Made by a program: the position numbers and the translations under genes. The notes beneath the pieces were generated by a model. The model saw only the letters and a program-made list of their open reading frames with translations, did no database searches and had not been told where the DNA came from. This document shows positions 1-49,707 of a stretch of DNA of 49,707 nucleotides, piece after piece. Every line of letters begins with the position of its first letter. The first letter of the stretch is position 1. The DNA is from a virus: the IMG/VR virus record IMGVR_UViG_3300015024_000008, positions 1-49,707 of that record; one strand, written 5' to 3'.

Positions 1-46
1 TAAAGTGTGTGTAAACTTTATCGAAAGCTTCTTGCTGGGTTATCAT
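1..46 (-). CDS. Partial gene, paralogue of the upstream 131-aa protein
   Basis: Only the first 15 codons are inside the window (MITQQEAFDKVYTHF). The start ATG overlaps the TGA of the preceding gene as ATGA, so the two are probably translationally coupled. The visible N-terminus closely matches that of its neighbour (ITVQQAFDKVYEYF), so this looks like a tandem duplicate of a small phage protein family. Function is unknown. Confidence 0.7.
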   Translation of the reverse strand, partial: MITQQEAFDKVYTHF

Positions 47-438
47 TCGTAACTCTCTTTCAGATCGTACTGCATTGCAATAGTGTGAAGCTCACTTATC
101 ATCACTGCACGGAAGTTTTTCATAGTAGCAGAATGGTCATGTGCCTGTTGAATTGCATCCCAAAATGCAATATCGCATCCTTGGTCAACTTTTGACTCGA
201 AGATAATCTTGGGAAGATAACCTTCACGCACCAGTTTAGTGATGCCCATCTCTTCCATCTCTTCTATGTAATCTTTAACGAAGAGTCCAACGGCGCAGCA
301 CGGAGATTTCACATTTCTAGGCTGTGAACGAAGCCGGCAGCGTGCGCCTATCATAGAAGGCTCATGCTTTTCCGTGACGAAGTATTCATAGACCTTGTCA
401 AAGGCCTGTTGGACAGTGATATCTGGCATGCTACTCAT
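43..438 (-). CDS. Small phage protein with conserved Cys-rich core, unknown function
   Basis: 131 aa. The layout is an N-terminal helix (QQAFDKVYEYF), a central segment with conserved cysteines (CRLRSQ then PCCAVGLFV at about residues 34-55) and a charged helix. This resembles a widespread small phage and plasmid family of the form 'aF..vy.hl..q...s...g.C.yr...g.kCaiG', whose function is not known. It is the second-last gene seen in the minus-strand block and is followed by a paralogue through an ATGA overlap. Confidence 0.8.
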   Translation of the reverse strand: MSSMPDITVQQAFDKVYEYFVTEKHEPSMIGARCRLRSQPRNVKSPCCAVGLFVKDYIEEMEEMGITKLVREGYLPKIIFESKVDQGCDIAFWDAIQQAHDHSATMKNFRAVMISELHTIAMQYDLKESYE

Positions 439-443
439 TCCTT

Positions 444-929
444 TCAGTCATCAGAGTCTGTATCAAAAGTCACATCTTCACTACTTGGTATGGCTTCTTC
501 TACGTCAAGGTTTTCTGCCTTGCTTTTCCTCCGTCTTGTATATTTGAGATCGAACTCTAAGTCTGTCATCGAGCTGATTTCACCAAGTTTTGCATATAAT
601 CTCGATAGCTTGATTAAACGTGGAGAAAGAATAGCTCCTTTTTTGTAGTAGTCTATTCCATCCATCATCACACTTCTTGCTATGATGTTTACGAAACCAT
701 CTCGTGGCATTTCTTTCTTTGAATCAGTAAGCTTTGCTTCATGATTATAAAGAAATCCTTGGTTCCATTCATCATCGTTTCCAGTGGTACGCAGATAAAA
801 CTCGAGATACGTTTCTTTGTCTTCGACAACTATATCTTTCATGGTGCCTGTATTCTTGTTATGGAACGTACCTTTTCCATCTTTTAACCGGACATGAATA
901 CCGGATTGATTTCTTCGTGCAGGAATCAT
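444..929 (-). CDS. Hypothetical protein (162 aa)
   Basis: Start chosen at 929 (MIPARRNQSG) because this ATG overlaps the TGA of the upstream gene as ATGA; the in-frame extension to 980 would run into that gene. It has a basic N-terminal half with many Lys/Asn and a very acidic C-terminus (EEAIPSSEDVTFDTDSDD). No transmembrane segment or recognised domain. Coupled genes lie on both sides. Function unknown. Confidence 0.75.
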   Translation of the reverse strand: MIPARRNQSGIHVRLKDGKGTFHNKNTGTMKDIVVEDKETYLEFYLRTTGNDDEWNQGFLYNHEAKLTDSKKEMPRDGFVNIIARSVMMDGIDYYKKGAILSPRLIKLSRLYAKLGEISSMTDLEFDLKYTRRRKSKAENLDVEEAIPSSEDVTFDTDSDD

Positions 930-1339
930 ATTGTTTCTCCTAATAGTTGCATAAGATATTGATCTGTGACCTTTGTACAACTTCGAGCATCGCTAAAAGT
1001 ACGCGGTGCTGAGTGTACGAGATAATATATCAGGAGATGCGTAGGACACGCATCTTCCTGATTTGAGAAATAGCTGAGGAACGTAAGATGGTCTTGACCT
1101 TTTGCCAAGGACTTAATGATTTCCGATAGATCGGAAATGGCATTAAGCTGCTTGACATAAGAGACCACATATTGTTCAACAGTAGGGCCTTCTTCTCCTG
1201 AACGTGTTCTACGTCCTAGGAGAGTCCCACGAGGACACAGTGCCCTTCCTATCCCCACTGATGACTGGTATGTGATTGTGAGGGTGGGGCCTGTCAGCAT
1301 TCTTGATTGCGAGAGACTACGACGATCGAGATAGATCAC
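926..1339 (-). CDS. Hypothetical protein, weak DUF488-like pattern (GTG start)
   Basis: 137 aa. The start codon is GTG, supported by an AAAGGAG site 5 nt upstream. The order 'Y.kqL..i.dl.eii..la' followed by LTFLSYFSNQEDACPTHLL resembles the C-terminal half of DUF488 proteins, in which a strand of the LLCyE type is followed by a C-H-R motif. The canonical CHR is not intact here, so this is only a hint. Function unknown. Confidence 0.6.
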   Translation of the reverse strand: MIYLDRRSLSQSRMLTGPTLTITYQSSVGIGRALCPRGTLLGRRTRSGEEGPTVEQYVVSYVKQLNAISDLSEIIKSLAKGQDHLTFLSYFSNQEDACPTHLLIYYLVHSAPRTFSDARSCTKVTDQYLMQLLGETI

Positions 1340-1348
1340 GATGCTCCT

Positions 1349-1726
1349 TTAGCTTTCTGGCATATCATTGAACCCAAGGATAGTCCAACTAGCATTAGGA
1401 ATGAAGCACCAGCGTTCCTTGATGATATCTCGCACTGTTTGCGTATCAGCAATGACATTCTTCAATGCACTTTCTTTTACGACGACAAATCCTCCTAGAC
1501 GGGGTGGATTTTGTCTGTCTTTTGGATTGTCACTGATCTGAATAAAGATGATGCCCTGTTTCATGTATTCTTTACACTGATCGCAAGGCTCTTGGTCCAT
1601 AACAGTCTTGTATGGCGCCTCTCTATCTCCAGGTAACATTCCAAAGAGTATAACGTCTTTTGATGCTCCGCAGAAGAAGCATAGCGACATTCCGGGGTTT
1701 AACCCGTGCTTTTTACTAATCCTCAT
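1349..1726 (-). CDS. Small zinc-binding-type protein (CxxC...CxxC)
   Basis: 125 aa. Two CxxC pairs, CFFC near residue 16 and CDQC near residue 48, would form a zinc ribbon. The remainder is a compact alpha/beta region ending in WTILGFNDMPES. The start lies inside the last codons of the preceding gene (11-nt overlap), which suggests coupled translation. The ribbon could serve nucleic-acid or protein binding; which one is not shown. Confidence 0.75.
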   Translation of the reverse strand: MRISKKHGLNPGMSLCFFCGASKDVILFGMLPGDREAPYKTVMDQEPCDQCKEYMKQGIIFIQISDNPKDRQNPPRLGGFVVVKESALKNVIADTQTVRDIIKERWCFIPNASWTILGFNDMPES

Positions 1727-2141
1727 GATCGAATAACCTTCCTCTGTGTATCCACTCTAGATGTGTACAACTATCAGCCATGTGAGTAACATAACTGAGA
1801 CTTGTATCCCAGAACAAGTCAGAAAGGATTGCATCCGCAACTTCTGACTTATGCTCTCTTGTTTCTGTAGAGCTGAAGTTTCCTGTCTCTATGAGACCTT
1901 CAACGCTCACGCGCTTCCAACAACCGTAGCCCCTATTAATTGTTGCTACTAAAGTAGGAAGGCCTGTATCACCAGGAACAATGAGACCTGAAGTATTCAT
2001 CTGTGATTGTACGCATTTAGACCAACCGCAATACCTACAGTTGCTCGTCGTTCGTTGCAAAGAACCAATTCTGAGATTGGTAACAGAATGGTTATAGCAT
2101 TGAAGACAGTTCATTCTAATTTCTTCGACACCGCTTAACAT
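1716..2141 (-). CDS. Small zinc-finger-type protein (CLQC...CRYC)
   Basis: 141 aa. CLQC (about residues 12-15) and CRYC (about 35-38) form a four-cysteine zinc ribbon in the N-terminal third. The rest is unrecognised. A GGAG site lies about 9 nt before ATG 2141. It overlaps the next zinc-ribbon gene, so two adjacent small Cys4 proteins are made together. Confidence 0.75.
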   Translation of the reverse strand: MLSGVEEIRMNCLQCYNHSVTNLRIGSLQRTTSNCRYCGWSKCVQSQMNTSGLIVPGDTGLPTLVATINRGYGCWKRVSVEGLIETGNFSSTETREHKSEVADAILSDLFWDTSLSYVTHMADSCTHLEWIHRGRLFDHED

Positions 2142-2157
2142 ATGCTGTACTCCATAC

Positions 2158-2394
2158 TTACTTGCTTTTCTCAGAAAGCAAGTCTTGCTGCATCAATCGC
2201 GCATGACGCTCTTGGTCTTTCTTACGCCGGCGATACTCTGAACGATTGAGCGGAGGCTTCCGCTCAATGGAGGTCTTAATCTCCTCAGCACTGACTAAAG
2301 GTTTAAATCCTCTTGTCTGCTGCGCTAAAGAAGCGGCAACTACGAAAGCCATGAGATCGGTGCCTGTAGAACCAATGATTCTTTTTGTGTACAT
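2158..2394 (-). CDS. Hypothetical small basic protein (78 aa)
   Basis: The N-terminus holds a short apolar stretch (MAFVVAASLA), followed by a strongly basic, charged C-terminal half (EYRRRKKDQERHARL). An AGAAAG site precedes ATG 2394. It has its own upstream intergenic gap containing hairpins and one copy of the 14-bp palindrome, so it may begin a transcript. Function unknown. Confidence 0.65.
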   Translation of the reverse strand: MYTKRIIGSTGTDLMAFVVAASLAQQTRGFKPLVSAEEIKTSIERKPPLNRSEYRRRKKDQERHARLMQQDLLSEKSK

Positions 2395-2485
2395 AGCTAA
2401 TCTTTCTAAGGGAACGTACTCTGAGTGTAACTCATCGCTAACGTAGTGCTATAGGTACCCTAAGTGCCAATTTAAGGCGCATTTA

Positions 2486-2520
2486 AGCCCTTAAGGGGTA
2501 TTTTATGACCTCTAAGGGCT
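2486..2520 (-). terminator. Hairpin between the 75-aa and 78-aa genes
   Basis: The arms AGCCCTTA (2486-2493) and TAAGGGCT (2513-2520) are complementary with a 19-nt loop. It lies in the 187-bp gap between two minus-strand genes, beside the palindrome at 2546. No clear U-run, so terminator activity is only suggested. Confidence 0.35.
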
Positions 2521-2545
2521 AAAGTAATTATTAGGGGTATTATTC

Positions 2546-2559
2546 CTGTCATGTGACAG
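2546..2559. repeat. Dispersed 14-bp palindrome, copy 1 (TG centre)
   Basis: CTGTCATGTGACAG in the gap between 2394 and 2582. Flanking GGGGTA (upstream) and TACCCC (downstream) could extend it into a larger hairpin. Confidence 0.85.
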
Positions 2560-2581
2560 TTTCGTACCCCTTTCGGGCTAC

Positions 2582-2809
2582 CTACGGCTCTTGATCCTTA
2601 GCATGATACTTCGCTCTCCAGTCCCGTTCTCGCTCTTGTTCCCGGCGCTGATCGCGGGAAGCTTTTGCAAGATCGTCTGACAAATCGCGGTTAGTTCCAT
2701 GCTTTGCACCGGCCAAGAAGCCGGCCCATAATCCTCCGAAGAGGGTGAGAACAATCGCTTGGATTACCCAGAGAACTACTCCGATAATCCACGAGATAAG
2801 ACTTAACAT
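2582..2809 (-). CDS. Small membrane protein (75 aa)
   Basis: The N-terminus is a long hydrophobic region (residues about 3-33, SWIIGVVLWVIQAIVLTLFGG then LWAGFLAG) that makes one or two membrane passes. The C-terminal 40 residues are strongly charged (RDQRREQERERDWRAKYH) and would be cytoplasmic. The start overlaps the upstream stop as TAATG. It could be a holin-like or other small inner-membrane protein, but topology alone does not decide this. Confidence 0.75.
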   Translation of the reverse strand: MLSLISWIIGVVLWVIQAIVLTLFGGLWAGFLAGAKHGTNRDLSDDLAKASRDQRREQERERDWRAKYHAKDQEP

Positions 2810-3315
2810 TACACTCGTCCTTTCTTATGGAGTACCCTCTCTTTGTAGAGATCCATGAGGGATACATCGGTTTGCGCTTTCTTCCAGAACTCATTTCGCA
2901 TCTGCCGCCAATCGGCTTTGACGGATACGCCTGCGGCTTGATTTCCACCTAAAGCAGTTAAAGGCATGACGTATGCTTCCTGCATATCATGCGGCTTACT
3001 TAACTCCCGGAACGCAGAAGATAACATCTCCAGCGTGACTGTCTCTTCTACATTTGGAACGTAGAAACCTGGACAGTTCGTGAACTCAATCCAGACACCA
3101 CTTCCGATCTTAGGCATGAAGTGTAAGTGCGCTGTAGACTCCTGAGAGTAACGCTCTCCTAATACTCCATCCGTGATTCCTAAGCTTACCTTGGTTAAAG
3201 ATAACTCGTTCTCTTTCAGACGGTATGCAGAGACTACACGCTCTCGACTGATGCCCAAACTGATCGCAATGATGCTGTGCAAAGATTGCACTGCATTGGT
3301 ATATTCCGTAGACAT
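2809..3315 (-). CDS. Hypothetical protein (168 aa)
   Basis: Start at 3315 (MSTEYTNAVQ): it is an ATG with AAGG 11 nt upstream, whereas the longer frame would need a TTG three codons earlier. Mixed alpha/beta composition, no transmembrane helix, and no recognised motif. It comes first after the 565-bp structured gap and is coupled by TAATG to a small membrane protein. Confidence 0.75.
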   Translation of the reverse strand: MSTEYTNAVQSLHSIIAISLGISRERVVSAYRLKENELSLTKVSLGITDGVLGERYSQESTAHLHFMPKIGSGVWIEFTNCPGFYVPNVEETVTLEMLSSAFRELSKPHDMQEAYVMPLTALGGNQAAGVSVKADWRQMRNEFWKKAQTDVSLMDLYKERVLHKKGRV

Positions 3316-3517
3316 TGTAAACAACCTTCTCTTTCTTCTTGCGTAAGATATTGATTTTCGCCTCTGTATTTACCCCGAGCAAAGACTCTCCGCTTTACCC
3401 CTAGTTCCTATCTCAATCACTACTTAAATGAAGAGTATCATACCCTAAAGAACTTAGGGCATACTACTGCTTAATTATTACATTCATTTCCTGGTACTTA
3501 ACAAATACATACTCTCT

Positions 3518-3630
3518 CTTCCATAGAATTAATGTACTATCTTCCATGCTATTGATGTACTCCTTCCATGCCAATGATGCCTGCATTCTATGTACTAATA
3601 ACCTTCATATCCACTGCTAATGATGTACTC
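3518..3630. repeat. Iteron-like AT-rich direct repeats
   Basis: Four imperfect units of the form CTTCCAT-n-(A/T)ATGATGTACT start near 3518, 3541, 3563 and 3603. Units 1 and 2 are about 23 bp apart; units 3 and 4 carry insertions. The tract is AT-rich and gene-free. Such clusters are typical of replication origins or multi-site regulator binding regions; which applies here is not shown. Confidence 0.55.
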
Positions 3631-3682
3631 TTTTGAGTGTTCGTATCTAGGAGTAGAATACAGAGCATTCGTAGTACGCAGG

Positions 3683-3840
3683 AGACCCATGCTGGGTCCC
3701 GGCTGTCGACGTAGAGTGGTTGTTCGGGAGGGGGGTGCCTGCTATCTCCTCTTCTGTGAGAGAGTATAGATAGTAGGGGTTTAGAAGTGATCTTTGTAGA
3801 CTGAGATCTTGGGACTAGGGTCCCGGCTGGTGACGTAGAG
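3683..3840. repeat. Paired structured repeat units with a shared 21-nt core
   Basis: GGGTCCCGGCTG-nn-GACGTAGAG occurs at 3694-3716 and 3818-3840. In both units the 5' part is the right arm of a hairpin: GACCCA-tgc-TGGGTC in the first and GGGAC-tag-GGTCCC in the second. The left arms differ, but the pairing survives, which hints at selection for structure. No ORF with a ribosome site covers the region. Confidence 0.6.
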
Positions 3841-3851
3841 GCCTGGTTTTA

Positions 3852-3881
3852 CTCCTGAATGCCCGTAAGGGCATTCAGGAG
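3852..3881 (-). terminator. Perfect 13-bp hairpin after the 46-aa gene
   Basis: CTCCTGAATGCCC and GGGCATTCAGGAG pair perfectly around a GTAA (TTAC on the minus strand) tetraloop. It lies 9 nt beyond the stop of the 46-aa gene and so ends that transcript or protects its 3' end. A U-run is absent. Confidence 0.55.
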
Positions 3882-3889
3882 GTCTTGTG

Positions 3890-4030
3890 CTACGCTTTCG
3901 GGCTTAGTCCGGCAATGGCCCCGGACACAATGCCCCCAATAACGCTTGCGATTGCGGTTGTGACGATGAAACGTGTCGGGTTGGAGATGGTTATCCCAAA
4001 GAAGTTGTAGTACGCGTTTAGAAGTCTCAT
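3890..4030 (-). CDS. Small membrane protein (46 aa)
   Basis: An ORF of 46 codons beginning MRLLNAYYNFFGITISN. Residues about 20-41 (FIVTTAIASVIGGIVSGAIAG) form a single Gly/Ala-rich transmembrane helix followed by a short basic tail (SPKA). The ribosome site is weak (AGAAAG-like, about 10 nt upstream). It sits with other tiny membrane ORFs in the same minus-strand block and is closed by a perfect hairpin. Function unknown. Confidence 0.6.
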   Translation of the reverse strand: MRLLNAYYNFFGITISNPTRFIVTTAIASVIGGIVSGAIAGLSPKA

Positions 4031-4157
4031 TGTATTATTCTTTCTGAAGTAGTAGACACTGTAAATGCAGTGTCTACGGTGTACGTGCGTTACGAACGTT
4101 GTTTTAACTCAGGGTTTGCTAAGTAGCAAATCGGCTAGTTAGAACAACTGTTCGTAT

Positions 4158-4235
4158 CTATGGTTTCGTTTTTGCTATCATTTCTGATAGGCTGATGAGC
4201 AGGCATATTACTATGCCTGCGAACACGATTTCCAT
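4158..4235 (-). CDS. Candidate micro-ORF, 25-aa membrane peptide
   Basis: It starts 2 nt after the stop of the 120-aa gene (MEIVFAGIVICLLISLSEMI...). Residues 4-17 are a hydrophobic stretch followed by a charged tail. There is an AAGAAAG stretch upstream, inside the preceding gene. Very short, so the call rests on coupling and hydrophobicity. Confidence 0.4.
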   Translation of the reverse strand: MEIVFAGIVICLLISLSEMIAKTKP

Positions 4236-4236
4236 A

Positions 4237-4599
4237 CTAGGCTTTCTTGTATTGAGTGGAAATCGCCTGAGCGATTGTTCCCGGCGCTGTCTCAACGAGC
4301 GTGATGCTCGTCTTAACCAGTTCGAAACTTCCCACCCAAGCGGTCTTTGCCACTTTCGTGGCAATGACAGCGGTCTTAACGAGTGTGATGCCGAACTTGC
4401 GCCCAAAGGCACTAGCCTTTTCCTTACGTGCTTTTGCCGCAGTCTCGTCCTGCTCCTTCTTAAAGGCATTTAGACGCTCGTTGAACGCCGCAATCTCAAC
4501 ATCGGTGATTGCGTTCAGTTTTTGCTCAATCTCTTGTACGGGGCTTATAACTGCGTTGTCGTTGTTATTCTGTTTTGCGTTGCTATGGTACTGGGTCAT
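4237..4599 (-). CDS. Hypothetical protein with coiled-coil (120 aa)
   Basis: A low-complexity Asn/Gln N-terminus is followed by a long charged helix (residues about 25-65, rich in Glu/Lys/Ala, likely coiled-coil). The C-terminal half is mildly hydrophobic with repeated Val/Ala/Thr-Lys (TLVKTAVIATKVAKTAWVGS), possibly amphipathic and membrane-associated. An AAAGGA site precedes ATG 4599. Function unknown. Confidence 0.7.
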   Translation of the reverse strand: MTQYHSNAKQNNNDNAVISPVQEIEQKLNAITDVEIAAFNERLNAFKKEQDETAAKARKEKASAFGRKFGITLVKTAVIATKVAKTAWVGSFELVKTSITLVETAPGTIAQAISTQYKKA

Positions 4600-4634
4600 T
4601 GTTCTATTCCTTTTTGTGTTCGTAAATTGGATAG

Positions 4635-4673
4635 TTCTTACGTAGACGGCTTATTTGCTCGTCTACGTAAGAA
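4635..4673 (-). terminator. 14-bp stem hairpin between genes
   Basis: TTCTTACGTAGACG (4635-4648) pairs with CGTCTACGTAAGAA (4660-4673) around an 11-nt loop. It lies 3' of the 204-aa gene, directly after a palindrome copy. No U-run follows. Confidence 0.5.
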
Positions 4674-4677
4674 TAGA

Positions 4678-4691
4678 CTGTCATGTGACAG
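4678..4691. repeat. Dispersed 14-bp palindrome, copy 2 (TG centre)
   Basis: CTGTCATGTGACAG, extended by G-A and T-C flanks to an 18-bp perfect palindrome arm pair (4676-4693). It directly follows the stop codon of the 204-aa gene. Confidence 0.85.
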
Positions 4692-4693
4692 TC

Positions 4694-5308
4694 CTATTTG
4701 GCCTGGCTTTCGTACCATGCACGCCCGGAGGCCTTGCTGGCCTCAATCTTTGCACAGTGCTCTGCAAAGATGCCGGTCTCGAAGCGGTAGCGGAGTTCCG
4801 CTATCGGTACTCCAGTCTCGACATCGGCCAAAGCCAAACGCTTTGCTTTGACTTCTGCCATGAAACTGTCCTCTAACTGCATACTGGGCATCAACTGACC
4901 TTTGCAGGCCGTGTATACCAGTAACATGCTGTCATCGGACAACCCGTTGATGTACAGGTTCAGTAATGCCTTGCCTACCGCAGTAACGCGGCGTTTGTCG
5001 TTTCCGTCCAACTCCTTGGCGATTGCCAAGCATTTGTTGCCTGCACCAAGGCATGCTTTCCAAAATCCTTCGAAATTGCCGACGGCAAATTTGCCGACGA
5101 AGCAATCTTCGAATACCAATTCGAGGCTGTTCTGAAGCAGTGGCTTCAAAACCTCACAACCGAAAAGGTGCCACGCGTTGTAGCCCACAGTGATTGCCAC
5201 TGTATCGTTCGGGATGTCCGTATTGGCGGCCTTAACGCCACTGATCGGTACACCCGCAAGTGGCTCCACTGCCGTGTTCGTAACATTTACAACTTTTGTC
5301 TTTACCAT
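4694..5308 (-). CDS. Hypothetical protein (204 aa)
   Basis: Start at 5308 (MVKTKVVNVTN) chosen for the AAAGGA site 10 nt upstream; the in-frame ATG at 5341 has no such site. The centre (about residues 60-130) contains Phe/Leu-rich helices (LKPLLQNSLELVFEDCF, FEGFWKACLGAGNKC) and the C-terminus is charged and helical. No recognised domain. It is flanked by duplicated hairpin cassettes upstream and a palindrome downstream. Function unknown. Confidence 0.75.
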   Translation of the reverse strand: MVKTKVVNVTNTAVEPLAGVPISGVKAANTDIPNDTVAITVGYNAWHLFGCEVLKPLLQNSLELVFEDCFVGKFAVGNFEGFWKACLGAGNKCLAIAKELDGNDKRRVTAVGKALLNLYINGLSDDSMLLVYTACKGQLMPSMQLEDSFMAEVKAKRLALADVETGVPIAELRYRFETGIFAEHCAKIEASKASGRAWYESQAK

Positions 5309-5374
5309 TGTTCTTTTCCTTTGTTCTGTCATAGTGGGCATTTAATTGCCCGAAGTCCGAAATCCTAATCCTGA

Positions 5375-5447
5375 CCCCTACCCAAAGGCACCAGAGACCC
5401 TGCGAACCCGCAGGGCCCTCCGGCTCCTACTTGCGCCGAAGGCGCAA
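5375..5447 (-). repeat. Duplicated hairpin cassette, copy A
   Basis: It contains a 31-nt tract (5375-5405) identical to 5860-5890, a CCCTGCGA...CGCAGGG hairpin, and one GCGCC-GAA-GGCGC hairpin (5433-5445) that overlaps the end of the 42-aa gene. It follows minus-strand genes, so it probably acts at transcript ends. Confidence 0.7.
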
Positions 5448-5555
5448 GTCCTTCAGTATCGAACTCAGTAAACTGCGTGTGCACCAGATGCACACAATCA
5501 GTAATAATGCCACGTCCGGAGCACTCAGTCCTGATATCCAGTTCCAAAGTATCAT
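5427..5555 (-). CDS. Small membrane protein (42 aa)
   Basis: The start ATG overlaps the TGA of the 83-aa gene as ATGA, indicating coupled translation. The peptide has one transmembrane segment (residues about 15-34, including VALLLIVCIWCTRSLL) and a basic tail (KDLRLRRK). The C-terminal codons run through a GCGCC-GAA-GGCGC hairpin. Too short for family assignment; size and topology would fit a lysis or signalling micro-protein. Confidence 0.6.
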   Translation of the reverse strand: MILWNWISGLSAPDVALLLIVCIWCTRSLLSSILKDLRLRRK

Positions 5556-5803
5556 TTGTTGCCTTTCTTCTCTGCTTTGCGTACAGAGAGGCTATGTCGC
5601 AACATGTCCGGCCCCTCATCCATCCCAATCAACTCGGAGAGAATATGGCTAACGTCACGTGGACAATAGCCTGCGTCCACCAATTTCCGATAGATAGGAA
5701 GCACTGCTTGGTGTGCCTCCCATTGTGCATCCATTACCTCCTTGAGGTAAACCCCATATTGGTTCATATAAGGCTTCCAAGGTGTTGGGACTTCAGTAAA
5801 CAT
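5552..5803 (-). CDS. Hypothetical protein (83 aa)
   Basis: Helical, soluble and charged (MFTEVPTPWKPYMNQYGVYL...; C-terminus SVRKAEKKGNK). An AGAGGA site precedes ATG 5803. It is coupled to the 42-aa membrane ORF by ATGA, which suggests that the two products act together. No recognised motif. Confidence 0.7.
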   Translation of the reverse strand: MFTEVPTPWKPYMNQYGVYLKEVMDAQWEAHQAVLPIYRKLVDAGYCPRDVSHILSELIGMDEGPDMLRHSLSVRKAEKKGNK

Positions 5804-5851
5804 TTCGTTTCCTCTTTCTTATCCATTCGTATCCAAAATAGCCGGTAGGGG

Positions 5852-6055
5852 CTAAACAACCCCTACCCAAAGGCACCAGAGACCCTGCGATCTCGCAGGG
5901 CCACTCTTAATCCGCAACAGGACAACCACACACCCTCCGAGAAACAGGGTGAGTGGCTCGGTGCGCCGAAGGCGCCTTGCGCCGAAGGCGCTCTTACCTT
6001 TCCCCCTTGCGAGTACATAACACGACGCGCCGAAGGCGCGTATTACTACTATCAT
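5852..6055 (-). CDS. Possible coupled ORF (67 aa), doubtful
   Basis: It starts as ATGA on the stop of the NADAR gene, as real genes in this block do, and contains a short hydrophobic segment (LTLFLGGCVVVLLRI). However, much of its length is made of the GCGCC-GAA-GGCGC hairpins and the duplicated cassette, which are non-coding in the other copy. Either a small membrane peptide that tolerates the repeats, or a chance frame. Confidence 0.3.
   Translation of the reverse strand: MIVVIRAFGASCYVLARGKGKSAFGARRLRRTEPLTLFLGGCVVVLLRIKSGPARSQGLWCLWVGVV
5860..6039 (-). repeat. Duplicated hairpin cassette, copy B
   Basis: It carries the 31-nt tract shared with copy A (5860-5890), the CCCTGCGA/CGCAGGG hairpin, and three copies of GCGCC-GAA-GGCGC (5963-5975, 5979-5991, 6027-6039). 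It lies just downstream of the NADAR gene on the minus strand. Confidence 0.7.
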
Positions 6056-6468
6056 TTATGGGAGTCTCGAACTTTCATCAGTATCTTGCCTAATTGATTC
6101 TCACCCCGGCCACGGCATACTCCCCAGAATGTATCGTTCCAGGTATTACCTTCAATGATCTCCATATCTCCTGTTGCAAGCAGCAGGGAAAGTAGTTCAG
6201 TATCACGAAACTTCGCCTGCACCAAGTTAGTCATTACCTGAACTTTGATTGCGTCCCAATCGGCTCGCATAGTAACGCTCCTGCCCATACGTTTGGCTTG
6301 TGCCGGTGTTGCACACTCAGAGATAGCTTTGCGTTGCTCCGTGCTTGATGTCTTCGCCGCTTGATACATATGCTCGACTGTAGCATACGTTACGCCCTTA
6401 AACATCAAAGGGCTACTCCAGAAGTTAGAGAGGAAGCGATACTCTCCACTGAACTCTTCGATCTTCAT
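6052..6468 (-). CDS. NADAR/YbiA-family ADP-ribose-processing enzyme
   Basis: 138 aa, starting at 6468 (MKIEEFSGEYRFLSNF) with GGAG upstream; the longer frame lies inside the neighbouring gene. The N-terminal signature, residues about 5-40 (EFSGEYRFLSNFWSSP, then VTYATVEHMYQAAKT), is that of the NADAR superfamily. The Trp-Gly near residues 115-116 (FWGVCRG) and the full length fit a complete domain. Family members are N-glycosidases acting on riboflavin intermediates, and several remove ADP-ribose from guanine in nucleic acids. In a phage it may reverse DarT-like DNA ADP-ribosylation or serve NAD metabolism. Function here is inferred. Confidence 0.88.
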   Translation of the reverse strand: MKIEEFSGEYRFLSNFWSSPLMFKGVTYATVEHMYQAAKTSSTEQRKAISECATPAQAKRMGRSVTMRADWDAIKVQVMTNLVQAKFRDTELLSLLLATGDMEIIEGNTWNDTFWGVCRGRGENQLGKILMKVRDSHK

Positions 6469-6497
6469 TACATTCTTCTCCTTTGTACGAGTGGAGG

Positions 6498-6511
6498 CTG
6501 TCACATGACAG
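6498..6511. repeat. Dispersed 14-bp palindrome, copy 3 (CA centre)
   Basis: CTGTCACATGACAG, extended to GGAGG...CCTCC on both sides (6493-6516), which gives a strong RNA hairpin. Lies between the beta-like gene and the NADAR gene. Confidence 0.88.
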
Positions 6512-6526
6512 CCTCCATTGACCCGG

Positions 6527-9259
6527 CTAACCATTCCGAAGTGCGGCTTCCTTTTCCTCCCGCAGCCGCTCTTTGAGTCGTGCACCCTGAGAGATGGTCT
6601 TTGCCAGCATCTCCATGACTTCCATCTCGTCAGCAGACATTGTGATCTGTCCGCCGAACAGGTTAGTAGCCCAAGGAGACTGAGACATACCATCTTTCTT
6701 TGTGGTATACGCCAGGTCTTCGTTCTCTTTGAGGACGAAGGTGCGATGTAGTGCGGGAATACAAGATCCGCAGTTGTTACCGTCTTCGTCATAGAGAACA
6801 AAGGACACATACTGTGTCCAGAAGCCATCGAACAATCTCGTGATTATCGTTCCGCTTTTAGGGGAGACGACATCCTTGAGATCTTGGAGATGATCTTCTA
6901 TGTCCATGGCAGTCTGAGTGCCATCAAAGTGTGTATGACCCATTAGAGCGCCTTGACCGATGATAACGTCACCAGTGAGCTTCTTCTGTTCCATACTATC
7001 GATAGCCGCTACTACATGGACATAGACTCGTCGTCCACCCATGATGAAGTAGCGTGAGCCTGTATTGGGAACACCAACCGATTTGGTGCCACACCAACCA
7101 AGCTTACGACCTTTTGGACAAGGCAGAACGTCAGGTGAGACCAACGTTATCTCTTCGGTAGAGCCGTCAATCACATCTTTGCCTATGCCTTGATTCGCAC
7201 CGGGTACGAACTTGCCGACTGAGCCGGCATCCAATGTCCCTACCTGACGGTAGGTAATACTGACTTTCCAACCTGCTCTCTTCAGGTCTTCTGTTGTGGC
7301 ACTCCGCTTGCCGAGGAACTCCACTGCTTTCGCATTGGCAGTCTCACGGCTCATTGGGCCATATTTGGCATGCTTCGGTGTGTACCGAGTCGCATGGACA
7401 CCCTGTGGTGTCAAATTGATAGAGTCTGGGTTCTTGCCCAGTCCGTTGGTAGTCAGCCCTTCACTGCCTACATAAGCGATTATCAGATCTGTACACCGAT
7501 CCAGTATCTCTGGGAGTAGACCGTCCCAGATTGTCCTGATGGTGTGGTGCGGGTCGGTGAGCACCCAGGCTGTTGCATTGCCTGATGCCTCACGCTGGCC
7601 CCGCTCTCGATTGTATTGACCAGGCTGCGAAACGAGCTCGATCAATGTTTGGTTAGTATCACCATGTGCAACGGTGATATGTGCTGCGCTGCCACCCTTA
7701 GGCGATGCACCGACACAGAAGTTATGCTTGACACCAGGCCGAAGCGGGTCATCAAACGTTTTGCTATCAACTACGGCCATAAGCCGCTTTTTAACAATCA
7801 TTTGACACTGACTGTCTTTTGTCTCAAGCCCCTCCAGTGAAGCTTGCAGTGGTAACATGTCCACTGTGTCATAGGTGATACCATCATCGTGATGGTCTTC
7901 ACCGATTGGCCGGACATACTTCTGCAGCATGCCCGAGAGAGTCGTTCGGAACTCACGGGACATTTGCTTTGTCCAGGAATCCGAGAAGGAAAGACCACCC
8001 TGTGACATGTGCCACACAGCGGCGTAGAGAGTGTCAAGGAAGCTAATGACTTCGTGAGCCATAAAGTCCATGACGGTGACAAGCCGCAGATCACTAGGCA
8101 AGATTGCCTTGTCTGCAGACGCCTCATCCGTGACAAGCATTCCTGCTTTGCGGTTGAGGCAGATTATGCCGTTACGTGCAAAGCTCTTAGCTTCGCCGCT
8201 TTGGAAGAGATAGAAGCCACCAACCTCATGGTCAGCGGTGTCGCGCTCTTGGAGGTCAGGCATTACCGCACGGAGTCTGACTCCATTGACTTTGCCGTAG
8301 CCGTTGATATGAATCGTCGGCAGAGATTCGTGCAGATAGACAACTTCGATGCTGTACTTATCTACTTTGACCAATATATCGTGAACCTTGTCTCCCGTCT
8401 TGGTTACGTTCGCGATTGCAATCGCGTTCTCAGTGTATTTGGCTGTGTTGTCGTACCATTTCTGCATGCCATAGCCACGAGGCATGCTACGAGGCTTTCG
8501 ATCCTTGGTAACGAACGGCGCCACTGGCACCGCTTTCTCTATCTTACGTGAGTGAATAATGTCCATGACGCTAATCATAGACGAGTCGTTGATACTGTGG
8601 CAAAGTGCCACAGTCTTTGTCGAATTGAGCTTACCAATCAGCGCATTGTTGATCGGATAAGCTGCAAGCGAGCGGTTGAGACTCTCTCCGCAGAGAGTCT
8701 GTATCAGTGCGTTGAACACTTCTACGTTGACGGTCGTTTCGCCCTTGTGTATTCTGTTCCCTTCTCCATCGACGAACGCTTTGGGATCGAGTAGTGGTAC
8801 TCGTCCAGCAATCAAGTCTGCGAGGTTCTGCAGAGCCGCTTCGTAGCGATCTGGATCCCCTGCACTGTACTTACGGAGATCCATAAGCACTTCCGTCATA
8901 CAAGCTTCTCCAGCTTCTGCGAAGAACTGGTGAATATAAACCGAGATCTGCTCGGTTGTGTAGAAGAGCAGATCCTCTTTTGTGAGACGAACTGCTACTA
9001 GCAGTTCGTCACGATGCGGTGCTAGCACATCGTAGAGTTTGAGTAATGCGAGCTTTGCAGCCCGGTGGAAGAACAGAGTCACGGGACCCTGCATGTCCTT
9101 GATCAGCCCTTCCGCTACCTTTAGCGAAAGACCGAACTTCTTAGCCACCGCTCTGATGCTCTTGTCGGTCAGCCACTCTTTCGGCGGCTTGACTTCCATC
9201 GTCAGCGGTGCGAAGCGAACCGGGAATGCTACCCGGCTCACTTTCTCCAGCTTATCCAT
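6527..9259 (-). CDS. Diverged multisubunit RNA polymerase beta-like subunit
   Basis: 910 aa. Start at 9259 (MDKLEKVSRV) with AAAGGA upstream and an 8-nt overlap with the preceding gene. The C-terminal 230 residues carry, in the same order as cellular RpoB: GKFVPGANQGIGK (682-694), like the beta-barrel GDK...RHGNKG with its two catalytic lysines; VGVPNTGSR (728-736), like LGVPSRMN; LFDG (809-812), like the YDGRTGE region; FGGQ (868-871) and DEMEV (877-881), like FGGQRFGEMEV. The gap from the second lysine to GVP (about 35 residues) and from DG to FGGQ (about 57) are close to those of RpoB. The N-terminal 650 residues are not recognisable to me. It is shorter than bacterial beta (about 1,150-1,340 aa). 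Predicted role: phage transcription with the adjacent beta-prime-like protein. Confidence 0.7.
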   Translation of the reverse strand: MDKLEKVSRVAFPVRFAPLTMEVKPPKEWLTDKSIRAVAKKFGLSLKVAEGLIKDMQGPVTLFFHRAAKLALLKLYDVLAPHRDELLVAVRLTKEDLLFYTTEQISVYIHQFFAEAGEACMTEVLMDLRKYSAGDPDRYEAALQNLADLIAGRVPLLDPKAFVDGEGNRIHKGETTVNVEVFNALIQTLCGESLNRSLAAYPINNALIGKLNSTKTVALCHSINDSSMISVMDIIHSRKIEKAVPVAPFVTKDRKPRSMPRGYGMQKWYDNTAKYTENAIAIANVTKTGDKVHDILVKVDKYSIEVVYLHESLPTIHINGYGKVNGVRLRAVMPDLQERDTADHEVGGFYLFQSGEAKSFARNGIICLNRKAGMLVTDEASADKAILPSDLRLVTVMDFMAHEVISFLDTLYAAVWHMSQGGLSFSDSWTKQMSREFRTTLSGMLQKYVRPIGEDHHDDGITYDTVDMLPLQASLEGLETKDSQCQMIVKKRLMAVVDSKTFDDPLRPGVKHNFCVGASPKGGSAAHITVAHGDTNQTLIELVSQPGQYNRERGQREASGNATAWVLTDPHHTIRTIWDGLLPEILDRCTDLIIAYVGSEGLTTNGLGKNPDSINLTPQGVHATRYTPKHAKYGPMSRETANAKAVEFLGKRSATTEDLKRAGWKVSITYRQVGTLDAGSVGKFVPGANQGIGKDVIDGSTEEITLVSPDVLPCPKGRKLGWCGTKSVGVPNTGSRYFIMGGRRVYVHVVAAIDSMEQKKLTGDVIIGQGALMGHTHFDGTQTAMDIEDHLQDLKDVVSPKSGTIITRLFDGFWTQYVSFVLYDEDGNNCGSCIPALHRTFVLKENEDLAYTTKKDGMSQSPWATNLFGGQITMSADEMEVMEMLAKTISQGARLKERLREEKEAALRNG

Positions 9260-10553
9260 TCTGATTGTCCTTTCTGGACAGGAGTTCCTGGATGTCATCA
9301 CACACATAGTACTTGGCGCTGTGCAATGCAGGAGCATCTCCGTCGTTGTCACGTCCCATGAGTTCTGTGACTAACGGAGAGAGACCGAAGTGAGGCATAA
9401 GGCCTTCTTCGTCCAAGACGCGGATACGCAGCTTTGGTCGACATGCTGCGTTGACGATCGGGAACCCAGTCAGGTAAGCCGGTCGTCCATTGAGTTCTTC
9501 GACTGTGCACCCCTCCTGTGGTGCGATAAACTCCGCCATCTCTGGCGTAATGGTGATGTCATATGGATCTAAGTCCAATCTGACATGAAGCTGTGCGCTG
9601 ACTGACCACCCACTATGGAAGTGGATGATATCTTTCTGCCAGCGACGCTCGAATGTGCTCTGGCAGCTTTCTGAGATGTTTACCATCGCAGTGTCGCAGT
9701 CAAAGCCCTTAGTCTGACTCAGCATTGCTGCTGTGTCCATGCTGACTACCATTGGGTCAGCATCGAGATAGAGACCGAGATCGAGTACGCCATCTTCGCG
9801 GACAGCATAGACTCGAATCACTTTCGCTGCTCTTACGTACAGAGGAGCAGGCAATGTGTACTCTCCCATTTGGAGGTACTGAACTGTCGGATCGAGTGCA
9901 GTTCCTTTCAACTGCACGACATTGAGCTTGCCCTTGCTATCAAGGGGAAAGCGTACGAGATTAGGCGACGCATTGCCACCTAAGTTCTGCTGGATCTTAG
10001 CGTCCAGCAAACCGATCTTTCCTACCGAATCCTTTCGGTGTGCAGAGAGGCAATCTTCTGCCTCTCGCTCTGTTGTGATTGGAGCGACTAGATCGATGCA
10101 GTGATGCACCAATCTCTCGACAATGCGCTTCACCTTCTTCTGGTGAGCGATTACGGCGTCGAGTAACCGTAACCCATAGGCAGTCTCGTACTGCTCGTAT
10201 ATAACTACCACCTCCTCTCTGAACGGCTGTTTATGGAACGCTTTCCCGTCCCAGTAAGCCTGTCGACTCAGCATCCATGCTTTGTCATCCTCGAACTCCC
10301 GGTCCTTACGCCGGGATGGAAAGTCGAACGATAGCTGCTTGTACTTACCTTCGTCTGGTAAGCCAGTCCAGAACCGCTCTGCCCATGCAAGAACGCCTTC
10401 TCCAACCCCTGTTACTGGAGTAGGTTTTACATAGAAAAGAGATACAGGAAGTTCCTGTATCTCTGTAACCTGCAGTGCTACTGGGTAGCTCTGCCGGAAT
10501 GCATTGATCTGCTTGTAGTAAGCGTCAATGCTCCCCGTCTCATTCTCCGTCAT
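9252..10553 (-). CDS. Diverged RNA polymerase beta-prime-like subunit, N-terminal part (DxDGD motif)
   Basis: 433 aa, starting as ATGA on the stop of the 222-aa gene. Near the C-terminus, residues 391-411 read LSPLV-TELMGR-DNDGD-APALH. This matches [21 protein letters not shown] of cellular RpoC, with every spacing identical, including the Leu-His five residues after the last Asp. A preceding LNGRPAYLTGFPI (354-366) fits the RpoC segment with Arg-x-Pro. The three Asp residues would bind the catalytic magnesium. The chain stops 22 residues after the motif, so bridge helix and trigger loop must be on another polypeptide, as in split polymerases of giant phages. No such gene is visible here. Confidence 0.72.
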   Translation of the reverse strand: MTENETGSIDAYYKQINAFRQSYPVALQVTEIQELPVSLFYVKPTPVTGVGEGVLAWAERFWTGLPDEGKYKQLSFDFPSRRKDREFEDDKAWMLSRQAYWDGKAFHKQPFREEVVVIYEQYETAYGLRLLDAVIAHQKKVKRIVERLVHHCIDLVAPITTEREAEDCLSAHRKDSVGKIGLLDAKIQQNLGGNASPNLVRFPLDSKGKLNVVQLKGTALDPTVQYLQMGEYTLPAPLYVRAAKVIRVYAVREDGVLDLGLYLDADPMVVSMDTAAMLSQTKGFDCDTAMVNISESCQSTFERRWQKDIIHFHSGWSVSAQLHVRLDLDPYDITITPEMAEFIAPQEGCTVEELNGRPAYLTGFPIVNAACRPKLRIRVLDEEGLMPHFGLSPLVTELMGRDNDGDAPALHSAKYYVCDDIQELLSRKDNQNG

Positions 10554-11218
10554 TTGTTACCTGCTTTCTTTGCAGCCTTGGTAGCTGCAGATTTTGCGGC
10601 TGTTGCAGACCGTTTGGCCTGCTTTATCTTGCCGATCTCTGCAGAAGCCTGTGCCATACTCCAACGAGGGCTACCTCCATAGCCATTGAATTTAATTGCT
10701 TCCACACCGAGATTCATCAGCAGGTTGCCCTGCTCTGTGCTCAATGTCTCGATCGTCTGTCCGTAGATTGCGTTAGGCTTACTGTGGCCTTCATATATGC
10801 TCTTGAGGAACATGCTTGAAGTGCTCCCATCTCCATCTACGTCCTGTCCGTAGTCTTCCTCTTCATCAGGAGAGAACCGAATGATTGTGCTTTCTGTGGC
10901 TGGGATTGCTGCGGGACGAACTGGTGTCGTCTCCATCAGCCACTGCACATCCTGTGCATTGCCGTATCCGTCCGCAAGGATTTCCTTCCTTGCAAAGCCT
11001 GCTATGCAGCGGACTTTACCAAGTGCAATGCACTTGTAAATGCTGTGGGTCGTCATTCCCACATAAAGCGAGCCTTCCACTCCCCACCGGGTGAGGAGTG
11101 TCTTCATCGGCACTGTGCCACCCTTGTGGGGGGCAGCAGTCTTCGCCGCGTAGGTCTTAGAGACCTCCGCGTTGACCTCCGCCATCTGCTGAGTGTAGGT
11201 CAGTGTCTTGTTAATCAT
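10550..11218 (-). CDS. Hypothetical protein, first gene of the polymerase cluster (222 aa)
   Basis: It starts with AGAGGA 7 nt upstream and is followed by the beta-prime-like gene through an ATGA overlap, so it is the promoter-proximal member of the three-gene cluster. It has a glycine/aromatic N-terminal half, an acidic centre with DVDGD (126-130), which has no polymerase-like context, and a basic Ala/Lys tail from about 195 (KQAKRSATAAKSAATKAAKKAGNK-like, DNA-binding in character). It could be a polymerase accessory subunit; this is inferred from position only. Confidence 0.65.
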   Translation of the reverse strand: MINKTLTYTQQMAEVNAEVSKTYAAKTAAPHKGGTVPMKTLLTRWGVEGSLYVGMTTHSIYKCIALGKVRCIAGFARKEILADGYGNAQDVQWLMETTPVRPAAIPATESTIIRFSPDEEEDYGQDVDGDGSTSSMFLKSIYEGHSKPNAIYGQTIETLSTEQGNLLMNLGVEAIKFNGYGGSPRWSMAQASAEIGKIKQAKRSATAAKSAATKAAKKAGNK

Positions 11219-12036
11219 TGTCTAATCCTCTGGTTTGTCCGTGGCTTTGCGGCTCATCAGGCATGCAGTAACCAACTGCATACAACCCATGGATGTAGAG
11301 TCCATGAGTTTCAACATTGAGGCTACAAATCTAGTTATTTACAACATACTGTTTACCTGTGCTTCAGCTCGTCAACCCTTAGAAGTCCTAAGTTGGGTTG
11401 AGTCTTCGCTACGCGGACTAAGATAGGCGGTATAACATGATGAAGGGATGTTATGTACTGTATACGGATGCATCCTGATTCGTACTGCAGAAGCCACATA
11501 CACAATGTAATCCTGACCAATGGTCGGAGTAGGTGTGTTATAGTTGCCTTAAGAGGCAGTGGCTTGATTTAACTAAGGATGATTACAGTAAGTACAAAGG
11601 TTCCCACTCATCAGTATCACAGTAACCAGCTGTGATAGACGTCTCACGACGTTTCGGGGGTTTCTAACCTAAATGCGAAAAGACTCCGTGCAATGCGCCC
11701 GGAGTCAACTTCATTGACCATACAATGATGGTCATCATCAGCTTGTGAACTATCATATCGTGTGAATCTCCTTTGCCGTACAGAAACCGACTGGGTGGGC
11801 TGAACCAAATGCTCAAATACTTACACACCCTATACCTAGTAGCTGTATCCGACCAAGGAAAAACGAGTACTCTCACACACGAGACTTCTTTGAGAAAAGG
11901 AATATCCGGGAATGTTATTGAATGGAATGGAACAGAGTATTGAATGAAGTGGAATGGAATAAAACTTAGGAATGGTTTAGGGTAGGGAAGTTAAGTTTTA
12001 TGTCTGTGTCTGTGTGAGGGAGAGAATGTTAGTACC
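11219..12036. other. Gene-free divergent intergenic region
   Basis: 818 bp separate the minus-strand block from the plus-strand block, so promoters for both must lie here. A hairpin is visible near 11370-11400 (CAACCCTTAG pairing with CTAAGTTGGGTTG). Its right end is purine-rich, with repeated GAATGGAATGGAA-type units at 11915-11970. I found no tRNA and no ORF with a credible ribosome site. Confidence 0.6.
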
Positions 12037-12276
12037 ATGTCAAAAGTACTCAAGTTATCGCTCTATAGTCCTTTACGAGAAGGAGGAAATGGGAAGATCA
12101 TTGATGCTAACCATACTGTAGAGGCTTTGTTTTTGTTAGAATCAATTAGTTATAGGAAGGCTCGTCCTGCGGACGAGCCTCGAGGTACGACGCTTTACCT
12201 TTTTACAGGAACGGAGTACACTCGCCTGTTTGTCCGGGAGATACTCTCGGAGATAGAAGATCTGATAAAAGAGTAA
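12037..12276 (+). CDS. Hypothetical protein (79 aa)
   Basis: First plus-strand gene. Contains alternating basic and apolar residues (MSKVLKLSLYSPLREGGNG) and an acidic C-terminal helix (REILSEIEDLIKE). A GGGAGAG stretch lies about 12 nt before ATG 12037, a long spacing. The coding sequence holds a small GC hairpin (GGCTCGTCC/GGACGAGCC). Function unknown. Confidence 0.6.
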   Translation: MSKVLKLSLYSPLREGGNGKIIDANHTVEALFLLESISYRKARPADEPRGTTLYLFTGTEYTRLFVREILSEIEDLIKE

Positions 12277-12360
12277 ATGAGGGTTTCTCAGTGAGAAACT
12301 TTGAGTTATGAAGTTGAGAGAAATCCAATAAAAGAGAAAAGTGGGAGAGGGCATTAAGAG

Positions 12361-12681
12361 ATGGTATCTAAATCACAAAAGAGTATTTCCTACGTAGACT
12401 TAATGGCGCGTGCTCAGTTAGCGATGTTAACTTCGGAAGAGTTAATAGCACCTCCGTTTGTTGCACATATACAGTTTATTGAGTGTCCAAGCTGTTATGG
12501 GGAGGCAGGGACATTAAGCCAGGGCATAGTGCGTATGCAGGACTGTTACTGGTGTAAAGGCAGCGGCCGAGTTTCGCTCTTAACGGCAGCAGCAATTAGG
12601 TCCGGGCATATTCCTTCGCCCGAAGACCTTGCTAAGTTCTATGCACAGCATCAAGTAAAAGAAACAATAGTAGAAGCATAG
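12361..12681 (+). CDS. Small zinc-binding protein, DnaJ-type CxxCxGxG-like (106 aa)
   Basis: Two knuckles, CPSCYGEAG (about residues 42-50) and CYWCKGSGRV (about 62-71), match the CxxCxGxG repeats of the DnaJ zinc centre, with two repeats instead of four. A GGAGAGG site lies just upstream. It could bind unfolded protein or nucleic acid. Function is unknown and similar short phage proteins are usually unassigned. Confidence 0.75.
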   Translation: MVSKSQKSISYVDLMARAQLAMLTSEELIAPPFVAHIQFIECPSCYGEAGTLSQGIVRMQDCYWCKGSGRVSLLTAAAIRSGHIPSPEDLAKFYAQHQVKETIVEA

Positions 12682-12699
12682 AGGAAGCAGAAAGATTAT

Positions 12700-13584
12700 A
12701 TGAATAAAATCGTTGTCATTTATCACCGCTCAGACTATGATGGGATATTCTGCCGGGAGATTGCCAAGAAGCATTTTGGGATCTCAGCATTCTATATAGG
12801 ATGGAGCTACGGAGATCGTCTTCCGCAAGTAGCAGACACAGATTCACTTTACATTCTCGATCTCTCTATAGAAGGACTAATGGATCATCCTAACCTTATC
12901 TGGATTGATCATCATAAGACCGCTATTGAGAAGTATGGAAAGAAGCCTGGGATCCAGATAGACGGAGTTGCTGCTTGCCGGCTTGCGTGGCAGTACTGGT
13001 TCCATGATGAAAGAGAGAATGACTGTGTTGAAGGCGACACAGCACCTTACCTCGTAAAGTCCAACTACATTGAACGCCTTCTAAGAGAGCCTACGTCTGT
13101 ACGGCTTGCAGGAGAGTACGATGTCTGGGATAAGCGGGATAAGAACACTGATACTTTCCAGCTAGGACTAAAAGCTCAAAAGCTTTCAGAAGCAAACTGG
13201 AACAATCTTTTAAGCTACACGCAGCAAGGTCAATTTCTTCGGTTAGACATTATCCAAAAAGGAAAAGCAATCCGTGAGTACAAGATGATTCACGATGCAG
13301 AAGCTATTGAGAAATACGGATTCGAGCATTACTGGCAAGGCATCAACTTTCTCTGCCTAAATACTGCACTCTGCAATAGTGACTCTTTTGCTGCAGGGGT
13401 AAAAGACCACCACGATGCGCTCTTTGCTTACCGTTTTGATGGGACAAAGTACATTGTTTCTTTGTACGGTCTTGACCATAAACCAGATATCGATCTTTCG
13501 GTAATTGCGCTTAAATATGGAGGTGGAGGACACAAACATGCCTGTGGATTTGTATCCCTAATCTCTCCTTTTCTACTCCCATAA
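12700..13584 (+). CDS. DHH-DHHA1 family phosphoesterase
   Basis: 294 aa. Visible motifs in order: YHRSDYDGIF (8-17), equivalent to motif I with metal-binding His/Asp; YILDLS (51-56), motif II; WIDHHKT (68-74), the DHH triad; and C-terminal GGGGHKHACGF (274-284), the DHHA1 substrate-binding glycine loop. The family includes nanoRNases, pApA phosphatases, cyclic-di-AMP phosphodiesterases and RecJ. The short length fits the NrnA/NrnB type rather than RecJ. Possible roles are recycling short RNAs or degrading a cyclic or oligonucleotide signal; the exact substrate cannot be read from the sequence. Confidence 0.85.
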   Translation: MNKIVVIYHRSDYDGIFCREIAKKHFGISAFYIGWSYGDRLPQVADTDSLYILDLSIEGLMDHPNLIWIDHHKTAIEKYGKKPGIQIDGVAACRLAWQYWFHDERENDCVEGDTAPYLVKSNYIERLLREPTSVRLAGEYDVWDKRDKNTDTFQLGLKAQKLSEANWNNLLSYTQQGQFLRLDIIQKGKAIREYKMIHDAEAIEKYGFEHYWQGINFLCLNTALCNSDSFAAGVKDHHDALFAYRFDGTKYIVSLYGLDHKPDIDLSVIALKYGGGGHKHACGFVSLISPFLLP

Positions 13585-13633
13585 AAACCATTGTTTTAGA
13601 TGGTTTAAGCCCTGTATTTGTGGGTATTAAAGT

Positions 13634-13659
13634 AGTCCACACTTTCCATAGTGTGGACT
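13634..13659 (+). terminator. Hairpin after the DHH gene
   Basis: AGTCCACACT (13634-13643) pairs perfectly with AGTGTGGACT (13650-13659), with a 6-nt loop and TTTGAG after it. It lies 50 nt after the stop. A second, looser fold (AGACCAA...TTGGTCT) follows up to about 13710 in the 253-bp gap. Confidence 0.6.
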
Positions 13660-13837
13660 TTGAGAGACCAAGAAACCTTATTGTCCAAAGATTGTATAGT
13701 CTTTTGGTCTACTATTTTAGACTTAGAGGAAAAATAGAGGGCGTTCTGGGCAGGAATATCCTCTGAATATGGTGAATAGAAGAATATCGCAAGACAATAG
13801 TGAGCGATATCGATTTTGATCAGGAGCTAACACACAC

Positions 13838-14566
13838 ATGTCCGAGGAGATTCAAGATCGTCCTACCCTTACAGGGCACGACGATATTACTTATGAAGAG
13901 ATTCGATCTCAAGGAATGGAAATCCGTATTGAAGGTGATAGCAACTCCTTCAAGATGGGTGATCTGGCTGTTGCAGCCATCGACCTTGCCGAACGTGCTA
14001 CTAATCGTGTCAAATGGGCGCGTCAGGAAAATGAGCCTGCAGACCCATTGGACGAAGCCCTAAAAGAAGAAGGTAAGAACATCCTTAAAAAGCTGGCAAA
14101 CGATGTCGGCTGGACAAGTGACACGTTGGTAACAGGAGCACGTATCTGCCGCCGTTTCCCGGCGACTCACCGACTCCGTACCCATACGCCTCTTTCCTAT
14201 CATCATGCACGTGCTTTAGTGTTAGTCAAAGATGAAGCAGAAGTTGAGAGATTGATTGACGAAACAATCAATGAGCATCTTTCCGTTCATCGTCTGTTTG
14301 ACCTGGTAGGACGCTCCAAGGACAGTGCTTCTGTAGAAGCAGGACTCTTGAACTGCTTTAACTGTGGAGACCGTATCCGTGAGCAGGAAAACATGGTACG
14401 CGTTCAGCAGTCGCGTAACAAGTACCTTTTCTGTGGATGGGCCTGTACAGAAGCCTTTGCCATTGGAAAAGCTTCTGAAGACATTGGTAGCATGGGTGAA
14501 CTGAGTGATCTCGAAGATACACTCCATGTTCCAGAAGAAATTGACCGAGAACTTGTCGCCGCTTAG
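13838..14566 (+). CDS. ParB/HTH-like protein with C-terminal Cys4 zinc finger
   Basis: 242 aa. Residues about 85-160 read as paired helices: LANDVGWTSDTLVTGARICRRFP, then LSYHHARALVLVKDEAEVERL and INEHLSVHRLFDLVG. This order resembles the DNA-binding region of ParB/KorB-type proteins, where a 'lsyshaRallpl' helix is followed by 'lsvreL'. A zinc site follows: CFNCGDR, then LFCGWACTEAF. AGGAG lies about 13 nt upstream. It could be a partition-like or transcription regulator. Whether it binds the dispersed palindromes is an open question. Confidence 0.55.
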   Translation: MSEEIQDRPTLTGHDDITYEEIRSQGMEIRIEGDSNSFKMGDLAVAAIDLAERATNRVKWARQENEPADPLDEALKEEGKNILKKLANDVGWTSDTLVTGARICRRFPATHRLRTHTPLSYHHARALVLVKDEAEVERLIDETINEHLSVHRLFDLVGRSKDSASVEAGLLNCFNCGDRIREQENMVRVQQSRNKYLFCGWACTEAFAIGKASEDIGSMGELSDLEDTLHVPEEIDRELVAA

Positions 14567-14585
14567 TTAGAAACTACACTAAAGT

Positions 14586-14594
14586 TGGTATACT
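14586..14594 (+). promoter_or_regulatory. Extended -10 promoter candidate TGGTATACT
   Basis: A TGn-TATACT extended -10 box lies in the gap after the ParB-like gene, with no good -35. It is followed by a small hairpin CTATGC-atc-GCATAG and the terminator at 14628, so a short RNA of about 60 nt could result. Confidence 0.4.
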
Positions 14595-14627
14595 AACTAT
14601 GCATCGCATAGCTTGGGGAAGCTCAGG

Positions 14628-14663
14628 AAGACCGCCTCTATTAATAGAGGCGGTCTTTTCTTG
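14628..14663 (+). terminator. Rho-independent terminator
   Basis: A 13-bp perfect stem: AAGACCGCCTCTA (14628-14640), TTAA loop, TAGAGGCGGTCTT (14645-14657), then TTCTT. It ends the transcript of the ParB-like gene or of a short RNA begun at 14600. Confidence 0.85.
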
Positions 14664-14790
14664 TATCAGGGAACGTCCCCTTTCAGCCGATCATAAAAGA
14701 ATGGAAAAACCTAAACGTTCTTGTTCTCTTATTGATAAGTTTTCACATCCTGTTCTGGGTCCCAAAGCTCGGTGGTATACAGGATTTATT

Positions 14791-15201
14791 ATGACACGTG
14801 AAGACACCTCTGTTAAAACGGTCATTCATAATGAAATAGAAAAGCAGGAAGTTTACGAGAAGTTTCATAAAGATGCAATGATGGATGTTGCTATCAACAA
14901 AGGATGGATCAAAGGCTACTGCCTTGTTCCAACGAGGCGCACGTATCCCCAACGAATCAAAACTGTGCGTTTAACAATGCCTGATTCGGTAGACCGACGT
15001 ATCTGGAAGCTTCTTCTCGGTAATCGTGCTTATAACAACCTCCACGAGTTCGCCCGAAGAGTCTCCAATCCAGAGTCAGACCGAGTTACCGCACGTCCTA
15101 TCCCTGCCCCCAAAGATAACACTTACTATGGTAAGAATTATCGACCTGGAGGCTGCCCTCGTATAGATCCCGTAATTAAGGAGAGTATTTTATGCCCATA
15201 G
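14791..15201 (+). CDS. Hypothetical protein (136 aa)
   Basis: Start at 14791 (MTREDTSVKTV) favoured because AGGA lies 7 nt upstream; the longer in-frame start at 14701 has no ribosome site. The N-terminus is helical and the C-terminal half basic and Pro/Tyr-rich (TARPIPAPKDNTYYGKNYRPGG). The stop lies inside the next gene's start region. Function unknown. Confidence 0.65.
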   Translation: MTREDTSVKTVIHNEIEKQEVYEKFHKDAMMDVAINKGWIKGYCLVPTRRTYPQRIKTVRLTMPDSVDRRIWKLLLGNRAYNNLHEFARRVSNPESDRVTARPIPAPKDNTYYGKNYRPGGCPRIDPVIKESILCP

Positions 15202-15368
15202 ACATTAGTAATGCAAAATCCCCTGAGATTATGGAAATTGAGAAAGTTTCCCTTAATGGTCCTCTTCGACTTCGCCTTCAAATGAAGGATGGAAGTCAGC
15301 GCACTGAAGATGCCTGCGTTATTATCACAAAACTCTTAAAGTTAGTACAGGAGCTAAAACAATCATGA
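15192..15368 (+). CDS. Hypothetical small protein (58 aa)
   Basis: The ATG at 15192 is preceded by AAGGAGAG at ideal spacing. The start overlaps the end of the previous gene, and the stop overlaps the next start as ATGA. The peptide (MPIDISNAKSPEIMEIEKVS...) has strands followed by a helix (CVIITKLLKLVQELKQS). Function unknown. Confidence 0.7.
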   Translation: MPIDISNAKSPEIMEIEKVSLNGPLRLRLQMKDGSQRTEDACVIITKLLKLVQELKQS

Positions 15369-16471
15369 GGCGACACGACCCGAGAGAAGATGATAATGAA
15401 TTAAGTGATCTTGAAAACTTAACAAGTGGCGATGAAAACGCTGCAGGAAGTTTAGAGAATACCCATGAAACCACGCCGCGCACGTCGATCCAAACACGCA
15501 CGTCAACGTCTGCAGCGGATCTCGCGCTCCTCTACCAAGAACCGGCCCCTGCATCGATAAGAGTTCGACGTGCCGGCTCCTCTAAGGATCAACCCGAATC
15601 TCCTCCTGGTGTAGAAGAATGGGACTTCCACAAACTTCTTGCCTCTTTCCAAGTTAACTGGCGCGCAGTAACGCCTTATTTCTCCTTGGGGCGCATTGGC
15701 CGACGCGCTTTGCTCATTAACTGGAGTATAGAAGACTTAAAGAGCATTGAAGCTGCTTCTAGGATTTATAATGATGTTGCACGTCGATGTCCTGGCAATC
15801 CTCCCCGTGATGCCAATAACAACATCTTGCCTGGAGCATTGATTTGTCCCTGTGAGTCCCGATATGGGGCAGATCCCGAAGTGTGGAAAGGTCTTCCCTG
15901 TCCTGCAGAGAACCTCCAAGCATTTCGTCACTTTACACAGCTTGTTCGAGATCTTGAGGTCCGTCCCGAGAATCATGTAGACGTTATGCAGGTAGTAGAG
16001 ATCGTAAAGCTTATGATCTACGAATCTCGCTGCGATCTTGATATTCAAGATGAAGGAAGAATGTATGATCTCCAAGTAGGTCAGCTTAATCAGCAGCAAA
16101 ACGTTGCGTACTACAACAAAGTAACTCCTGTGGCGATTATAACGCAGACACAGCTAGCCGCACGCCGCCAAAAGATCTACAAAGATCTTGTGGCTACAAA
16201 AGAGTCTCGGTCTGAAGCAAGACTTAAAGAACTAAAGATCACTGCTACCCTTGGAAATGCTTCCAGCAAGAACACGCTCGTAAACTTGATGACTCGTTTG
16301 AATGCACGTAACATTGAGAATCGACGTTCTATTCAGATAGAAGATTCCGGGTCTGTAAGCAGAGCAGAAGAAGATGATATTGATGAAGGCGAAGAAGAAG
16401 AGACGCCGACAATCATTCTAGAGCTACCACGTCAGCAGAGATCAATAGAATTGACCGATAACTTAGATTAG
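15365..16471 (+). CDS. Hypothetical protein upstream of packaging genes (368 aa)
   Basis: It starts as ATGA on the 58-aa gene. Residues 1-80 are low-complexity, acidic and Thr/Ser-rich. A central domain follows (about 85-290) with two cysteine pairs (CPCESRYG, LPCPAENLQAF) and a long helical region (EIVKLMIYESRCDLDIQ). The C-terminus is acidic. Its position ahead of the terminase large subunit would allow a packaging or virion role, but no motif supports a terminase small subunit. Confidence 0.7.
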   Translation: MRRHDPREDDNELSDLENLTSGDENAAGSLENTHETTPRTSIQTRTSTSAADLALLYQEPAPASIRVRRAGSSKDQPESPPGVEEWDFHKLLASFQVNWRAVTPYFSLGRIGRRALLINWSIEDLKSIEAASRIYNDVARRCPGNPPRDANNNILPGALICPCESRYGADPEVWKGLPCPAENLQAFRHFTQLVRDLEVRPENHVDVMQVVEIVKLMIYESRCDLDIQDEGRMYDLQVGQLNQQQNVAYYNKVTPVAIITQTQLAARRQKIYKDLVATKESRSEARLKELKITATLGNASSKNTLVNLMTRLNARNIENRRSIQIEDSGSVSRAEEDDIDEGEEEETPTIILELPRQQRSIELTDNLD

Positions 16472-16487
16472 AACCAAGGAGAACTTT

Positions 16488-16646
16488 ATGGCAAATACAC
16501 ACACACCCACAATTAAGCCTTCACCTAGAAAGCCTAATGCAGACCTCTTTAAGATTTCAATTCCAAGTGGAAGCAAAGGCTTTGCTCCTGCCCCCTCCAC
16601 TGCGACCAAGTTCTCTAAACCTATGCCTAAAACAGGCTCAAAGTAA
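16488..16646 (+). CDS. Small basic Pro/Ser/Lys-rich protein 1 (52 aa)
   Basis: ATG 16488 has AAGGAGA 8 nt upstream. MANTHTPTIKPSPRKPN..., net positive, no hydrophobic core, ending in GSK. It is the first of three consecutive small basic ORFs, with a fourth at 20017. Such disordered basic peptides might bind DNA or be packaged; this is inferred from composition. Confidence 0.6.
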   Translation: MANTHTPTIKPSPRKPNADLFKISIPSGSKGFAPAPSTATKFSKPMPKTGSK

Positions 16647-16655
16647 GGAGTCAAC

Positions 16656-16796
16656 ATGCAACCCTGGGTACGTCAAAAACCTCCCACGATTAGTAAACCG
16701 AAGGCAAAACTGCCTTCGGTAAGCAATGGATCGCCTACTCCTGTCAAACTCCCCAAAAGCGTTAATTCCTCCAACGTCTCTCGATCTCGCAAATAG
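16656..16796 (+). CDS. Small basic Pro/Ser/Lys-rich protein 2 (46 aa)
   Basis: ATG 16656 with TAAGGAG 6-8 nt upstream. MQPWVRQKPPTISKPKAKLP..., C-terminus SRSRK. Same composition and length class as its neighbours, predicted disordered. The coding region contains a short GC hairpin. Confidence 0.6.
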   Translation: MQPWVRQKPPTISKPKAKLPSVSNGSPTPVKLPKSVNSSNVSRSRK

Positions 16797-16808
16797 AAGG
16801 TATATCCC

Positions 16809-16961
16809 ATGACACTCATTATGACAAATGAAGCTGCAAAACCAAAAGTAACTCCAAAAGATACTAAAGGCAAAGCTGTTCCTCCCACCAAAGCCAGCGC
16901 TAAAGGCAAAATCGGAGGTGCTAAAGTGCTACCTCCGTGGTTGACTAAAGCAAAGAAATAG
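16809..16961 (+). CDS. Small basic Lys/Ala/Pro-rich protein 3 (50 aa)
   Basis: ATG 16809 with AGAAGG 8-10 nt upstream. MTLIMTNEAAKPKVTPKDTK..., Lys-rich to the end (LTKAKK). It precedes a palindrome copy and the GAF gene. Function unknown; histone-tail-like composition. Confidence 0.6.
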   Translation: MTLIMTNEAAKPKVTPKDTKGKAVPPTKASAKGKIGGAKVLPPWLTKAKK

Positions 16962-16999
16962 CCTGCATAAGTAAGGGGGTGGCGGAAGTTACCCCTTGA

Positions 17000-17013
17000 C
17001 TGTCACATGACAG
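17000..17013. repeat. Dispersed 14-bp palindrome, copy 4 (CA centre)
   Basis: CTGTCACATGACAG lies 15 nt before the start codon of the GAF gene, so a protein bound here or a hairpin in the RNA could affect its translation or transcription. Confidence 0.85.
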
Positions 17014-17028
17014 GATTAGATTGATACT

Positions 17029-17661
17029 ATGTCAAGCTTACTAGATGAGATTGCAGAACAAGGCGAACGTATCGCACGTGCAGAAGAAGCAACGAAAGAT
17101 ACGTTAAAACGATTAGAAGAGACAAATCTTTTACTTCTAGAAGAAGTAAAAGATCGCCGTCTTGCCGAAAACCGGTTGCGTATTCTCTGCGATACAATGT
17201 CAGACTACAATACAAGTATTACTGATCGCATTACCAAAATGCTAAAAGCTGCCTGTGAGAACTTTGGGTTAGATGCGGGAATTCTTGCAAAAATCGAAGG
17301 CGATAGATACACAATCATTCAAAGCTGGACGGCTGAAGAGTTTCCCCAAAAACTACCTGGTACCGTTTATCATATTAATGAAACGTACTGTAGGTCATTA
17401 GATAAAGAAGGAACTTCTATTGGAATTGGCAACATTGGAAAAAGTGACTGGAAAACTAATCCTATGTATATTGCCAGCCATATCGAAACTTATCTTGGAG
17501 TCTGTGTAAAGATCCGTGAGAAGTTTTGGGGCGCACTCTGCTTTGTAGACCTAGACATACGAGAAAAGCCTTTTATTAAGCCAGATCATGATTTTATTCG
17601 GCTTATGTCGCAATGGATAGGTGCACAAATGACGCTAGAGCAGCAGAAACTAGAATTATGA
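17029..17661 (+). CDS. GAF-domain sensor protein
   Basis: 210 aa. The N-terminal motif SLLDEIAEQGERIARAEEAT is followed by a coiled-coil (to about residue 50) and one GAF domain (about 52-205). TYCRSLDKEGTSIGI, the DWKTNP loop, IETYLGVCVKI and WGALCFVDLDIREKPF are the GAF signature seen in stand-alone or N-terminal GAF domains of bacterial sensor kinases. No kinase, cyclase or HTH is attached. The stop overlaps the next start as ATGA, so it is made with the PAS/LOV protein and shares its N-terminal motif, which suggests that the two associate. GAF domains bind small ligands or cofactors; no bilin-attachment cysteine is obvious. Confidence 0.85.
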   Translation: MSSLLDEIAEQGERIARAEEATKDTLKRLEETNLLLLEEVKDRRLAENRLRILCDTMSDYNTSITDRITKMLKAACENFGLDAGILAKIEGDRYTIIQSWTAEEFPQKLPGTVYHINETYCRSLDKEGTSIGIGNIGKSDWKTNPMYIASHIETYLGVCVKIREKFWGALCFVDLDIREKPFIKPDHDFIRLMSQWIGAQMTLEQQKLEL

Positions 17662-19634
17662 GCATCAAACCTTCTCTCCTCGACGAAATCGATCAGCAAG
17701 GAAACCGGTTAGCTAAAGCTGAAGCAGATCTTTATGATCTTACTACCGCGCTTTCTTATGCCTTTGACGGTACCGCTAAAATGGACGAAAAGGGTAACTA
17801 TGTTTACGTCAATGATCTGTATGCTGCAAACTTTGGCTATACTACGGAAAACCTTCAAGGTCTTCCGTGGAACATTACCGTACTTGCAGAATATCGGGAG
17901 ACGATGGCAGAAGCTATTGAATTCTGCAAGATCCATGGACGCATTACTATTGAAGCCAAAGGACTACGTAAAGATGGAAGCGTATTCTGGAAAAGAGTTT
18001 CGCTAGTTCGAATACCTCCAGGGACAGATAAAGTCTATACAGGTTATTATGCTTTCGTCCGAGACATTACAGACTCAAAACAATGGGCAACCGAACTGCA
18101 AAAGTCTGAGCAAAGGTTTTCGACTCTTGTACGCTCAACAAGTAACATTGTCTGGGTACGAGATGTCCATGGCGACTTTAGTGAAAATCAACCTTCCTGG
18201 GAAGCTTTTACAGGACAGACACGTAAAGAGTATGAAGGTCTTGGTTGGATGGGGGCGGTTAGAGAAGACGATAAAATACGGGTTGCAGAATCTTGGTCTA
18301 CTGCACTAATGAACTCTTCTAACTGCGAGATGGAATACTCTTTACGCCGGCATGATGGTGTTTATCGAGATATGCACTCCCGATCTACTCCCGTACTCGA
18401 AAAAGATGGCTCTATCCGGGAGTGGATTGGTGCTTCAGAAGATGTTACTGAAGAGAACCTTACCCGGAAACGCTTCTATACACTGACAAATGCAATGGCC
18501 CAGATTGTCTGGACAACAAACTCTGATGGGATTGTTGATTACTACAATGATCGATGGTACGAGTACACAGGCATCGATCCCCAAGACAAGTTTCAGTGGG
18601 AAACCCGGTGTCACCCTGACGATTTGCCTATGATACTTGAGCATCAGGCAATGCACCGTGATCCTGTCACGATGTATCAATTTGAGTTTCGACTTCTTGG
18701 TGCAGATAAAAACTATCGATGGTTTCTTGCCCGGTGCGTTCCCATTCAGGATACAGATAAAGATACGCTTTACTGGATTGGTACTTCTACAGATATCAAT
18801 GAACAAAAACTTGATAAAGAGAGATATGAAATCTCTGAAATCCGTAAGAATGCAATCTTGGATGCCGCACTTGATCCTATTATCACCATCGAGGCAAACA
18901 GCACCATCATTGAGTGGAATAAAGCATCGGAAACCGTCTTTGGCTACACTCAAGAAGAGGCGATGGGTAAAATCCTTTCCGATCTAATTATCCCTAAAAA
19001 CTACCACAATAAGTACAACTTTGGTATAGATAAGTACCTAGAAACAGGGGAAAGCGCCCTGATCTATAACACCTTTGAAATCCCTGCAATTCGTAAAGAT
19101 AAACAGCTACTAAATGTAGAGATCTCTATTATTCCGATTAACACTAGAGGAACTCAACTCTTTACTGCCTATATTCGGGATATCACAGATAAGAAGAACA
19201 ATGCCAAGATACTCAACTTACGTGAGAAGACATTGGCGGCTGCGGCTAACGGAATTGTTATTACAGACTGCACACTTCCCGACGAACCAATAATCTACTG
19301 TAATCCTGCCTTTGAAAAGATAACCGGATACGGTAAAAGCGATATTATAGGAAGAAACTGTCGCTTTCTTCAGGGACCAGATACCGATAAGAGTTCTGTC
19401 AAGAAGATCCAAGACGCAGTCAAGAGCCGTAAGTCTTGCCGTGTAAGTCTTCTCAATTATCGTAAGGACGGAACAACCTTCTGGAATGACCTTACGATCT
19501 CTCCTGTATTAGATGATAATGGTGACTGTACAAACTATATTGGCGTTCAGTACGAAACGGACACCAACAATTCGCCTATAATCCCTCATATTTCTCATGA
19601 TACGATCGAAAGCATTACCCATGAGTCTTCCTGA
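17658..19634 (+). CDS. Five-PAS protein with C-terminal LOV photosensor domain
   Basis: 658 aa, starting at 17658 by ATGA overlap. It has the N-terminal motif SLLDEIDQQGNRLAKAEA (6-23), then PAS domains at about 30-140, 150-268, 273-384, 393-513 and 523-636. The fifth is a LOV domain: GRNCRFLQG (565-573) with photoreactive Cys568, then Asn600 (LLNYRKDG), Asn610 (FWND) and Gln631 (GVQ), which contact flavin in known LOV proteins. The Cys-Asn-Asn spacing (32 and 10 residues) equals that of Bacillus YtvA. The second and third PAS domains are of the PAS_3 type. No histidine kinase, GGDEF, STAS or HTH output follows. A virus-borne blue-light or flavin-redox sensor is the best reading; partner and output are unknown. 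Confidence 0.9.
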   Translation: MSIKPSLLDEIDQQGNRLAKAEADLYDLTTALSYAFDGTAKMDEKGNYVYVNDLYAANFGYTTENLQGLPWNITVLAEYRETMAEAIEFCKIHGRITIEAKGLRKDGSVFWKRVSLVRIPPGTDKVYTGYYAFVRDITDSKQWATELQKSEQRFSTLVRSTSNIVWVRDVHGDFSENQPSWEAFTGQTRKEYEGLGWMGAVREDDKIRVAESWSTALMNSSNCEMEYSLRRHDGVYRDMHSRSTPVLEKDGSIREWIGASEDVTEENLTRKRFYTLTNAMAQIVWTTNSDGIVDYYNDRWYEYTGIDPQDKFQWETRCHPDDLPMILEHQAMHRDPVTMYQFEFRLLGADKNYRWFLARCVPIQDTDKDTLYWIGTSTDINEQKLDKERYEISEIRKNAILDAALDPIITIEANSTIIEWNKASETVFGYTQEEAMGKILSDLIIPKNYHNKYNFGIDKYLETGESALIYNTFEIPAIRKDKQLLNVEISIIPINTRGTQLFTAYIRDITDKKNNAKILNLREKTLAAAANGIVITDCTLPDEPIIYCNPAFEKITGYGKSDIIGRNCRFLQGPDTDKSSVKKIQDAVKSRKSCRVSLLNYRKDGTTFWNDLTISPVLDDNGDCTNYIGVQYETDTNNSPIIPHISHDTIESITHESS

Positions 19635-19980
19635 AAGCACACAACACTCTGGGGACGCCTCCAAGTATCACGATCTCATTATGCAGCAACTCCGGTTGAC
19701 TGATGAGACAAGTACACGTTTGGAAACCAAATTAGAGTCACTGGCTAATGAGGTTCGCACAGGAAATCAACAGATTAGTACTGCTCACATTGCAGCAGTG
19801 AACACAATTACAGAACGCCTCAATAACTACAATTTGGCTACAGAAACACGTCTTTCTACCATCGAAACACAGTTCAAGAACTTAGATGGTTCGAAGGTAG
19901 ACAATAAATGGTGGATATCCATTATATTCTCATTTATCGCTGTGAGTGGTATGGTAACTGGCCTACTACTCAAACACTAA
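19621..19980 (+). CDS. Coiled-coil protein with C-terminal membrane anchor (XhlA/holin-like topology)
   Basis: 119 aa. Start at 19621 overlaps the end of the PAS/LOV gene. Residues about 12-88 are a long heptad-rich coiled-coil (LRLTDETSTRLETKLESL..., RLSTIETQFKNL), then residues about 93-117 are one transmembrane helix (WWISIIFSFIAVSGMVTGLLL) ending KH. This topology is that of XhlA-type lysis proteins and of other phage membrane-anchored coiled-coils. Coupling to the PAS/LOV gene suggests a partner or output role; neither is shown. Confidence 0.7.
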   Translation: MSLPESTQHSGDASKYHDLIMQQLRLTDETSTRLETKLESLANEVRTGNQQISTAHIAAVNTITERLNNYNLATETRLSTIETQFKNLDGSKVDNKWWISIIFSFIAVSGMVTGLLLKH

Positions 19981-19994
19981 CTGTCACCTGACAG
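19981..19994. repeat. Dispersed 14-bp palindrome, copy 5 (variant centre)
   Basis: CTGTCACCTGACAG, with both six-base arms intact and CC in place of CA at the centre. It starts at the first base after the TAA of the coiled-coil gene. Confidence 0.75.
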
Positions 19995-20016
19995 TTTAAT
20001 CGAAAGGAAAACACAC

Positions 20017-20196
20017 ATGGGAACAACTACTAAGGGATCTATCCCTACGCACAACAACAAGATGCCGCTTCCGAGCAATGTCAAAGATACCGTTCATAAG
20101 AACGGCAGTCCTGGTGGGACTCTTGGGGCGCTTAAAGGCAAACTGAAAGTCAACTATAATGTCGGTAATGTAAGTCAAGCCAAAAAGAAAGGCTAA
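20017..20196 (+). CDS. Small basic protein 4 (59 aa)
   Basis: ATG 20017 with AAAGGAAA upstream. MGTTTKGSIPTHNNKMPLPS..., Gly/Lys/Asn-rich and ending QAKKKG. Like the three small basic ORFs at 16488-16961 it lacks a hydrophobic core. It lies just after the sensor cassette. Function unknown. Confidence 0.6.
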   Translation: MGTTTKGSIPTHNNKMPLPSNVKDTVHKNGSPGGTLGALKGKLKVNYNVGNVSQAKKKG

Positions 20197-20201
20197 TACC
20201 C

Positions 20202-20594
20202 ATGGCTGCTACTGACAGTTTTGGCTGGATGGAAGGACTACAGGCCGTAGGCTCTGTAGTCAGTCTTCCAGGCAACTATCAGCGTAATAGGCAATCAGGA
20301 CAAGGAGCCGTTCCAGCACTCGCAGACGCAGCCGGTGATGCAGCGGCTCTAAGTTTCTTAAACCCTATTACGTATGGAGTTGCTTCCATTTCTAAAGGCC
20401 TAGCTCATGCGGCTTACCGAGGTTTCCGAAACTCCAGCCGTACGATTCAGTCTGTCAACACACCCTTTTCTCAGGGCTTCCACCACTCACAGACAACTTC
20501 TCAGCTCCAAAGCTTCGCACTCTCCCGTATGGGAGCTATGCGCGGTATGGGAAGTGAAGCCGCCATGATGTATGGCAGTTTCGGTAGTAGATAA
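20202..20594 (+). CDS. Hypothetical Ala/Gly/Ser-rich protein (130 aa)
   Basis: AAAGG about 12 nt before ATG 20202. The N-terminal half carries mildly hydrophobic Gly/Ala helices (LQAVGSVVSLPG, AGDAAALSFLNPITYG) and the C-terminus is Ser/Met/Gly-rich. Composition is like the next gene, suggesting related virion or membrane-interacting proteins. No motif. Confidence 0.65.
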   Translation: MAATDSFGWMEGLQAVGSVVSLPGNYQRNRQSGQGAVPALADAAGDAAALSFLNPITYGVASISKGLAHAAYRGFRNSSRTIQSVNTPFSQGFHHSQTTSQLQSFALSRMGAMRGMGSEAAMMYGSFGSR

Positions 20595-20608
20595 TACAAA
20601 GGTAACTT

Positions 20609-21394
20609 ATGCCAGCAATAGAAGGTATGTACAAGAAGATTCTTGGCGCAACATCAGAACTAAGTGAACACTTTGCTGCAAACGCAGAAAAAGGTGTAGA
20701 GAGAAACCCTGCAGGAGAAATCACTAAGCCTGGAATGAATATCTTCGATAACGCTGCCATGAGTTACCATGAGACTATGTTGGGCAAGAACTCAAGTCTT
20801 GCCCGTAAGTCGATGGGATACGGAGTTCCTGGTGTTATTGGTGCTGGAATGGGCATTGGAGCTTATAACGAAGGACAGAACGGCAATACAGGAGCTGCAA
20901 CCATACTTGGCGCAGGAGCTGCTGTTATGGGCGGTGCATTGGCATTGTCTCACTTCGGCGGAGTCGCAGAAAAAGAAGTAGGAGCAAAAGTTGCTGCAGG
21001 TCTATCAAAAGGTCTCCAACCTGAAAAGACACCTGTAGCCGATCTGTTAAATCACAGTAAAGGCCAAGCAGAAAACGTCATTAAAGGTGCAGCCTCTGCC
21101 GCTTCTCCTGTTATGAATGACCTTAAGGATAGAGCAGGAAATATGTTTGATTCTGCAAAAAGCGCTATGGGAGGAGTAGCTACTGCAGTCAAAGAAGGAT
21201 TTGGAGAAGACCTAAAGAATGCTCAACGTGTTGGTGGTTCAATCAAGGATGCAGTATCTGATCGTTTTGCTGACGCAAAGATTGCATTTACAGATAGACT
21301 TGATAGACATTTGGAGAATGTAACAGGCCAAACTTCACCAAACTTAGCAAATAGACGTAAGGCAGAACTTGAACTGCGTGATGCTGGACTCTAA
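20609..21394 (+). CDS. Hypothetical Gly/Ala-rich protein with glycine-zipper segment (261 aa)
   Basis: Residues about 68-120 form a Gly/Ala-rich segment (GYGVPGVIGAGMGIGAYNEG, then AATILGAGAAVMGGALALSH) with glycine-zipper spacing, likely a membrane-inserting hairpin. It is followed by a long Ala/Lys amphipathic helical tail. Located directly before the terminase gene. It could be an internal virion protein or a membrane-acting factor. Confidence 0.65.
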   Translation: MPAIEGMYKKILGATSELSEHFAANAEKGVERNPAGEITKPGMNIFDNAAMSYHETMLGKNSSLARKSMGYGVPGVIGAGMGIGAYNEGQNGNTGAATILGAGAAVMGGALALSHFGGVAEKEVGAKVAAGLSKGLQPEKTPVADLLNHSKGQAENVIKGAASAASPVMNDLKDRAGNMFDSAKSAMGGVATAVKEGFGEDLKNAQRVGGSIKDAVSDRFADAKIAFTDRLDRHLENVTGQTSPNLANRRKAELELRDAGL

Positions 21395-21432
21395 CATTTC
21401 AAGGTCTTTGATTTACTCAAAAAGATAGATTT

Positions 21433-23322
21433 ATGCCTAATCCTAGTTCTGCATCAAGTACGATTCTTAATAGTACTCCTGAAGTCTCCTCAGATATTAC
21501 TCCCGAAGAACAAGAACAAGTTGAAGCCAGTCTTGCTACACCTCTTGCTTGGGCTCAAACGTACATCAATAACCCCAAAAGCCATAAACCCTTTGAACCT
21601 AATATCGTTCAGATCCAGGCATTAAACTCTTTCCACCGTTATAACGTCATCCGTGTGCATCGGCGCTGCGGAAAGACAGTCTCCCTTGTTATCCTCGCTT
21701 TGTATTTCCTAACGACTATGGAAAACTGCGAAGTAACCTATGTTGCCCCACGTAACAACCAAGTCCAAGCTTTTTGGGACGAAATGGAACGTTACATTGA
21801 AGAACATGAATTCATCCGTGAGTCTGTGACTGGAGGACGGCAAAAGCCGTTCTCTAAGAACTTTGCTAATGGCTCTGTTATCAAGGGATTTACGACAGGA
21901 GCAGCATCAAACAACAAAGGAGACTCTATTCGAGGTCAAGGAGGCGATGTTGTACTTCTGGACGAAGTCGGCATGATGGCTGACGATGACTTTACTGCGC
22001 TGACTCCTATTATTGAAGGCGACGAATATCGACGCTTTCCACCTATCGTCTTTGCGGCTTCTACCCCTGCCGGCGCCTTCGGGCAGTTCTTTGAATGGTG
22101 TATGGATAAGACTCTTGGGTGGCACGAGATCTTTGTTCCTATCACAGAGAATCCTAAGTATAGTGATGCTCGTCGCCTTCGTATTCGTAAGCAATGTTCA
22201 CTCTATACCTGGGAACAAGAATATCTATGTATGTTCAAGGATGCAGGTGCGGGTGTCTTCCCTGTTTCGCTTGTAATACGGGCTAAACGCGGTATTCCTT
22301 CTCCAAGTCTCTTTCCTATGCCAGAGTATGCAATAGGATCTATTACACAGAAGCGATATCCCGCAATAGAGGTCGCCGGTCAGCCTCCTGTGCGCCGTGT
22401 ATGGCGCACAATGGGCGTAGACTGGGATAAGTACAATGCAGACGGCTCTGGACCCAATATCGCCATTGTAGAAGTCGATGAACGGCCTGCTCAGGGCAAC
22501 GTACCAGGCGGAACAGGAATCCCAGAAGTTATCTACCGTGAGAGTATCCCGCAAGGGCCTTTTGTCTATAACGAAACAATCAAACGTATCAAAGAACTCA
22601 ATGAGATGATGACTCCAGACGTGATTGCCTGTGATGCCGGCGCAGGAGAGTCTCAGATCGAAGAACTTAAACTTTGGGGCAAGAATCACCCAACCACTCG
22701 ACTTGATAAGATTGTAAAACGAGTTCACTTTGGAGGAGATGTAGAGATTGCAGATCCTGCGACAGGAGAACTTGTTAAAAAGCAGTTCAAGGGTTTTATG
22801 ATCAATGTCCTTGGTAAATGGTTCGAAGACGATATGCTTATCTATAATAAAGATGATGCCGTCTTTGAGAAACAACTTAAAGGATTCAAAGAAGTCAGTC
22901 GGACAATGCACGGAGTACGTTACTCCAAGACAAATGAGCATATCATTGATGCAGTAGGTCTTGCCTGTTCTGCTATGTTTATGCTGCATAAGAACCCTTT
23001 CCAGCGCAGAGTTCCTATGACAAGCTACTTGATGCCCTCTCCAGAGGTCATTGCAGGTGGTTCTATGACTAAAGAGCAGCGAGATCAGTTCTCTCAGAAA
23101 GACCCTGTAGGAGGCGCTCTCGTCAATACACACTTAGATAAAGACTTTGCGGAAGATACTCGAGTAAAGGTCGATGAGACTTTACACGTTCTTGTTGATA
23201 CTCCTGGAGACAGATCTTCCGTAGGAAGTGACAATCCTTTTGCTCGAAAGATGGGAAGTTCTCTCGGATCTCGCATTGGTTCTCGAAACGCTAATGCTCC
23301 ACGCGGACGGACAAGATTCTAA
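21433..23322 (+). CDS. terL: Terminase large subunit (ATPase-nuclease)
   Basis: 629 aa. Walker A variant HRRCGKT (76-82), Walker B VVLLDE (173-178) and coupling motif STPAG (210-214) form the packaging ATPase. The nuclease half has MGVDWDK (Asp330), IACDAG (Asp401) and HIIDAVG (Asp506) as the RNase H-fold acidic residues. It pumps DNA into proheads at the portal and cuts concatemers. The C-terminus beyond about 540 is a low-complexity tail. The start has only a weak ribosome site, and the stop overlaps the next start as TAATG. Confidence 0.95.
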   Translation: MPNPSSASSTILNSTPEVSSDITPEEQEQVEASLATPLAWAQTYINNPKSHKPFEPNIVQIQALNSFHRYNVIRVHRRCGKTVSLVILALYFLTTMENCEVTYVAPRNNQVQAFWDEMERYIEEHEFIRESVTGGRQKPFSKNFANGSVIKGFTTGAASNNKGDSIRGQGGDVVLLDEVGMMADDDFTALTPIIEGDEYRRFPPIVFAASTPAGAFGQFFEWCMDKTLGWHEIFVPITENPKYSDARRLRIRKQCSLYTWEQEYLCMFKDAGAGVFPVSLVIRAKRGIPSPSLFPMPEYAIGSITQKRYPAIEVAGQPPVRRVWRTMGVDWDKYNADGSGPNIAIVEVDERPAQGNVPGGTGIPEVIYRESIPQGPFVYNETIKRIKELNEMMTPDVIACDAGAGESQIEELKLWGKNHPTTRLDKIVKRVHFGGDVEIADPATGELVKKQFKGFMINVLGKWFEDDMLIYNKDDAVFEKQLKGFKEVSRTMHGVRYSKTNEHIIDAVGLACSAMFMLHKNPFQRRVPMTSYLMPSPEVIAGGSMTKEQRDQFSQKDPVGGALVNTHLDKDFAEDTRVKVDETLHVLVDTPGDRSSVGSDNPFARKMGSSLGSRIGSRNANAPRGRTRF

Positions 23323-24362
23323 TGCCAAGTGTACCTTCTTCACTCTTAAAACGCCGGAGCGGTCCTCCGGCGCCTCCACTCAAACAAGGTTCGTCTGATA
23401 AAGACTATCCAGACCTTGCCGGTGCAATTGGACTTGTTATTAATGCTGGGGTAGAAAAAACGACTACTCCTGCACTAGAGATTGCACTTCAAGAACAAGC
23501 AGAAGTCCAAGAGATCTTACGTGGATACGCTAAGGCTCTGCCAATAGACAGCGTCTTAGCATCTATGGTTTCTACACTTGCAGATGCTACGGAGAATCTT
23601 TCTCCGCGCGCATTGGCAGTAATGTCTCCTACGATTGTAGATTTAACCGTCCACGCAGAAAACGCGATCGTAAATGGTGACGTAGGAAATCCTAAACCCA
23701 TTTCTATCCAAGAATCTTACGTGAACAAGTTACTAGACTTTGTAAAAACCCAATCGATTATAAACTTAAAGCACTTAGTAACCGGACTGCAAGACTCACT
23801 GACACATAGAACCTTAGAGAATCAAACACGAGACGATCAATCTGAACGTACAGGAAGGGACATTTCCCAAGGATATCCACATTTAATTGGACAGCTTTCT
23901 TCTGTTTCGGAGACTCTTGCAACATTAGGCCCTGTTAATTGGGGATCAATTGCTCAGGATGCCGGTCAAGCGGGAATGGATGACATACAAGCTCTCCTCT
24001 CAAGTGCTTCCGAGAGAGCATATCAGCGTCAGCAGCAACTCGAAGTAGAAGCAAAAGCAGCACACGCTGTTTCGTTTCATGCATTAGATTCTGCACGTAG
24101 ACGGACACAACAAATACAACTTGTCTCTGCACTACTCTCTGCATCTCAAGTTGCTATTTCTCATCCAGATAATTATCAAGAACTTAGCACAGGCGACTTC
24201 TTAAGTGCAATGAAAACTGCTGCAGAGAAATCACTTACAGATATGCTTAAAGAACAAGCCTCTAAGCTTCTTAAACGTAAGAAGAAAGCTCCAGCTACTT
24301 CTTCTTCAAAGCCTCTGTTAATGTCGGGTGACACAAAACCCTTGGATCCTAATGTAGCATGA
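23322..24362 (+). CDS. Hypothetical protein between terminase and portal (346 aa)
   Basis: Mostly helical, Ala/Ser/Gln-rich, with a predicted coiled-coil around residues 225-260 (SASERAYQRQQQLEVEA) and a basic C-terminus (LKRKKKAPATSSS). Coupled on both sides (TAATG start, ATGA end). Position suggests a head or packaging role. No recognised domain. Confidence 0.75.
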   Translation: MPSVPSSLLKRRSGPPAPPLKQGSSDKDYPDLAGAIGLVINAGVEKTTTPALEIALQEQAEVQEILRGYAKALPIDSVLASMVSTLADATENLSPRALAVMSPTIVDLTVHAENAIVNGDVGNPKPISIQESYVNKLLDFVKTQSIINLKHLVTGLQDSLTHRTLENQTRDDQSERTGRDISQGYPHLIGQLSSVSETLATLGPVNWGSIAQDAGQAGMDDIQALLSSASERAYQRQQQLEVEAKAAHAVSFHALDSARRRTQQIQLVSALLSASQVAISHPDNYQELSTGDFLSAMKTAAEKSLTDMLKEQASKLLKRKKKAPATSSSKPLLMSGDTKPLDPNVA

Positions 24363-25144
24363 GTATAAATCTAATCCGTGTAAAACACTTAATCAGAAGT
24401 ATTAAAGTTTGGATAAAGACCAAAGTAAGTGCCTTATTCCTACGTACAGCACTCTTTATTGGAAAGATCTACTGGCAGACTATGCCTCATTCTGAGAAAC
24501 CTGTTCCAGATCTTCTATATCCTTATAACTTATCTTTAGCAGGGCGCCGAAGGCTAGCTTCTGGGAAACTTGCCTCAATGGTTCCTATTCTGATACGAGA
24601 AAGTTCTCCTTCTACTTTAGGAGGAGTTCCTTCCTGGCTCTTAGACTTTGCTACAGATGAAAGACCTTTTGTCCCGCCATTAGATATCGTTTTTCCTCGT
24701 CAGGCTTTGATCTTCTCGTTTGCACCTAATACGCACTACAAACCCAATTCAATCACGCAACCAATCACGAGTTTGGACTCTATCGTAGAACAAGGCTATT
24801 CTTCACCTATTCCAGGTGCTGACCGAAACTTGTTAGAGGACCTGTTCTCAAGAAGACTCAATTTAGGAACAGATCCAATTCCACTTATTCCGATCTTCTG
24901 CGATGCAGAAGAGATCTTATCTGCAACTAGCCTAGATACCTTGTCTCTAATCATCAATCGTTGTTGGCAAGAATCTTTAAAGTGGTGCCTCTCTCAAATG
25001 CCTCCACTTCCACCAGTTTCAGAAGAAGCAATTGAATCTCAGGTAGGTACTGGAAATTGGATAGACCGAAGAGTCTTTATTGAAGAAGCGACGTTCTCTG
25101 CTTTATTTCAATTAGGTAACGATGCAAAAGTAGTCATAAAATGA
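24359..25144 (+). CDS. Hypothetical protein upstream of portal (261 aa)
   Basis: It starts as ATGA. The N-terminus is basic with a hydrophobic stretch (about 24-40, VSALFLRTALFIGKIYW) that might be a membrane or amphipathic helix. The rest is Pro/Leu-rich with many Phe/Trp. No domain recognised. Conserved placement between terminase and portal implies a virion-assembly role. Confidence 0.7.
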   Translation: MSINLIRVKHLIRSIKVWIKTKVSALFLRTALFIGKIYWQTMPHSEKPVPDLLYPYNLSLAGRRRLASGKLASMVPILIRESSPSTLGGVPSWLLDFATDERPFVPPLDIVFPRQALIFSFAPNTHYKPNSITQPITSLDSIVEQGYSSPIPGADRNLLEDLFSRRLNLGTDPIPLIPIFCDAEEILSATSLDTLSLIINRCWQESLKWCLSQMPPLPPVSEEAIESQVGTGNWIDRRVFIEEATFSALFQLGNDAKVVIK

Positions 25145-25160
25145 ATGACAGAGGATCCTC

Positions 25161-26987
25161 GTGACACTTATAAACAGAAATCTAGAAACACCTATTGGCC
25201 GTTTACGCATTGCTAACGAAAATACTGGCCTATTAACGACACGTAAAGATGCCTTCTTAACTCGTCTTGCGCCTCATTGGAACCAGAACATTGTCCACAA
25301 TGAATCAGGCTCCTATAATGCTAAAGAGCTTCCGGAAATCAAGAATCCATTGCTTCCTGGAACATACCCAAAGCAGCGTCAATGGATGTTTCCTAAAGAT
25401 GAGAACAACACTCTTAAGCGTATCCAAAAAGCACATGAAGCAGAAAGTCTTCTCTCTCAGGCTACAGACAAATATACAGACCTAATCAATAAGGAAAGTT
25501 TCAGTCTCCGGTGTATAGAAACTGAGCCTAGAGAGTATATCCAAGCCCGATTTTACTACATCAGTGCTACAACCGGAATCCCTATTGAATCTCTGTTCAA
25601 AGAGACTTCCAGAGATCTTGTACAATACGGAAACAGTTTCCTGATCAAAGGACGCATCTCAAAAGAGACAGGTAATGTCAGAATCGCAGGAAGAGATATT
25701 GTCTCCGCAACAATCATTCACGGAATAAAGAATGCCCAGCCTATTGGCGGCTATTTCCGAGCAGATCCTCTTAACTTTCATCCTGTGTACAATCCCGATA
25801 CCGGCCGGCTGGAAGCTTGGCAGCAGAAAGTTCTCGGTAAAGATCCTAAAAGCTTTAATCTAGAACAAGTCATTCATTTCGCATATAAGCCTCCTGCAGG
25901 ACAAGTCATGGGAGTTCCGCTTTCCGCTCCTGTCCTTGATGACCTGATGAACTTACGTGACGTTGAAGATTACGCTACTAAGCTTATCTTTAAGCACCTA
26001 TTTCCTCTTCTCCACCATGAAGTTCCTGATCATACAGGTACAGGATTAGGTACAGACGAAGATGTAAAACAAGCAGTTGCAAACTATGCAGGAATGGCTC
26101 CTGATGGAATGCTAATCACTCCTCCTGGTCATAAGATTAGCGTTGTAGAAGCAGGACAAGGTATTGACCCCGCTCCTTACATTAAACATCTTATGCAGAG
26201 AGTCTTGATGGGTCTTGGCCTCTCAGAAGCAATTATGGGGTTAGGCAGCGCCGCTGCAGGAATGAGTGACATGCTTACGGCGCAGATGCATGACCGCGTT
26301 AAAAGTTTTCAGCAAGATATGGAACGAATGATCAACCTTAAAATCATTCTTGAGCTTCTGATGGAAGGCGGATTCGATCCTATTCGTAGGAAAGAAGAAC
26401 GTGTTGAACTTGAGTTTGATGAGATCGAAATCGAAGATGTAATACGCCGCGAGAATCATATGGGAAATATGTTCGGTATAGGTGGTGTTACAGAAGACGA
26501 GTTTCGGCACTCACTCCGTCGTAATCCTCTTACAACTTCTGATCGGAAGAACAAGCAGATTTACACAGATAAGATTCCGGTACTTGTTGCCCAGATTAAG
26601 GCACAAACTAACTCACAGATTGAGACTATTGAAGCTCAAGGAAAGGTTGCTGCAGATGCCGCCACTAAAGCCGCTGCCAACAGTAAAGACCTCGCCACGC
26701 ATCAAGGTAAGATCGCCAAAGACTCAGAAACACACAAATCCGCTATTACTTCCACAGTCAGACCAAAGACCGTTCCTACAGCGTCTCTGCGCGTCCCTAA
26801 ACTTGCATCCAAGGCAACAAGCAAAGGCTTAAACCCTGTAAAGACCGCTTCTGGAGGCTCTACTCATGGAACAGTAGCTTCTAAAGATAACCCGAGCAAT
26901 CAGCATGGGCAAAGAGGTGCACCGAGAGTATCAAACTCTCCGGCCGCTGGAATAGCATCCAAGAAGACACCACAATCTGCTAAATAG
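25161..26987 (+). CDS. Portal protein
   Basis: 608 aa, GTG start with AGAGGA upstream. Portal-like features: a long mixed N-terminal region, FYYISATTGIPIESLFKETS, a strand-rich stem (LNFHPVYNPDTGRLEAW), the HFAYKPPAGQVMGVPLSAPVLDDL segment typical of portal clip/stem, and GLGLSEAIMGLGSAAAGMSD followed by a long helix. The last 110 residues are Ala/Lys/Ser-rich and disordered. Its position between terminase and protease supports the call. It forms the dodecameric DNA gate. Confidence 0.88.
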   Translation: MTLINRNLETPIGRLRIANENTGLLTTRKDAFLTRLAPHWNQNIVHNESGSYNAKELPEIKNPLLPGTYPKQRQWMFPKDENNTLKRIQKAHEAESLLSQATDKYTDLINKESFSLRCIETEPREYIQARFYYISATTGIPIESLFKETSRDLVQYGNSFLIKGRISKETGNVRIAGRDIVSATIIHGIKNAQPIGGYFRADPLNFHPVYNPDTGRLEAWQQKVLGKDPKSFNLEQVIHFAYKPPAGQVMGVPLSAPVLDDLMNLRDVEDYATKLIFKHLFPLLHHEVPDHTGTGLGTDEDVKQAVANYAGMAPDGMLITPPGHKISVVEAGQGIDPAPYIKHLMQRVLMGLGLSEAIMGLGSAAAGMSDMLTAQMHDRVKSFQQDMERMINLKIILELLMEGGFDPIRRKEERVELEFDEIEIEDVIRRENHMGNMFGIGGVTEDEFRHSLRRNPLTTSDRKNKQIYTDKIPVLVAQIKAQTNSQIETIEAQGKVAADAATKAAANSKDLATHQGKIAKDSETHKSAITSTVRPKTVPTASLRVPKLASKATSKGLNPVKTASGGSTHGTVASKDNPSNQHGQRGAPRVSNSPAAGIASKKTPQSAK

Positions 26988-27010
26988 GTTCTAGCAGGTC
27001 TGCATCTTAT

Positions 27011-27043
27011 AAGGGGACAGTCCGAAAGAGATACCGTCCCCTT
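27011..27043 (+). terminator. Hairpin after portal gene
   Basis: AAGGGGAC (27011-27018) pairs with GTCCCCTT (27036-27043), 23 nt beyond the portal stop. No U-run. It may be a weak terminator or a processing point. Confidence 0.5.
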
Positions 27044-27102
27044 AACTCCCGTCCTCAACGCGGGCCATTCCCGTAAAATCACCCGGACTAAGAGACAATA
27101 CT

Positions 27103-28524
27103 ATGAGCTTTGATCTGTCAGAATATCAACATATCAACCTTGGAGCTAATGCTTCTGTAGGTCCAGCGTTAGATCGCAGCTTGGCGATCTCTCGCTTTAA
27201 TGAGGCTGCAAGGAAGGGTGCGCCTGTTTCTGTTTCAGAAATGCCTGCTGTCATCTATCCACAGATCCATGTTCTGTCTGCAGATAAAGCTACTCGAAAC
27301 AAAACTCGTTACCCAACACAGGCCCATAAGGGTAGCCGCAAAGAACGTACCGGGCAACACTCCTTCACTAAACCCTACCCAATTCCCATGATTCGTGATC
27401 ATCAAGCTGCTCCAGGCGAATGCGGAGGTGAAGCTTCTCCTGTCTATGGGCGCTTTATTGACGCAAAGCTCGTGAAGAATGTGGAAAGTGGTCAAGGCCA
27501 TGTTGCAGGACTAACAGAAGTCCCGCATCCAGAAGCAATCTTCGAGATTATGAGTGGGCTATGGCTTACAGGCTCTCTTGGCAGCAGCGTTCATCTTGCT
27601 CAGTGTTCTATCTGTTCCGAAGCGTTTAACTCTCCAGGGGCTATGTCAGATCATGAACATCGACGCGGCGGTCACTACCGGCCAAAGAAAGCTTCTGAGA
27701 TTAGAGCTCAATCCGTTTCAAGAGAGTCCGAAGTTGATGCAGTTATAGAATACATTCAATGTGACTCTAAAGAGCGGGGTGCAGTCGAATGCTTGACAGA
27801 CGTAATGAGCTATTCTGCACGGGAGTATTCCCGCGTAGTCGTTCCTTCTGATGATGAGAGCATTATTGATGTTGTTGACACTTCGAGCGCGTCCAGCCAC
27901 TTCACAACAGCACCTACTGCAGAAGCTTCTGAGCTTCCTGCTTCTGCTCTATGGGTTCCAATGAGTCGATCTTCCCGTGCAAACATTGGTGCCTGGGGAG
28001 AGCGTTACATTGACCTTGTTAGTGGACAAGAGAAAGCGGCAAGTGATCTTGGACTAATGTTTGGACATCAACTTCACGAACACTTTGAACGGTTGATTTC
28101 AGACGAAGACTCAGACATTGCTTTTGAAACAGTAAGTATCTCCCGACAGGCTCATGTTCCTTATACCTTCTCCGGACTAACTGTGGAATCTTCGGAAGAC
28201 TGTCACATGACAGATGCCTCGCAGACTGAAGAAGATCTGACCTCTGAAGGGATTGTCGCAACAATCCCAGCAGAAACTCCGAGTGAAGTTCCTACTACTT
28301 CTACCGAAACTATTCCTACAGAGATCACTACATTAGCCACCCCTACACAAGAAAAGCAGAGCGTTGGTAATTTCTGCGGTCCAAATAACACTTTCCTTGT
28401 CAATGATAAAGCTCACTACTCTGCGGCTCTGAAAATGGTCGGTCGATACAAAGGGCCAGGAAATAAAGCCAAGATACGTTCTCGCATCCTCTTCCACGGC
28501 AAAGCTAATGGCTGGGATAAATAA
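27103..28524 (+). CDS. Prohead protease-like protein
   Basis: 473 aa. N-terminal half: YPTQAHKGSRKERTGQHSF, TKPYPIPMIRDHQ (His near 98), YGRFIDAKLVK, EAIFEIMSG, then TGSLGSSVHLAQCSICSEAF with DHEHRRGGHY. The pattern of a conserved His in '(K)PvL.nH', 'GR', a Ser-rich 'tvSvG' strand and a CxxC...H...H zinc knuckle is that of prohead proteases of SPO1-like and related phages. The middle is low complexity and the C-terminus (NFCGPNNTFLVNDKAHYSAA..., RILFHGKANGWDK) is a common phage head-protein tail. It probably cleaves head proteins during maturation, and may also act as scaffold. Confidence 0.6.
   Translation: MSFDLSEYQHINLGANASVGPALDRSLAISRFNEAARKGAPVSVSEMPAVIYPQIHVLSADKATRNKTRYPTQAHKGSRKERTGQHSFTKPYPIPMIRDHQAAPGECGGEASPVYGRFIDAKLVKNVESGQGHVAGLTEVPHPEAIFEIMSGLWLTGSLGSSVHLAQCSICSEAFNSPGAMSDHEHRRGGHYRPKKASEIRAQSVSRESEVDAVIEYIQCDSKERGAVECLTDVMSYSAREYSRVVVPSDDESIIDVVDTSSASSHFTTAPTAEASELPASALWVPMSRSSRANIGAWGERYIDLVSGQEKAASDLGLMFGHQLHEHFERLISDEDSDIAFETVSISRQAHVPYTFSGLTVESSEDCHMTDASQTEEDLTSEGIVATIPAETPSEVPTTSTETIPTEITTLATPTQEKQSVGNFCGPNNTFLVNDKAHYSAALKMVGRYKGPGNKAKIRSRILFHGKANGWDK
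28200..28213. repeat. Dispersed 14-bp palindrome, copy 6 (CA centre, inside a gene)
   Basis: CTGTCACATGACAG, the only copy inside a clear coding region; it encodes part of E-D-C-H-M-T-D in the protease-like gene. Confidence 0.85.
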
Positions 28525-28536
28525 TTAGGAGAAACT

Positions 28537-29391
28537 ATGAAATACGCGCTGACACTAAAATACATTTCCCTTGAGGGTATTGAACATGCTCTCGACGTGC
28601 TGCCTGCAGAAACTACTGAGCAGCGTACTAGGTCTCTTAGCATTATTCAAGAGAATACCGATTTTGTAGGCTTTCTCTCCGATGAGCAAATCACACAGAT
28701 CGATACCCTTCTTAAAGAAGGTACCTCTACAGAAGAAGCACTAAATATTCCTATTACTGCAGAAAACTATCCTTTGTTCATTGTTGCGATGTCCGTGGGG
28801 GCCCAAAGTAATGGTATTCAGGGCGCAGAACAACTTCAGTTCGGTGAAAACTTTGCCGAGATAAATAATGAAGCCTTCAATGAAGCAACCCTGTGTGATG
28901 GTGGACCAAACCGGAAAGAGACTCTGCGGCACGCACGAGAAGCTTTCCGTCAAATTGGTTCGATCAGCGAAACAATCTTAACACTTCCCACAATCTTTGA
29001 ATCCCTCCAAAACCGCCTTGCAGTTTTGGAAGGTACCACCGTCCCGCAAACTACGACAGAAACGCCAGTAACAGAGGAAACTTCAACTACGGAAGCTGAT
29101 ACTCTCAGCCCCGATGTTGAAGAATCACTCTCCACGGAAGCAATCGTAGTAACTGCGGACGTACCGAGCGAAGAAACTGATACACCGATTTCGGCTGTAG
29201 TAGTTGAATCGCCGCTCGACGGGGAGGGGAATACCCCAGCCTCACAGACCGCCAACGAAGAGGGAACCGAGACTGATGCAGTCACGGAGACCGATCCTGA
29301 AAGCGCTGAAACGCCAAGCCTGAGTATAGAAGCACGATCTAGTCTTCGACGACTCATGAATGGCCGCCGTAACGCCGGCGTCACTCTCTGA
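28537..29391 (+). CDS. Acidic head-assembly (scaffold-like) protein
   Basis: 284 aa, AGGAG before ATG. The N-terminal half (1-165) is mixed alpha/beta; residues about 165-260 are a very acidic Thr/Glu/Ser/Ala linker, followed by a short basic C-terminal helix (SSLRRLMNGRRNAG). A long acidic middle with a basic C-terminal helix placed between protease and capsid is typical of scaffolding proteins, whose C-terminal helix binds the capsid protein. Inferred, not proven. Confidence 0.55.
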   Translation: MKYALTLKYISLEGIEHALDVLPAETTEQRTRSLSIIQENTDFVGFLSDEQITQIDTLLKEGTSTEEALNIPITAENYPLFIVAMSVGAQSNGIQGAEQLQFGENFAEINNEAFNEATLCDGGPNRKETLRHAREAFRQIGSISETILTLPTIFESLQNRLAVLEGTTVPQTTTETPVTEETSTTEADTLSPDVEESLSTEAIVVTADVPSEETDTPISAVVVESPLDGEGNTPASQTANEEGTETDAVTETDPESAETPSLSIEARSSLRRLMNGRRNAGVTL

Positions 29392-29481
29392 TCACTCTGA
29401 CTGCTGACCTCACCGAGCGGAACCTCGGAATAATACGCACACTGCTTTGGAGTATCTACTCCCAGCAAGGAGACTTTCGTT

Positions 29482-30798
29482 ATGCCTATCTTTGGATCAC
29501 GTCCTACAAACCGATCTGTGGCCCCACAGCTCGTAATCTCCGGCTTAGAGTCTATGGCTGAACAGTTCGAGGTTGATCCCTCCCTGCCAGTTCTAGGCCA
29601 AGATCCTTTCTTGCCGAATACTGATCTTATCGTTATTCCTCGTGGACGTCTTGTTGGTATTAAAAACCCCGCAGGTCCTGGTCGTCCTACTTATGCTCAG
29701 GAACAAAAAGCTCTCCTTACTCTGGCAAACGGAACTGATGGTATATCTATTAACGGTATTTCCACTGATGTCGCTCCAGTCGGGTTTGCAGAGACTCCTT
29801 ACTTCCGTTCCTTTGCAGAACAGATTCAGCCACTTCCCGGTGTCACCAAAGGAAAACTGCTCTCGATTCCTTACGTACAGACCTCTAATGGCGCTTATGG
29901 CGCAATCAAACCCGGCGACTACGTAACAGCTTATGCTGGTACAACGTCGAGCGGCTCCCCGATTGCACAGGAAGTTGGCAAGATTGTACGTTTCGTCGAG
30001 AAGTCTGTCTTCATGGCGCATCAGGACGTTGCTGGTACGCTGATTCAGCTTCTGCAGGCCGTTCTTCCTGCCTTCCAGCCTCGTGTCTTCTCTGCACAGA
30101 ACGGTGGTGCTTTTGTACCATTGACGAGTGCAGCGTATGCCTTTAATGGCAACCACTGGCAAGTCACCCTGAATGCAGCTGTTACAGATGTATTCTACGA
30201 ATGGGGACAGGGTATCCAGAACCGCGCTGGACAGTGTATTAGCTTCCAGGCAGTCGGTAATGCAGGCGGCGCACTCGATCATCTGCATAACTTCCCAGGC
30301 TGGCTGCAGTGGGTCAAGGATAACTATGACGCGTGGACCGTTCCGCCGCTTACGCTTCCTCGCCCTACCGTTCAGATCCAGAATGAAGTTCCTACAAACA
30401 TTGGACCGAACGTTTTCCGATTGGCACAGTATCCTATTGCGCCTCTTCGAACCATCTCGGTTTATGTCACGGGCACTCGAGTCGATCCTTTGACGGGCGT
30501 TACTCAGAGTCTGACTAATTACCTTCTGCCTCTGGCTGCAGGTACTTACTTAGAGGACTTTACGTACGGACAAGATTACATCATCAATCCGCTTACCGGT
30601 GTCCTGACCTTCGGCAGTGATATCACTATCACTGGTCTTACCGTCAGCTACTCTGCGGATACGAGTTATCTTGATGGAAAGATCTGGGACACAGGTGTGC
30701 TTGGTCTTACTGACGGCCGCTATAGCGGCGTAGCGGGTACGCCTGCACACCTGGAACTCCTGGGTGTGGTTGCAGACATGCACGTTGCGATCTTCTAA
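29482..30798 (+). CDS. Virion protein, candidate capsid decoration or head protein (438 aa)
   Basis: AAGGAG lies upstream. It is Pro/Gly/Thr-rich and beta-strand-rich with internal similar turns (LTGVTQSLTNYL, LTGVLTFGSDI) and many short strands, and no helical capsid signature. It sits between the scaffold-like gene and the major capsid gene and has few charged clusters, so a beta-rich decoration or vertex protein is likely. Ends 84 bp before the capsid gene in a hairpin region. No precise family recognised. Confidence 0.6.
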   Translation: MPIFGSRPTNRSVAPQLVISGLESMAEQFEVDPSLPVLGQDPFLPNTDLIVIPRGRLVGIKNPAGPGRPTYAQEQKALLTLANGTDGISINGISTDVAPVGFAETPYFRSFAEQIQPLPGVTKGKLLSIPYVQTSNGAYGAIKPGDYVTAYAGTTSSGSPIAQEVGKIVRFVEKSVFMAHQDVAGTLIQLLQAVLPAFQPRVFSAQNGGAFVPLTSAAYAFNGNHWQVTLNAAVTDVFYEWGQGIQNRAGQCISFQAVGNAGGALDHLHNFPGWLQWVKDNYDAWTVPPLTLPRPTVQIQNEVPTNIGPNVFRLAQYPIAPLRTISVYVTGTRVDPLTGVTQSLTNYLLPLAAGTYLEDFTYGQDYIINPLTGVLTFGSDITITGLTVSYSADTSYLDGKIWDTGVLGLTDGRYSGVAGTPAHLELLGVVADMHVAIF

Positions 30799-30826
30799 AC
30801 GGCCTATGCCGTCCAATCCCCAAAAG

Positions 30827-30858
30827 ACTTGGTATAGTGGCTAACCACTATACCAAGT
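30827..30858 (+). promoter_or_regulatory. Perfect 14-bp inverted repeat carrying extended -10 box
   Basis: ACTTGGTATAGTGG, CTAA, CCACTATACCAAGT: a complete inverted repeat in the 84-bp gap before the capsid gene. TGGTATAGT (30830-30838) is an extended -10 box, so this may be both a promoter and a 5' hairpin or attenuator for the capsid mRNA. Confidence 0.55.
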
Positions 30859-30882
30859 CGGAACAAGAGAGACTGTACCTCC

Positions 30883-32154
30883 ATGAAACTTAATCTGTCA
30901 GAGTTAATTAAAAAGTCCCGCGAAGATTACGATCGCAGACTTATTCGAGATTCTTCAGCCGGTACAATGAACCAGACTGAACTCGATACTTTCGTCAATG
31001 ACACAGACGAAGTCAGCGGTATCTTAACGGCGCTTATGACTACGCATACTGGACGTGTTCCTCAGCGCAAAGGTGTCACAAACGCCGAAGGCAAAAAGTT
31101 CCTAGAGAACTGGGAGCGCGGCGAAGATAAAACTCCGCTGTCGTTCGTAGAAGCTCTTCACTCCAATGATGCTTCCGCAATGTTCAAGCACGTTATTAGC
31201 GATATCCTTGTCGCTCCTATCGAGACTGAATATATTGGACAGACAATCCTCTCCCGCACCATCCGTTTGGATGGCGCACGCAGCGCTATGTTCCCCGCAA
31301 TGGGAGCGATTGTTGCCGGAGACTTGTCTGAGACCGGAGAGTACCCAGAACAGCAGCCCAGCTTCACGGAGCACATGCTGGAACTGAAAGTTCAGAAAGC
31401 TGGACTAATGCTTGCCGTTTCCGAAGAAGTCATCGAAGATTCCATGTGGGATGTCTTTGGCCTCTACGTAACGATGGCTTCCAATGCCTGTGACCGCTGG
31501 AAAGAAGAGAAGATCTTCAAGGAAGCTCTCTCGAAAGCAAACACCGTATTTGACAATACGATTGTTGGTGATCACGAGGCCCTGACCAACGGACGTGACA
31601 AAGATGGTCAGCTAAACGGTTCGGTATCCTTTACCGACCTGATGGACGTGTTCGGTGGAGTTATGACCAACGGTTATGAAATCACCGATCTTCTGATGCA
31701 CCCGCTCTGTTTCATCATGCTGGCAAAAGATCCTCGCCTGCTCTTCCATCTACTGACAACTGGTGCTTATGGTCAGTCAGTTCCGATCCCAGCGCTGGAT
31801 GCAAACTCAATTCAGAAGAACCTGCCGTTTGGCTCTGTCAACGTTGTTGTAACGCCTCAGATGCCTTTCGACTACAAGCGTGTCATTGCTATCAATGGCG
31901 TGCAGCAGGATCCCTGTAACATCGGGAGCATCATCGCTCTTGATCGCAAGTCCAGCCTCATCGTTCTGCAGCGTGACGACAAGCACATGGAAGAGTTCAA
32001 AGCACAGACCCGCGACATTCACTACCTCAAAGTAGCAGAGCGTTATGCAGTCGGCGCACTCGACATGGGACGTTCCATTGCGGCCATCCGTAATATCCGT
32101 CTTGTACAGAATCACGAGAGTGTATTCAATGTCGGTATGGGCGTTGTTTCGTAA
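30883..32154 (+). CDS. Major capsid protein (HK97 fold)
   Basis: 423 aa. The features match HK97-type capsids: a helical N-arm (residues 1-90), MFKHVISDILVAPIE, an E-loop region with SETGEYPEQQPSF, LKVQKAGLMLAVSEEVIEDSMWDVFGLYV (spine and axial helices), the 'DRWKEEKIF' helix, then P-domain strands and a C-terminal segment GAIDMGRS-like (GALDMGRSIAAIRNIRLV). It is probably the most abundant virion protein. A strong terminator follows, and a promoter-like inverted repeat precedes it. Confidence 0.88.
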   Translation: MKLNLSELIKKSREDYDRRLIRDSSAGTMNQTELDTFVNDTDEVSGILTALMTTHTGRVPQRKGVTNAEGKKFLENWERGEDKTPLSFVEALHSNDASAMFKHVISDILVAPIETEYIGQTILSRTIRLDGARSAMFPAMGAIVAGDLSETGEYPEQQPSFTEHMLELKVQKAGLMLAVSEEVIEDSMWDVFGLYVTMASNACDRWKEEKIFKEALSKANTVFDNTIVGDHEALTNGRDKDGQLNGSVSFTDLMDVFGGVMTNGYEITDLLMHPLCFIMLAKDPRLLFHLLTTGAYGQSVPIPALDANSIQKNLPFGSVNVVVTPQMPFDYKRVIAINGVQQDPCNIGSIIALDRKSSLIVLQRDDKHMEEFKAQTRDIHYLKVAERYAVGALDMGRSIAAIRNIRLVQNHESVFNVGMGVVS

Positions 32155-32162
32155 GATAAACG

Positions 32163-32187
32163 GGCACCAGTCTAAAACACTGGTGCC
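32163..32187 (+). terminator. Hairpin after the major capsid gene
   Basis: GGCACCAGT (32163-32171) pairs perfectly with ACTGGTGCC (32179-32187), 7-nt loop, then TATTTAG. Located 9 nt after the stop; a probable intrinsic terminator or mRNA-end stabiliser. Confidence 0.7.
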
Positions 32188-32199
32188 TATTTAGAATAT

Positions 32200-32213
32200 C
32201 TGTCACATGACAG
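32200..32213. repeat. Dispersed 14-bp palindrome, copy 7 (CA centre)
   Basis: CTGTCACATGACAG, lying between two terminator hairpins after the capsid gene. Confidence 0.85.
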
Positions 32214-32217
32214 TCAT

Positions 32218-32243
32218 AAAGCCACCCGAGGGTGGCTTTATTT
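32218..32243 (+). terminator. Second terminator after the capsid gene
   Basis: AAAGCCACCC (32218-32227), GA, GGGTGGCTTT (32230-32239), then ATTTAT. A 10-bp perfect stem followed by a T-rich tail. Confidence 0.75.
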
Positions 32244-32288
32244 ATATCAGACATAACCAACACTAATTCTATTGGAGAATAAAATCAG

Positions 32289-32582
32289 ATGGCAGACGAT
32301 ACCGTAGATCGCAGTACTGGAAACCCTATTGTTTTGATGGTGGCTAATTTAACCGTAACACCACGTACAAATGGGTTTGATATATCCTGGGATCCTATCG
32401 CTGCACTCAATCTTAATTACTATCTAATAACTCGCAGTGATGGAGAGACTTTCCGTACAATATCCACCGTACTGCACGATAGTTATGAACTTGTTGAGAA
32501 GTCGATCTATACCTGGAGCGTCTCTGCTCATGCAAAGCATGGAATTTCTGTTCCAGCTATTACAGCTACATTTCAGTTCTAA
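32289..32582 (+). CDS. Single fibronectin type III-like domain protein
   Basis: 97 aa. Strand order LVANLTVTPRTNGFDISWDP, YYLITRSDGETFR, YELVEKSIYTWSVSAHAKHG and VPAITATFQF is that of an FN3 fold, filling the whole protein. Phage FN3-type domains usually decorate heads or tails and contact host surfaces or glycans. Located downstream of the capsid transcript end. Confidence 0.65.
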   Translation: MADDTVDRSTGNPIVLMVANLTVTPRTNGFDISWDPIAALNLNYYLITRSDGETFRTISTVLHDSYELVEKSIYTWSVSAHAKHGISVPAITATFQF

Positions 32583-32592
32583 TAGGAAAGCC

Positions 32593-33087
32593 ATGAGTAC
32601 TATCCAAACATCTGTTGTGTTTTACCGAGGTCTAGCTCCTGTTCGCTTCTGGCTAAAATCACACTACGGTCATGTTGCATTCCGCTACAATGATACTTTA
32701 GTAGAAGCGCTTTCTATTGGAGTCGGTGCACGTTGTTTTGGTTCCCATGAATCAGATCGCTTTGCACGTCAGCTTTCTGTAGATTTGACCTCTCCAGAAG
32801 AAGCGGCTGCCTACGCTGCAGAGCAAGTAGGAAAGCCTTATGACTGGGGTGCAATACAGCAAGACTTTTTAGGTCCCTTGCTTCCCTACGTAAGATTAAA
32901 GGATACGCAGGAAGACTCTTGGGATTGTTCACGGCTTACACAAGCAATATTAATGCATGGTGGACATGACATCGAAATTGCACATTGGCCGATAACTCCC
33001 GAAGATCTATTCTTGAACCTAACTGTGGAGAATCCTTTTGGATTCCCACAGAAACGACTTCCAGACTTTACAGCAAAGACTGATTAG
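32593..33087 (+). CDS. NlpC/P60-type (permuted) cysteine peptidase-like protein
   Basis: 164 aa; start 32593 (MSTIQTSVVFYRG) with AGGAAAG upstream. HVAFRYNDTLVEA (about 24-36) supplies a His-containing strand, and WDCSRLTQAILMHGG (about 115-129) resembles the NlpC/P60 'DCSGL' nucleophile helix. His before Cys is the order of circularly permuted members (YiiX/DUF830-like). Such proteins cleave peptide or lipid-amide bonds; in a virion, cell-wall cleavage or maturation is possible. Confidence 0.55.
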   Translation: MSTIQTSVVFYRGLAPVRFWLKSHYGHVAFRYNDTLVEALSIGVGARCFGSHESDRFARQLSVDLTSPEEAAAYAAEQVGKPYDWGAIQQDFLGPLLPYVRLKDTQEDSWDCSRLTQAILMHGGHDIEIAHWPITPEDLFLNLTVENPFGFPQKRLPDFTAKTD

Positions 33088-33097
33088 GAGCCACCTT

Positions 33098-33745
33098 ATG
33101 GCAATACCTGCAAGCAATTTACTTTCCGTGATGGCTTCATGGCCTGTCCTGCGTGATGAACGTTTTGACCCGAATGTTCCGTCTCCCTGGAGAGGAATAC
33201 AAGTACCCTCTACGACAGACCCTTTACACCCTGTCATCGCCATACTATTCAACCACGACATTGATCCCGCAATCTATGCTTCGGATAGTGCTCTGGGTGC
33301 TTACGTCTTATTAACCTCAGTCACAGACCCTTCCGCACGTAACATCGACTCCTTCCGGAATGTCCGATTTGATACTGTTGCTAATGTTCTTACATTCGAA
33401 CCAAATGCTCCGCTCTACCCAGGCTCTACCTACGGCGCAACTCTTCGAGGATCTACCAGAGATTCTGCAGGACGATCTTTGGAGCGTGCATATTACTGGG
33501 AATTTGAAGTTGAGTCCTCAGTGTATCAAGGAATACCGATTCCTGTTCTAGTTTCTCCTGCAGATCAAAGTGTTGTTACTGAGTTTCCCTTTCCTTTTCA
33601 ATGGGGAATCGATGCCTCTTTTCACAACATCCCTGCTGGTCAAGATTTAGTCTTTATTGTCACGGCATATGATAATCGTGAAAAGTCTCACGTGCTTTGG
33701 AGTGGTACGGTTTTTGCTTCGGACAGTAGTGCGGGACCTCCATAA
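33098..33745 (+). CDS. Virion protein with SbsA-type Ig-like domain
   Basis: 215 aa, start 33098 (MAIPASNLLS) with AGGAG. Residues about 40-145 match the bacterial Ig-like 5 (SbsA) pattern: VIAILFNHDIDPAIYASDSA, LTSVTDPS, TFEPNAPLYPGSTYGATLRG and YYWEFEVE. The C-terminus is a second beta-rich region with aromatic strands. The fold usually stacks in surface-layer and adhesion proteins. It probably belongs to the tail or neck with the 329-aa protein. Confidence 0.6.
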   Translation: MAIPASNLLSVMASWPVLRDERFDPNVPSPWRGIQVPSTTDPLHPVIAILFNHDIDPAIYASDSALGAYVLLTSVTDPSARNIDSFRNVRFDTVANVLTFEPNAPLYPGSTYGATLRGSTRDSAGRSLERAYYWEFEVESSVYQGIPIPVLVSPADQSVVTEFPFPFQWGIDASFHNIPAGQDLVFIVTAYDNREKSHVLWSGTVFASDSSAGPP

Positions 33746-33757
33746 GACTTAGATACT

Positions 33758-34027
33758 GTGCCATATATTCATTACGACAACAATGAAGTCTCAGAGGCTG
33801 TTACAAGCATTCCTATATAGAACACGACCATTAAAGACTGTGTTGATGTCAACAGTAAGGGCCTGTCACGAACACCATACACTACTGTCACCTTCGCAGC
33901 AGCATTGCTTGCATACACTTATTCTAATAGCACCTCTAGCGCAAGCACAGCAGCTAGAAGCCTTACCAATGCTGTTTTGGGTACTGTTAACGATTACACT
34001 TCTATAGTAAGATCTTATTCCTGTTAA
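33758..34027 (+). pseudogene. Amber-interrupted small ORF (recoding or decay)
   Basis: A frame starting GTG 33758 reads MPYIHYDNNEVSEAVTSIPI, meets TAG at 33818-33820, and continues without other stops for 68 codons (NTTIKDCVDVNSKGLSRT...) to TAA 34025-34027. The downstream part has normal phage-like composition, while the overlapping frames look random. There is no strong ribosome site. Options are amber readthrough, a decayed gene, a second start after the stop, or a sequence error. Many genes here stop with TAG, so TAG is not globally recoded. Confidence 0.4.
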
Positions 34028-34092
34028 GAACAAAGTAATTTCTACCTTGTAGCTTACTTTACTTCTTTTGTTTCTAGTGTTGGATAAAAACT

Positions 34093-34692
34093 ATGCCTAC
34101 GACACCTTCAACAACCGTTGTACTTTTTACAAATAACCCGTCACTGAAACTAGTGCATCCTGAAATGACAAGTGCATTTCTTACCGTGGATACTATTAAC
34201 AACGTCCAAGGTATTCAGCCTGATGGAAGTGCAGTCTGGGACTTATCCTCTCTAGGTACTATTCAGCATCATATTGGTCAAGTCTCTGCAATTATTAGTG
34301 GACAGCCTTATATAATGCCACTAGATATCACGATTTCTCTTCCACCACATGTTGTTTACCCACTCGAGAACGCTCTTAAGAACTACCGAGTAATTCCGCA
34401 GTTCCCTCCAAACACTATTCCCGATCCTGGAGTGCTTTATTGGGGAGTAAAAGCACAACTACGAGATATTACTGGTACTGTAATCTCGGAGTCTCCTGAG
34501 TCTCCGCTTCAACAGTTTCTTGTAGATGCTCAGGAGACAGGACTCATTCCAAACTTCGGAGGACCTGGTGGTACTACGTGGGCTCCTCTCTTGCAGAAAG
34601 ACCCACTTGTACCTGCTAAGATCTTCCGATTACTGAGTGTTATTCCTTATCCTGGTTATATTAATCAAGATTCTATGCCTCAATCAGAATAA
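34093..34692 (+). CDS. Hypothetical virion-associated protein (199 aa)
   Basis: Beta-rich, Pro-rich and uncharged, with many Ile/Pro turns (MPTTPSTTVVLFTNNPS...; YIMPLDITISLPPHVVYPL). No transmembrane helix. It sits among Ig-like and adhesin genes. Function unknown. A palindrome copy follows its stop directly. Confidence 0.65.
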   Translation: MPTTPSTTVVLFTNNPSLKLVHPEMTSAFLTVDTINNVQGIQPDGSAVWDLSSLGTIQHHIGQVSAIISGQPYIMPLDITISLPPHVVYPLENALKNYRVIPQFPPNTIPDPGVLYWGVKAQLRDITGTVISESPESPLQQFLVDAQETGLIPNFGGPGGTTWAPLLQKDPLVPAKIFRLLSVIPYPGYINQDSMPQSE

Positions 34693-34693
34693 A

Positions 34694-34707
34694 CTGTCAT
34701 GTGACAG
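34694..34707. repeat. Dispersed 14-bp palindrome, copy 8 (TG centre)
   Basis: CTGTCATGTGACAG, two bases after the TAA of the 199-aa gene and 24 nt before a TATAAT box. Confidence 0.85.
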
Positions 34708-34730
34708 TGGATTATCTACACTGTAATGTG

Positions 34731-34774
34731 TATAATAGACTAAGCTTCTAAGACACTTAGAAGCTTAGTTTTGG
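34731..34774 (+). terminator. TATAAT box followed directly by a 14-bp hairpin with T-run
   Basis: TATAAT (34731-34736) is followed by ACTAAGCTTCTAAG (34739-34752), ACA, CTTAGAAGCTTAGT (34756-34769) and TTTGGTTT. Either a terminator for the upstream transcript or a promoter whose RNA begins with a protective 5' hairpin. No convincing -35 is present. Confidence 0.6.
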
Positions 34775-34811
34775 TTTCGGCAACATCTAATCACTAAGGA
34801 GTATTATTTCC

Positions 34812-35102
34812 ATGGAATTAAAAGACTGTAAAGAGATGGCAGATAACATTCGTATTGCCCTCAATACCTTTACCAAAGACACACTCGATATCATCACAAC
34901 AGATGTTATCTCCTCAACTAACCCTCTACCCAACTTCCAGCCTTTGTACGATACACTCTCTGGAACGCTCGAAGACATCAAAGCTGCTCAGTCCAGAATC
35001 GATGCCGTTAAAGGTATTCCAGCCAGCCCAGTAACAATAGTGGTGCCAATCTCTAGTACAGATCCTGTTGTCATTGACGGTCCTGTTATTGCCGGTGCTT
35101 AA
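34812..35102 (+). CDS. Hypothetical protein (96 aa)
   Basis: AAGGAG precedes ATG. An N-terminal helical pair (MELKDCKEMADNIRIALNTF, DTLSGTLEDIKAAQSRID) is followed by a strand-rich Pro/Val/Ile tail (SPVTIVVPISSTDPVV). It may be a small structural subunit. Adjacent to the discoidin adhesin gene. Function unknown. Confidence 0.65.
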   Translation: MELKDCKEMADNIRIALNTFTKDTLDIITTDVISSTNPLPNFQPLYDTLSGTLEDIKAAQSRIDAVKGIPASPVTIVVPISSTDPVVIDGPVIAGA

Positions 35103-35123
35103 TAGAAAGAGCTAGGTATTTGC

Positions 35124-37538
35124 ATGACAGCCTCTCTTACTTATGTAAAGTTTCTACCACGACTTGGGTTTGAAAGTCGAATGCTTGGTGGTCAGTTCCA
35201 GGGCAGCAATGATATGGCTAGCTGGACTACACTGGCCTTAATCAATCAGCTTCCTAACCCAAATCAATGGATAACGCTTCTTGCTTCCGGTACAGTGCCC
35301 TATCGTTATTTCCGTTATCTCTCTCCAATCAATTCCTACGGAGATATTGCAGAACTTGAATTCTGGTCAGGAACAACAAAGCTAACCGGGAAACCTTTTG
35401 GTACTCAGGGCTCTTTCCAAAATAGTGGTAGTGTCTTTACACACGCTTTTGATGGTGATCCCAATACTTTTGTAGATACTCCTAATCCTAGCTATAACTA
35501 CCTAGGTATAGACCTTGGATATAAAGTTAATCCCCGTCCTGAGCCTGTAGTCCTACCGCCGGCTCCTATCGTAAGCCCAGGGCCAGTAATGCCCCTTTCC
35601 AAGTATATTGGAGCACCCTGTAACCTTTCTTGTATCCCTCAGTGGAATAGCAGCGGAGATCAGCGTCTAACCTGGACACGTGATATCAATGCTGTTACAC
35701 ACAACTGCTTTGTCAACGGAAAGCTTATCAAAACAGGGATTGTCGAATCGACTTACACTCTCTCGCATACAGAGTTGTGGGGATCGGGCGGCTGGACAGG
35801 CGCAATGATCTGGATCACAAGTGTAGATACATCTGGTAATGAAAGTATCGCTTCTCAAGCACTACCTGCAAGTTACTATGGAAATACAAGTGTTACTAGC
35901 ATTCCTTCTCCCACAGTTCTAGATCCGATCTCTCAATTCAAGCTCACAAGTGATTGGAATCAAAATGGTCCACGTATTGTTGGTGAGTGGAAAGGCTCTG
36001 CTGCAGAGTGTGGCTACGTTGTTTCCAAGAACGGTTCTCCGTGGCTATCAGGTCTTTGGGGCACACGGTTCCTTGATGCCGACGTTCAGCCAGGAGTCAG
36101 CTACACTTATACAGTCCAGCCAATGATCACTCTCTGTACTCCTATAAACTATGGCCCGATTTCCGCTCCTCTTTCTGCGACAGGACTTGCTGCTGTTCCT
36201 GCACCTCTAACGGGACAAGTCACTCCAGTGTCTTCACTTCAAAGACGCTCCAGCATTGTCATTGAAGTTCCAACAGTCTCCGGCATTGCTGACTGGAGAC
36301 TACGTGATATTAATGATAATACCTTTGTGAAATATGGAGGTAAGATTACCTACCGCGCAAACGGCATGAATCAACTCGATCCAAGAATGCCATATTCGAT
36401 TGAGTGGAATGGACTTGGGCCTGTACCTACAACTCTTATTCTTGAAGGTGTAGATAAACTTGGACCTATGCAGCTTATGGAGTCCATGAACTGTGATTGT
36501 CCTGTTGGCGAACCCTGTACTTGTTTATCTTACGTGAATGGACAAGGAGATCCTTCCAACAAGCCTAATGTACTGGTAACTTCCGCGCCTTTCAATGTCA
36601 TGCAGTCCATTGTTGACATTCCAGGTAAGCAGCTATTTGTAGAGAACTGGGAAGATGTCAAGCCCTTTACAAAACTCCCAATGCCTACAGTCAAACCTCC
36701 AAACTCTCAGTACTACGGAGATGCTCACGACTATGCTTCTTTCGAAAACGATCGGTGGCAAATCCGGCAATATGGCTGTAACAATCATGACACAACCTTC
36801 AAAGTAGATCGTAAGCATTTTATGCCTATCGTCTATGATGGAGGAGGACCAGAATCTCCCAATCCTCCGCACAATAATGTGGCTTCCTTTGTTATGATGC
36901 CAAAGCACATACTCGATACGACTGGAAACCTAACTGCACACTGGTCTGTTGAAGTCGATGCCCATCTGATTGGACGTGCCTGGATCGAACTTGGTTATGG
37001 AGACTCTTCTGGAGAGCTAATTAACATCGCTAAGTTCCAAGACCATAAGATGAATCCTCTTACACAAGGAGCCTATTTACGCTGGCAGATTCAGGAGCCT
37101 GTGAACAGCCTTGACTATTTCCCCAACATCAATGGAGCATTCTCTTGGATTAATCTAGTTCCTACAGACTGGAACGCCGCTTACGTGCTTGCACGTAAAA
37201 GCTGGGATCATACCAACCCAAAATCGAATGGAACAACGCAGAATCTTGATAAAAAGCATACATTCCACTTCTATGTAAACGACACTCAAATCCGTCTCGT
37301 AGAAGAAACACCCAGTGGAATGTACAACGTTAAGTTCACGACTACAGTGCCAGGTGGGATGAATCTCAATAAAAAGCAGCCTTACCTTGTGTTCCAATAT
37401 TACCACTCTGCCAATTCTATTGCAGAGCTAAAGAGCTACAACCCAGAAGAGGATTACAACATCAACTGTCGTCCCTATTCTTTTGCGTGGCATATTGGAC
37501 AGGTACGTTTGGAAGTCCTAGATACTTTCCCAGTCTAG
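35124..37538 (+). CDS. Large adhesin-like protein with F5/8 type C (discoidin) domain
   Basis: 804 aa. Residues about 15-135 form a discoidin-like jelly roll (MLGGQFQGSNDMASWTTL, YRYFRYLSPINSYGDIAELE, FDGDPNTFVDT, NYLGIDLGYK). Two FN3/Ig-like units follow (about 155-260 and 268-355), then a strand-rich region with CDCPVGEPCTCL (cysteine pairs near 454-464) and a C-terminal concanavalin-like sandwich (about 555-804). A carbohydrate- or surface-binding virion protein is likely, perhaps a receptor-binding or capsid fibre. No catalytic residues are evident. Confidence 0.65.
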   Translation: MTASLTYVKFLPRLGFESRMLGGQFQGSNDMASWTTLALINQLPNPNQWITLLASGTVPYRYFRYLSPINSYGDIAELEFWSGTTKLTGKPFGTQGSFQNSGSVFTHAFDGDPNTFVDTPNPSYNYLGIDLGYKVNPRPEPVVLPPAPIVSPGPVMPLSKYIGAPCNLSCIPQWNSSGDQRLTWTRDINAVTHNCFVNGKLIKTGIVESTYTLSHTELWGSGGWTGAMIWITSVDTSGNESIASQALPASYYGNTSVTSIPSPTVLDPISQFKLTSDWNQNGPRIVGEWKGSAAECGYVVSKNGSPWLSGLWGTRFLDADVQPGVSYTYTVQPMITLCTPINYGPISAPLSATGLAAVPAPLTGQVTPVSSLQRRSSIVIEVPTVSGIADWRLRDINDNTFVKYGGKITYRANGMNQLDPRMPYSIEWNGLGPVPTTLILEGVDKLGPMQLMESMNCDCPVGEPCTCLSYVNGQGDPSNKPNVLVTSAPFNVMQSIVDIPGKQLFVENWEDVKPFTKLPMPTVKPPNSQYYGDAHDYASFENDRWQIRQYGCNNHDTTFKVDRKHFMPIVYDGGGPESPNPPHNNVASFVMMPKHILDTTGNLTAHWSVEVDAHLIGRAWIELGYGDSSGELINIAKFQDHKMNPLTQGAYLRWQIQEPVNSLDYFPNINGAFSWINLVPTDWNAAYVLARKSWDHTNPKSNGTTQNLDKKHTFHFYVNDTQIRLVEETPSGMYNVKFTTTVPGGMNLNKKQPYLVFQYYHSANSIAELKSYNPEEDYNINCRPYSFAWHIGQVRLEVLDTFPV

Positions 37539-37617
37539 GCTTCTTGTCTCCTTACGCATTTACCGACAAATAATACAACAGAGTATTTTGACGTAAATCT
37601 TTAAGGATATATATTAT

Positions 37618-38607
37618 ATGGGCAACCCAATTGTGCCGGGGTCAAATACCCCGGCACTACCTCAAGACTATAATCCAATTCCCCCTGATATTAATCCCTG
37701 GATCTACCCCGGTGAGCGCGAAGTAGGACCTGCAGCACCCACAGCTGCGACTTTTCCCTACCTAGATAATTATATCACGACTGGAACCCCTGGCTGGCCT
37801 GTGATTGCTGCGGCATTCTCAGATAGCATCGATCCGTCTTGTCTTACTGATGAGAACTGTTTCTCTGTATCAAAAGCAAGCCTTAATACGTACCGAGGTA
37901 AGATCAAGGTCGCAGGAACCTGGGCACTTTCCCCTTTAGGGACACTAGATGCTTTAGATCAGCCAGCAGGAGCTAACACGGCAGCCATATTCACTCCTTC
38001 TGAGTCTATCATCAGGAATACTCGCTATGTCGTCCACATTGGCAAGTATATTAAAAACCTGAGCGGAGTCTACCTAGGAGAAGTAACACTTACACACTTC
38101 CTTTCCAAACTTGAACCTTTCTTCATCGATCCCTATCAGCTTCGTATTCGTCTTAACGAATACAGTGATAAAGTAAGTAATGAGCAGCTCTACTTCGAGA
38201 TCTGGCGTGCCTCAATGCGCTGTAATCGCGAAACAATGCCTTTTGTGCCTGTTGCGTATATTGGAGGCCCTACTGCAGAGCAAGTTGCGGCCGCTTCCTT
38301 CTTAGATCTGTACGCAATTCAGATGTTTGTAGAGCTTGAAGCCTGTGAACAAATACTCCGTAAGCTTATTACGCAGACAGTCGATAAGATCAATAGACGT
38401 CACCAAGGCCTTGACTTTCAGACTGAAATAGACGATGGTCTTCTAAGAAACCTTCAGCTCGCAATTACTCTTACACACCAAGAACGTGAGCCTTACTATG
38501 CAGAAATAAGCCGTAAGCGTCCTCGGATTATAAACTTGCAGAAGTCTCAGAATCATCCTCGCTGGGCTACTCAAGATGCCTCATTTCCTGGACGTAAGAG
38601 GTTCTAA
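37618..38607 (+). CDS. Ig-like plus helical neck/connector-type protein (329 aa)
   Basis: AAGGA precedes ATG. Residues about 45-160 form a second SbsA/Big_5-like Ig domain (VIAAAFSDSIDPSCLTDENC, FTPSESIIRNTRYVVHIGK). The C-terminal half is helical and basic (YAIQMFVELEACEQILRKLI, then a basic tail PRIINLQKSQ). The stop overlaps the next start (TAATG). Position at the start of the tail cluster suggests a neck or connector role; not proven. Confidence 0.55.
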   Translation: MGNPIVPGSNTPALPQDYNPIPPDINPWIYPGEREVGPAAPTAATFPYLDNYITTGTPGWPVIAAAFSDSIDPSCLTDENCFSVSKASLNTYRGKIKVAGTWALSPLGTLDALDQPAGANTAAIFTPSESIIRNTRYVVHIGKYIKNLSGVYLGEVTLTHFLSKLEPFFIDPYQLRIRLNEYSDKVSNEQLYFEIWRASMRCNRETMPFVPVAYIGGPTAEQVAAASFLDLYAIQMFVELEACEQILRKLITQTVDKINRRHQGLDFQTEIDDGLLRNLQLAITLTHQEREPYYAEISRKRPRIINLQKSQNHPRWATQDASFPGRKRF

Positions 38608-39335
38608 TGGCTACTCCTCCTCCTTCAAGAGGCGCAAGGCGCCCAATGCATCTTTCGACTCTAGGAACAGAGTTTGAAGAGTGGTTAGCAACTCATGGAC
38701 GTTGGTGTATCTACGCCCGAGCAGACCGACGTTTTAAGTGTCGCTGCTTTGATGATCAAACACAATCTTCTGGCGGACCAGACGGAGGTCCTTCAATACC
38801 AGGAGCTTCTGGTTGTCCACTTTGTTTTGGTACAGGATATCTAACTACACTCGAACGTATGAAAGCCTATGTTGCCTATGACGTTCGAAAGACATATTCT
38901 ACACGTTCTGGTATTGCACCCGCTTACGTAGGAGAAGTAGATACTTCTGGTGCGATCATTTATATGCGTGGTGGAGATTATCCTGCTAAACTTGACCTTC
39001 TCTTTGAAGTTGAGTGGGATTTACCTTACAAACAAGTAGCAGTTCAAGGAACTCCTACTCGGCTTATTCGAGGCTGGGAGATTATGAATCCCGCTCCAGC
39101 GATCTTAGGTACAGAAGGTGCTGCAGATTTAATCATGGCTGGTGCTCGTTCTCATGGAGAACAATTAGTACAGCTTGAAGAGAACCTGCGCGGAGCAGGA
39201 GAACGCATTCAACCTCCAGGCCGATTAGAAGGTCTTACCGCACGTCAAAATCGACCTTATGGGGGAATTGCAGGAAACCGTTACGCTCAAAGTGACACTC
39301 TTGCTGCTCCCGGAATCAAACCAAGATTTGTCTGA
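38607..39335 (+). CDS. Zinc-knuckle virion/tail protein (242 aa)
   Basis: Cysteines CIYA, CRCFDD (about 45-49) and CPLCFGTGY (about 70-78) resemble a zinc-binding CxC...CxxCxGtG knuckle used in some phage neck or completion proteins. It is followed by a beta-rich domain (IIYMRGGDYPAKLDLLFEVE) and a Gly/Arg-rich C-terminus. Lies just before the first sheath-like gene. Function inferred only from place. Confidence 0.6.
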   Translation: MATPPPSRGARRPMHLSTLGTEFEEWLATHGRWCIYARADRRFKCRCFDDQTQSSGGPDGGPSIPGASGCPLCFGTGYLTTLERMKAYVAYDVRKTYSTRSGIAPAYVGEVDTSGAIIYMRGGDYPAKLDLLFEVEWDLPYKQVAVQGTPTRLIRGWEIMNPAPAILGTEGAADLIMAGARSHGEQLVQLEENLRGAGERIQPPGRLEGLTARQNRPYGGIAGNRYAQSDTLAAPGIKPRFV

Positions 39336-39342
39336 GTAAACT

Positions 39343-41223
39343 ATGCCATTTTATACAGGATCGACAAGAGATGAAAGAAATCCCAATAGGCCGTTCTTGT
39401 CTGTACTTGTCTTTGGTACAGCGCCTGATGGAGCACTCGGAGAGAGTCGATGGTTCTTTGACACAGAAGAAGCCGCATTTGCTTACGGAGGTACAAGCAT
39501 TGCTCGCTTTAATCCGAGTCCTACAGATACCTCTGTAACATTTCCAAAGACTTTCTTACCAGACAACTCCAGTCTCTCAGGAGATCCTAGACAATTAATC
39601 TATCACGTAAGACCTTCTACAGGACATCCAATAGAGTATGCAGGTCTAAGCAACCAAACGGCATCGGGAAGACCAATTACTTTCCACTTTGATCCAATCG
39701 GCTATGATGCCTCTGTAGCAGTCTATGATGGTGGACTTATTATTCAGACTGCGGGATATGCTTCACATGGTTTGGAAGGAGATATTCTCCTTCCACTCAT
39801 CTCTGCAATCGGAGAAACAGGCTTTGACGGTACTAATCTCGTAAATGTAGGTGGGTGTCGTGTTGGGTCTTCCTGGCTTCCTTCGGAGCCTCCACAAGTC
39901 GCTTTTAGTATTGGTCCAGGTTCTTTAGTATTTACCTGTAAAAACCAAGGAGATGGCACAGTCAATGACATTTACTTGACTGCCTCTGTCATTATACGAA
40001 GTGATGCTCTTATTATCGATCCAGGTCAACTGGGACTACCGTATACACGTCATACTTATACCTTCTCAAATTATGCCACTTGGAATGACTTGTGGGATCG
40101 AATTGAACAGGACTGTACTGCAGGGCTCCAACCATTACGTCTAGTTTCACGCATCTCTCGAACAAACTCTATTGCTCTTTCTGTTCCAAGTCCAAACGTA
40201 GCTGGACTTGCTCCTTCAGTCTATCCTGTGACTTATCAAGATAGTAGCCTTGGAGCACCTGATCTTACTTCCTCGGCCGGCTGGCTTGTTGTACTTGCAG
40301 AAAATGATCTCCCTTTAGATGAGTGTCCCTTCTTAATCTTCTCAGGATTAACAGGTAAAGCTTTAGTAGAAGATCCAGATAGTACAATAGAGCTTCTCAA
40401 AATCCTAGATAACAATGGAAATGGTTCTGATGAGAATCCAGACCTTATTCTTATTGTTCCATGGTCTTTGACGCCTCCTGTACTAGGTGTACCTTATAAC
40501 GCAGCAGCAGATGCTGATGCTTTAATTAATCTAGTTACCGCTATTGGCCCTCAGCTTGCCTCTCGGTTGTTAGTGGTATGGGGCGGTATGACCCAAAGCA
40601 TTCTGCCTGCCGCACTAGACCGTACACCCTTTCAGATCCCTGCAGCATACGCTGCAGTAGGAGCTCTGATACGTGAATCTTCTATTGTAGGACTACCTTC
40701 CAATGTTTTACATCCTGAGATAAAAACAATCTCTGCTTCTTATATCCCGCCGATCCTTATAAAGAATGCAGCCGAAGTTCCTTCTCCTGCACTTCCCACA
40801 AGCATTCCAAGTCCTACAGATCTAGAAACTCTTCGCGTTGCAGGACTGACTGGACTTACAAAAAGCGTAGGAGATCGATGGTGTCTTCATTCTCCAATCC
40901 TTTTAGCAAATAGGGATCCCTTGAGATTCACACTCTGCGAAGCTGTTCTTCGAGAACGAGTACAAAGAGGACTCGATCGCTATCTTGGAGAGAACAATAC
41001 TGCTTCGACAAGAGCAAAGCTTTCTGAGACATTGAATACTATAGCTTCTTCCGTAGCAGCTAAGAACGATGCAATCTCTCAGCAGATTTCTGATTTCTCT
41101 TTGCAGATTATCCCTTCCAGTATCCAAGAGACACAACTCATTAGCGTTTTAGCTATTGAAGGAAGAATGACTCTCTATGGAGAGACTTCCTCAATCATAT
41201 TTCAAGTCAATCTGAAAAGTTGA
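39343..41223 (+). CDS. Tail sheath-like protein 1 (626 aa)
   Basis: N-terminus LSVLVFGTAPDGALGESRWFFDTEEAAFAYGG matches sheath N-domains ('vgivG.a.dGp...v.s..ea...yGg'). The middle holds the strand 'DLILIVPWSL' and a long variable region. The C-terminus (TLCEAVLRERVQRGLDRYLG, VLAIEGRMTLYGETSSIIFQVNL) is the last sheath domain. It is longer than the second sheath, so it may form a collar, a second sheath or a tail-end ring. Confidence 0.6.
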   Translation: MPFYTGSTRDERNPNRPFLSVLVFGTAPDGALGESRWFFDTEEAAFAYGGTSIARFNPSPTDTSVTFPKTFLPDNSSLSGDPRQLIYHVRPSTGHPIEYAGLSNQTASGRPITFHFDPIGYDASVAVYDGGLIIQTAGYASHGLEGDILLPLISAIGETGFDGTNLVNVGGCRVGSSWLPSEPPQVAFSIGPGSLVFTCKNQGDGTVNDIYLTASVIIRSDALIIDPGQLGLPYTRHTYTFSNYATWNDLWDRIEQDCTAGLQPLRLVSRISRTNSIALSVPSPNVAGLAPSVYPVTYQDSSLGAPDLTSSAGWLVVLAENDLPLDECPFLIFSGLTGKALVEDPDSTIELLKILDNNGNGSDENPDLILIVPWSLTPPVLGVPYNAAADADALINLVTAIGPQLASRLLVVWGGMTQSILPAALDRTPFQIPAAYAAVGALIRESSIVGLPSNVLHPEIKTISASYIPPILIKNAAEVPSPALPTSIPSPTDLETLRVAGLTGLTKSVGDRWCLHSPILLANRDPLRFTLCEAVLRERVQRGLDRYLGENNTASTRAKLSETLNTIASSVAAKNDAISQQISDFSLQIIPSSIQETQLISVLAIEGRMTLYGETSSIIFQVNLKS

Positions 41224-41276
41224 TAGTTATAACAAAACTTACCACATTCAGAAACCGCACAGCATCAAGGTAAAGA

Positions 41277-42527
41277 ATGCCAAACATAGATAATCCTGAT
41301 TGGGGTCCTTCCCAGATGTTGATCGTTCCTGATCAAACTCTTTCTCAGGAACAAGTAGCAAAAGGACTTGGACTCGATAGAATTGCTATCGAAGGACTTG
41401 CTCCGCTCAAGGAACAAAGAACAGTCTCTACTTTTATGAGGAAACTGTTGATTACTCTAAGTCAACAGCCCGCTCTAGAGAATGTTCTTCTGACACAAGA
41501 CTATCCTCAAAGCTTAGAACAAGCACCTCGCGTTGTATGGCGCCTAGAAGGTCGTGAAGGCGGAATCGAAGGCCATAATCGGAAAGGCCCGTTTCTTGCA
41601 GAAACGTGGCCTACGGAAGACGGAAGAATCATTGAAAAGTGGATGCAGCCCCAAAGCTTTCAAGTTGCCTTTGAATGCTTCGGTACAGATCCGGATCAAG
41701 CAGAATCTATCAAAGAGTTTATTGAGTTCTTTCTTGTTCGTAATGCCTATGTATGGTCACAAGCAGGAGCACGTCAATTCTTCTTTAACAGTGAAGGTTC
41801 TCATGGTAAATACGTTGCGGGTGGTGCGGCTCAACCCCTTGATAAAAGAACGTTACACTACTGGGGAGCAATGGATGTTGTCTACCTCAATGAAATCAAT
41901 AGGATTGGGGCAATTGAAGTCCTCAATATTATAGATAACATTAATGTATTGACTATCGCTCTTACCCGTGCTAACGATGGAAGTATGGCAGACATCTTTC
42001 CTGTTCCAGGGCCTTTAGTTCTTTTGTTTATCCACGATCATGCAGCACGCTTCTCTATGGATTATATTCCTAATACGGATTATACTTTTGTCATTGATAA
42101 AGAAAAGTATGGTTATCGCTTCTTTCTTAACTGGGTGAGTCAAGGAAAAGTCCCTCTAATTGGATCTACCTACTACGCAACCTACATCAAAACAAACGAA
42201 GGAGAAACAATAATCACCGATGAGTATGAAGGAAACTCAAGTACAGCTGACGGAACTTCTGGACGAAGAAAGCGGCGGGGGATCATAGAAGGACGTGCTG
42301 CGATTGCTCCAAGGATACTGGGGCAAGAAGTAGATGCCACAGACCCGACGCGTGGAATGCCGATCATCTTCCCGAGAGACGATAATCATCTTGAAACGCC
42401 AGGTTTATCGCCTAATGTCCTTGATGCCCTTTCTCGGGCCAATATCCAAGTCGCTGCTGTCCTGGACCCGTCCCGTATTCCTGGACTTGTACCCGGAAGC
42501 GCATTCTCTCCCCCAGGAACATCCTGA
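41277..42527 (+). CDS. Hypothetical tail protein between two sheath genes (416 aa)
   Basis: AAGG lies just upstream. Mixed alpha/beta; residues about 70-220 contain WRLEGREGGIEG and FQVAFECFGTDPDQAESIKEF, strand-helix patterns that resemble tail terminator or neck proteins. C-terminal residues are Pro-rich. Conserved location between the two sheath-like genes. No firm family. Confidence 0.6.
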   Translation: MPNIDNPDWGPSQMLIVPDQTLSQEQVAKGLGLDRIAIEGLAPLKEQRTVSTFMRKLLITLSQQPALENVLLTQDYPQSLEQAPRVVWRLEGREGGIEGHNRKGPFLAETWPTEDGRIIEKWMQPQSFQVAFECFGTDPDQAESIKEFIEFFLVRNAYVWSQAGARQFFFNSEGSHGKYVAGGAAQPLDKRTLHYWGAMDVVYLNEINRIGAIEVLNIIDNINVLTIALTRANDGSMADIFPVPGPLVLLFIHDHAARFSMDYIPNTDYTFVIDKEKYGYRFFLNWVSQGKVPLIGSTYYATYIKTNEGETIITDEYEGNSSTADGTSGRRKRRGIIEGRAAIAPRILGQEVDATDPTRGMPIIFPRDDNHLETPGLSPNVLDALSRANIQVAAVLDPSRIPGLVPGSAFSPPGTS

Positions 42528-42607
42528 TCTCTGTACTGCCTTAAAACGTAGTGCGAAATAGTATATAGCCCGTTTCGCCATCACAATCCCGTCTGGAGCA
42601 CAACACA

Positions 42608-44356
42608 ATGGATTTCAATACTCTCCCCGGCACACGGTTCATTCTAAATGACTCAACAATGTCGGTTGGCCCTCCGCCTGCATCAGGCGATGCCATTTTA
42701 ATCATAGGCTGCGCGCTGGACGGCCCGGTAAACGTGCCGATCAGTCTTCAGAGCCTTTCCAACCTTGAATCTCTCTTTGGACCTTCAATGTTTGATGATA
42801 CCTACCGATCTGCTGACGGTGTGGTAACTACAAACGGTGTTACCACAGACACAAATAAAGGAACTTATGCTTATAACAGTCTGCTTAAAGCCTGTGCAGA
42901 AGTCATTCAGGGTGGTGGTTCCAACATCATTCTAGTTCGAGTTGGTGGTACCCTTGCAACAAGTGGTGCTTCCTCGCCTTCTGGTATTCTGGGCGGAGCA
43001 ACTGCACAGGCATTCTTCCCCGGCGCAGTTTACAATGGTGCAACACTTACTGCAGTATCGGATGCAGTCAATGGTACTACGATCACGATCGTGAATCAGC
43101 CAATAACTAAAGGCAATCAAGGTGTTGTCTTTAAGTACCCTGCAGCACTTAACTACGGTCAAGTCTGCCAGCAGTTCAATCAAAATCGCCAAAACAAGAC
43201 GTTCCAGTTGAAGATTTCTCCTGCAATTGCTTCTGGCACTGCACGAAGTAATCCTGTATCTATCGCAAGTGCAACACTCTCAGGTGGTACAAACGGAACG
43301 ACAGCACCAGGTGATGATTTCTATAACAACAAAGTAGGAATCTATACTGCAATGACTCAGCCTTTGGGTACCTTCGAGCAAATCTCTGGTATTAACGCAG
43401 ATATACTTGTTACTGCAGACCTTTATGCAGACGATGACATCAGTAACAGCGCAACTCAGTCGTTCCTGAGAAGCCTGGGAATTCTGTGCTATGAGCAAGG
43501 CCGTGACAACTATCCTATGCTGGCTTTTATTGGAACTCGCCCTCTGACAGACACAAGCCGTGTTGGAATCCAGAACAACGTTAATCAGCTTATAACGGTT
43601 AACCAAGGCATATACGATGACGTTCCAAGCAGAAAAGTCAACGTAGCTCAGTTCATTCAGTCAGGAATTCCTTATCAGGATCCTGAAATGACTGGTGTAC
43701 AAAACATTGATCTAGGACGGTATCTTACTATTGTCGCAGGTCCTGATCTGGTCTACTCGTCCTCGAGTCTTGGTTCCTACGTAGGAAGTGGTGCAACATT
43801 CCTTGCTGGTATGGTCTCTAGTAGAGTCCCTCAGCAGGCTCTGACAAATCAGCCTCTAGGAAATGGTGTAGCGCTTGCCTATCAATTCACAAAGTCTCAG
43901 CGTAATCTTCTAAATGCTGGTGTTAATTATACTGGACAAGGTGATGGACTGGGTGGAGGTGCTTATGTTACCTTCACACTTCGTCAACCTGGTCAAGCTC
44001 AAGTCGTTGTAACGGAAGACGTTACAGCAGCTTCTCGTTCCAGTTCATTCACAAACATTCAGTTGATGCGTATTGTTCAGTCCTGTGAGCGTGTTGTCGA
44101 AAGCATCACTCAGCAGTTTATCGGACAAGCAAACGATCCTGGGACAGTTGCAACATTGGAAAGCCAGTTGCAAAGCGGACTTGATGTTGTTGCTGGACAA
44201 GGTGCTCTCTTCGGAGGCCGCAGATCTGGTTACGACTTCACAATTGGATCTAGTACTCTTGACGGACAGCTCGGAATCATTCGAATCTCCATGTGGCTTC
44301 GCCCTGCACGTGAACTGAGACGGATCGAAACGACTGTTACTGTCAGAAACAACTAA
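42608..44356 (+). CDS. Tail sheath protein (582 aa)
   Basis: GGAG upstream. N-terminal AILIIGCALDGPVNVPISLQS followed by 'LESLFGPSMFDDT' is the sheath signature. A repeat-prone Gly/Thr-rich middle (AKGG, SPSGILGGAT) follows, then 'LGSYVGSGATFLAGMVSSRVPQ' and a C-terminal domain (LQSGLDVVAGQGALFGGRR, GIIRISMWLRPARELRRIETT). Likely the main contractile sheath subunit. Confidence 0.85.
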   Translation: MDFNTLPGTRFILNDSTMSVGPPPASGDAILIIGCALDGPVNVPISLQSLSNLESLFGPSMFDDTYRSADGVVTTNGVTTDTNKGTYAYNSLLKACAEVIQGGGSNIILVRVGGTLATSGASSPSGILGGATAQAFFPGAVYNGATLTAVSDAVNGTTITIVNQPITKGNQGVVFKYPAALNYGQVCQQFNQNRQNKTFQLKISPAIASGTARSNPVSIASATLSGGTNGTTAPGDDFYNNKVGIYTAMTQPLGTFEQISGINADILVTADLYADDDISNSATQSFLRSLGILCYEQGRDNYPMLAFIGTRPLTDTSRVGIQNNVNQLITVNQGIYDDVPSRKVNVAQFIQSGIPYQDPEMTGVQNIDLGRYLTIVAGPDLVYSSSSLGSYVGSGATFLAGMVSSRVPQQALTNQPLGNGVALAYQFTKSQRNLLNAGVNYTGQGDGLGGGAYVTFTLRQPGQAQVVVTEDVTAASRSSSFTNIQLMRIVQSCERVVESITQQFIGQANDPGTVATLESQLQSGLDVVAGQGALFGGRRSGYDFTIGSSTLDGQLGIIRISMWLRPARELRRIETTVTVRNN

Positions 44357-44378
44357 TCAACTACCACACCACTGGAGG

Positions 44379-44392
44379 CTGTCATGTGACAG
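44379..44392. repeat. Dispersed 14-bp palindrome, copy 9 (TG centre)
   Basis: CTGTCATGTGACAG, extended by GGAGG...CCTCC to a 24-nt perfect hairpin (44374-44397), between sheath and tube genes. Confidence 0.88.
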
Positions 44393-44416
44393 CCTCCACC
44401 CCAGGAGATATTTTCA

Positions 44417-45229
44417 ATGGCATCCTATCAAGTCAATACGTCCGCTTCAGGCCTTGCGGCGGCGAACTTTAATAAAGGCATCGAGAGCTATGGCTCCTTT
44501 GCAGGTACGGATATTACTGCACACATCAACCATGTACAAATCGGCACATTGATGGGTGTTTCGTATACGATCCACACCGAGAAGCAAGCACAGTACACGT
44601 TTGGATCCCGTAATGTGCGTCGGTTCACGACGGGCAAACGAGGGATTGCAGGAACACTCGTATTCAATACATTTGACCGCAGTGCGTTGATCGCAGTATT
44701 TGCCGGTTCAAATAACATTGGTGAACCTCTACTGGGCTCTTTCAACGAAAACGGCAACTCACCCTCCCTTGCAGTCAATGGACATCGGTTCGGGCAAACT
44801 GGAGCAGATCTTGGACCGTTCCGTATTCCCTACGCGCTTGACTTCTTTGCCGAAGATGAAAAAGTAGGAAGCAGCTCGGACCTTCAGCAAATCACTTCCA
44901 ATTTTGTAAGTACCATTGGCAAGGAAATTAACAATGCCTATGCAAATGCTTTTACTGTCCCGCTTGACTATGCAGATCAACTTCCTCCTTTCGATGTGAC
45001 ACTGACAATGCTTGATAATCAAGGCGCCGGTGCGTATATGGTTATCGGTGGTGTCGAAGTTATGAATGAAGGCGGTGGTTTTACCGTAGATGATCTTACA
45101 AATCAGACAGCGTATACTTATGTTGCTAGGTATATTCGGCCTCTGAGCCCAATCACTGGAGCTATAAATGCTAAAGCCGGTGGCAAGGGAGATACTGTTA
45201 GCATTGCCTCTGCAACAGGTAGTAACTAA
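44417..45229 (+). CDS. Tail tube-like protein 1 (270 aa)
   Basis: AGGAG upstream. Contains RRFTTGKRGIAGTLVFNTFDRSALI (about 76-100) and LPPFDVTLTMLDNQGAGAYMVIGGVEVMNEG (about 195-225), the two strand blocks shared with the proteins at 46160 and 47236. It follows the sheath directly, as tube genes do in contractile-tail phages. The tube protein lines the DNA channel; the other two copies may be baseplate-proximal tube initiators. Confidence 0.72.
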   Translation: MASYQVNTSASGLAAANFNKGIESYGSFAGTDITAHINHVQIGTLMGVSYTIHTEKQAQYTFGSRNVRRFTTGKRGIAGTLVFNTFDRSALIAVFAGSNNIGEPLLGSFNENGNSPSLAVNGHRFGQTGADLGPFRIPYALDFFAEDEKVGSSSDLQQITSNFVSTIGKEINNAYANAFTVPLDYADQLPPFDVTLTMLDNQGAGAYMVIGGVEVMNEGGGFTVDDLTNQTAYTYVARYIRPLSPITGAINAKAGGKGDTVSIASATGSN

Positions 45230-45278
45230 TCTGCTTTGATTTGCGAAGATGATTAGATACACCTCTATATAATCGAGT

Positions 45279-45309
45279 TACAGACCCTGCGAACTTCGCA
45301 GGGTCTGTA
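45279..45309 (+). terminator. 15-bp hairpin after tube gene
   Basis: TACAGACCCTGCGAA and TTCGCAGGGTCTGTA flank a single C (in RNA, a small loop), 49 nt after the tube gene stop, then CTATTTC. It shares the CCCTGCGA/CGCAGGG core with the minus-strand cassettes at 5375 and 5860. Strong stem; probable terminator. Confidence 0.75.
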
Positions 45310-45327
45310 CTATTTCTGCCGATAACT

Positions 45328-45356
45328 TTGACAGCAGACTAAAACAATGTTATAAT
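45328..45356 (+). promoter_or_regulatory. Perfect sigma70 consensus promoter
   Basis: TTGACA (45328-45333), 17-bp spacer, TATAAT (45351-45356). No mismatch to the bacterial housekeeping consensus, unusual for a phage that may carry its own polymerase. Predicted transcription start near 45362-45364. Confidence 0.9.
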
Positions 45357-45360
45357 GCTA

Positions 45361-45530
45361 TAGAAGTACTCGGTTCTCCGATCTTCTATATTCCGCCACA
45401 CAAAGCGGAATATGTTCAAGCTTCGGTAACGGAAGTAAGAATATGTTCCATTCCTAGTTTTGGCGAACGAAGAATGGAAATGTTGTAGGCCGGGATGCTT
45501 CTAGAGCCGCAAAGCATCCCGGCCATTTAT
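45361..45530 (+). ncRNA. Candidate structured non-coding RNA
   Basis: About 165 nt starting at the consensus promoter and folding into five successive hairpins: TAGAAG...CTTCTA (45361-45388); ATATTCCGC/GCGGAATAT (45388-45413); CTTC...GAAG (45421-45435); TTCCATTC/GAATGGAA (45446-45479); and a 12-bp GC-rich terminator (45488-45524) followed by ATTTAT. It lies in a 316-bp gap with no gene. It could be a trans-acting small RNA, or a leader of the downstream gene at 45546 whose start follows 22 nt after the terminator. Confidence 0.7.
45488..45528 (+). terminator. GC-rich hairpin ending the candidate RNA
   Basis: GGCCGGGATGCT (45488-45499) pairs perfectly with AGCATCCCGGCC (45513-45524), 13-nt loop, followed by ATTTAT. 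Confidence 0.7.
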
Positions 45531-45545
45531 CCGTTAAGAAGTATT

Positions 45546-46163
45546 ATGACCTACACACTAAACAACCTGTGCCTTATTGTATCTTCTGCACCAGACACTC
45601 TGGCATATGGAATGACTAACGCACAAAATGAACTCAATAGTGTCTGTAGTCTTCCCTGCTGGAATCTTCCTATCACTAAACCAGATATCTTGTTTCGTTT
45701 GAGCAGCTCTAAACTTCTCTCTGATGTTATCTCACTACAAGAGTCTTACACAGCAAGACTTGGAGACTCTCTAAGATTTGGTGCTTGGATGGATATTACC
45801 TCTAAACTCCCTTTATCTTCCTACGTAGTCGCTGCACATTCTTTTAATCAGCTCTGTAAAAAGGCAAAGATAGAGAAACCTATCTTTCTCTTTTCTACAC
45901 TTCGTCCTGAGCCTTTTCATAGCTTTGATCTTTCTATGCCTGCCGGCATAGGGGCTTTTCTCCAGATAATTCCCCAGGATAGTTTAGTATTCATCTCTTG
46001 TCCAGAAACCTTATGTTATAAACTTATGGCCTCTTTTGCTAATATCTCGATGTTATCCCCCAAAGGACAACACCAATTGTTTATTGGTAAAGAGACTCTC
46101 GAAATACATTCTCAGAGTGGAGCAGAAACGGAGTTTCTTGCTCCGTGGTGGGGTACAAAATGA
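45546..46163 (+). CDS. Hypothetical tail-cluster protein (205 aa)
   Basis: Start 45546 (MTYTLNNLCLIVSSAP), just downstream of the candidate RNA; the longer frame would overlap the hairpin. An AAGAAG lies upstream. It is Ser/Leu/Cys-rich and mixed alpha/beta, with no recognised motif. The stop overlaps the next start as ATGA. Function unknown. Confidence 0.65.
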   Translation: MTYTLNNLCLIVSSAPDTLAYGMTNAQNELNSVCSLPCWNLPITKPDILFRLSSSKLLSDVISLQESYTARLGDSLRFGAWMDITSKLPLSSYVVAAHSFNQLCKKAKIEKPIFLFSTLRPEPFHSFDLSMPAGIGAFLQIIPQDSLVFISCPETLCYKLMASFANISMLSPKGQHQLFIGKETLEIHSQSGAETEFLAPWWGTK

Positions 46164-47239
46164 GTGAGCGTTTCTTCTATAATGACACACAATCTCGGAG
46201 TGATGTTCACTCTATTAATGCTACGGATTTGCAAGCAGTAATTGCCCTTCCTACCGGACAGATATTAGAGCTTGCAACACTCTCTATGATGTCTCTTTCT
46301 ACACACCGTGACGGCTTTCCTGTTACTTCTCTTGGCTACGTAGGACCTAAAGGGTTTACCCGTGGACATCGACTTACTGCAGGTACTCTTGTCTTCTCTG
46401 TTTTCGAACGAAGTGCTTTTACTAAACTGATGAATCCTTTAGAGGCTCCTACCGGTTACGTAAACGCAGCCTCTCGAGAGAAAAAGACAGAGATTAAAAG
46501 TGCATTCTACAATATGCACGCCGACGAACTTCCACCCTTTGATATCCATATCATCTATGCAAACTCTGATGGTCTGCTTTGCTATGAAGCACTCCTTGGC
46601 GTTGTTATTGTGGATCAAGGATCTGTGCGTTCTATGGATCTTATTCAGATTCAAGAAAGCTATGCGTACATGGCGACAGATCATATTCCCATTCAGCGTT
46701 TAGAGACGTTGGCGAGCTCAGGTTCGAATACTACAAAGCAACCTCCAGTCGTTCGTATTACTCCTACTAAAGTTCTCAATCAAATCAAATCGCAAGATAT
46801 TCCTAATTATACTCCTGAATATCAGTGGGTAAGACGAGGAGAGAGTAAGATATTTCCTACTTCTGTTCATATAAACAATCCAAATAGTAATCTAAATGGC
46901 CCAGACTCTCACTATACGCAACAAACCTGGAGAGACCGTTGGGAGATACGTTCTCAAGGTAGTGTCGTTGCTCACGGTTTCAAACGTATTCCAGATCCTT
47001 TGGGGTGGCTTGTAGAAAGAGATAATGCAGGACCAGGAGATGGAGACGCAAACTGTGCCGACACTCTTACCCTTAAAATTACTATTCCTGATAGTTTTAT
47101 GGCCCGTCTCGGAAACTATGTTGCTACTTACGAAGATGGATTCCTTGGTCAGTTTACAAACAATACTTCTCGTTTTGCAACAACAAGTTTTAGTATTGCC
47201 CCGCACGACTACGTAACCGCTGGAGGACAAAACACATGA
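46160..47239 (+). CDS. Tail tube-like protein 2 with extra C-terminal domain (359 aa)
   Basis: It starts as ATGA. The N-terminal half repeats the tube-like motif FTRGHRLTAGTLVFSVFERSAF (about 73-94) and LPPFDIHIIYANSDGLLCYEALLGVVIVDQG. The C-terminal part (about 230-355, WRDRWEIRSQGSVVAH, TLTLKITIPDSFMARLGNYVAT) is an added beta-rich domain. It is likely a tube paralogue specialised for the tube end, as gp54/gp48-like proteins are in T4. Confidence 0.62.
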   Translation: MSERFFYNDTQSRSDVHSINATDLQAVIALPTGQILELATLSMMSLSTHRDGFPVTSLGYVGPKGFTRGHRLTAGTLVFSVFERSAFTKLMNPLEAPTGYVNAASREKKTEIKSAFYNMHADELPPFDIHIIYANSDGLLCYEALLGVVIVDQGSVRSMDLIQIQESYAYMATDHIPIQRLETLASSGSNTTKQPPVVRITPTKVLNQIKSQDIPNYTPEYQWVRRGESKIFPTSVHINNPNSNLNGPDSHYTQQTWRDRWEIRSQGSVVAHGFKRIPDPLGWLVERDNAGPGDGDANCADTLTLKITIPDSFMARLGNYVATYEDGFLGQFTNNTSRFATTSFSIAPHDYVTAGGQNT

Positions 47240-48255
47240 GTGCTGTAGATCAATACCTTGCCTCTCGCTCTCTCCAAGTTGCTTCTTCGGATGGAGGAAG
47301 ACCTACTTTCCGAACACTAAACCAATACAATCAAACATATTGGGGTGGGTTAGATGCCGCTATCTACTTCGATGATCTCTACATAGGAGAAGTTATCGCG
47401 CTTCACTACGAAGAGCAAGAATCTGTATATCCTTTGTTTGGTTACTCAGATTTCGTAAAACGTGGTACAATCCATGGAGCTCGGAGAGTGATGGGACAAT
47501 TCACCATTAACTTCCAGCAAGCTTTGATGATGTATCTTATTCTAGAACACATCCGGGCGGGAGGAGGCACTGAAGCAGAGTTAGAATCTTTTATTCCTGT
47601 CAGAGATTCTCCTGTAAAGCTAACTTCTACCTCTGTCCCTCAGAATAGTAAAGCAGCAATTGCTTCTGGAGTAAACATGCTTGCTCCCGAAGCTGTAAGT
47701 CGCTTAAGCGAACTTTCAGCCTATGACTATAGTTCTGAGAATGCTCAGTCTACTCGAATGACTTCTGCCATTCGTAAAGTTAAATCTGCTACACTCAATA
47801 ACATCGCTTCCAATGCACAAAGGCTAAAAGAGCAGTTTAAATGGACTGCACCAGGATACTCTGGTATTGATGCCAATAACCCTGGTGCTACTATCATGCA
47901 AGCAGTGCAAAACTCTATCTATGCACAAGGCTATCAATCTAAATACGAAACTGAATCAGGTTTTACTATCGGGATTGTACTTGGAGAAACCGATCTGAAT
48001 AAGTATGAAGGAACCTATCGAGGCACTTCTTCTGTGCTTATTCCGACAGACTTTGATGAAGCCTACTTTAAAGCAGCAGCACACATGGATAAAAGTGATG
48101 TTGCAGCTGCGCTTCAAGAGATGCCTCCTGCAACTGTTCTGCAGATTACCGGAGTAGACATTACAGGTCATGGAATGACTATCGACGACAGTGGAAGACC
48201 ATTGCTGCAAACTTACAGCTTTATTGCCTCAGATATCACTACTAAGCTCTCATAA
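47236..48255 (+). CDS. Tail tube-like protein 3 (339 aa)
   Basis: It starts as ATGA. YFDDLYIGEVIALHYEEQES, YSDFVKRGTIHGARRVMGQF and ISG-like 'TGHGMTIDDSGRPLLQTYSF' repeat the strand pattern of the tube-like pair, with the FDRSA motif less conserved. A helical insertion (about 130-200) lies between the blocks. Probably a third member of the tube/baseplate-initiator family. Confidence 0.55.
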   Translation: MSAVDQYLASRSLQVASSDGGRPTFRTLNQYNQTYWGGLDAAIYFDDLYIGEVIALHYEEQESVYPLFGYSDFVKRGTIHGARRVMGQFTINFQQALMMYLILEHIRAGGGTEAELESFIPVRDSPVKLTSTSVPQNSKAAIASGVNMLAPEAVSRLSELSAYDYSSENAQSTRMTSAIRKVKSATLNNIASNAQRLKEQFKWTAPGYSGIDANNPGATIMQAVQNSIYAQGYQSKYETESGFTIGIVLGETDLNKYEGTYRGTSSVLIPTDFDEAYFKAAAHMDKSDVAAALQEMPPATVLQITGVDITGHGMTIDDSGRPLLQTYSFIASDITTKLS

Positions 48256-48258
48256 CAA

Positions 48259-48272
48259 CTGTCACATGACAG
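48259..48272. repeat. Dispersed 14-bp palindrome, copy 10 (CA centre)
   Basis: CTGTCACATGACAG, 3 bases after the stop of the third tube-like gene and before the chaperone-like gene. Confidence 0.85.
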
Positions 48273-48287
48273 ACTAAGGAATATACT

Positions 48288-49166
48288 ATGATTGATCATA
48301 CCGAGAAACACAGTCCCGAAACCCTTGAGGCTCCGACAGAAGAGAAGCCTAAAGAGACAATTGTTCCAATGCCAGAAGCCCCAGTGCTAGAAGCTCCACC
48401 AGAAGTTATAGTACCAGAAGTCCCGGCACAGCCACAACCAGAAGTACCGCCTACCTCCGAAGCTGCAGAAGCATGGCCGAAGCTGACTGCAGAAAGAATT
48501 GCAGAGTGTAAAGTACTTAACCAAGGACGACCTGTATATCTCTATGATCAGCTTGGCGTTGTAATCGTTTATAAGAGTCTTATCGGATCAGAATATAACG
48601 AATTGTCAGATATCTTCCGTAAAGAAGGAGAGAAATCAACATCAGAACGTCAAGACGAGCAGTACGCCTCTTTTGCTACTCTGTGGCCTCGTCTCCCTGA
48701 TGACTGGTTCCAGTCGGCTCTTGCAGGTCATGCACAGACTCTTGCACTGCTAGTGCGTCAGCAATCAGGTATCTCTTTCCTCTCTAATGATGGACGCGTT
48801 ATTGGCAAACATCTTATGACGGAAGAGATTGATGCAAAAGATCAGGCGGCACCAGAAGAACCAACAGAAGACGAGATCAAAGCCATTCGTGCTTTGTCTC
48901 CTGGTAATAAACTATTCCTTGCAACCTATCCTGATGCTTCTCAGAACCTTTTCATTCCGCTACCCCGAATCGAATGGACAAGTATCAATAAGCGTATGGA
49001 GAAAGATCCAGATCTCGATCCTGCACTGGAAGTTGCAAGGTTCTGTACTAAATGGCCTGCCGTTCCTAACTGGGACAATGAGATTGCAGGAAAGATCAAT
49101 ATGCTATTCAATGAAATCATGAAGCAATCTGGATTCAACCTGGAACCCACCATCGTCGAACTCTAA
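48288..49166 (+). CDS. Candidate tail assembly chaperone (292 aa)
   Basis: AAGGA upstream. A Pro/Glu/Ala-rich N-terminal tail (1-62) precedes a helical domain (YDQLGVVIVYKSLIGSEYNELSD; LWPRLPDDWFQSALAG; ALSPGNKLFLATYPDASQNL). Size, helical make-up and position just before the expected tape-measure region match tail chaperones. The next gene lies in the -1 frame, 2 nt after the stop, but I see no clear slippery heptamer. Confidence 0.5.
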   Translation: MIDHTEKHSPETLEAPTEEKPKETIVPMPEAPVLEAPPEVIVPEVPAQPQPEVPPTSEAAEAWPKLTAERIAECKVLNQGRPVYLYDQLGVVIVYKSLIGSEYNELSDIFRKEGEKSTSERQDEQYASFATLWPRLPDDWFQSALAGHAQTLALLVRQQSGISFLSNDGRVIGKHLMTEEIDAKDQAAPEEPTEDEIKAIRALSPGNKLFLATYPDASQNLFIPLPRIEWTSINKRMEKDPDLDPALEVARFCTKWPAVPNWDNEIAGKINMLFNEIMKQSGFNLEPTIVEL

Positions 49167-49168
49167 TC

Positions 49169-49707
49169 ATGGATTCTAAAGAGATAGAAGAAGCAAAGGA
49201 AAACGGACGTCGGAAACTATTCCGAGTCCGTTTTCCTACTCTTTATGGCTATAAATCCACAGGATTTATTTGCCGTACTCTTTGTCGTGGAGAGATCTTT
49301 ACTGCATTCTCTAAGGTAGGCTATCCTCAAAGGGAGATTCCTAAAGAGGATACCTATGCCAGAGTCCGCATTGAGAATGACCTATTTCCGATCTGTGTAC
49401 TTGAAGTTCCAGAAGGTTTTACTCTCTTTCGTTCTCATGCTTTAGTTGCCACAACTGTTGTTAATGAAAGTCTCAAGCGAAGCGGATTTCTTGATGGGTC
49501 TGCAGAGCAAAGAAGCGTCATGAAGTATGGCCTTCAATATGCTAACTCTATTGAAGGACGTACCGACGCTATTATCCTAAAGTACTTCCCTTCAATCGAT
49601 CCTTATGATTTAGGACAAATGAACTATGAAGAGTGGTCTATGCGCTCAATGCAAGCAATACTCTTAGCAAAAAGTGTAGATAGTGTAGATCTGTTTAGTT
49701 TCCTGAC
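49169..49707 (+). CDS. Partial tail-cluster protein, open at window end
   Basis: 179 codons are visible (MDSKEIEEAKENGRRKLFR..., ending LLAKSVDSVDLFSFL...). ATG 49169 follows the previous stop by 2 nt and has no own ribosome site, so it depends on coupling. It is basic at the N-terminus, then alpha/beta. Could be the partner of the chaperone-like protein. The 3' part is outside the window. Confidence 0.7.
   Translation, partial: MDSKEIEEAKENGRRKLFRVRFPTLYGYKSTGFICRTLCRGEIFTAFSKVGYPQREIPKEDTYARVRIENDLFPICVLEVPEGFTLFRSHALVATTVVNESLKRSGFLDGSAEQRSVMKYGLQYANSIEGRTDAIILKYFPSIDPYDLGQMNYEEWSMRSMQAILLAKSVDSVDLFSFL

Follow-up and report, generated by a model that had tools for sequence, protein, structure and literature searches.

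A predicted LOV photosensor cassette with a coiled-coil membrane protein in a contractile-tailed phage, and recurring sensor and membrane protein pairs beside phage endolysins

To our knowledge, no virus with a LOV photoreceptor is known, nor do we know of any sensor partner for XhlA, the small coiled-coil lysis protein. LOV proteins that are short and stand alone, Vivid among them, lack a catalytic output and signal by contact. Signalling is still possible for LOV proteins in which the cysteine or the glutamine is missing (PMC4682037, PMC9098866). Lysis by PBSX needs XhlA (PMC6834076, citing Krogh et al. 1998; PMC5589764), and in lysis inhibition by the T4 RI antiholin an environmental cue sets lysis timing via control of the holin (PMC11413866, PMC6832632). 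Infection by cyanophages depends on light (PMC7112961, PMC7238727).

The stretch of DNA analysed here (the window) is the linear 49,707-bp IMG/VR virus record IMGVR_UViG_3300015024_000008. Its positions 17029-19980 are occupied by a cassette of three overlapping genes that encode, respectively, a GAF protein, a protein of four PAS domains plus LOV, and a small protein (CC-TM) with a coiled coil and one C-terminal membrane helix (Table 1). An earlier sequence-only reading had proposed such coupled genes for a GAF protein, a five-PAS protein ending in LOV and a coiled-coil membrane protein; all three ORFs were found present and overlapping, with Pfam PAS_9 matching five stretches of the second. 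Gene 2 starts in an ATGA overlap with gene 1, and CC-TM most likely starts at 19621, overlapping gene 2 by 14 nt. Among 50,697 named phage records no convincing LOV photoreceptor was detected, and none from a virus was found in the open-access literature. Taken singly, LOV, GAF and coiled-coil lysis proteins belong to known kinds, and it is their combination that we rate as new. LOV domains in the unannotated ‘Listeria phage' records OR847435, OR848423, OR847031 and OR848284 (3-9 kb) were set aside as probably Listeria chromosome carrying its own LOV protein.

Table 1. Positions of the cassette, its domains and flanking elements, and of the phage marker genes in the window.
Feature	Position	Strand	Basis or remark
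Intergenic hairpin AAGGGG..CCCCTT, then palindrome CTGTCACATGACAG (17000-17013), just 5′ of cassette	16970-17013	+	RNA fold z = -2.9
Gene 1, GAF protein, 210 aa, N-terminal coil + GAF domain	17029-17661	+	ORF, homology
N-terminal segment SLLDEIAEQGERIARAE of gene 1	17035-17085	+	near-copy of gene 2 segment
Gene 2, PAS x4 + LOV, 658 aa, no output domain	17658-19634	+	ORF, Pfam
N-terminal segment SLLDEIDQQGNRLAKAE of gene 2	17673-17723	+	
PAS 1	17772-18074	+	PAS_9 38.6 bits
PAS 2	18192-18452	+	PAS_9 23.5 bits, under cut-off of 27
PAS 3	18504-18803	+	PAS_9 37.3 bits
PAS 4	18873-19190	+	PAS_9 46.6 bits
LOV domain	19251-19550	+	PAS_9 82.4 bits, top of five stretches, C-terminal
LOV residue codon Cys568	19359-19361	+	
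LOV residue codon Asn600	19455-19457	+	
LOV residue codon Asn610	19485-19487	+	
LOV residue codon Gln631	19548-19550	+	
Gene 3, CC-TM, 119 aa, coiled coil + one C-terminal membrane helix	19621-19980	+	
CC-TM membrane helix	about 19915-19971	+	
Palindrome CTGTCACCTGACAG, immediately after gene 3 stop codon	19981-19994	+	
TerL	21433-23322		
Portal	25161-26987		
Major head protein	30883-32154		
Tail sheath	42608-44356		

With a PAS_9 cut-off of 27 bits, the whole PAS-LOV protein scored 206.7 bits. The residues Cys568, Asn600, Asn610 and Gln631 are all present in the LOV domain at a spacing of 32/10/21, confirming the complete LOV domain with Cys-Asn-Asn spacing of 32 and 10 that had been read from the letters, and Cys568 lies in GRNCRFLQ, which corresponds to the adduct motif GxNCRFLQ. 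The best sequence matches of the LOV region in PDB were the LOV domains of a Meiothermus kinase, phototropin and aureochrome (E 1e-35 to 1e-32); the AlphaFold model of the domain has a core pLDDT of >90, and Foldseek comparison of this model with PDB returned aureochrome, phototropin and Meiothermus LOV structures (E about 4e-14). A flavin-binding LOV domain is thus strongly supported by sequence and fold (PAS_9, PDB matches, AlphaFold and Foldseek), and the C-terminal domain of gene 2, as judged from sequence and model, is near certain to be a LOV photoreceptor domain.

The LOV domain is 55-66% identical to that of LOV-PAS-GAF histidine kinases from filamentous cyanobacteria. These relatives continue into a kinase, whereas the PAS-LOV protein ends ~27 residues past the LOV core; in line with the proposal that no such output is attached, Pfam found no kinase (HisKA, HATPase_c), GGDEF, cyclase or HTH domain in the cassette. 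In a LOV tree, the window LOV falls among cyanobacterial LOVs without a firm position. Among the viral contigs searched, none encoded a close relative of the full PAS-LOV protein.

For gene 1, the Pfam GAF score of 19.9 bits is below the cut-off of 22.4, yet its product resembles, at E 4e-24, the GAF-bearing stretch of a cyanobacterial multi-sensor kinase, which Pfam calls GAF_2 above its cut-off, so that the assignment as a GAF protein holds. The 17-residue N-terminal segments of the GAF and PAS-LOV proteins are identical at 12 of 17 positions, which was equalled in 0 of 5000 shuffles; from this likeness, they probably represent a duplicated docking or oligomerisation element.

The window covers part of the genome of a large phage with a contractile tail; among named phages, Moorella MTATph1, Bacillus KLEB27-3 and Acinetobacter ME3 come closest (26-33% protein identity). 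The codon usage of the PAS-LOV gene correlates with that of the phage genes at r 0.87, against 0.72-0.93 for long phage genes compared with one another and 0.50-0.71 for four cyanobacterial kinases. As it fits the phage genes better than these four kinases, the gene is taken to be phage DNA. Moreover, the palindrome CTGTCA-NN-TGACAG occurs in ten exact copies in the window (0.003 expected), at 2546, 4678, 6498, 17000, 19981, 28200, 32200, 34694, 44379 and 48259, and its presence on both flanks of the cassette makes a spliced host fragment unlikely. The assembly of host sequence into this locus, a concern of the sequence-only reading, is therefore improbable. The spacer NN is CA/TG and in one copy CC; most copies stand just 3′ of stop codons on either coding strand, with one inside ORF 27103-28524, and two lie within a larger palindrome whose arms are GGAGG/CCTCC. 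The palindrome resembles an operator- or stoperator-like element, which the ParB-like HTH protein encoded at 13838-14566 could bind. Consensus promoters and terminators were no more numerous than in shuffles.

A cyanobacterial host for this phage is an idea that comes from the LOV and GAF ancestry only. Search for CRISPR spacers in 245 genomes of the order gave weak 24-44-nt matches, with none in a CRISPR-like array, and a TerL search of 386 cyanobacterial genomes gave a single distant match. HIP1 sites, a cyanobacterial mark, number zero in the window for 0.36 expected, a count that carries no information on the host.

Two relatives (L010 and L026) harbour homologues of the flanking gene at 15365-16471 and of the gene at 20202 and/or TerL in the same order, with no PAS/GAF cassette between them; since the flanking genes are kept without it, the cassette occupies a variable slot. 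Small Lys/Pro-rich basic ORFs form a run before TerL in the window (16488-16646, 16656-16796, 16809-16961 and 20017-20196), and similar ones are located near TerL in L010 (5880-6074) and L026 (5233-5397 and 7638-7901). The TerL of L025/L026 (7938-10463) is split by an insertion of about 290 aa that starts with CFLPGTSV and ends with VHNC and that, from these sequence features, looks like an intein. Elsewhere in the window are genes for a NADAR domain protein (6052-6828, minus strand; 99 bits) and a DHH phosphoesterase (12700-13584; phrog_4771). Directly 3′ of the major head gene, 32437-33087 matches phrog_1128 (enoyl-CoA hydratase/carnitine racemase-like; E 5e-9), for which a ClpP-fold head protease would be an alternative reading. 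The 804-aa protein at 35124-37538, whose N-terminal stretch matches carbohydrate-binding module family 6 (PDB 2yb7, E 3e-23), probably serves, on this match, as an adhesin on the tail or surface. The window yielded no recognisable endolysin or holin, and a search for the M15 motif was negative; the 804-aa protein and a 941-aa protein were rejected as endolysins, their PDB matches showing a carbohydrate-binding module only.

The complete three-gene cassette, for which a search of other large phages had been suggested, was found in no other phage; pairs of a sensor and a CC-TM, however, did recur. A LOV-profile scan of viral contigs (such scans use short patterns and miss relatives) detected, in addition to LOV kinases and LOV-GGDEF proteins of bacterial type, two more kinds that carry no output domain, one in L144/L145 and the other in L155 and L156. 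The LOV-histidine kinase proteins (L006, L007, L149-L154 and L157) and LOV-GGDEF proteins (L146-L148) are of bacterial type on viral or proviral contigs, and were rejected as counterparts. In six contigs (L155, L156, L164, L165, L166 and L171), a PAS or PAS-LOV gene and a CC-TM gene stand directly after holin-like and endolysin genes, with a spanin-like gene upstream; ‘holin-like' (two-helix) and ‘spanin-like' (lipoprotein) are labels by topology and position, with no family match. For example, L156 (78 kb, with terminase) has the order spanin-like, holin-like, Phage_lysozyme, PAS-LOV and CC-TM, and L155 has spanin-like, holin-like, M15 endolysin (phrog_17001, E 5e-70), PAS-LOV and CC-TM. In both, a coil-PAS-LOV protein precedes a CC-TM of 134-135 aa, while the other four contigs show the same gene order with PAS-type sensors, their cassette genes overlapping or lying at most 87 nt apart. 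The coil similarity between the window PAS-LOV and L155-type sensors was not above that of shuffles. A seventh contig, L175, which like L171 was found with the CC-TM alignment (L164, L165 and L166 were found with the PAS-LOV pair), has the same lysis cassette with CC-TM and without PAS. As this CC-TM stands without a sensor and the endolysin type varies among members while CC-TM is constant, CC-TM is the core part and the sensor an optional, exchangeable accessory.

In L144/L145, which are identical over the 16 kb compared and belong to a jumbo phage (212-kb contig with portal, head and sheath genes), LOV, coiled coil and C-terminal membrane helix are united in one 289-aa protein. The CC-TM part of this fusion in L145 matches phrog_689 ‘holin' at E 3e-5, and its match to XhlA (PF10779) is weak and below cut-off (E 0.046). 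Next to the fusion gene is a giant ORF of 2498-2649 aa (L145 8739-16235 and L168 8895-16844, both minus strand), which has no Pfam name and carries a GDYDGDM motif reminiscent of the RNA polymerase active site; several 34-84-bp near-identical repeats are located upstream of the fusion gene (L144/L145 1-8000).

LOV chemistry is complete in the window, L145 and L155, and partial in L156, which retains the Cys but has changes at the second Asn and the Gln; L171 has a Cys-to-Ala change, L164 and L165 have lost the chemistry and L166 has a single PAS. Since several lysis-cassette sensors are without the LOV cysteine, light is not the common input; with the chemistry kept in some members and lost in others, the PAS sensor is the shared feature and light one possible input. 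The LOVs of the window, L145 and L155/L156 formed one clade in none of the bootstrap trees, and the well-supported branches still allow one origin.

An HMM was built from the seven lysis CC-TMs (L155, L156, L164, L165, L166, L171 and L175) and used to search 2531 ORFs taken from the window and every other locus. The sole significant match (E 1e-7) was at 6423-6722 of L009, which is related to the window phage (39% for TerL and about 34% for the portal) and where the gene directly upstream encodes a PAS_4 protein (37 bits; cut-off 23.1). The same PAS_4 and CC-TM pair is carried by L194, and both pairs are located behind the portal gene. By this sequence match, the CC-TMs of these window-phage relatives are clearly homologous to those of the lysis cassettes; most relatives of the window phage have no such sensor. 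The window CC-TM itself scored E 0.29, which is not significant and ranked third behind an unrelated 66-aa ORF, and hhalign against the lysis CC-TM family gave p 0.017 over 16 columns only; SKYxxxxxQQL near the N-terminus is common to both.

The window CC-TM has a single hydrophobic stretch (residues 99-117, mean Kyte-Doolittle 2.27), C-terminal to a heptad-rich region. The XhlA-like topology once proposed for it therefore stands as regards the coiled coil and the single C-terminal membrane helix, but PF10779 gave no match at E up to 1, and no holin, endolysin or other lysis gene was recognised near the cassette, which precedes the terminase gene, outside a lysis block. The further proposal, that output goes through the membrane partner, gains independent support from the recurrence of the pairs and from the natural LOV-CC-TM fusion; the E value of 0.29 speaks against the lysis family as the place of the window CC-TM.

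The explanation we favour, to which we give about an even chance, is that a cytosolic, probably blue-light-driven sensor adjusts lysis timing through a lysis-type membrane protein. From its conserved residues and fold, the PAS-LOV protein would bind flavin and form a cysteinyl adduct under blue light. Its shape change, probably along with that of the GAF partner that has a common N-terminal coil, would reach the tail-anchored CC-TM via coiled-coil contacts; the gene overlap, the conserved pairing and the natural fusion all suggest such transmission, and coupling of the PAS-LOV sensor to CC-TM is likely. Because equivalent pairs in other phages stand in lysis cassettes, CC-TM may act as a lysis protein of the XhlA/holin type, with light or flavin redox state either advancing or delaying lysis; by this analogy, a lysis output for the window cassette is plausible, although unproven. 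More tentatively, these phages may share an as yet undescribed modular class of lysis controllers, in which exchangeable cytosolic PAS, GAF or LOV sensors gate a tail-anchored coiled-coil lysis protein and time it by light or cell redox; in the window, the input would be blue light and the phage would infect a filamentous cyanobacterium.

The closest relatives of the window LOV and GAF are parts of filamentous-cyanobacterial LOV-PAS-GAF kinases, and the place of the phage LOV in the tree, though not firm, is among cyanobacterial LOVs. Nearly all cyanobacterial LOV matches were in ORFs of at least 450 aa, with a kinase ATPase domain in all five relatives scanned. This would fit a decoy, in which the GAF and PAS-LOV proteins are kinase-less pieces of a cyanobacterial multi-sensor kinase that pair with host kinases and block or redirect their signals, CC-TM being a mere anchor. 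Such a role is unlikely, as the PAS-LOV proteins of the lysis cassettes have no kinase-like parts and adjoin endolysins, the LOV-CC-TM fusion points to output via the membrane anchor, and no CRISPR-array match ties the window phage to a host.

Sensing of flavin redox, oxygen or a small ligand by the module instead of light, with LOV as a redox reporter of host energy state, is rather unlikely for the window: there, as in L145 and L155, the full set of adduct-forming residues is kept, and a sensor of redox or ligand alone would have no need of it. It would agree with the sensors of L164, L165, L166 and L171, which keep their gene position without the photoactive cysteine or a LOV domain, and with signalling by cysteine-less LOV proteins through the flavin semiquinone (PMC4682037). 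The placement of the cassette among the structural genes, with small basic ORFs on one side and TerL on the other, and the retention of the flanking genes without it in L010 and L026 would suit packaged virion-associated proteins or a moron with no role in lysis. Such passenger genes are quite improbable given the intact photochemistry residues and the recurrence of the sensor and CC-TM pairing in unrelated phages.

A light receptor that the phage itself encodes and that is coupled to lysis would provide a direct mechanism for the light dependence of infection. Furthermore, the recurring pair beside endolysins makes environmental choice of lysis time a testable question, and it offers a natural part for light-controlled lysis.

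Among known systems, the LOV histidine kinases of filamentous cyanobacteria (Microcoleus, Okeania, Symploca and others) share the 55-66% identical LOV and PAS/GAF domains of the same type; the phage differs from them in its C-terminal LOV, the absence of a kinase, the separate GAF gene and the tail-anchored coiled-coil gene that follows. Vivid-type proteins (Vivid in PMC4682037) likewise have LOV without catalytic output, whereas the phage cassette adds four PAS domains and two partners, one a GAF protein and the other a membrane protein. The XhlA/PBSX cassette (xhlA-xhlB-xlyA) also features a small coiled-coil protein with one C-terminal membrane helix, and the CC-TM of the L155/L156 group is similarly placed beside holin-like and endolysin genes; the window CC-TM differs in having no sequence match to PF10779. 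With T4 RI, the likeness would be the setting of lysis timing by a cue, which is superinfection in T4 and would be read by a flavin/PAS sensor in the phage cassette.
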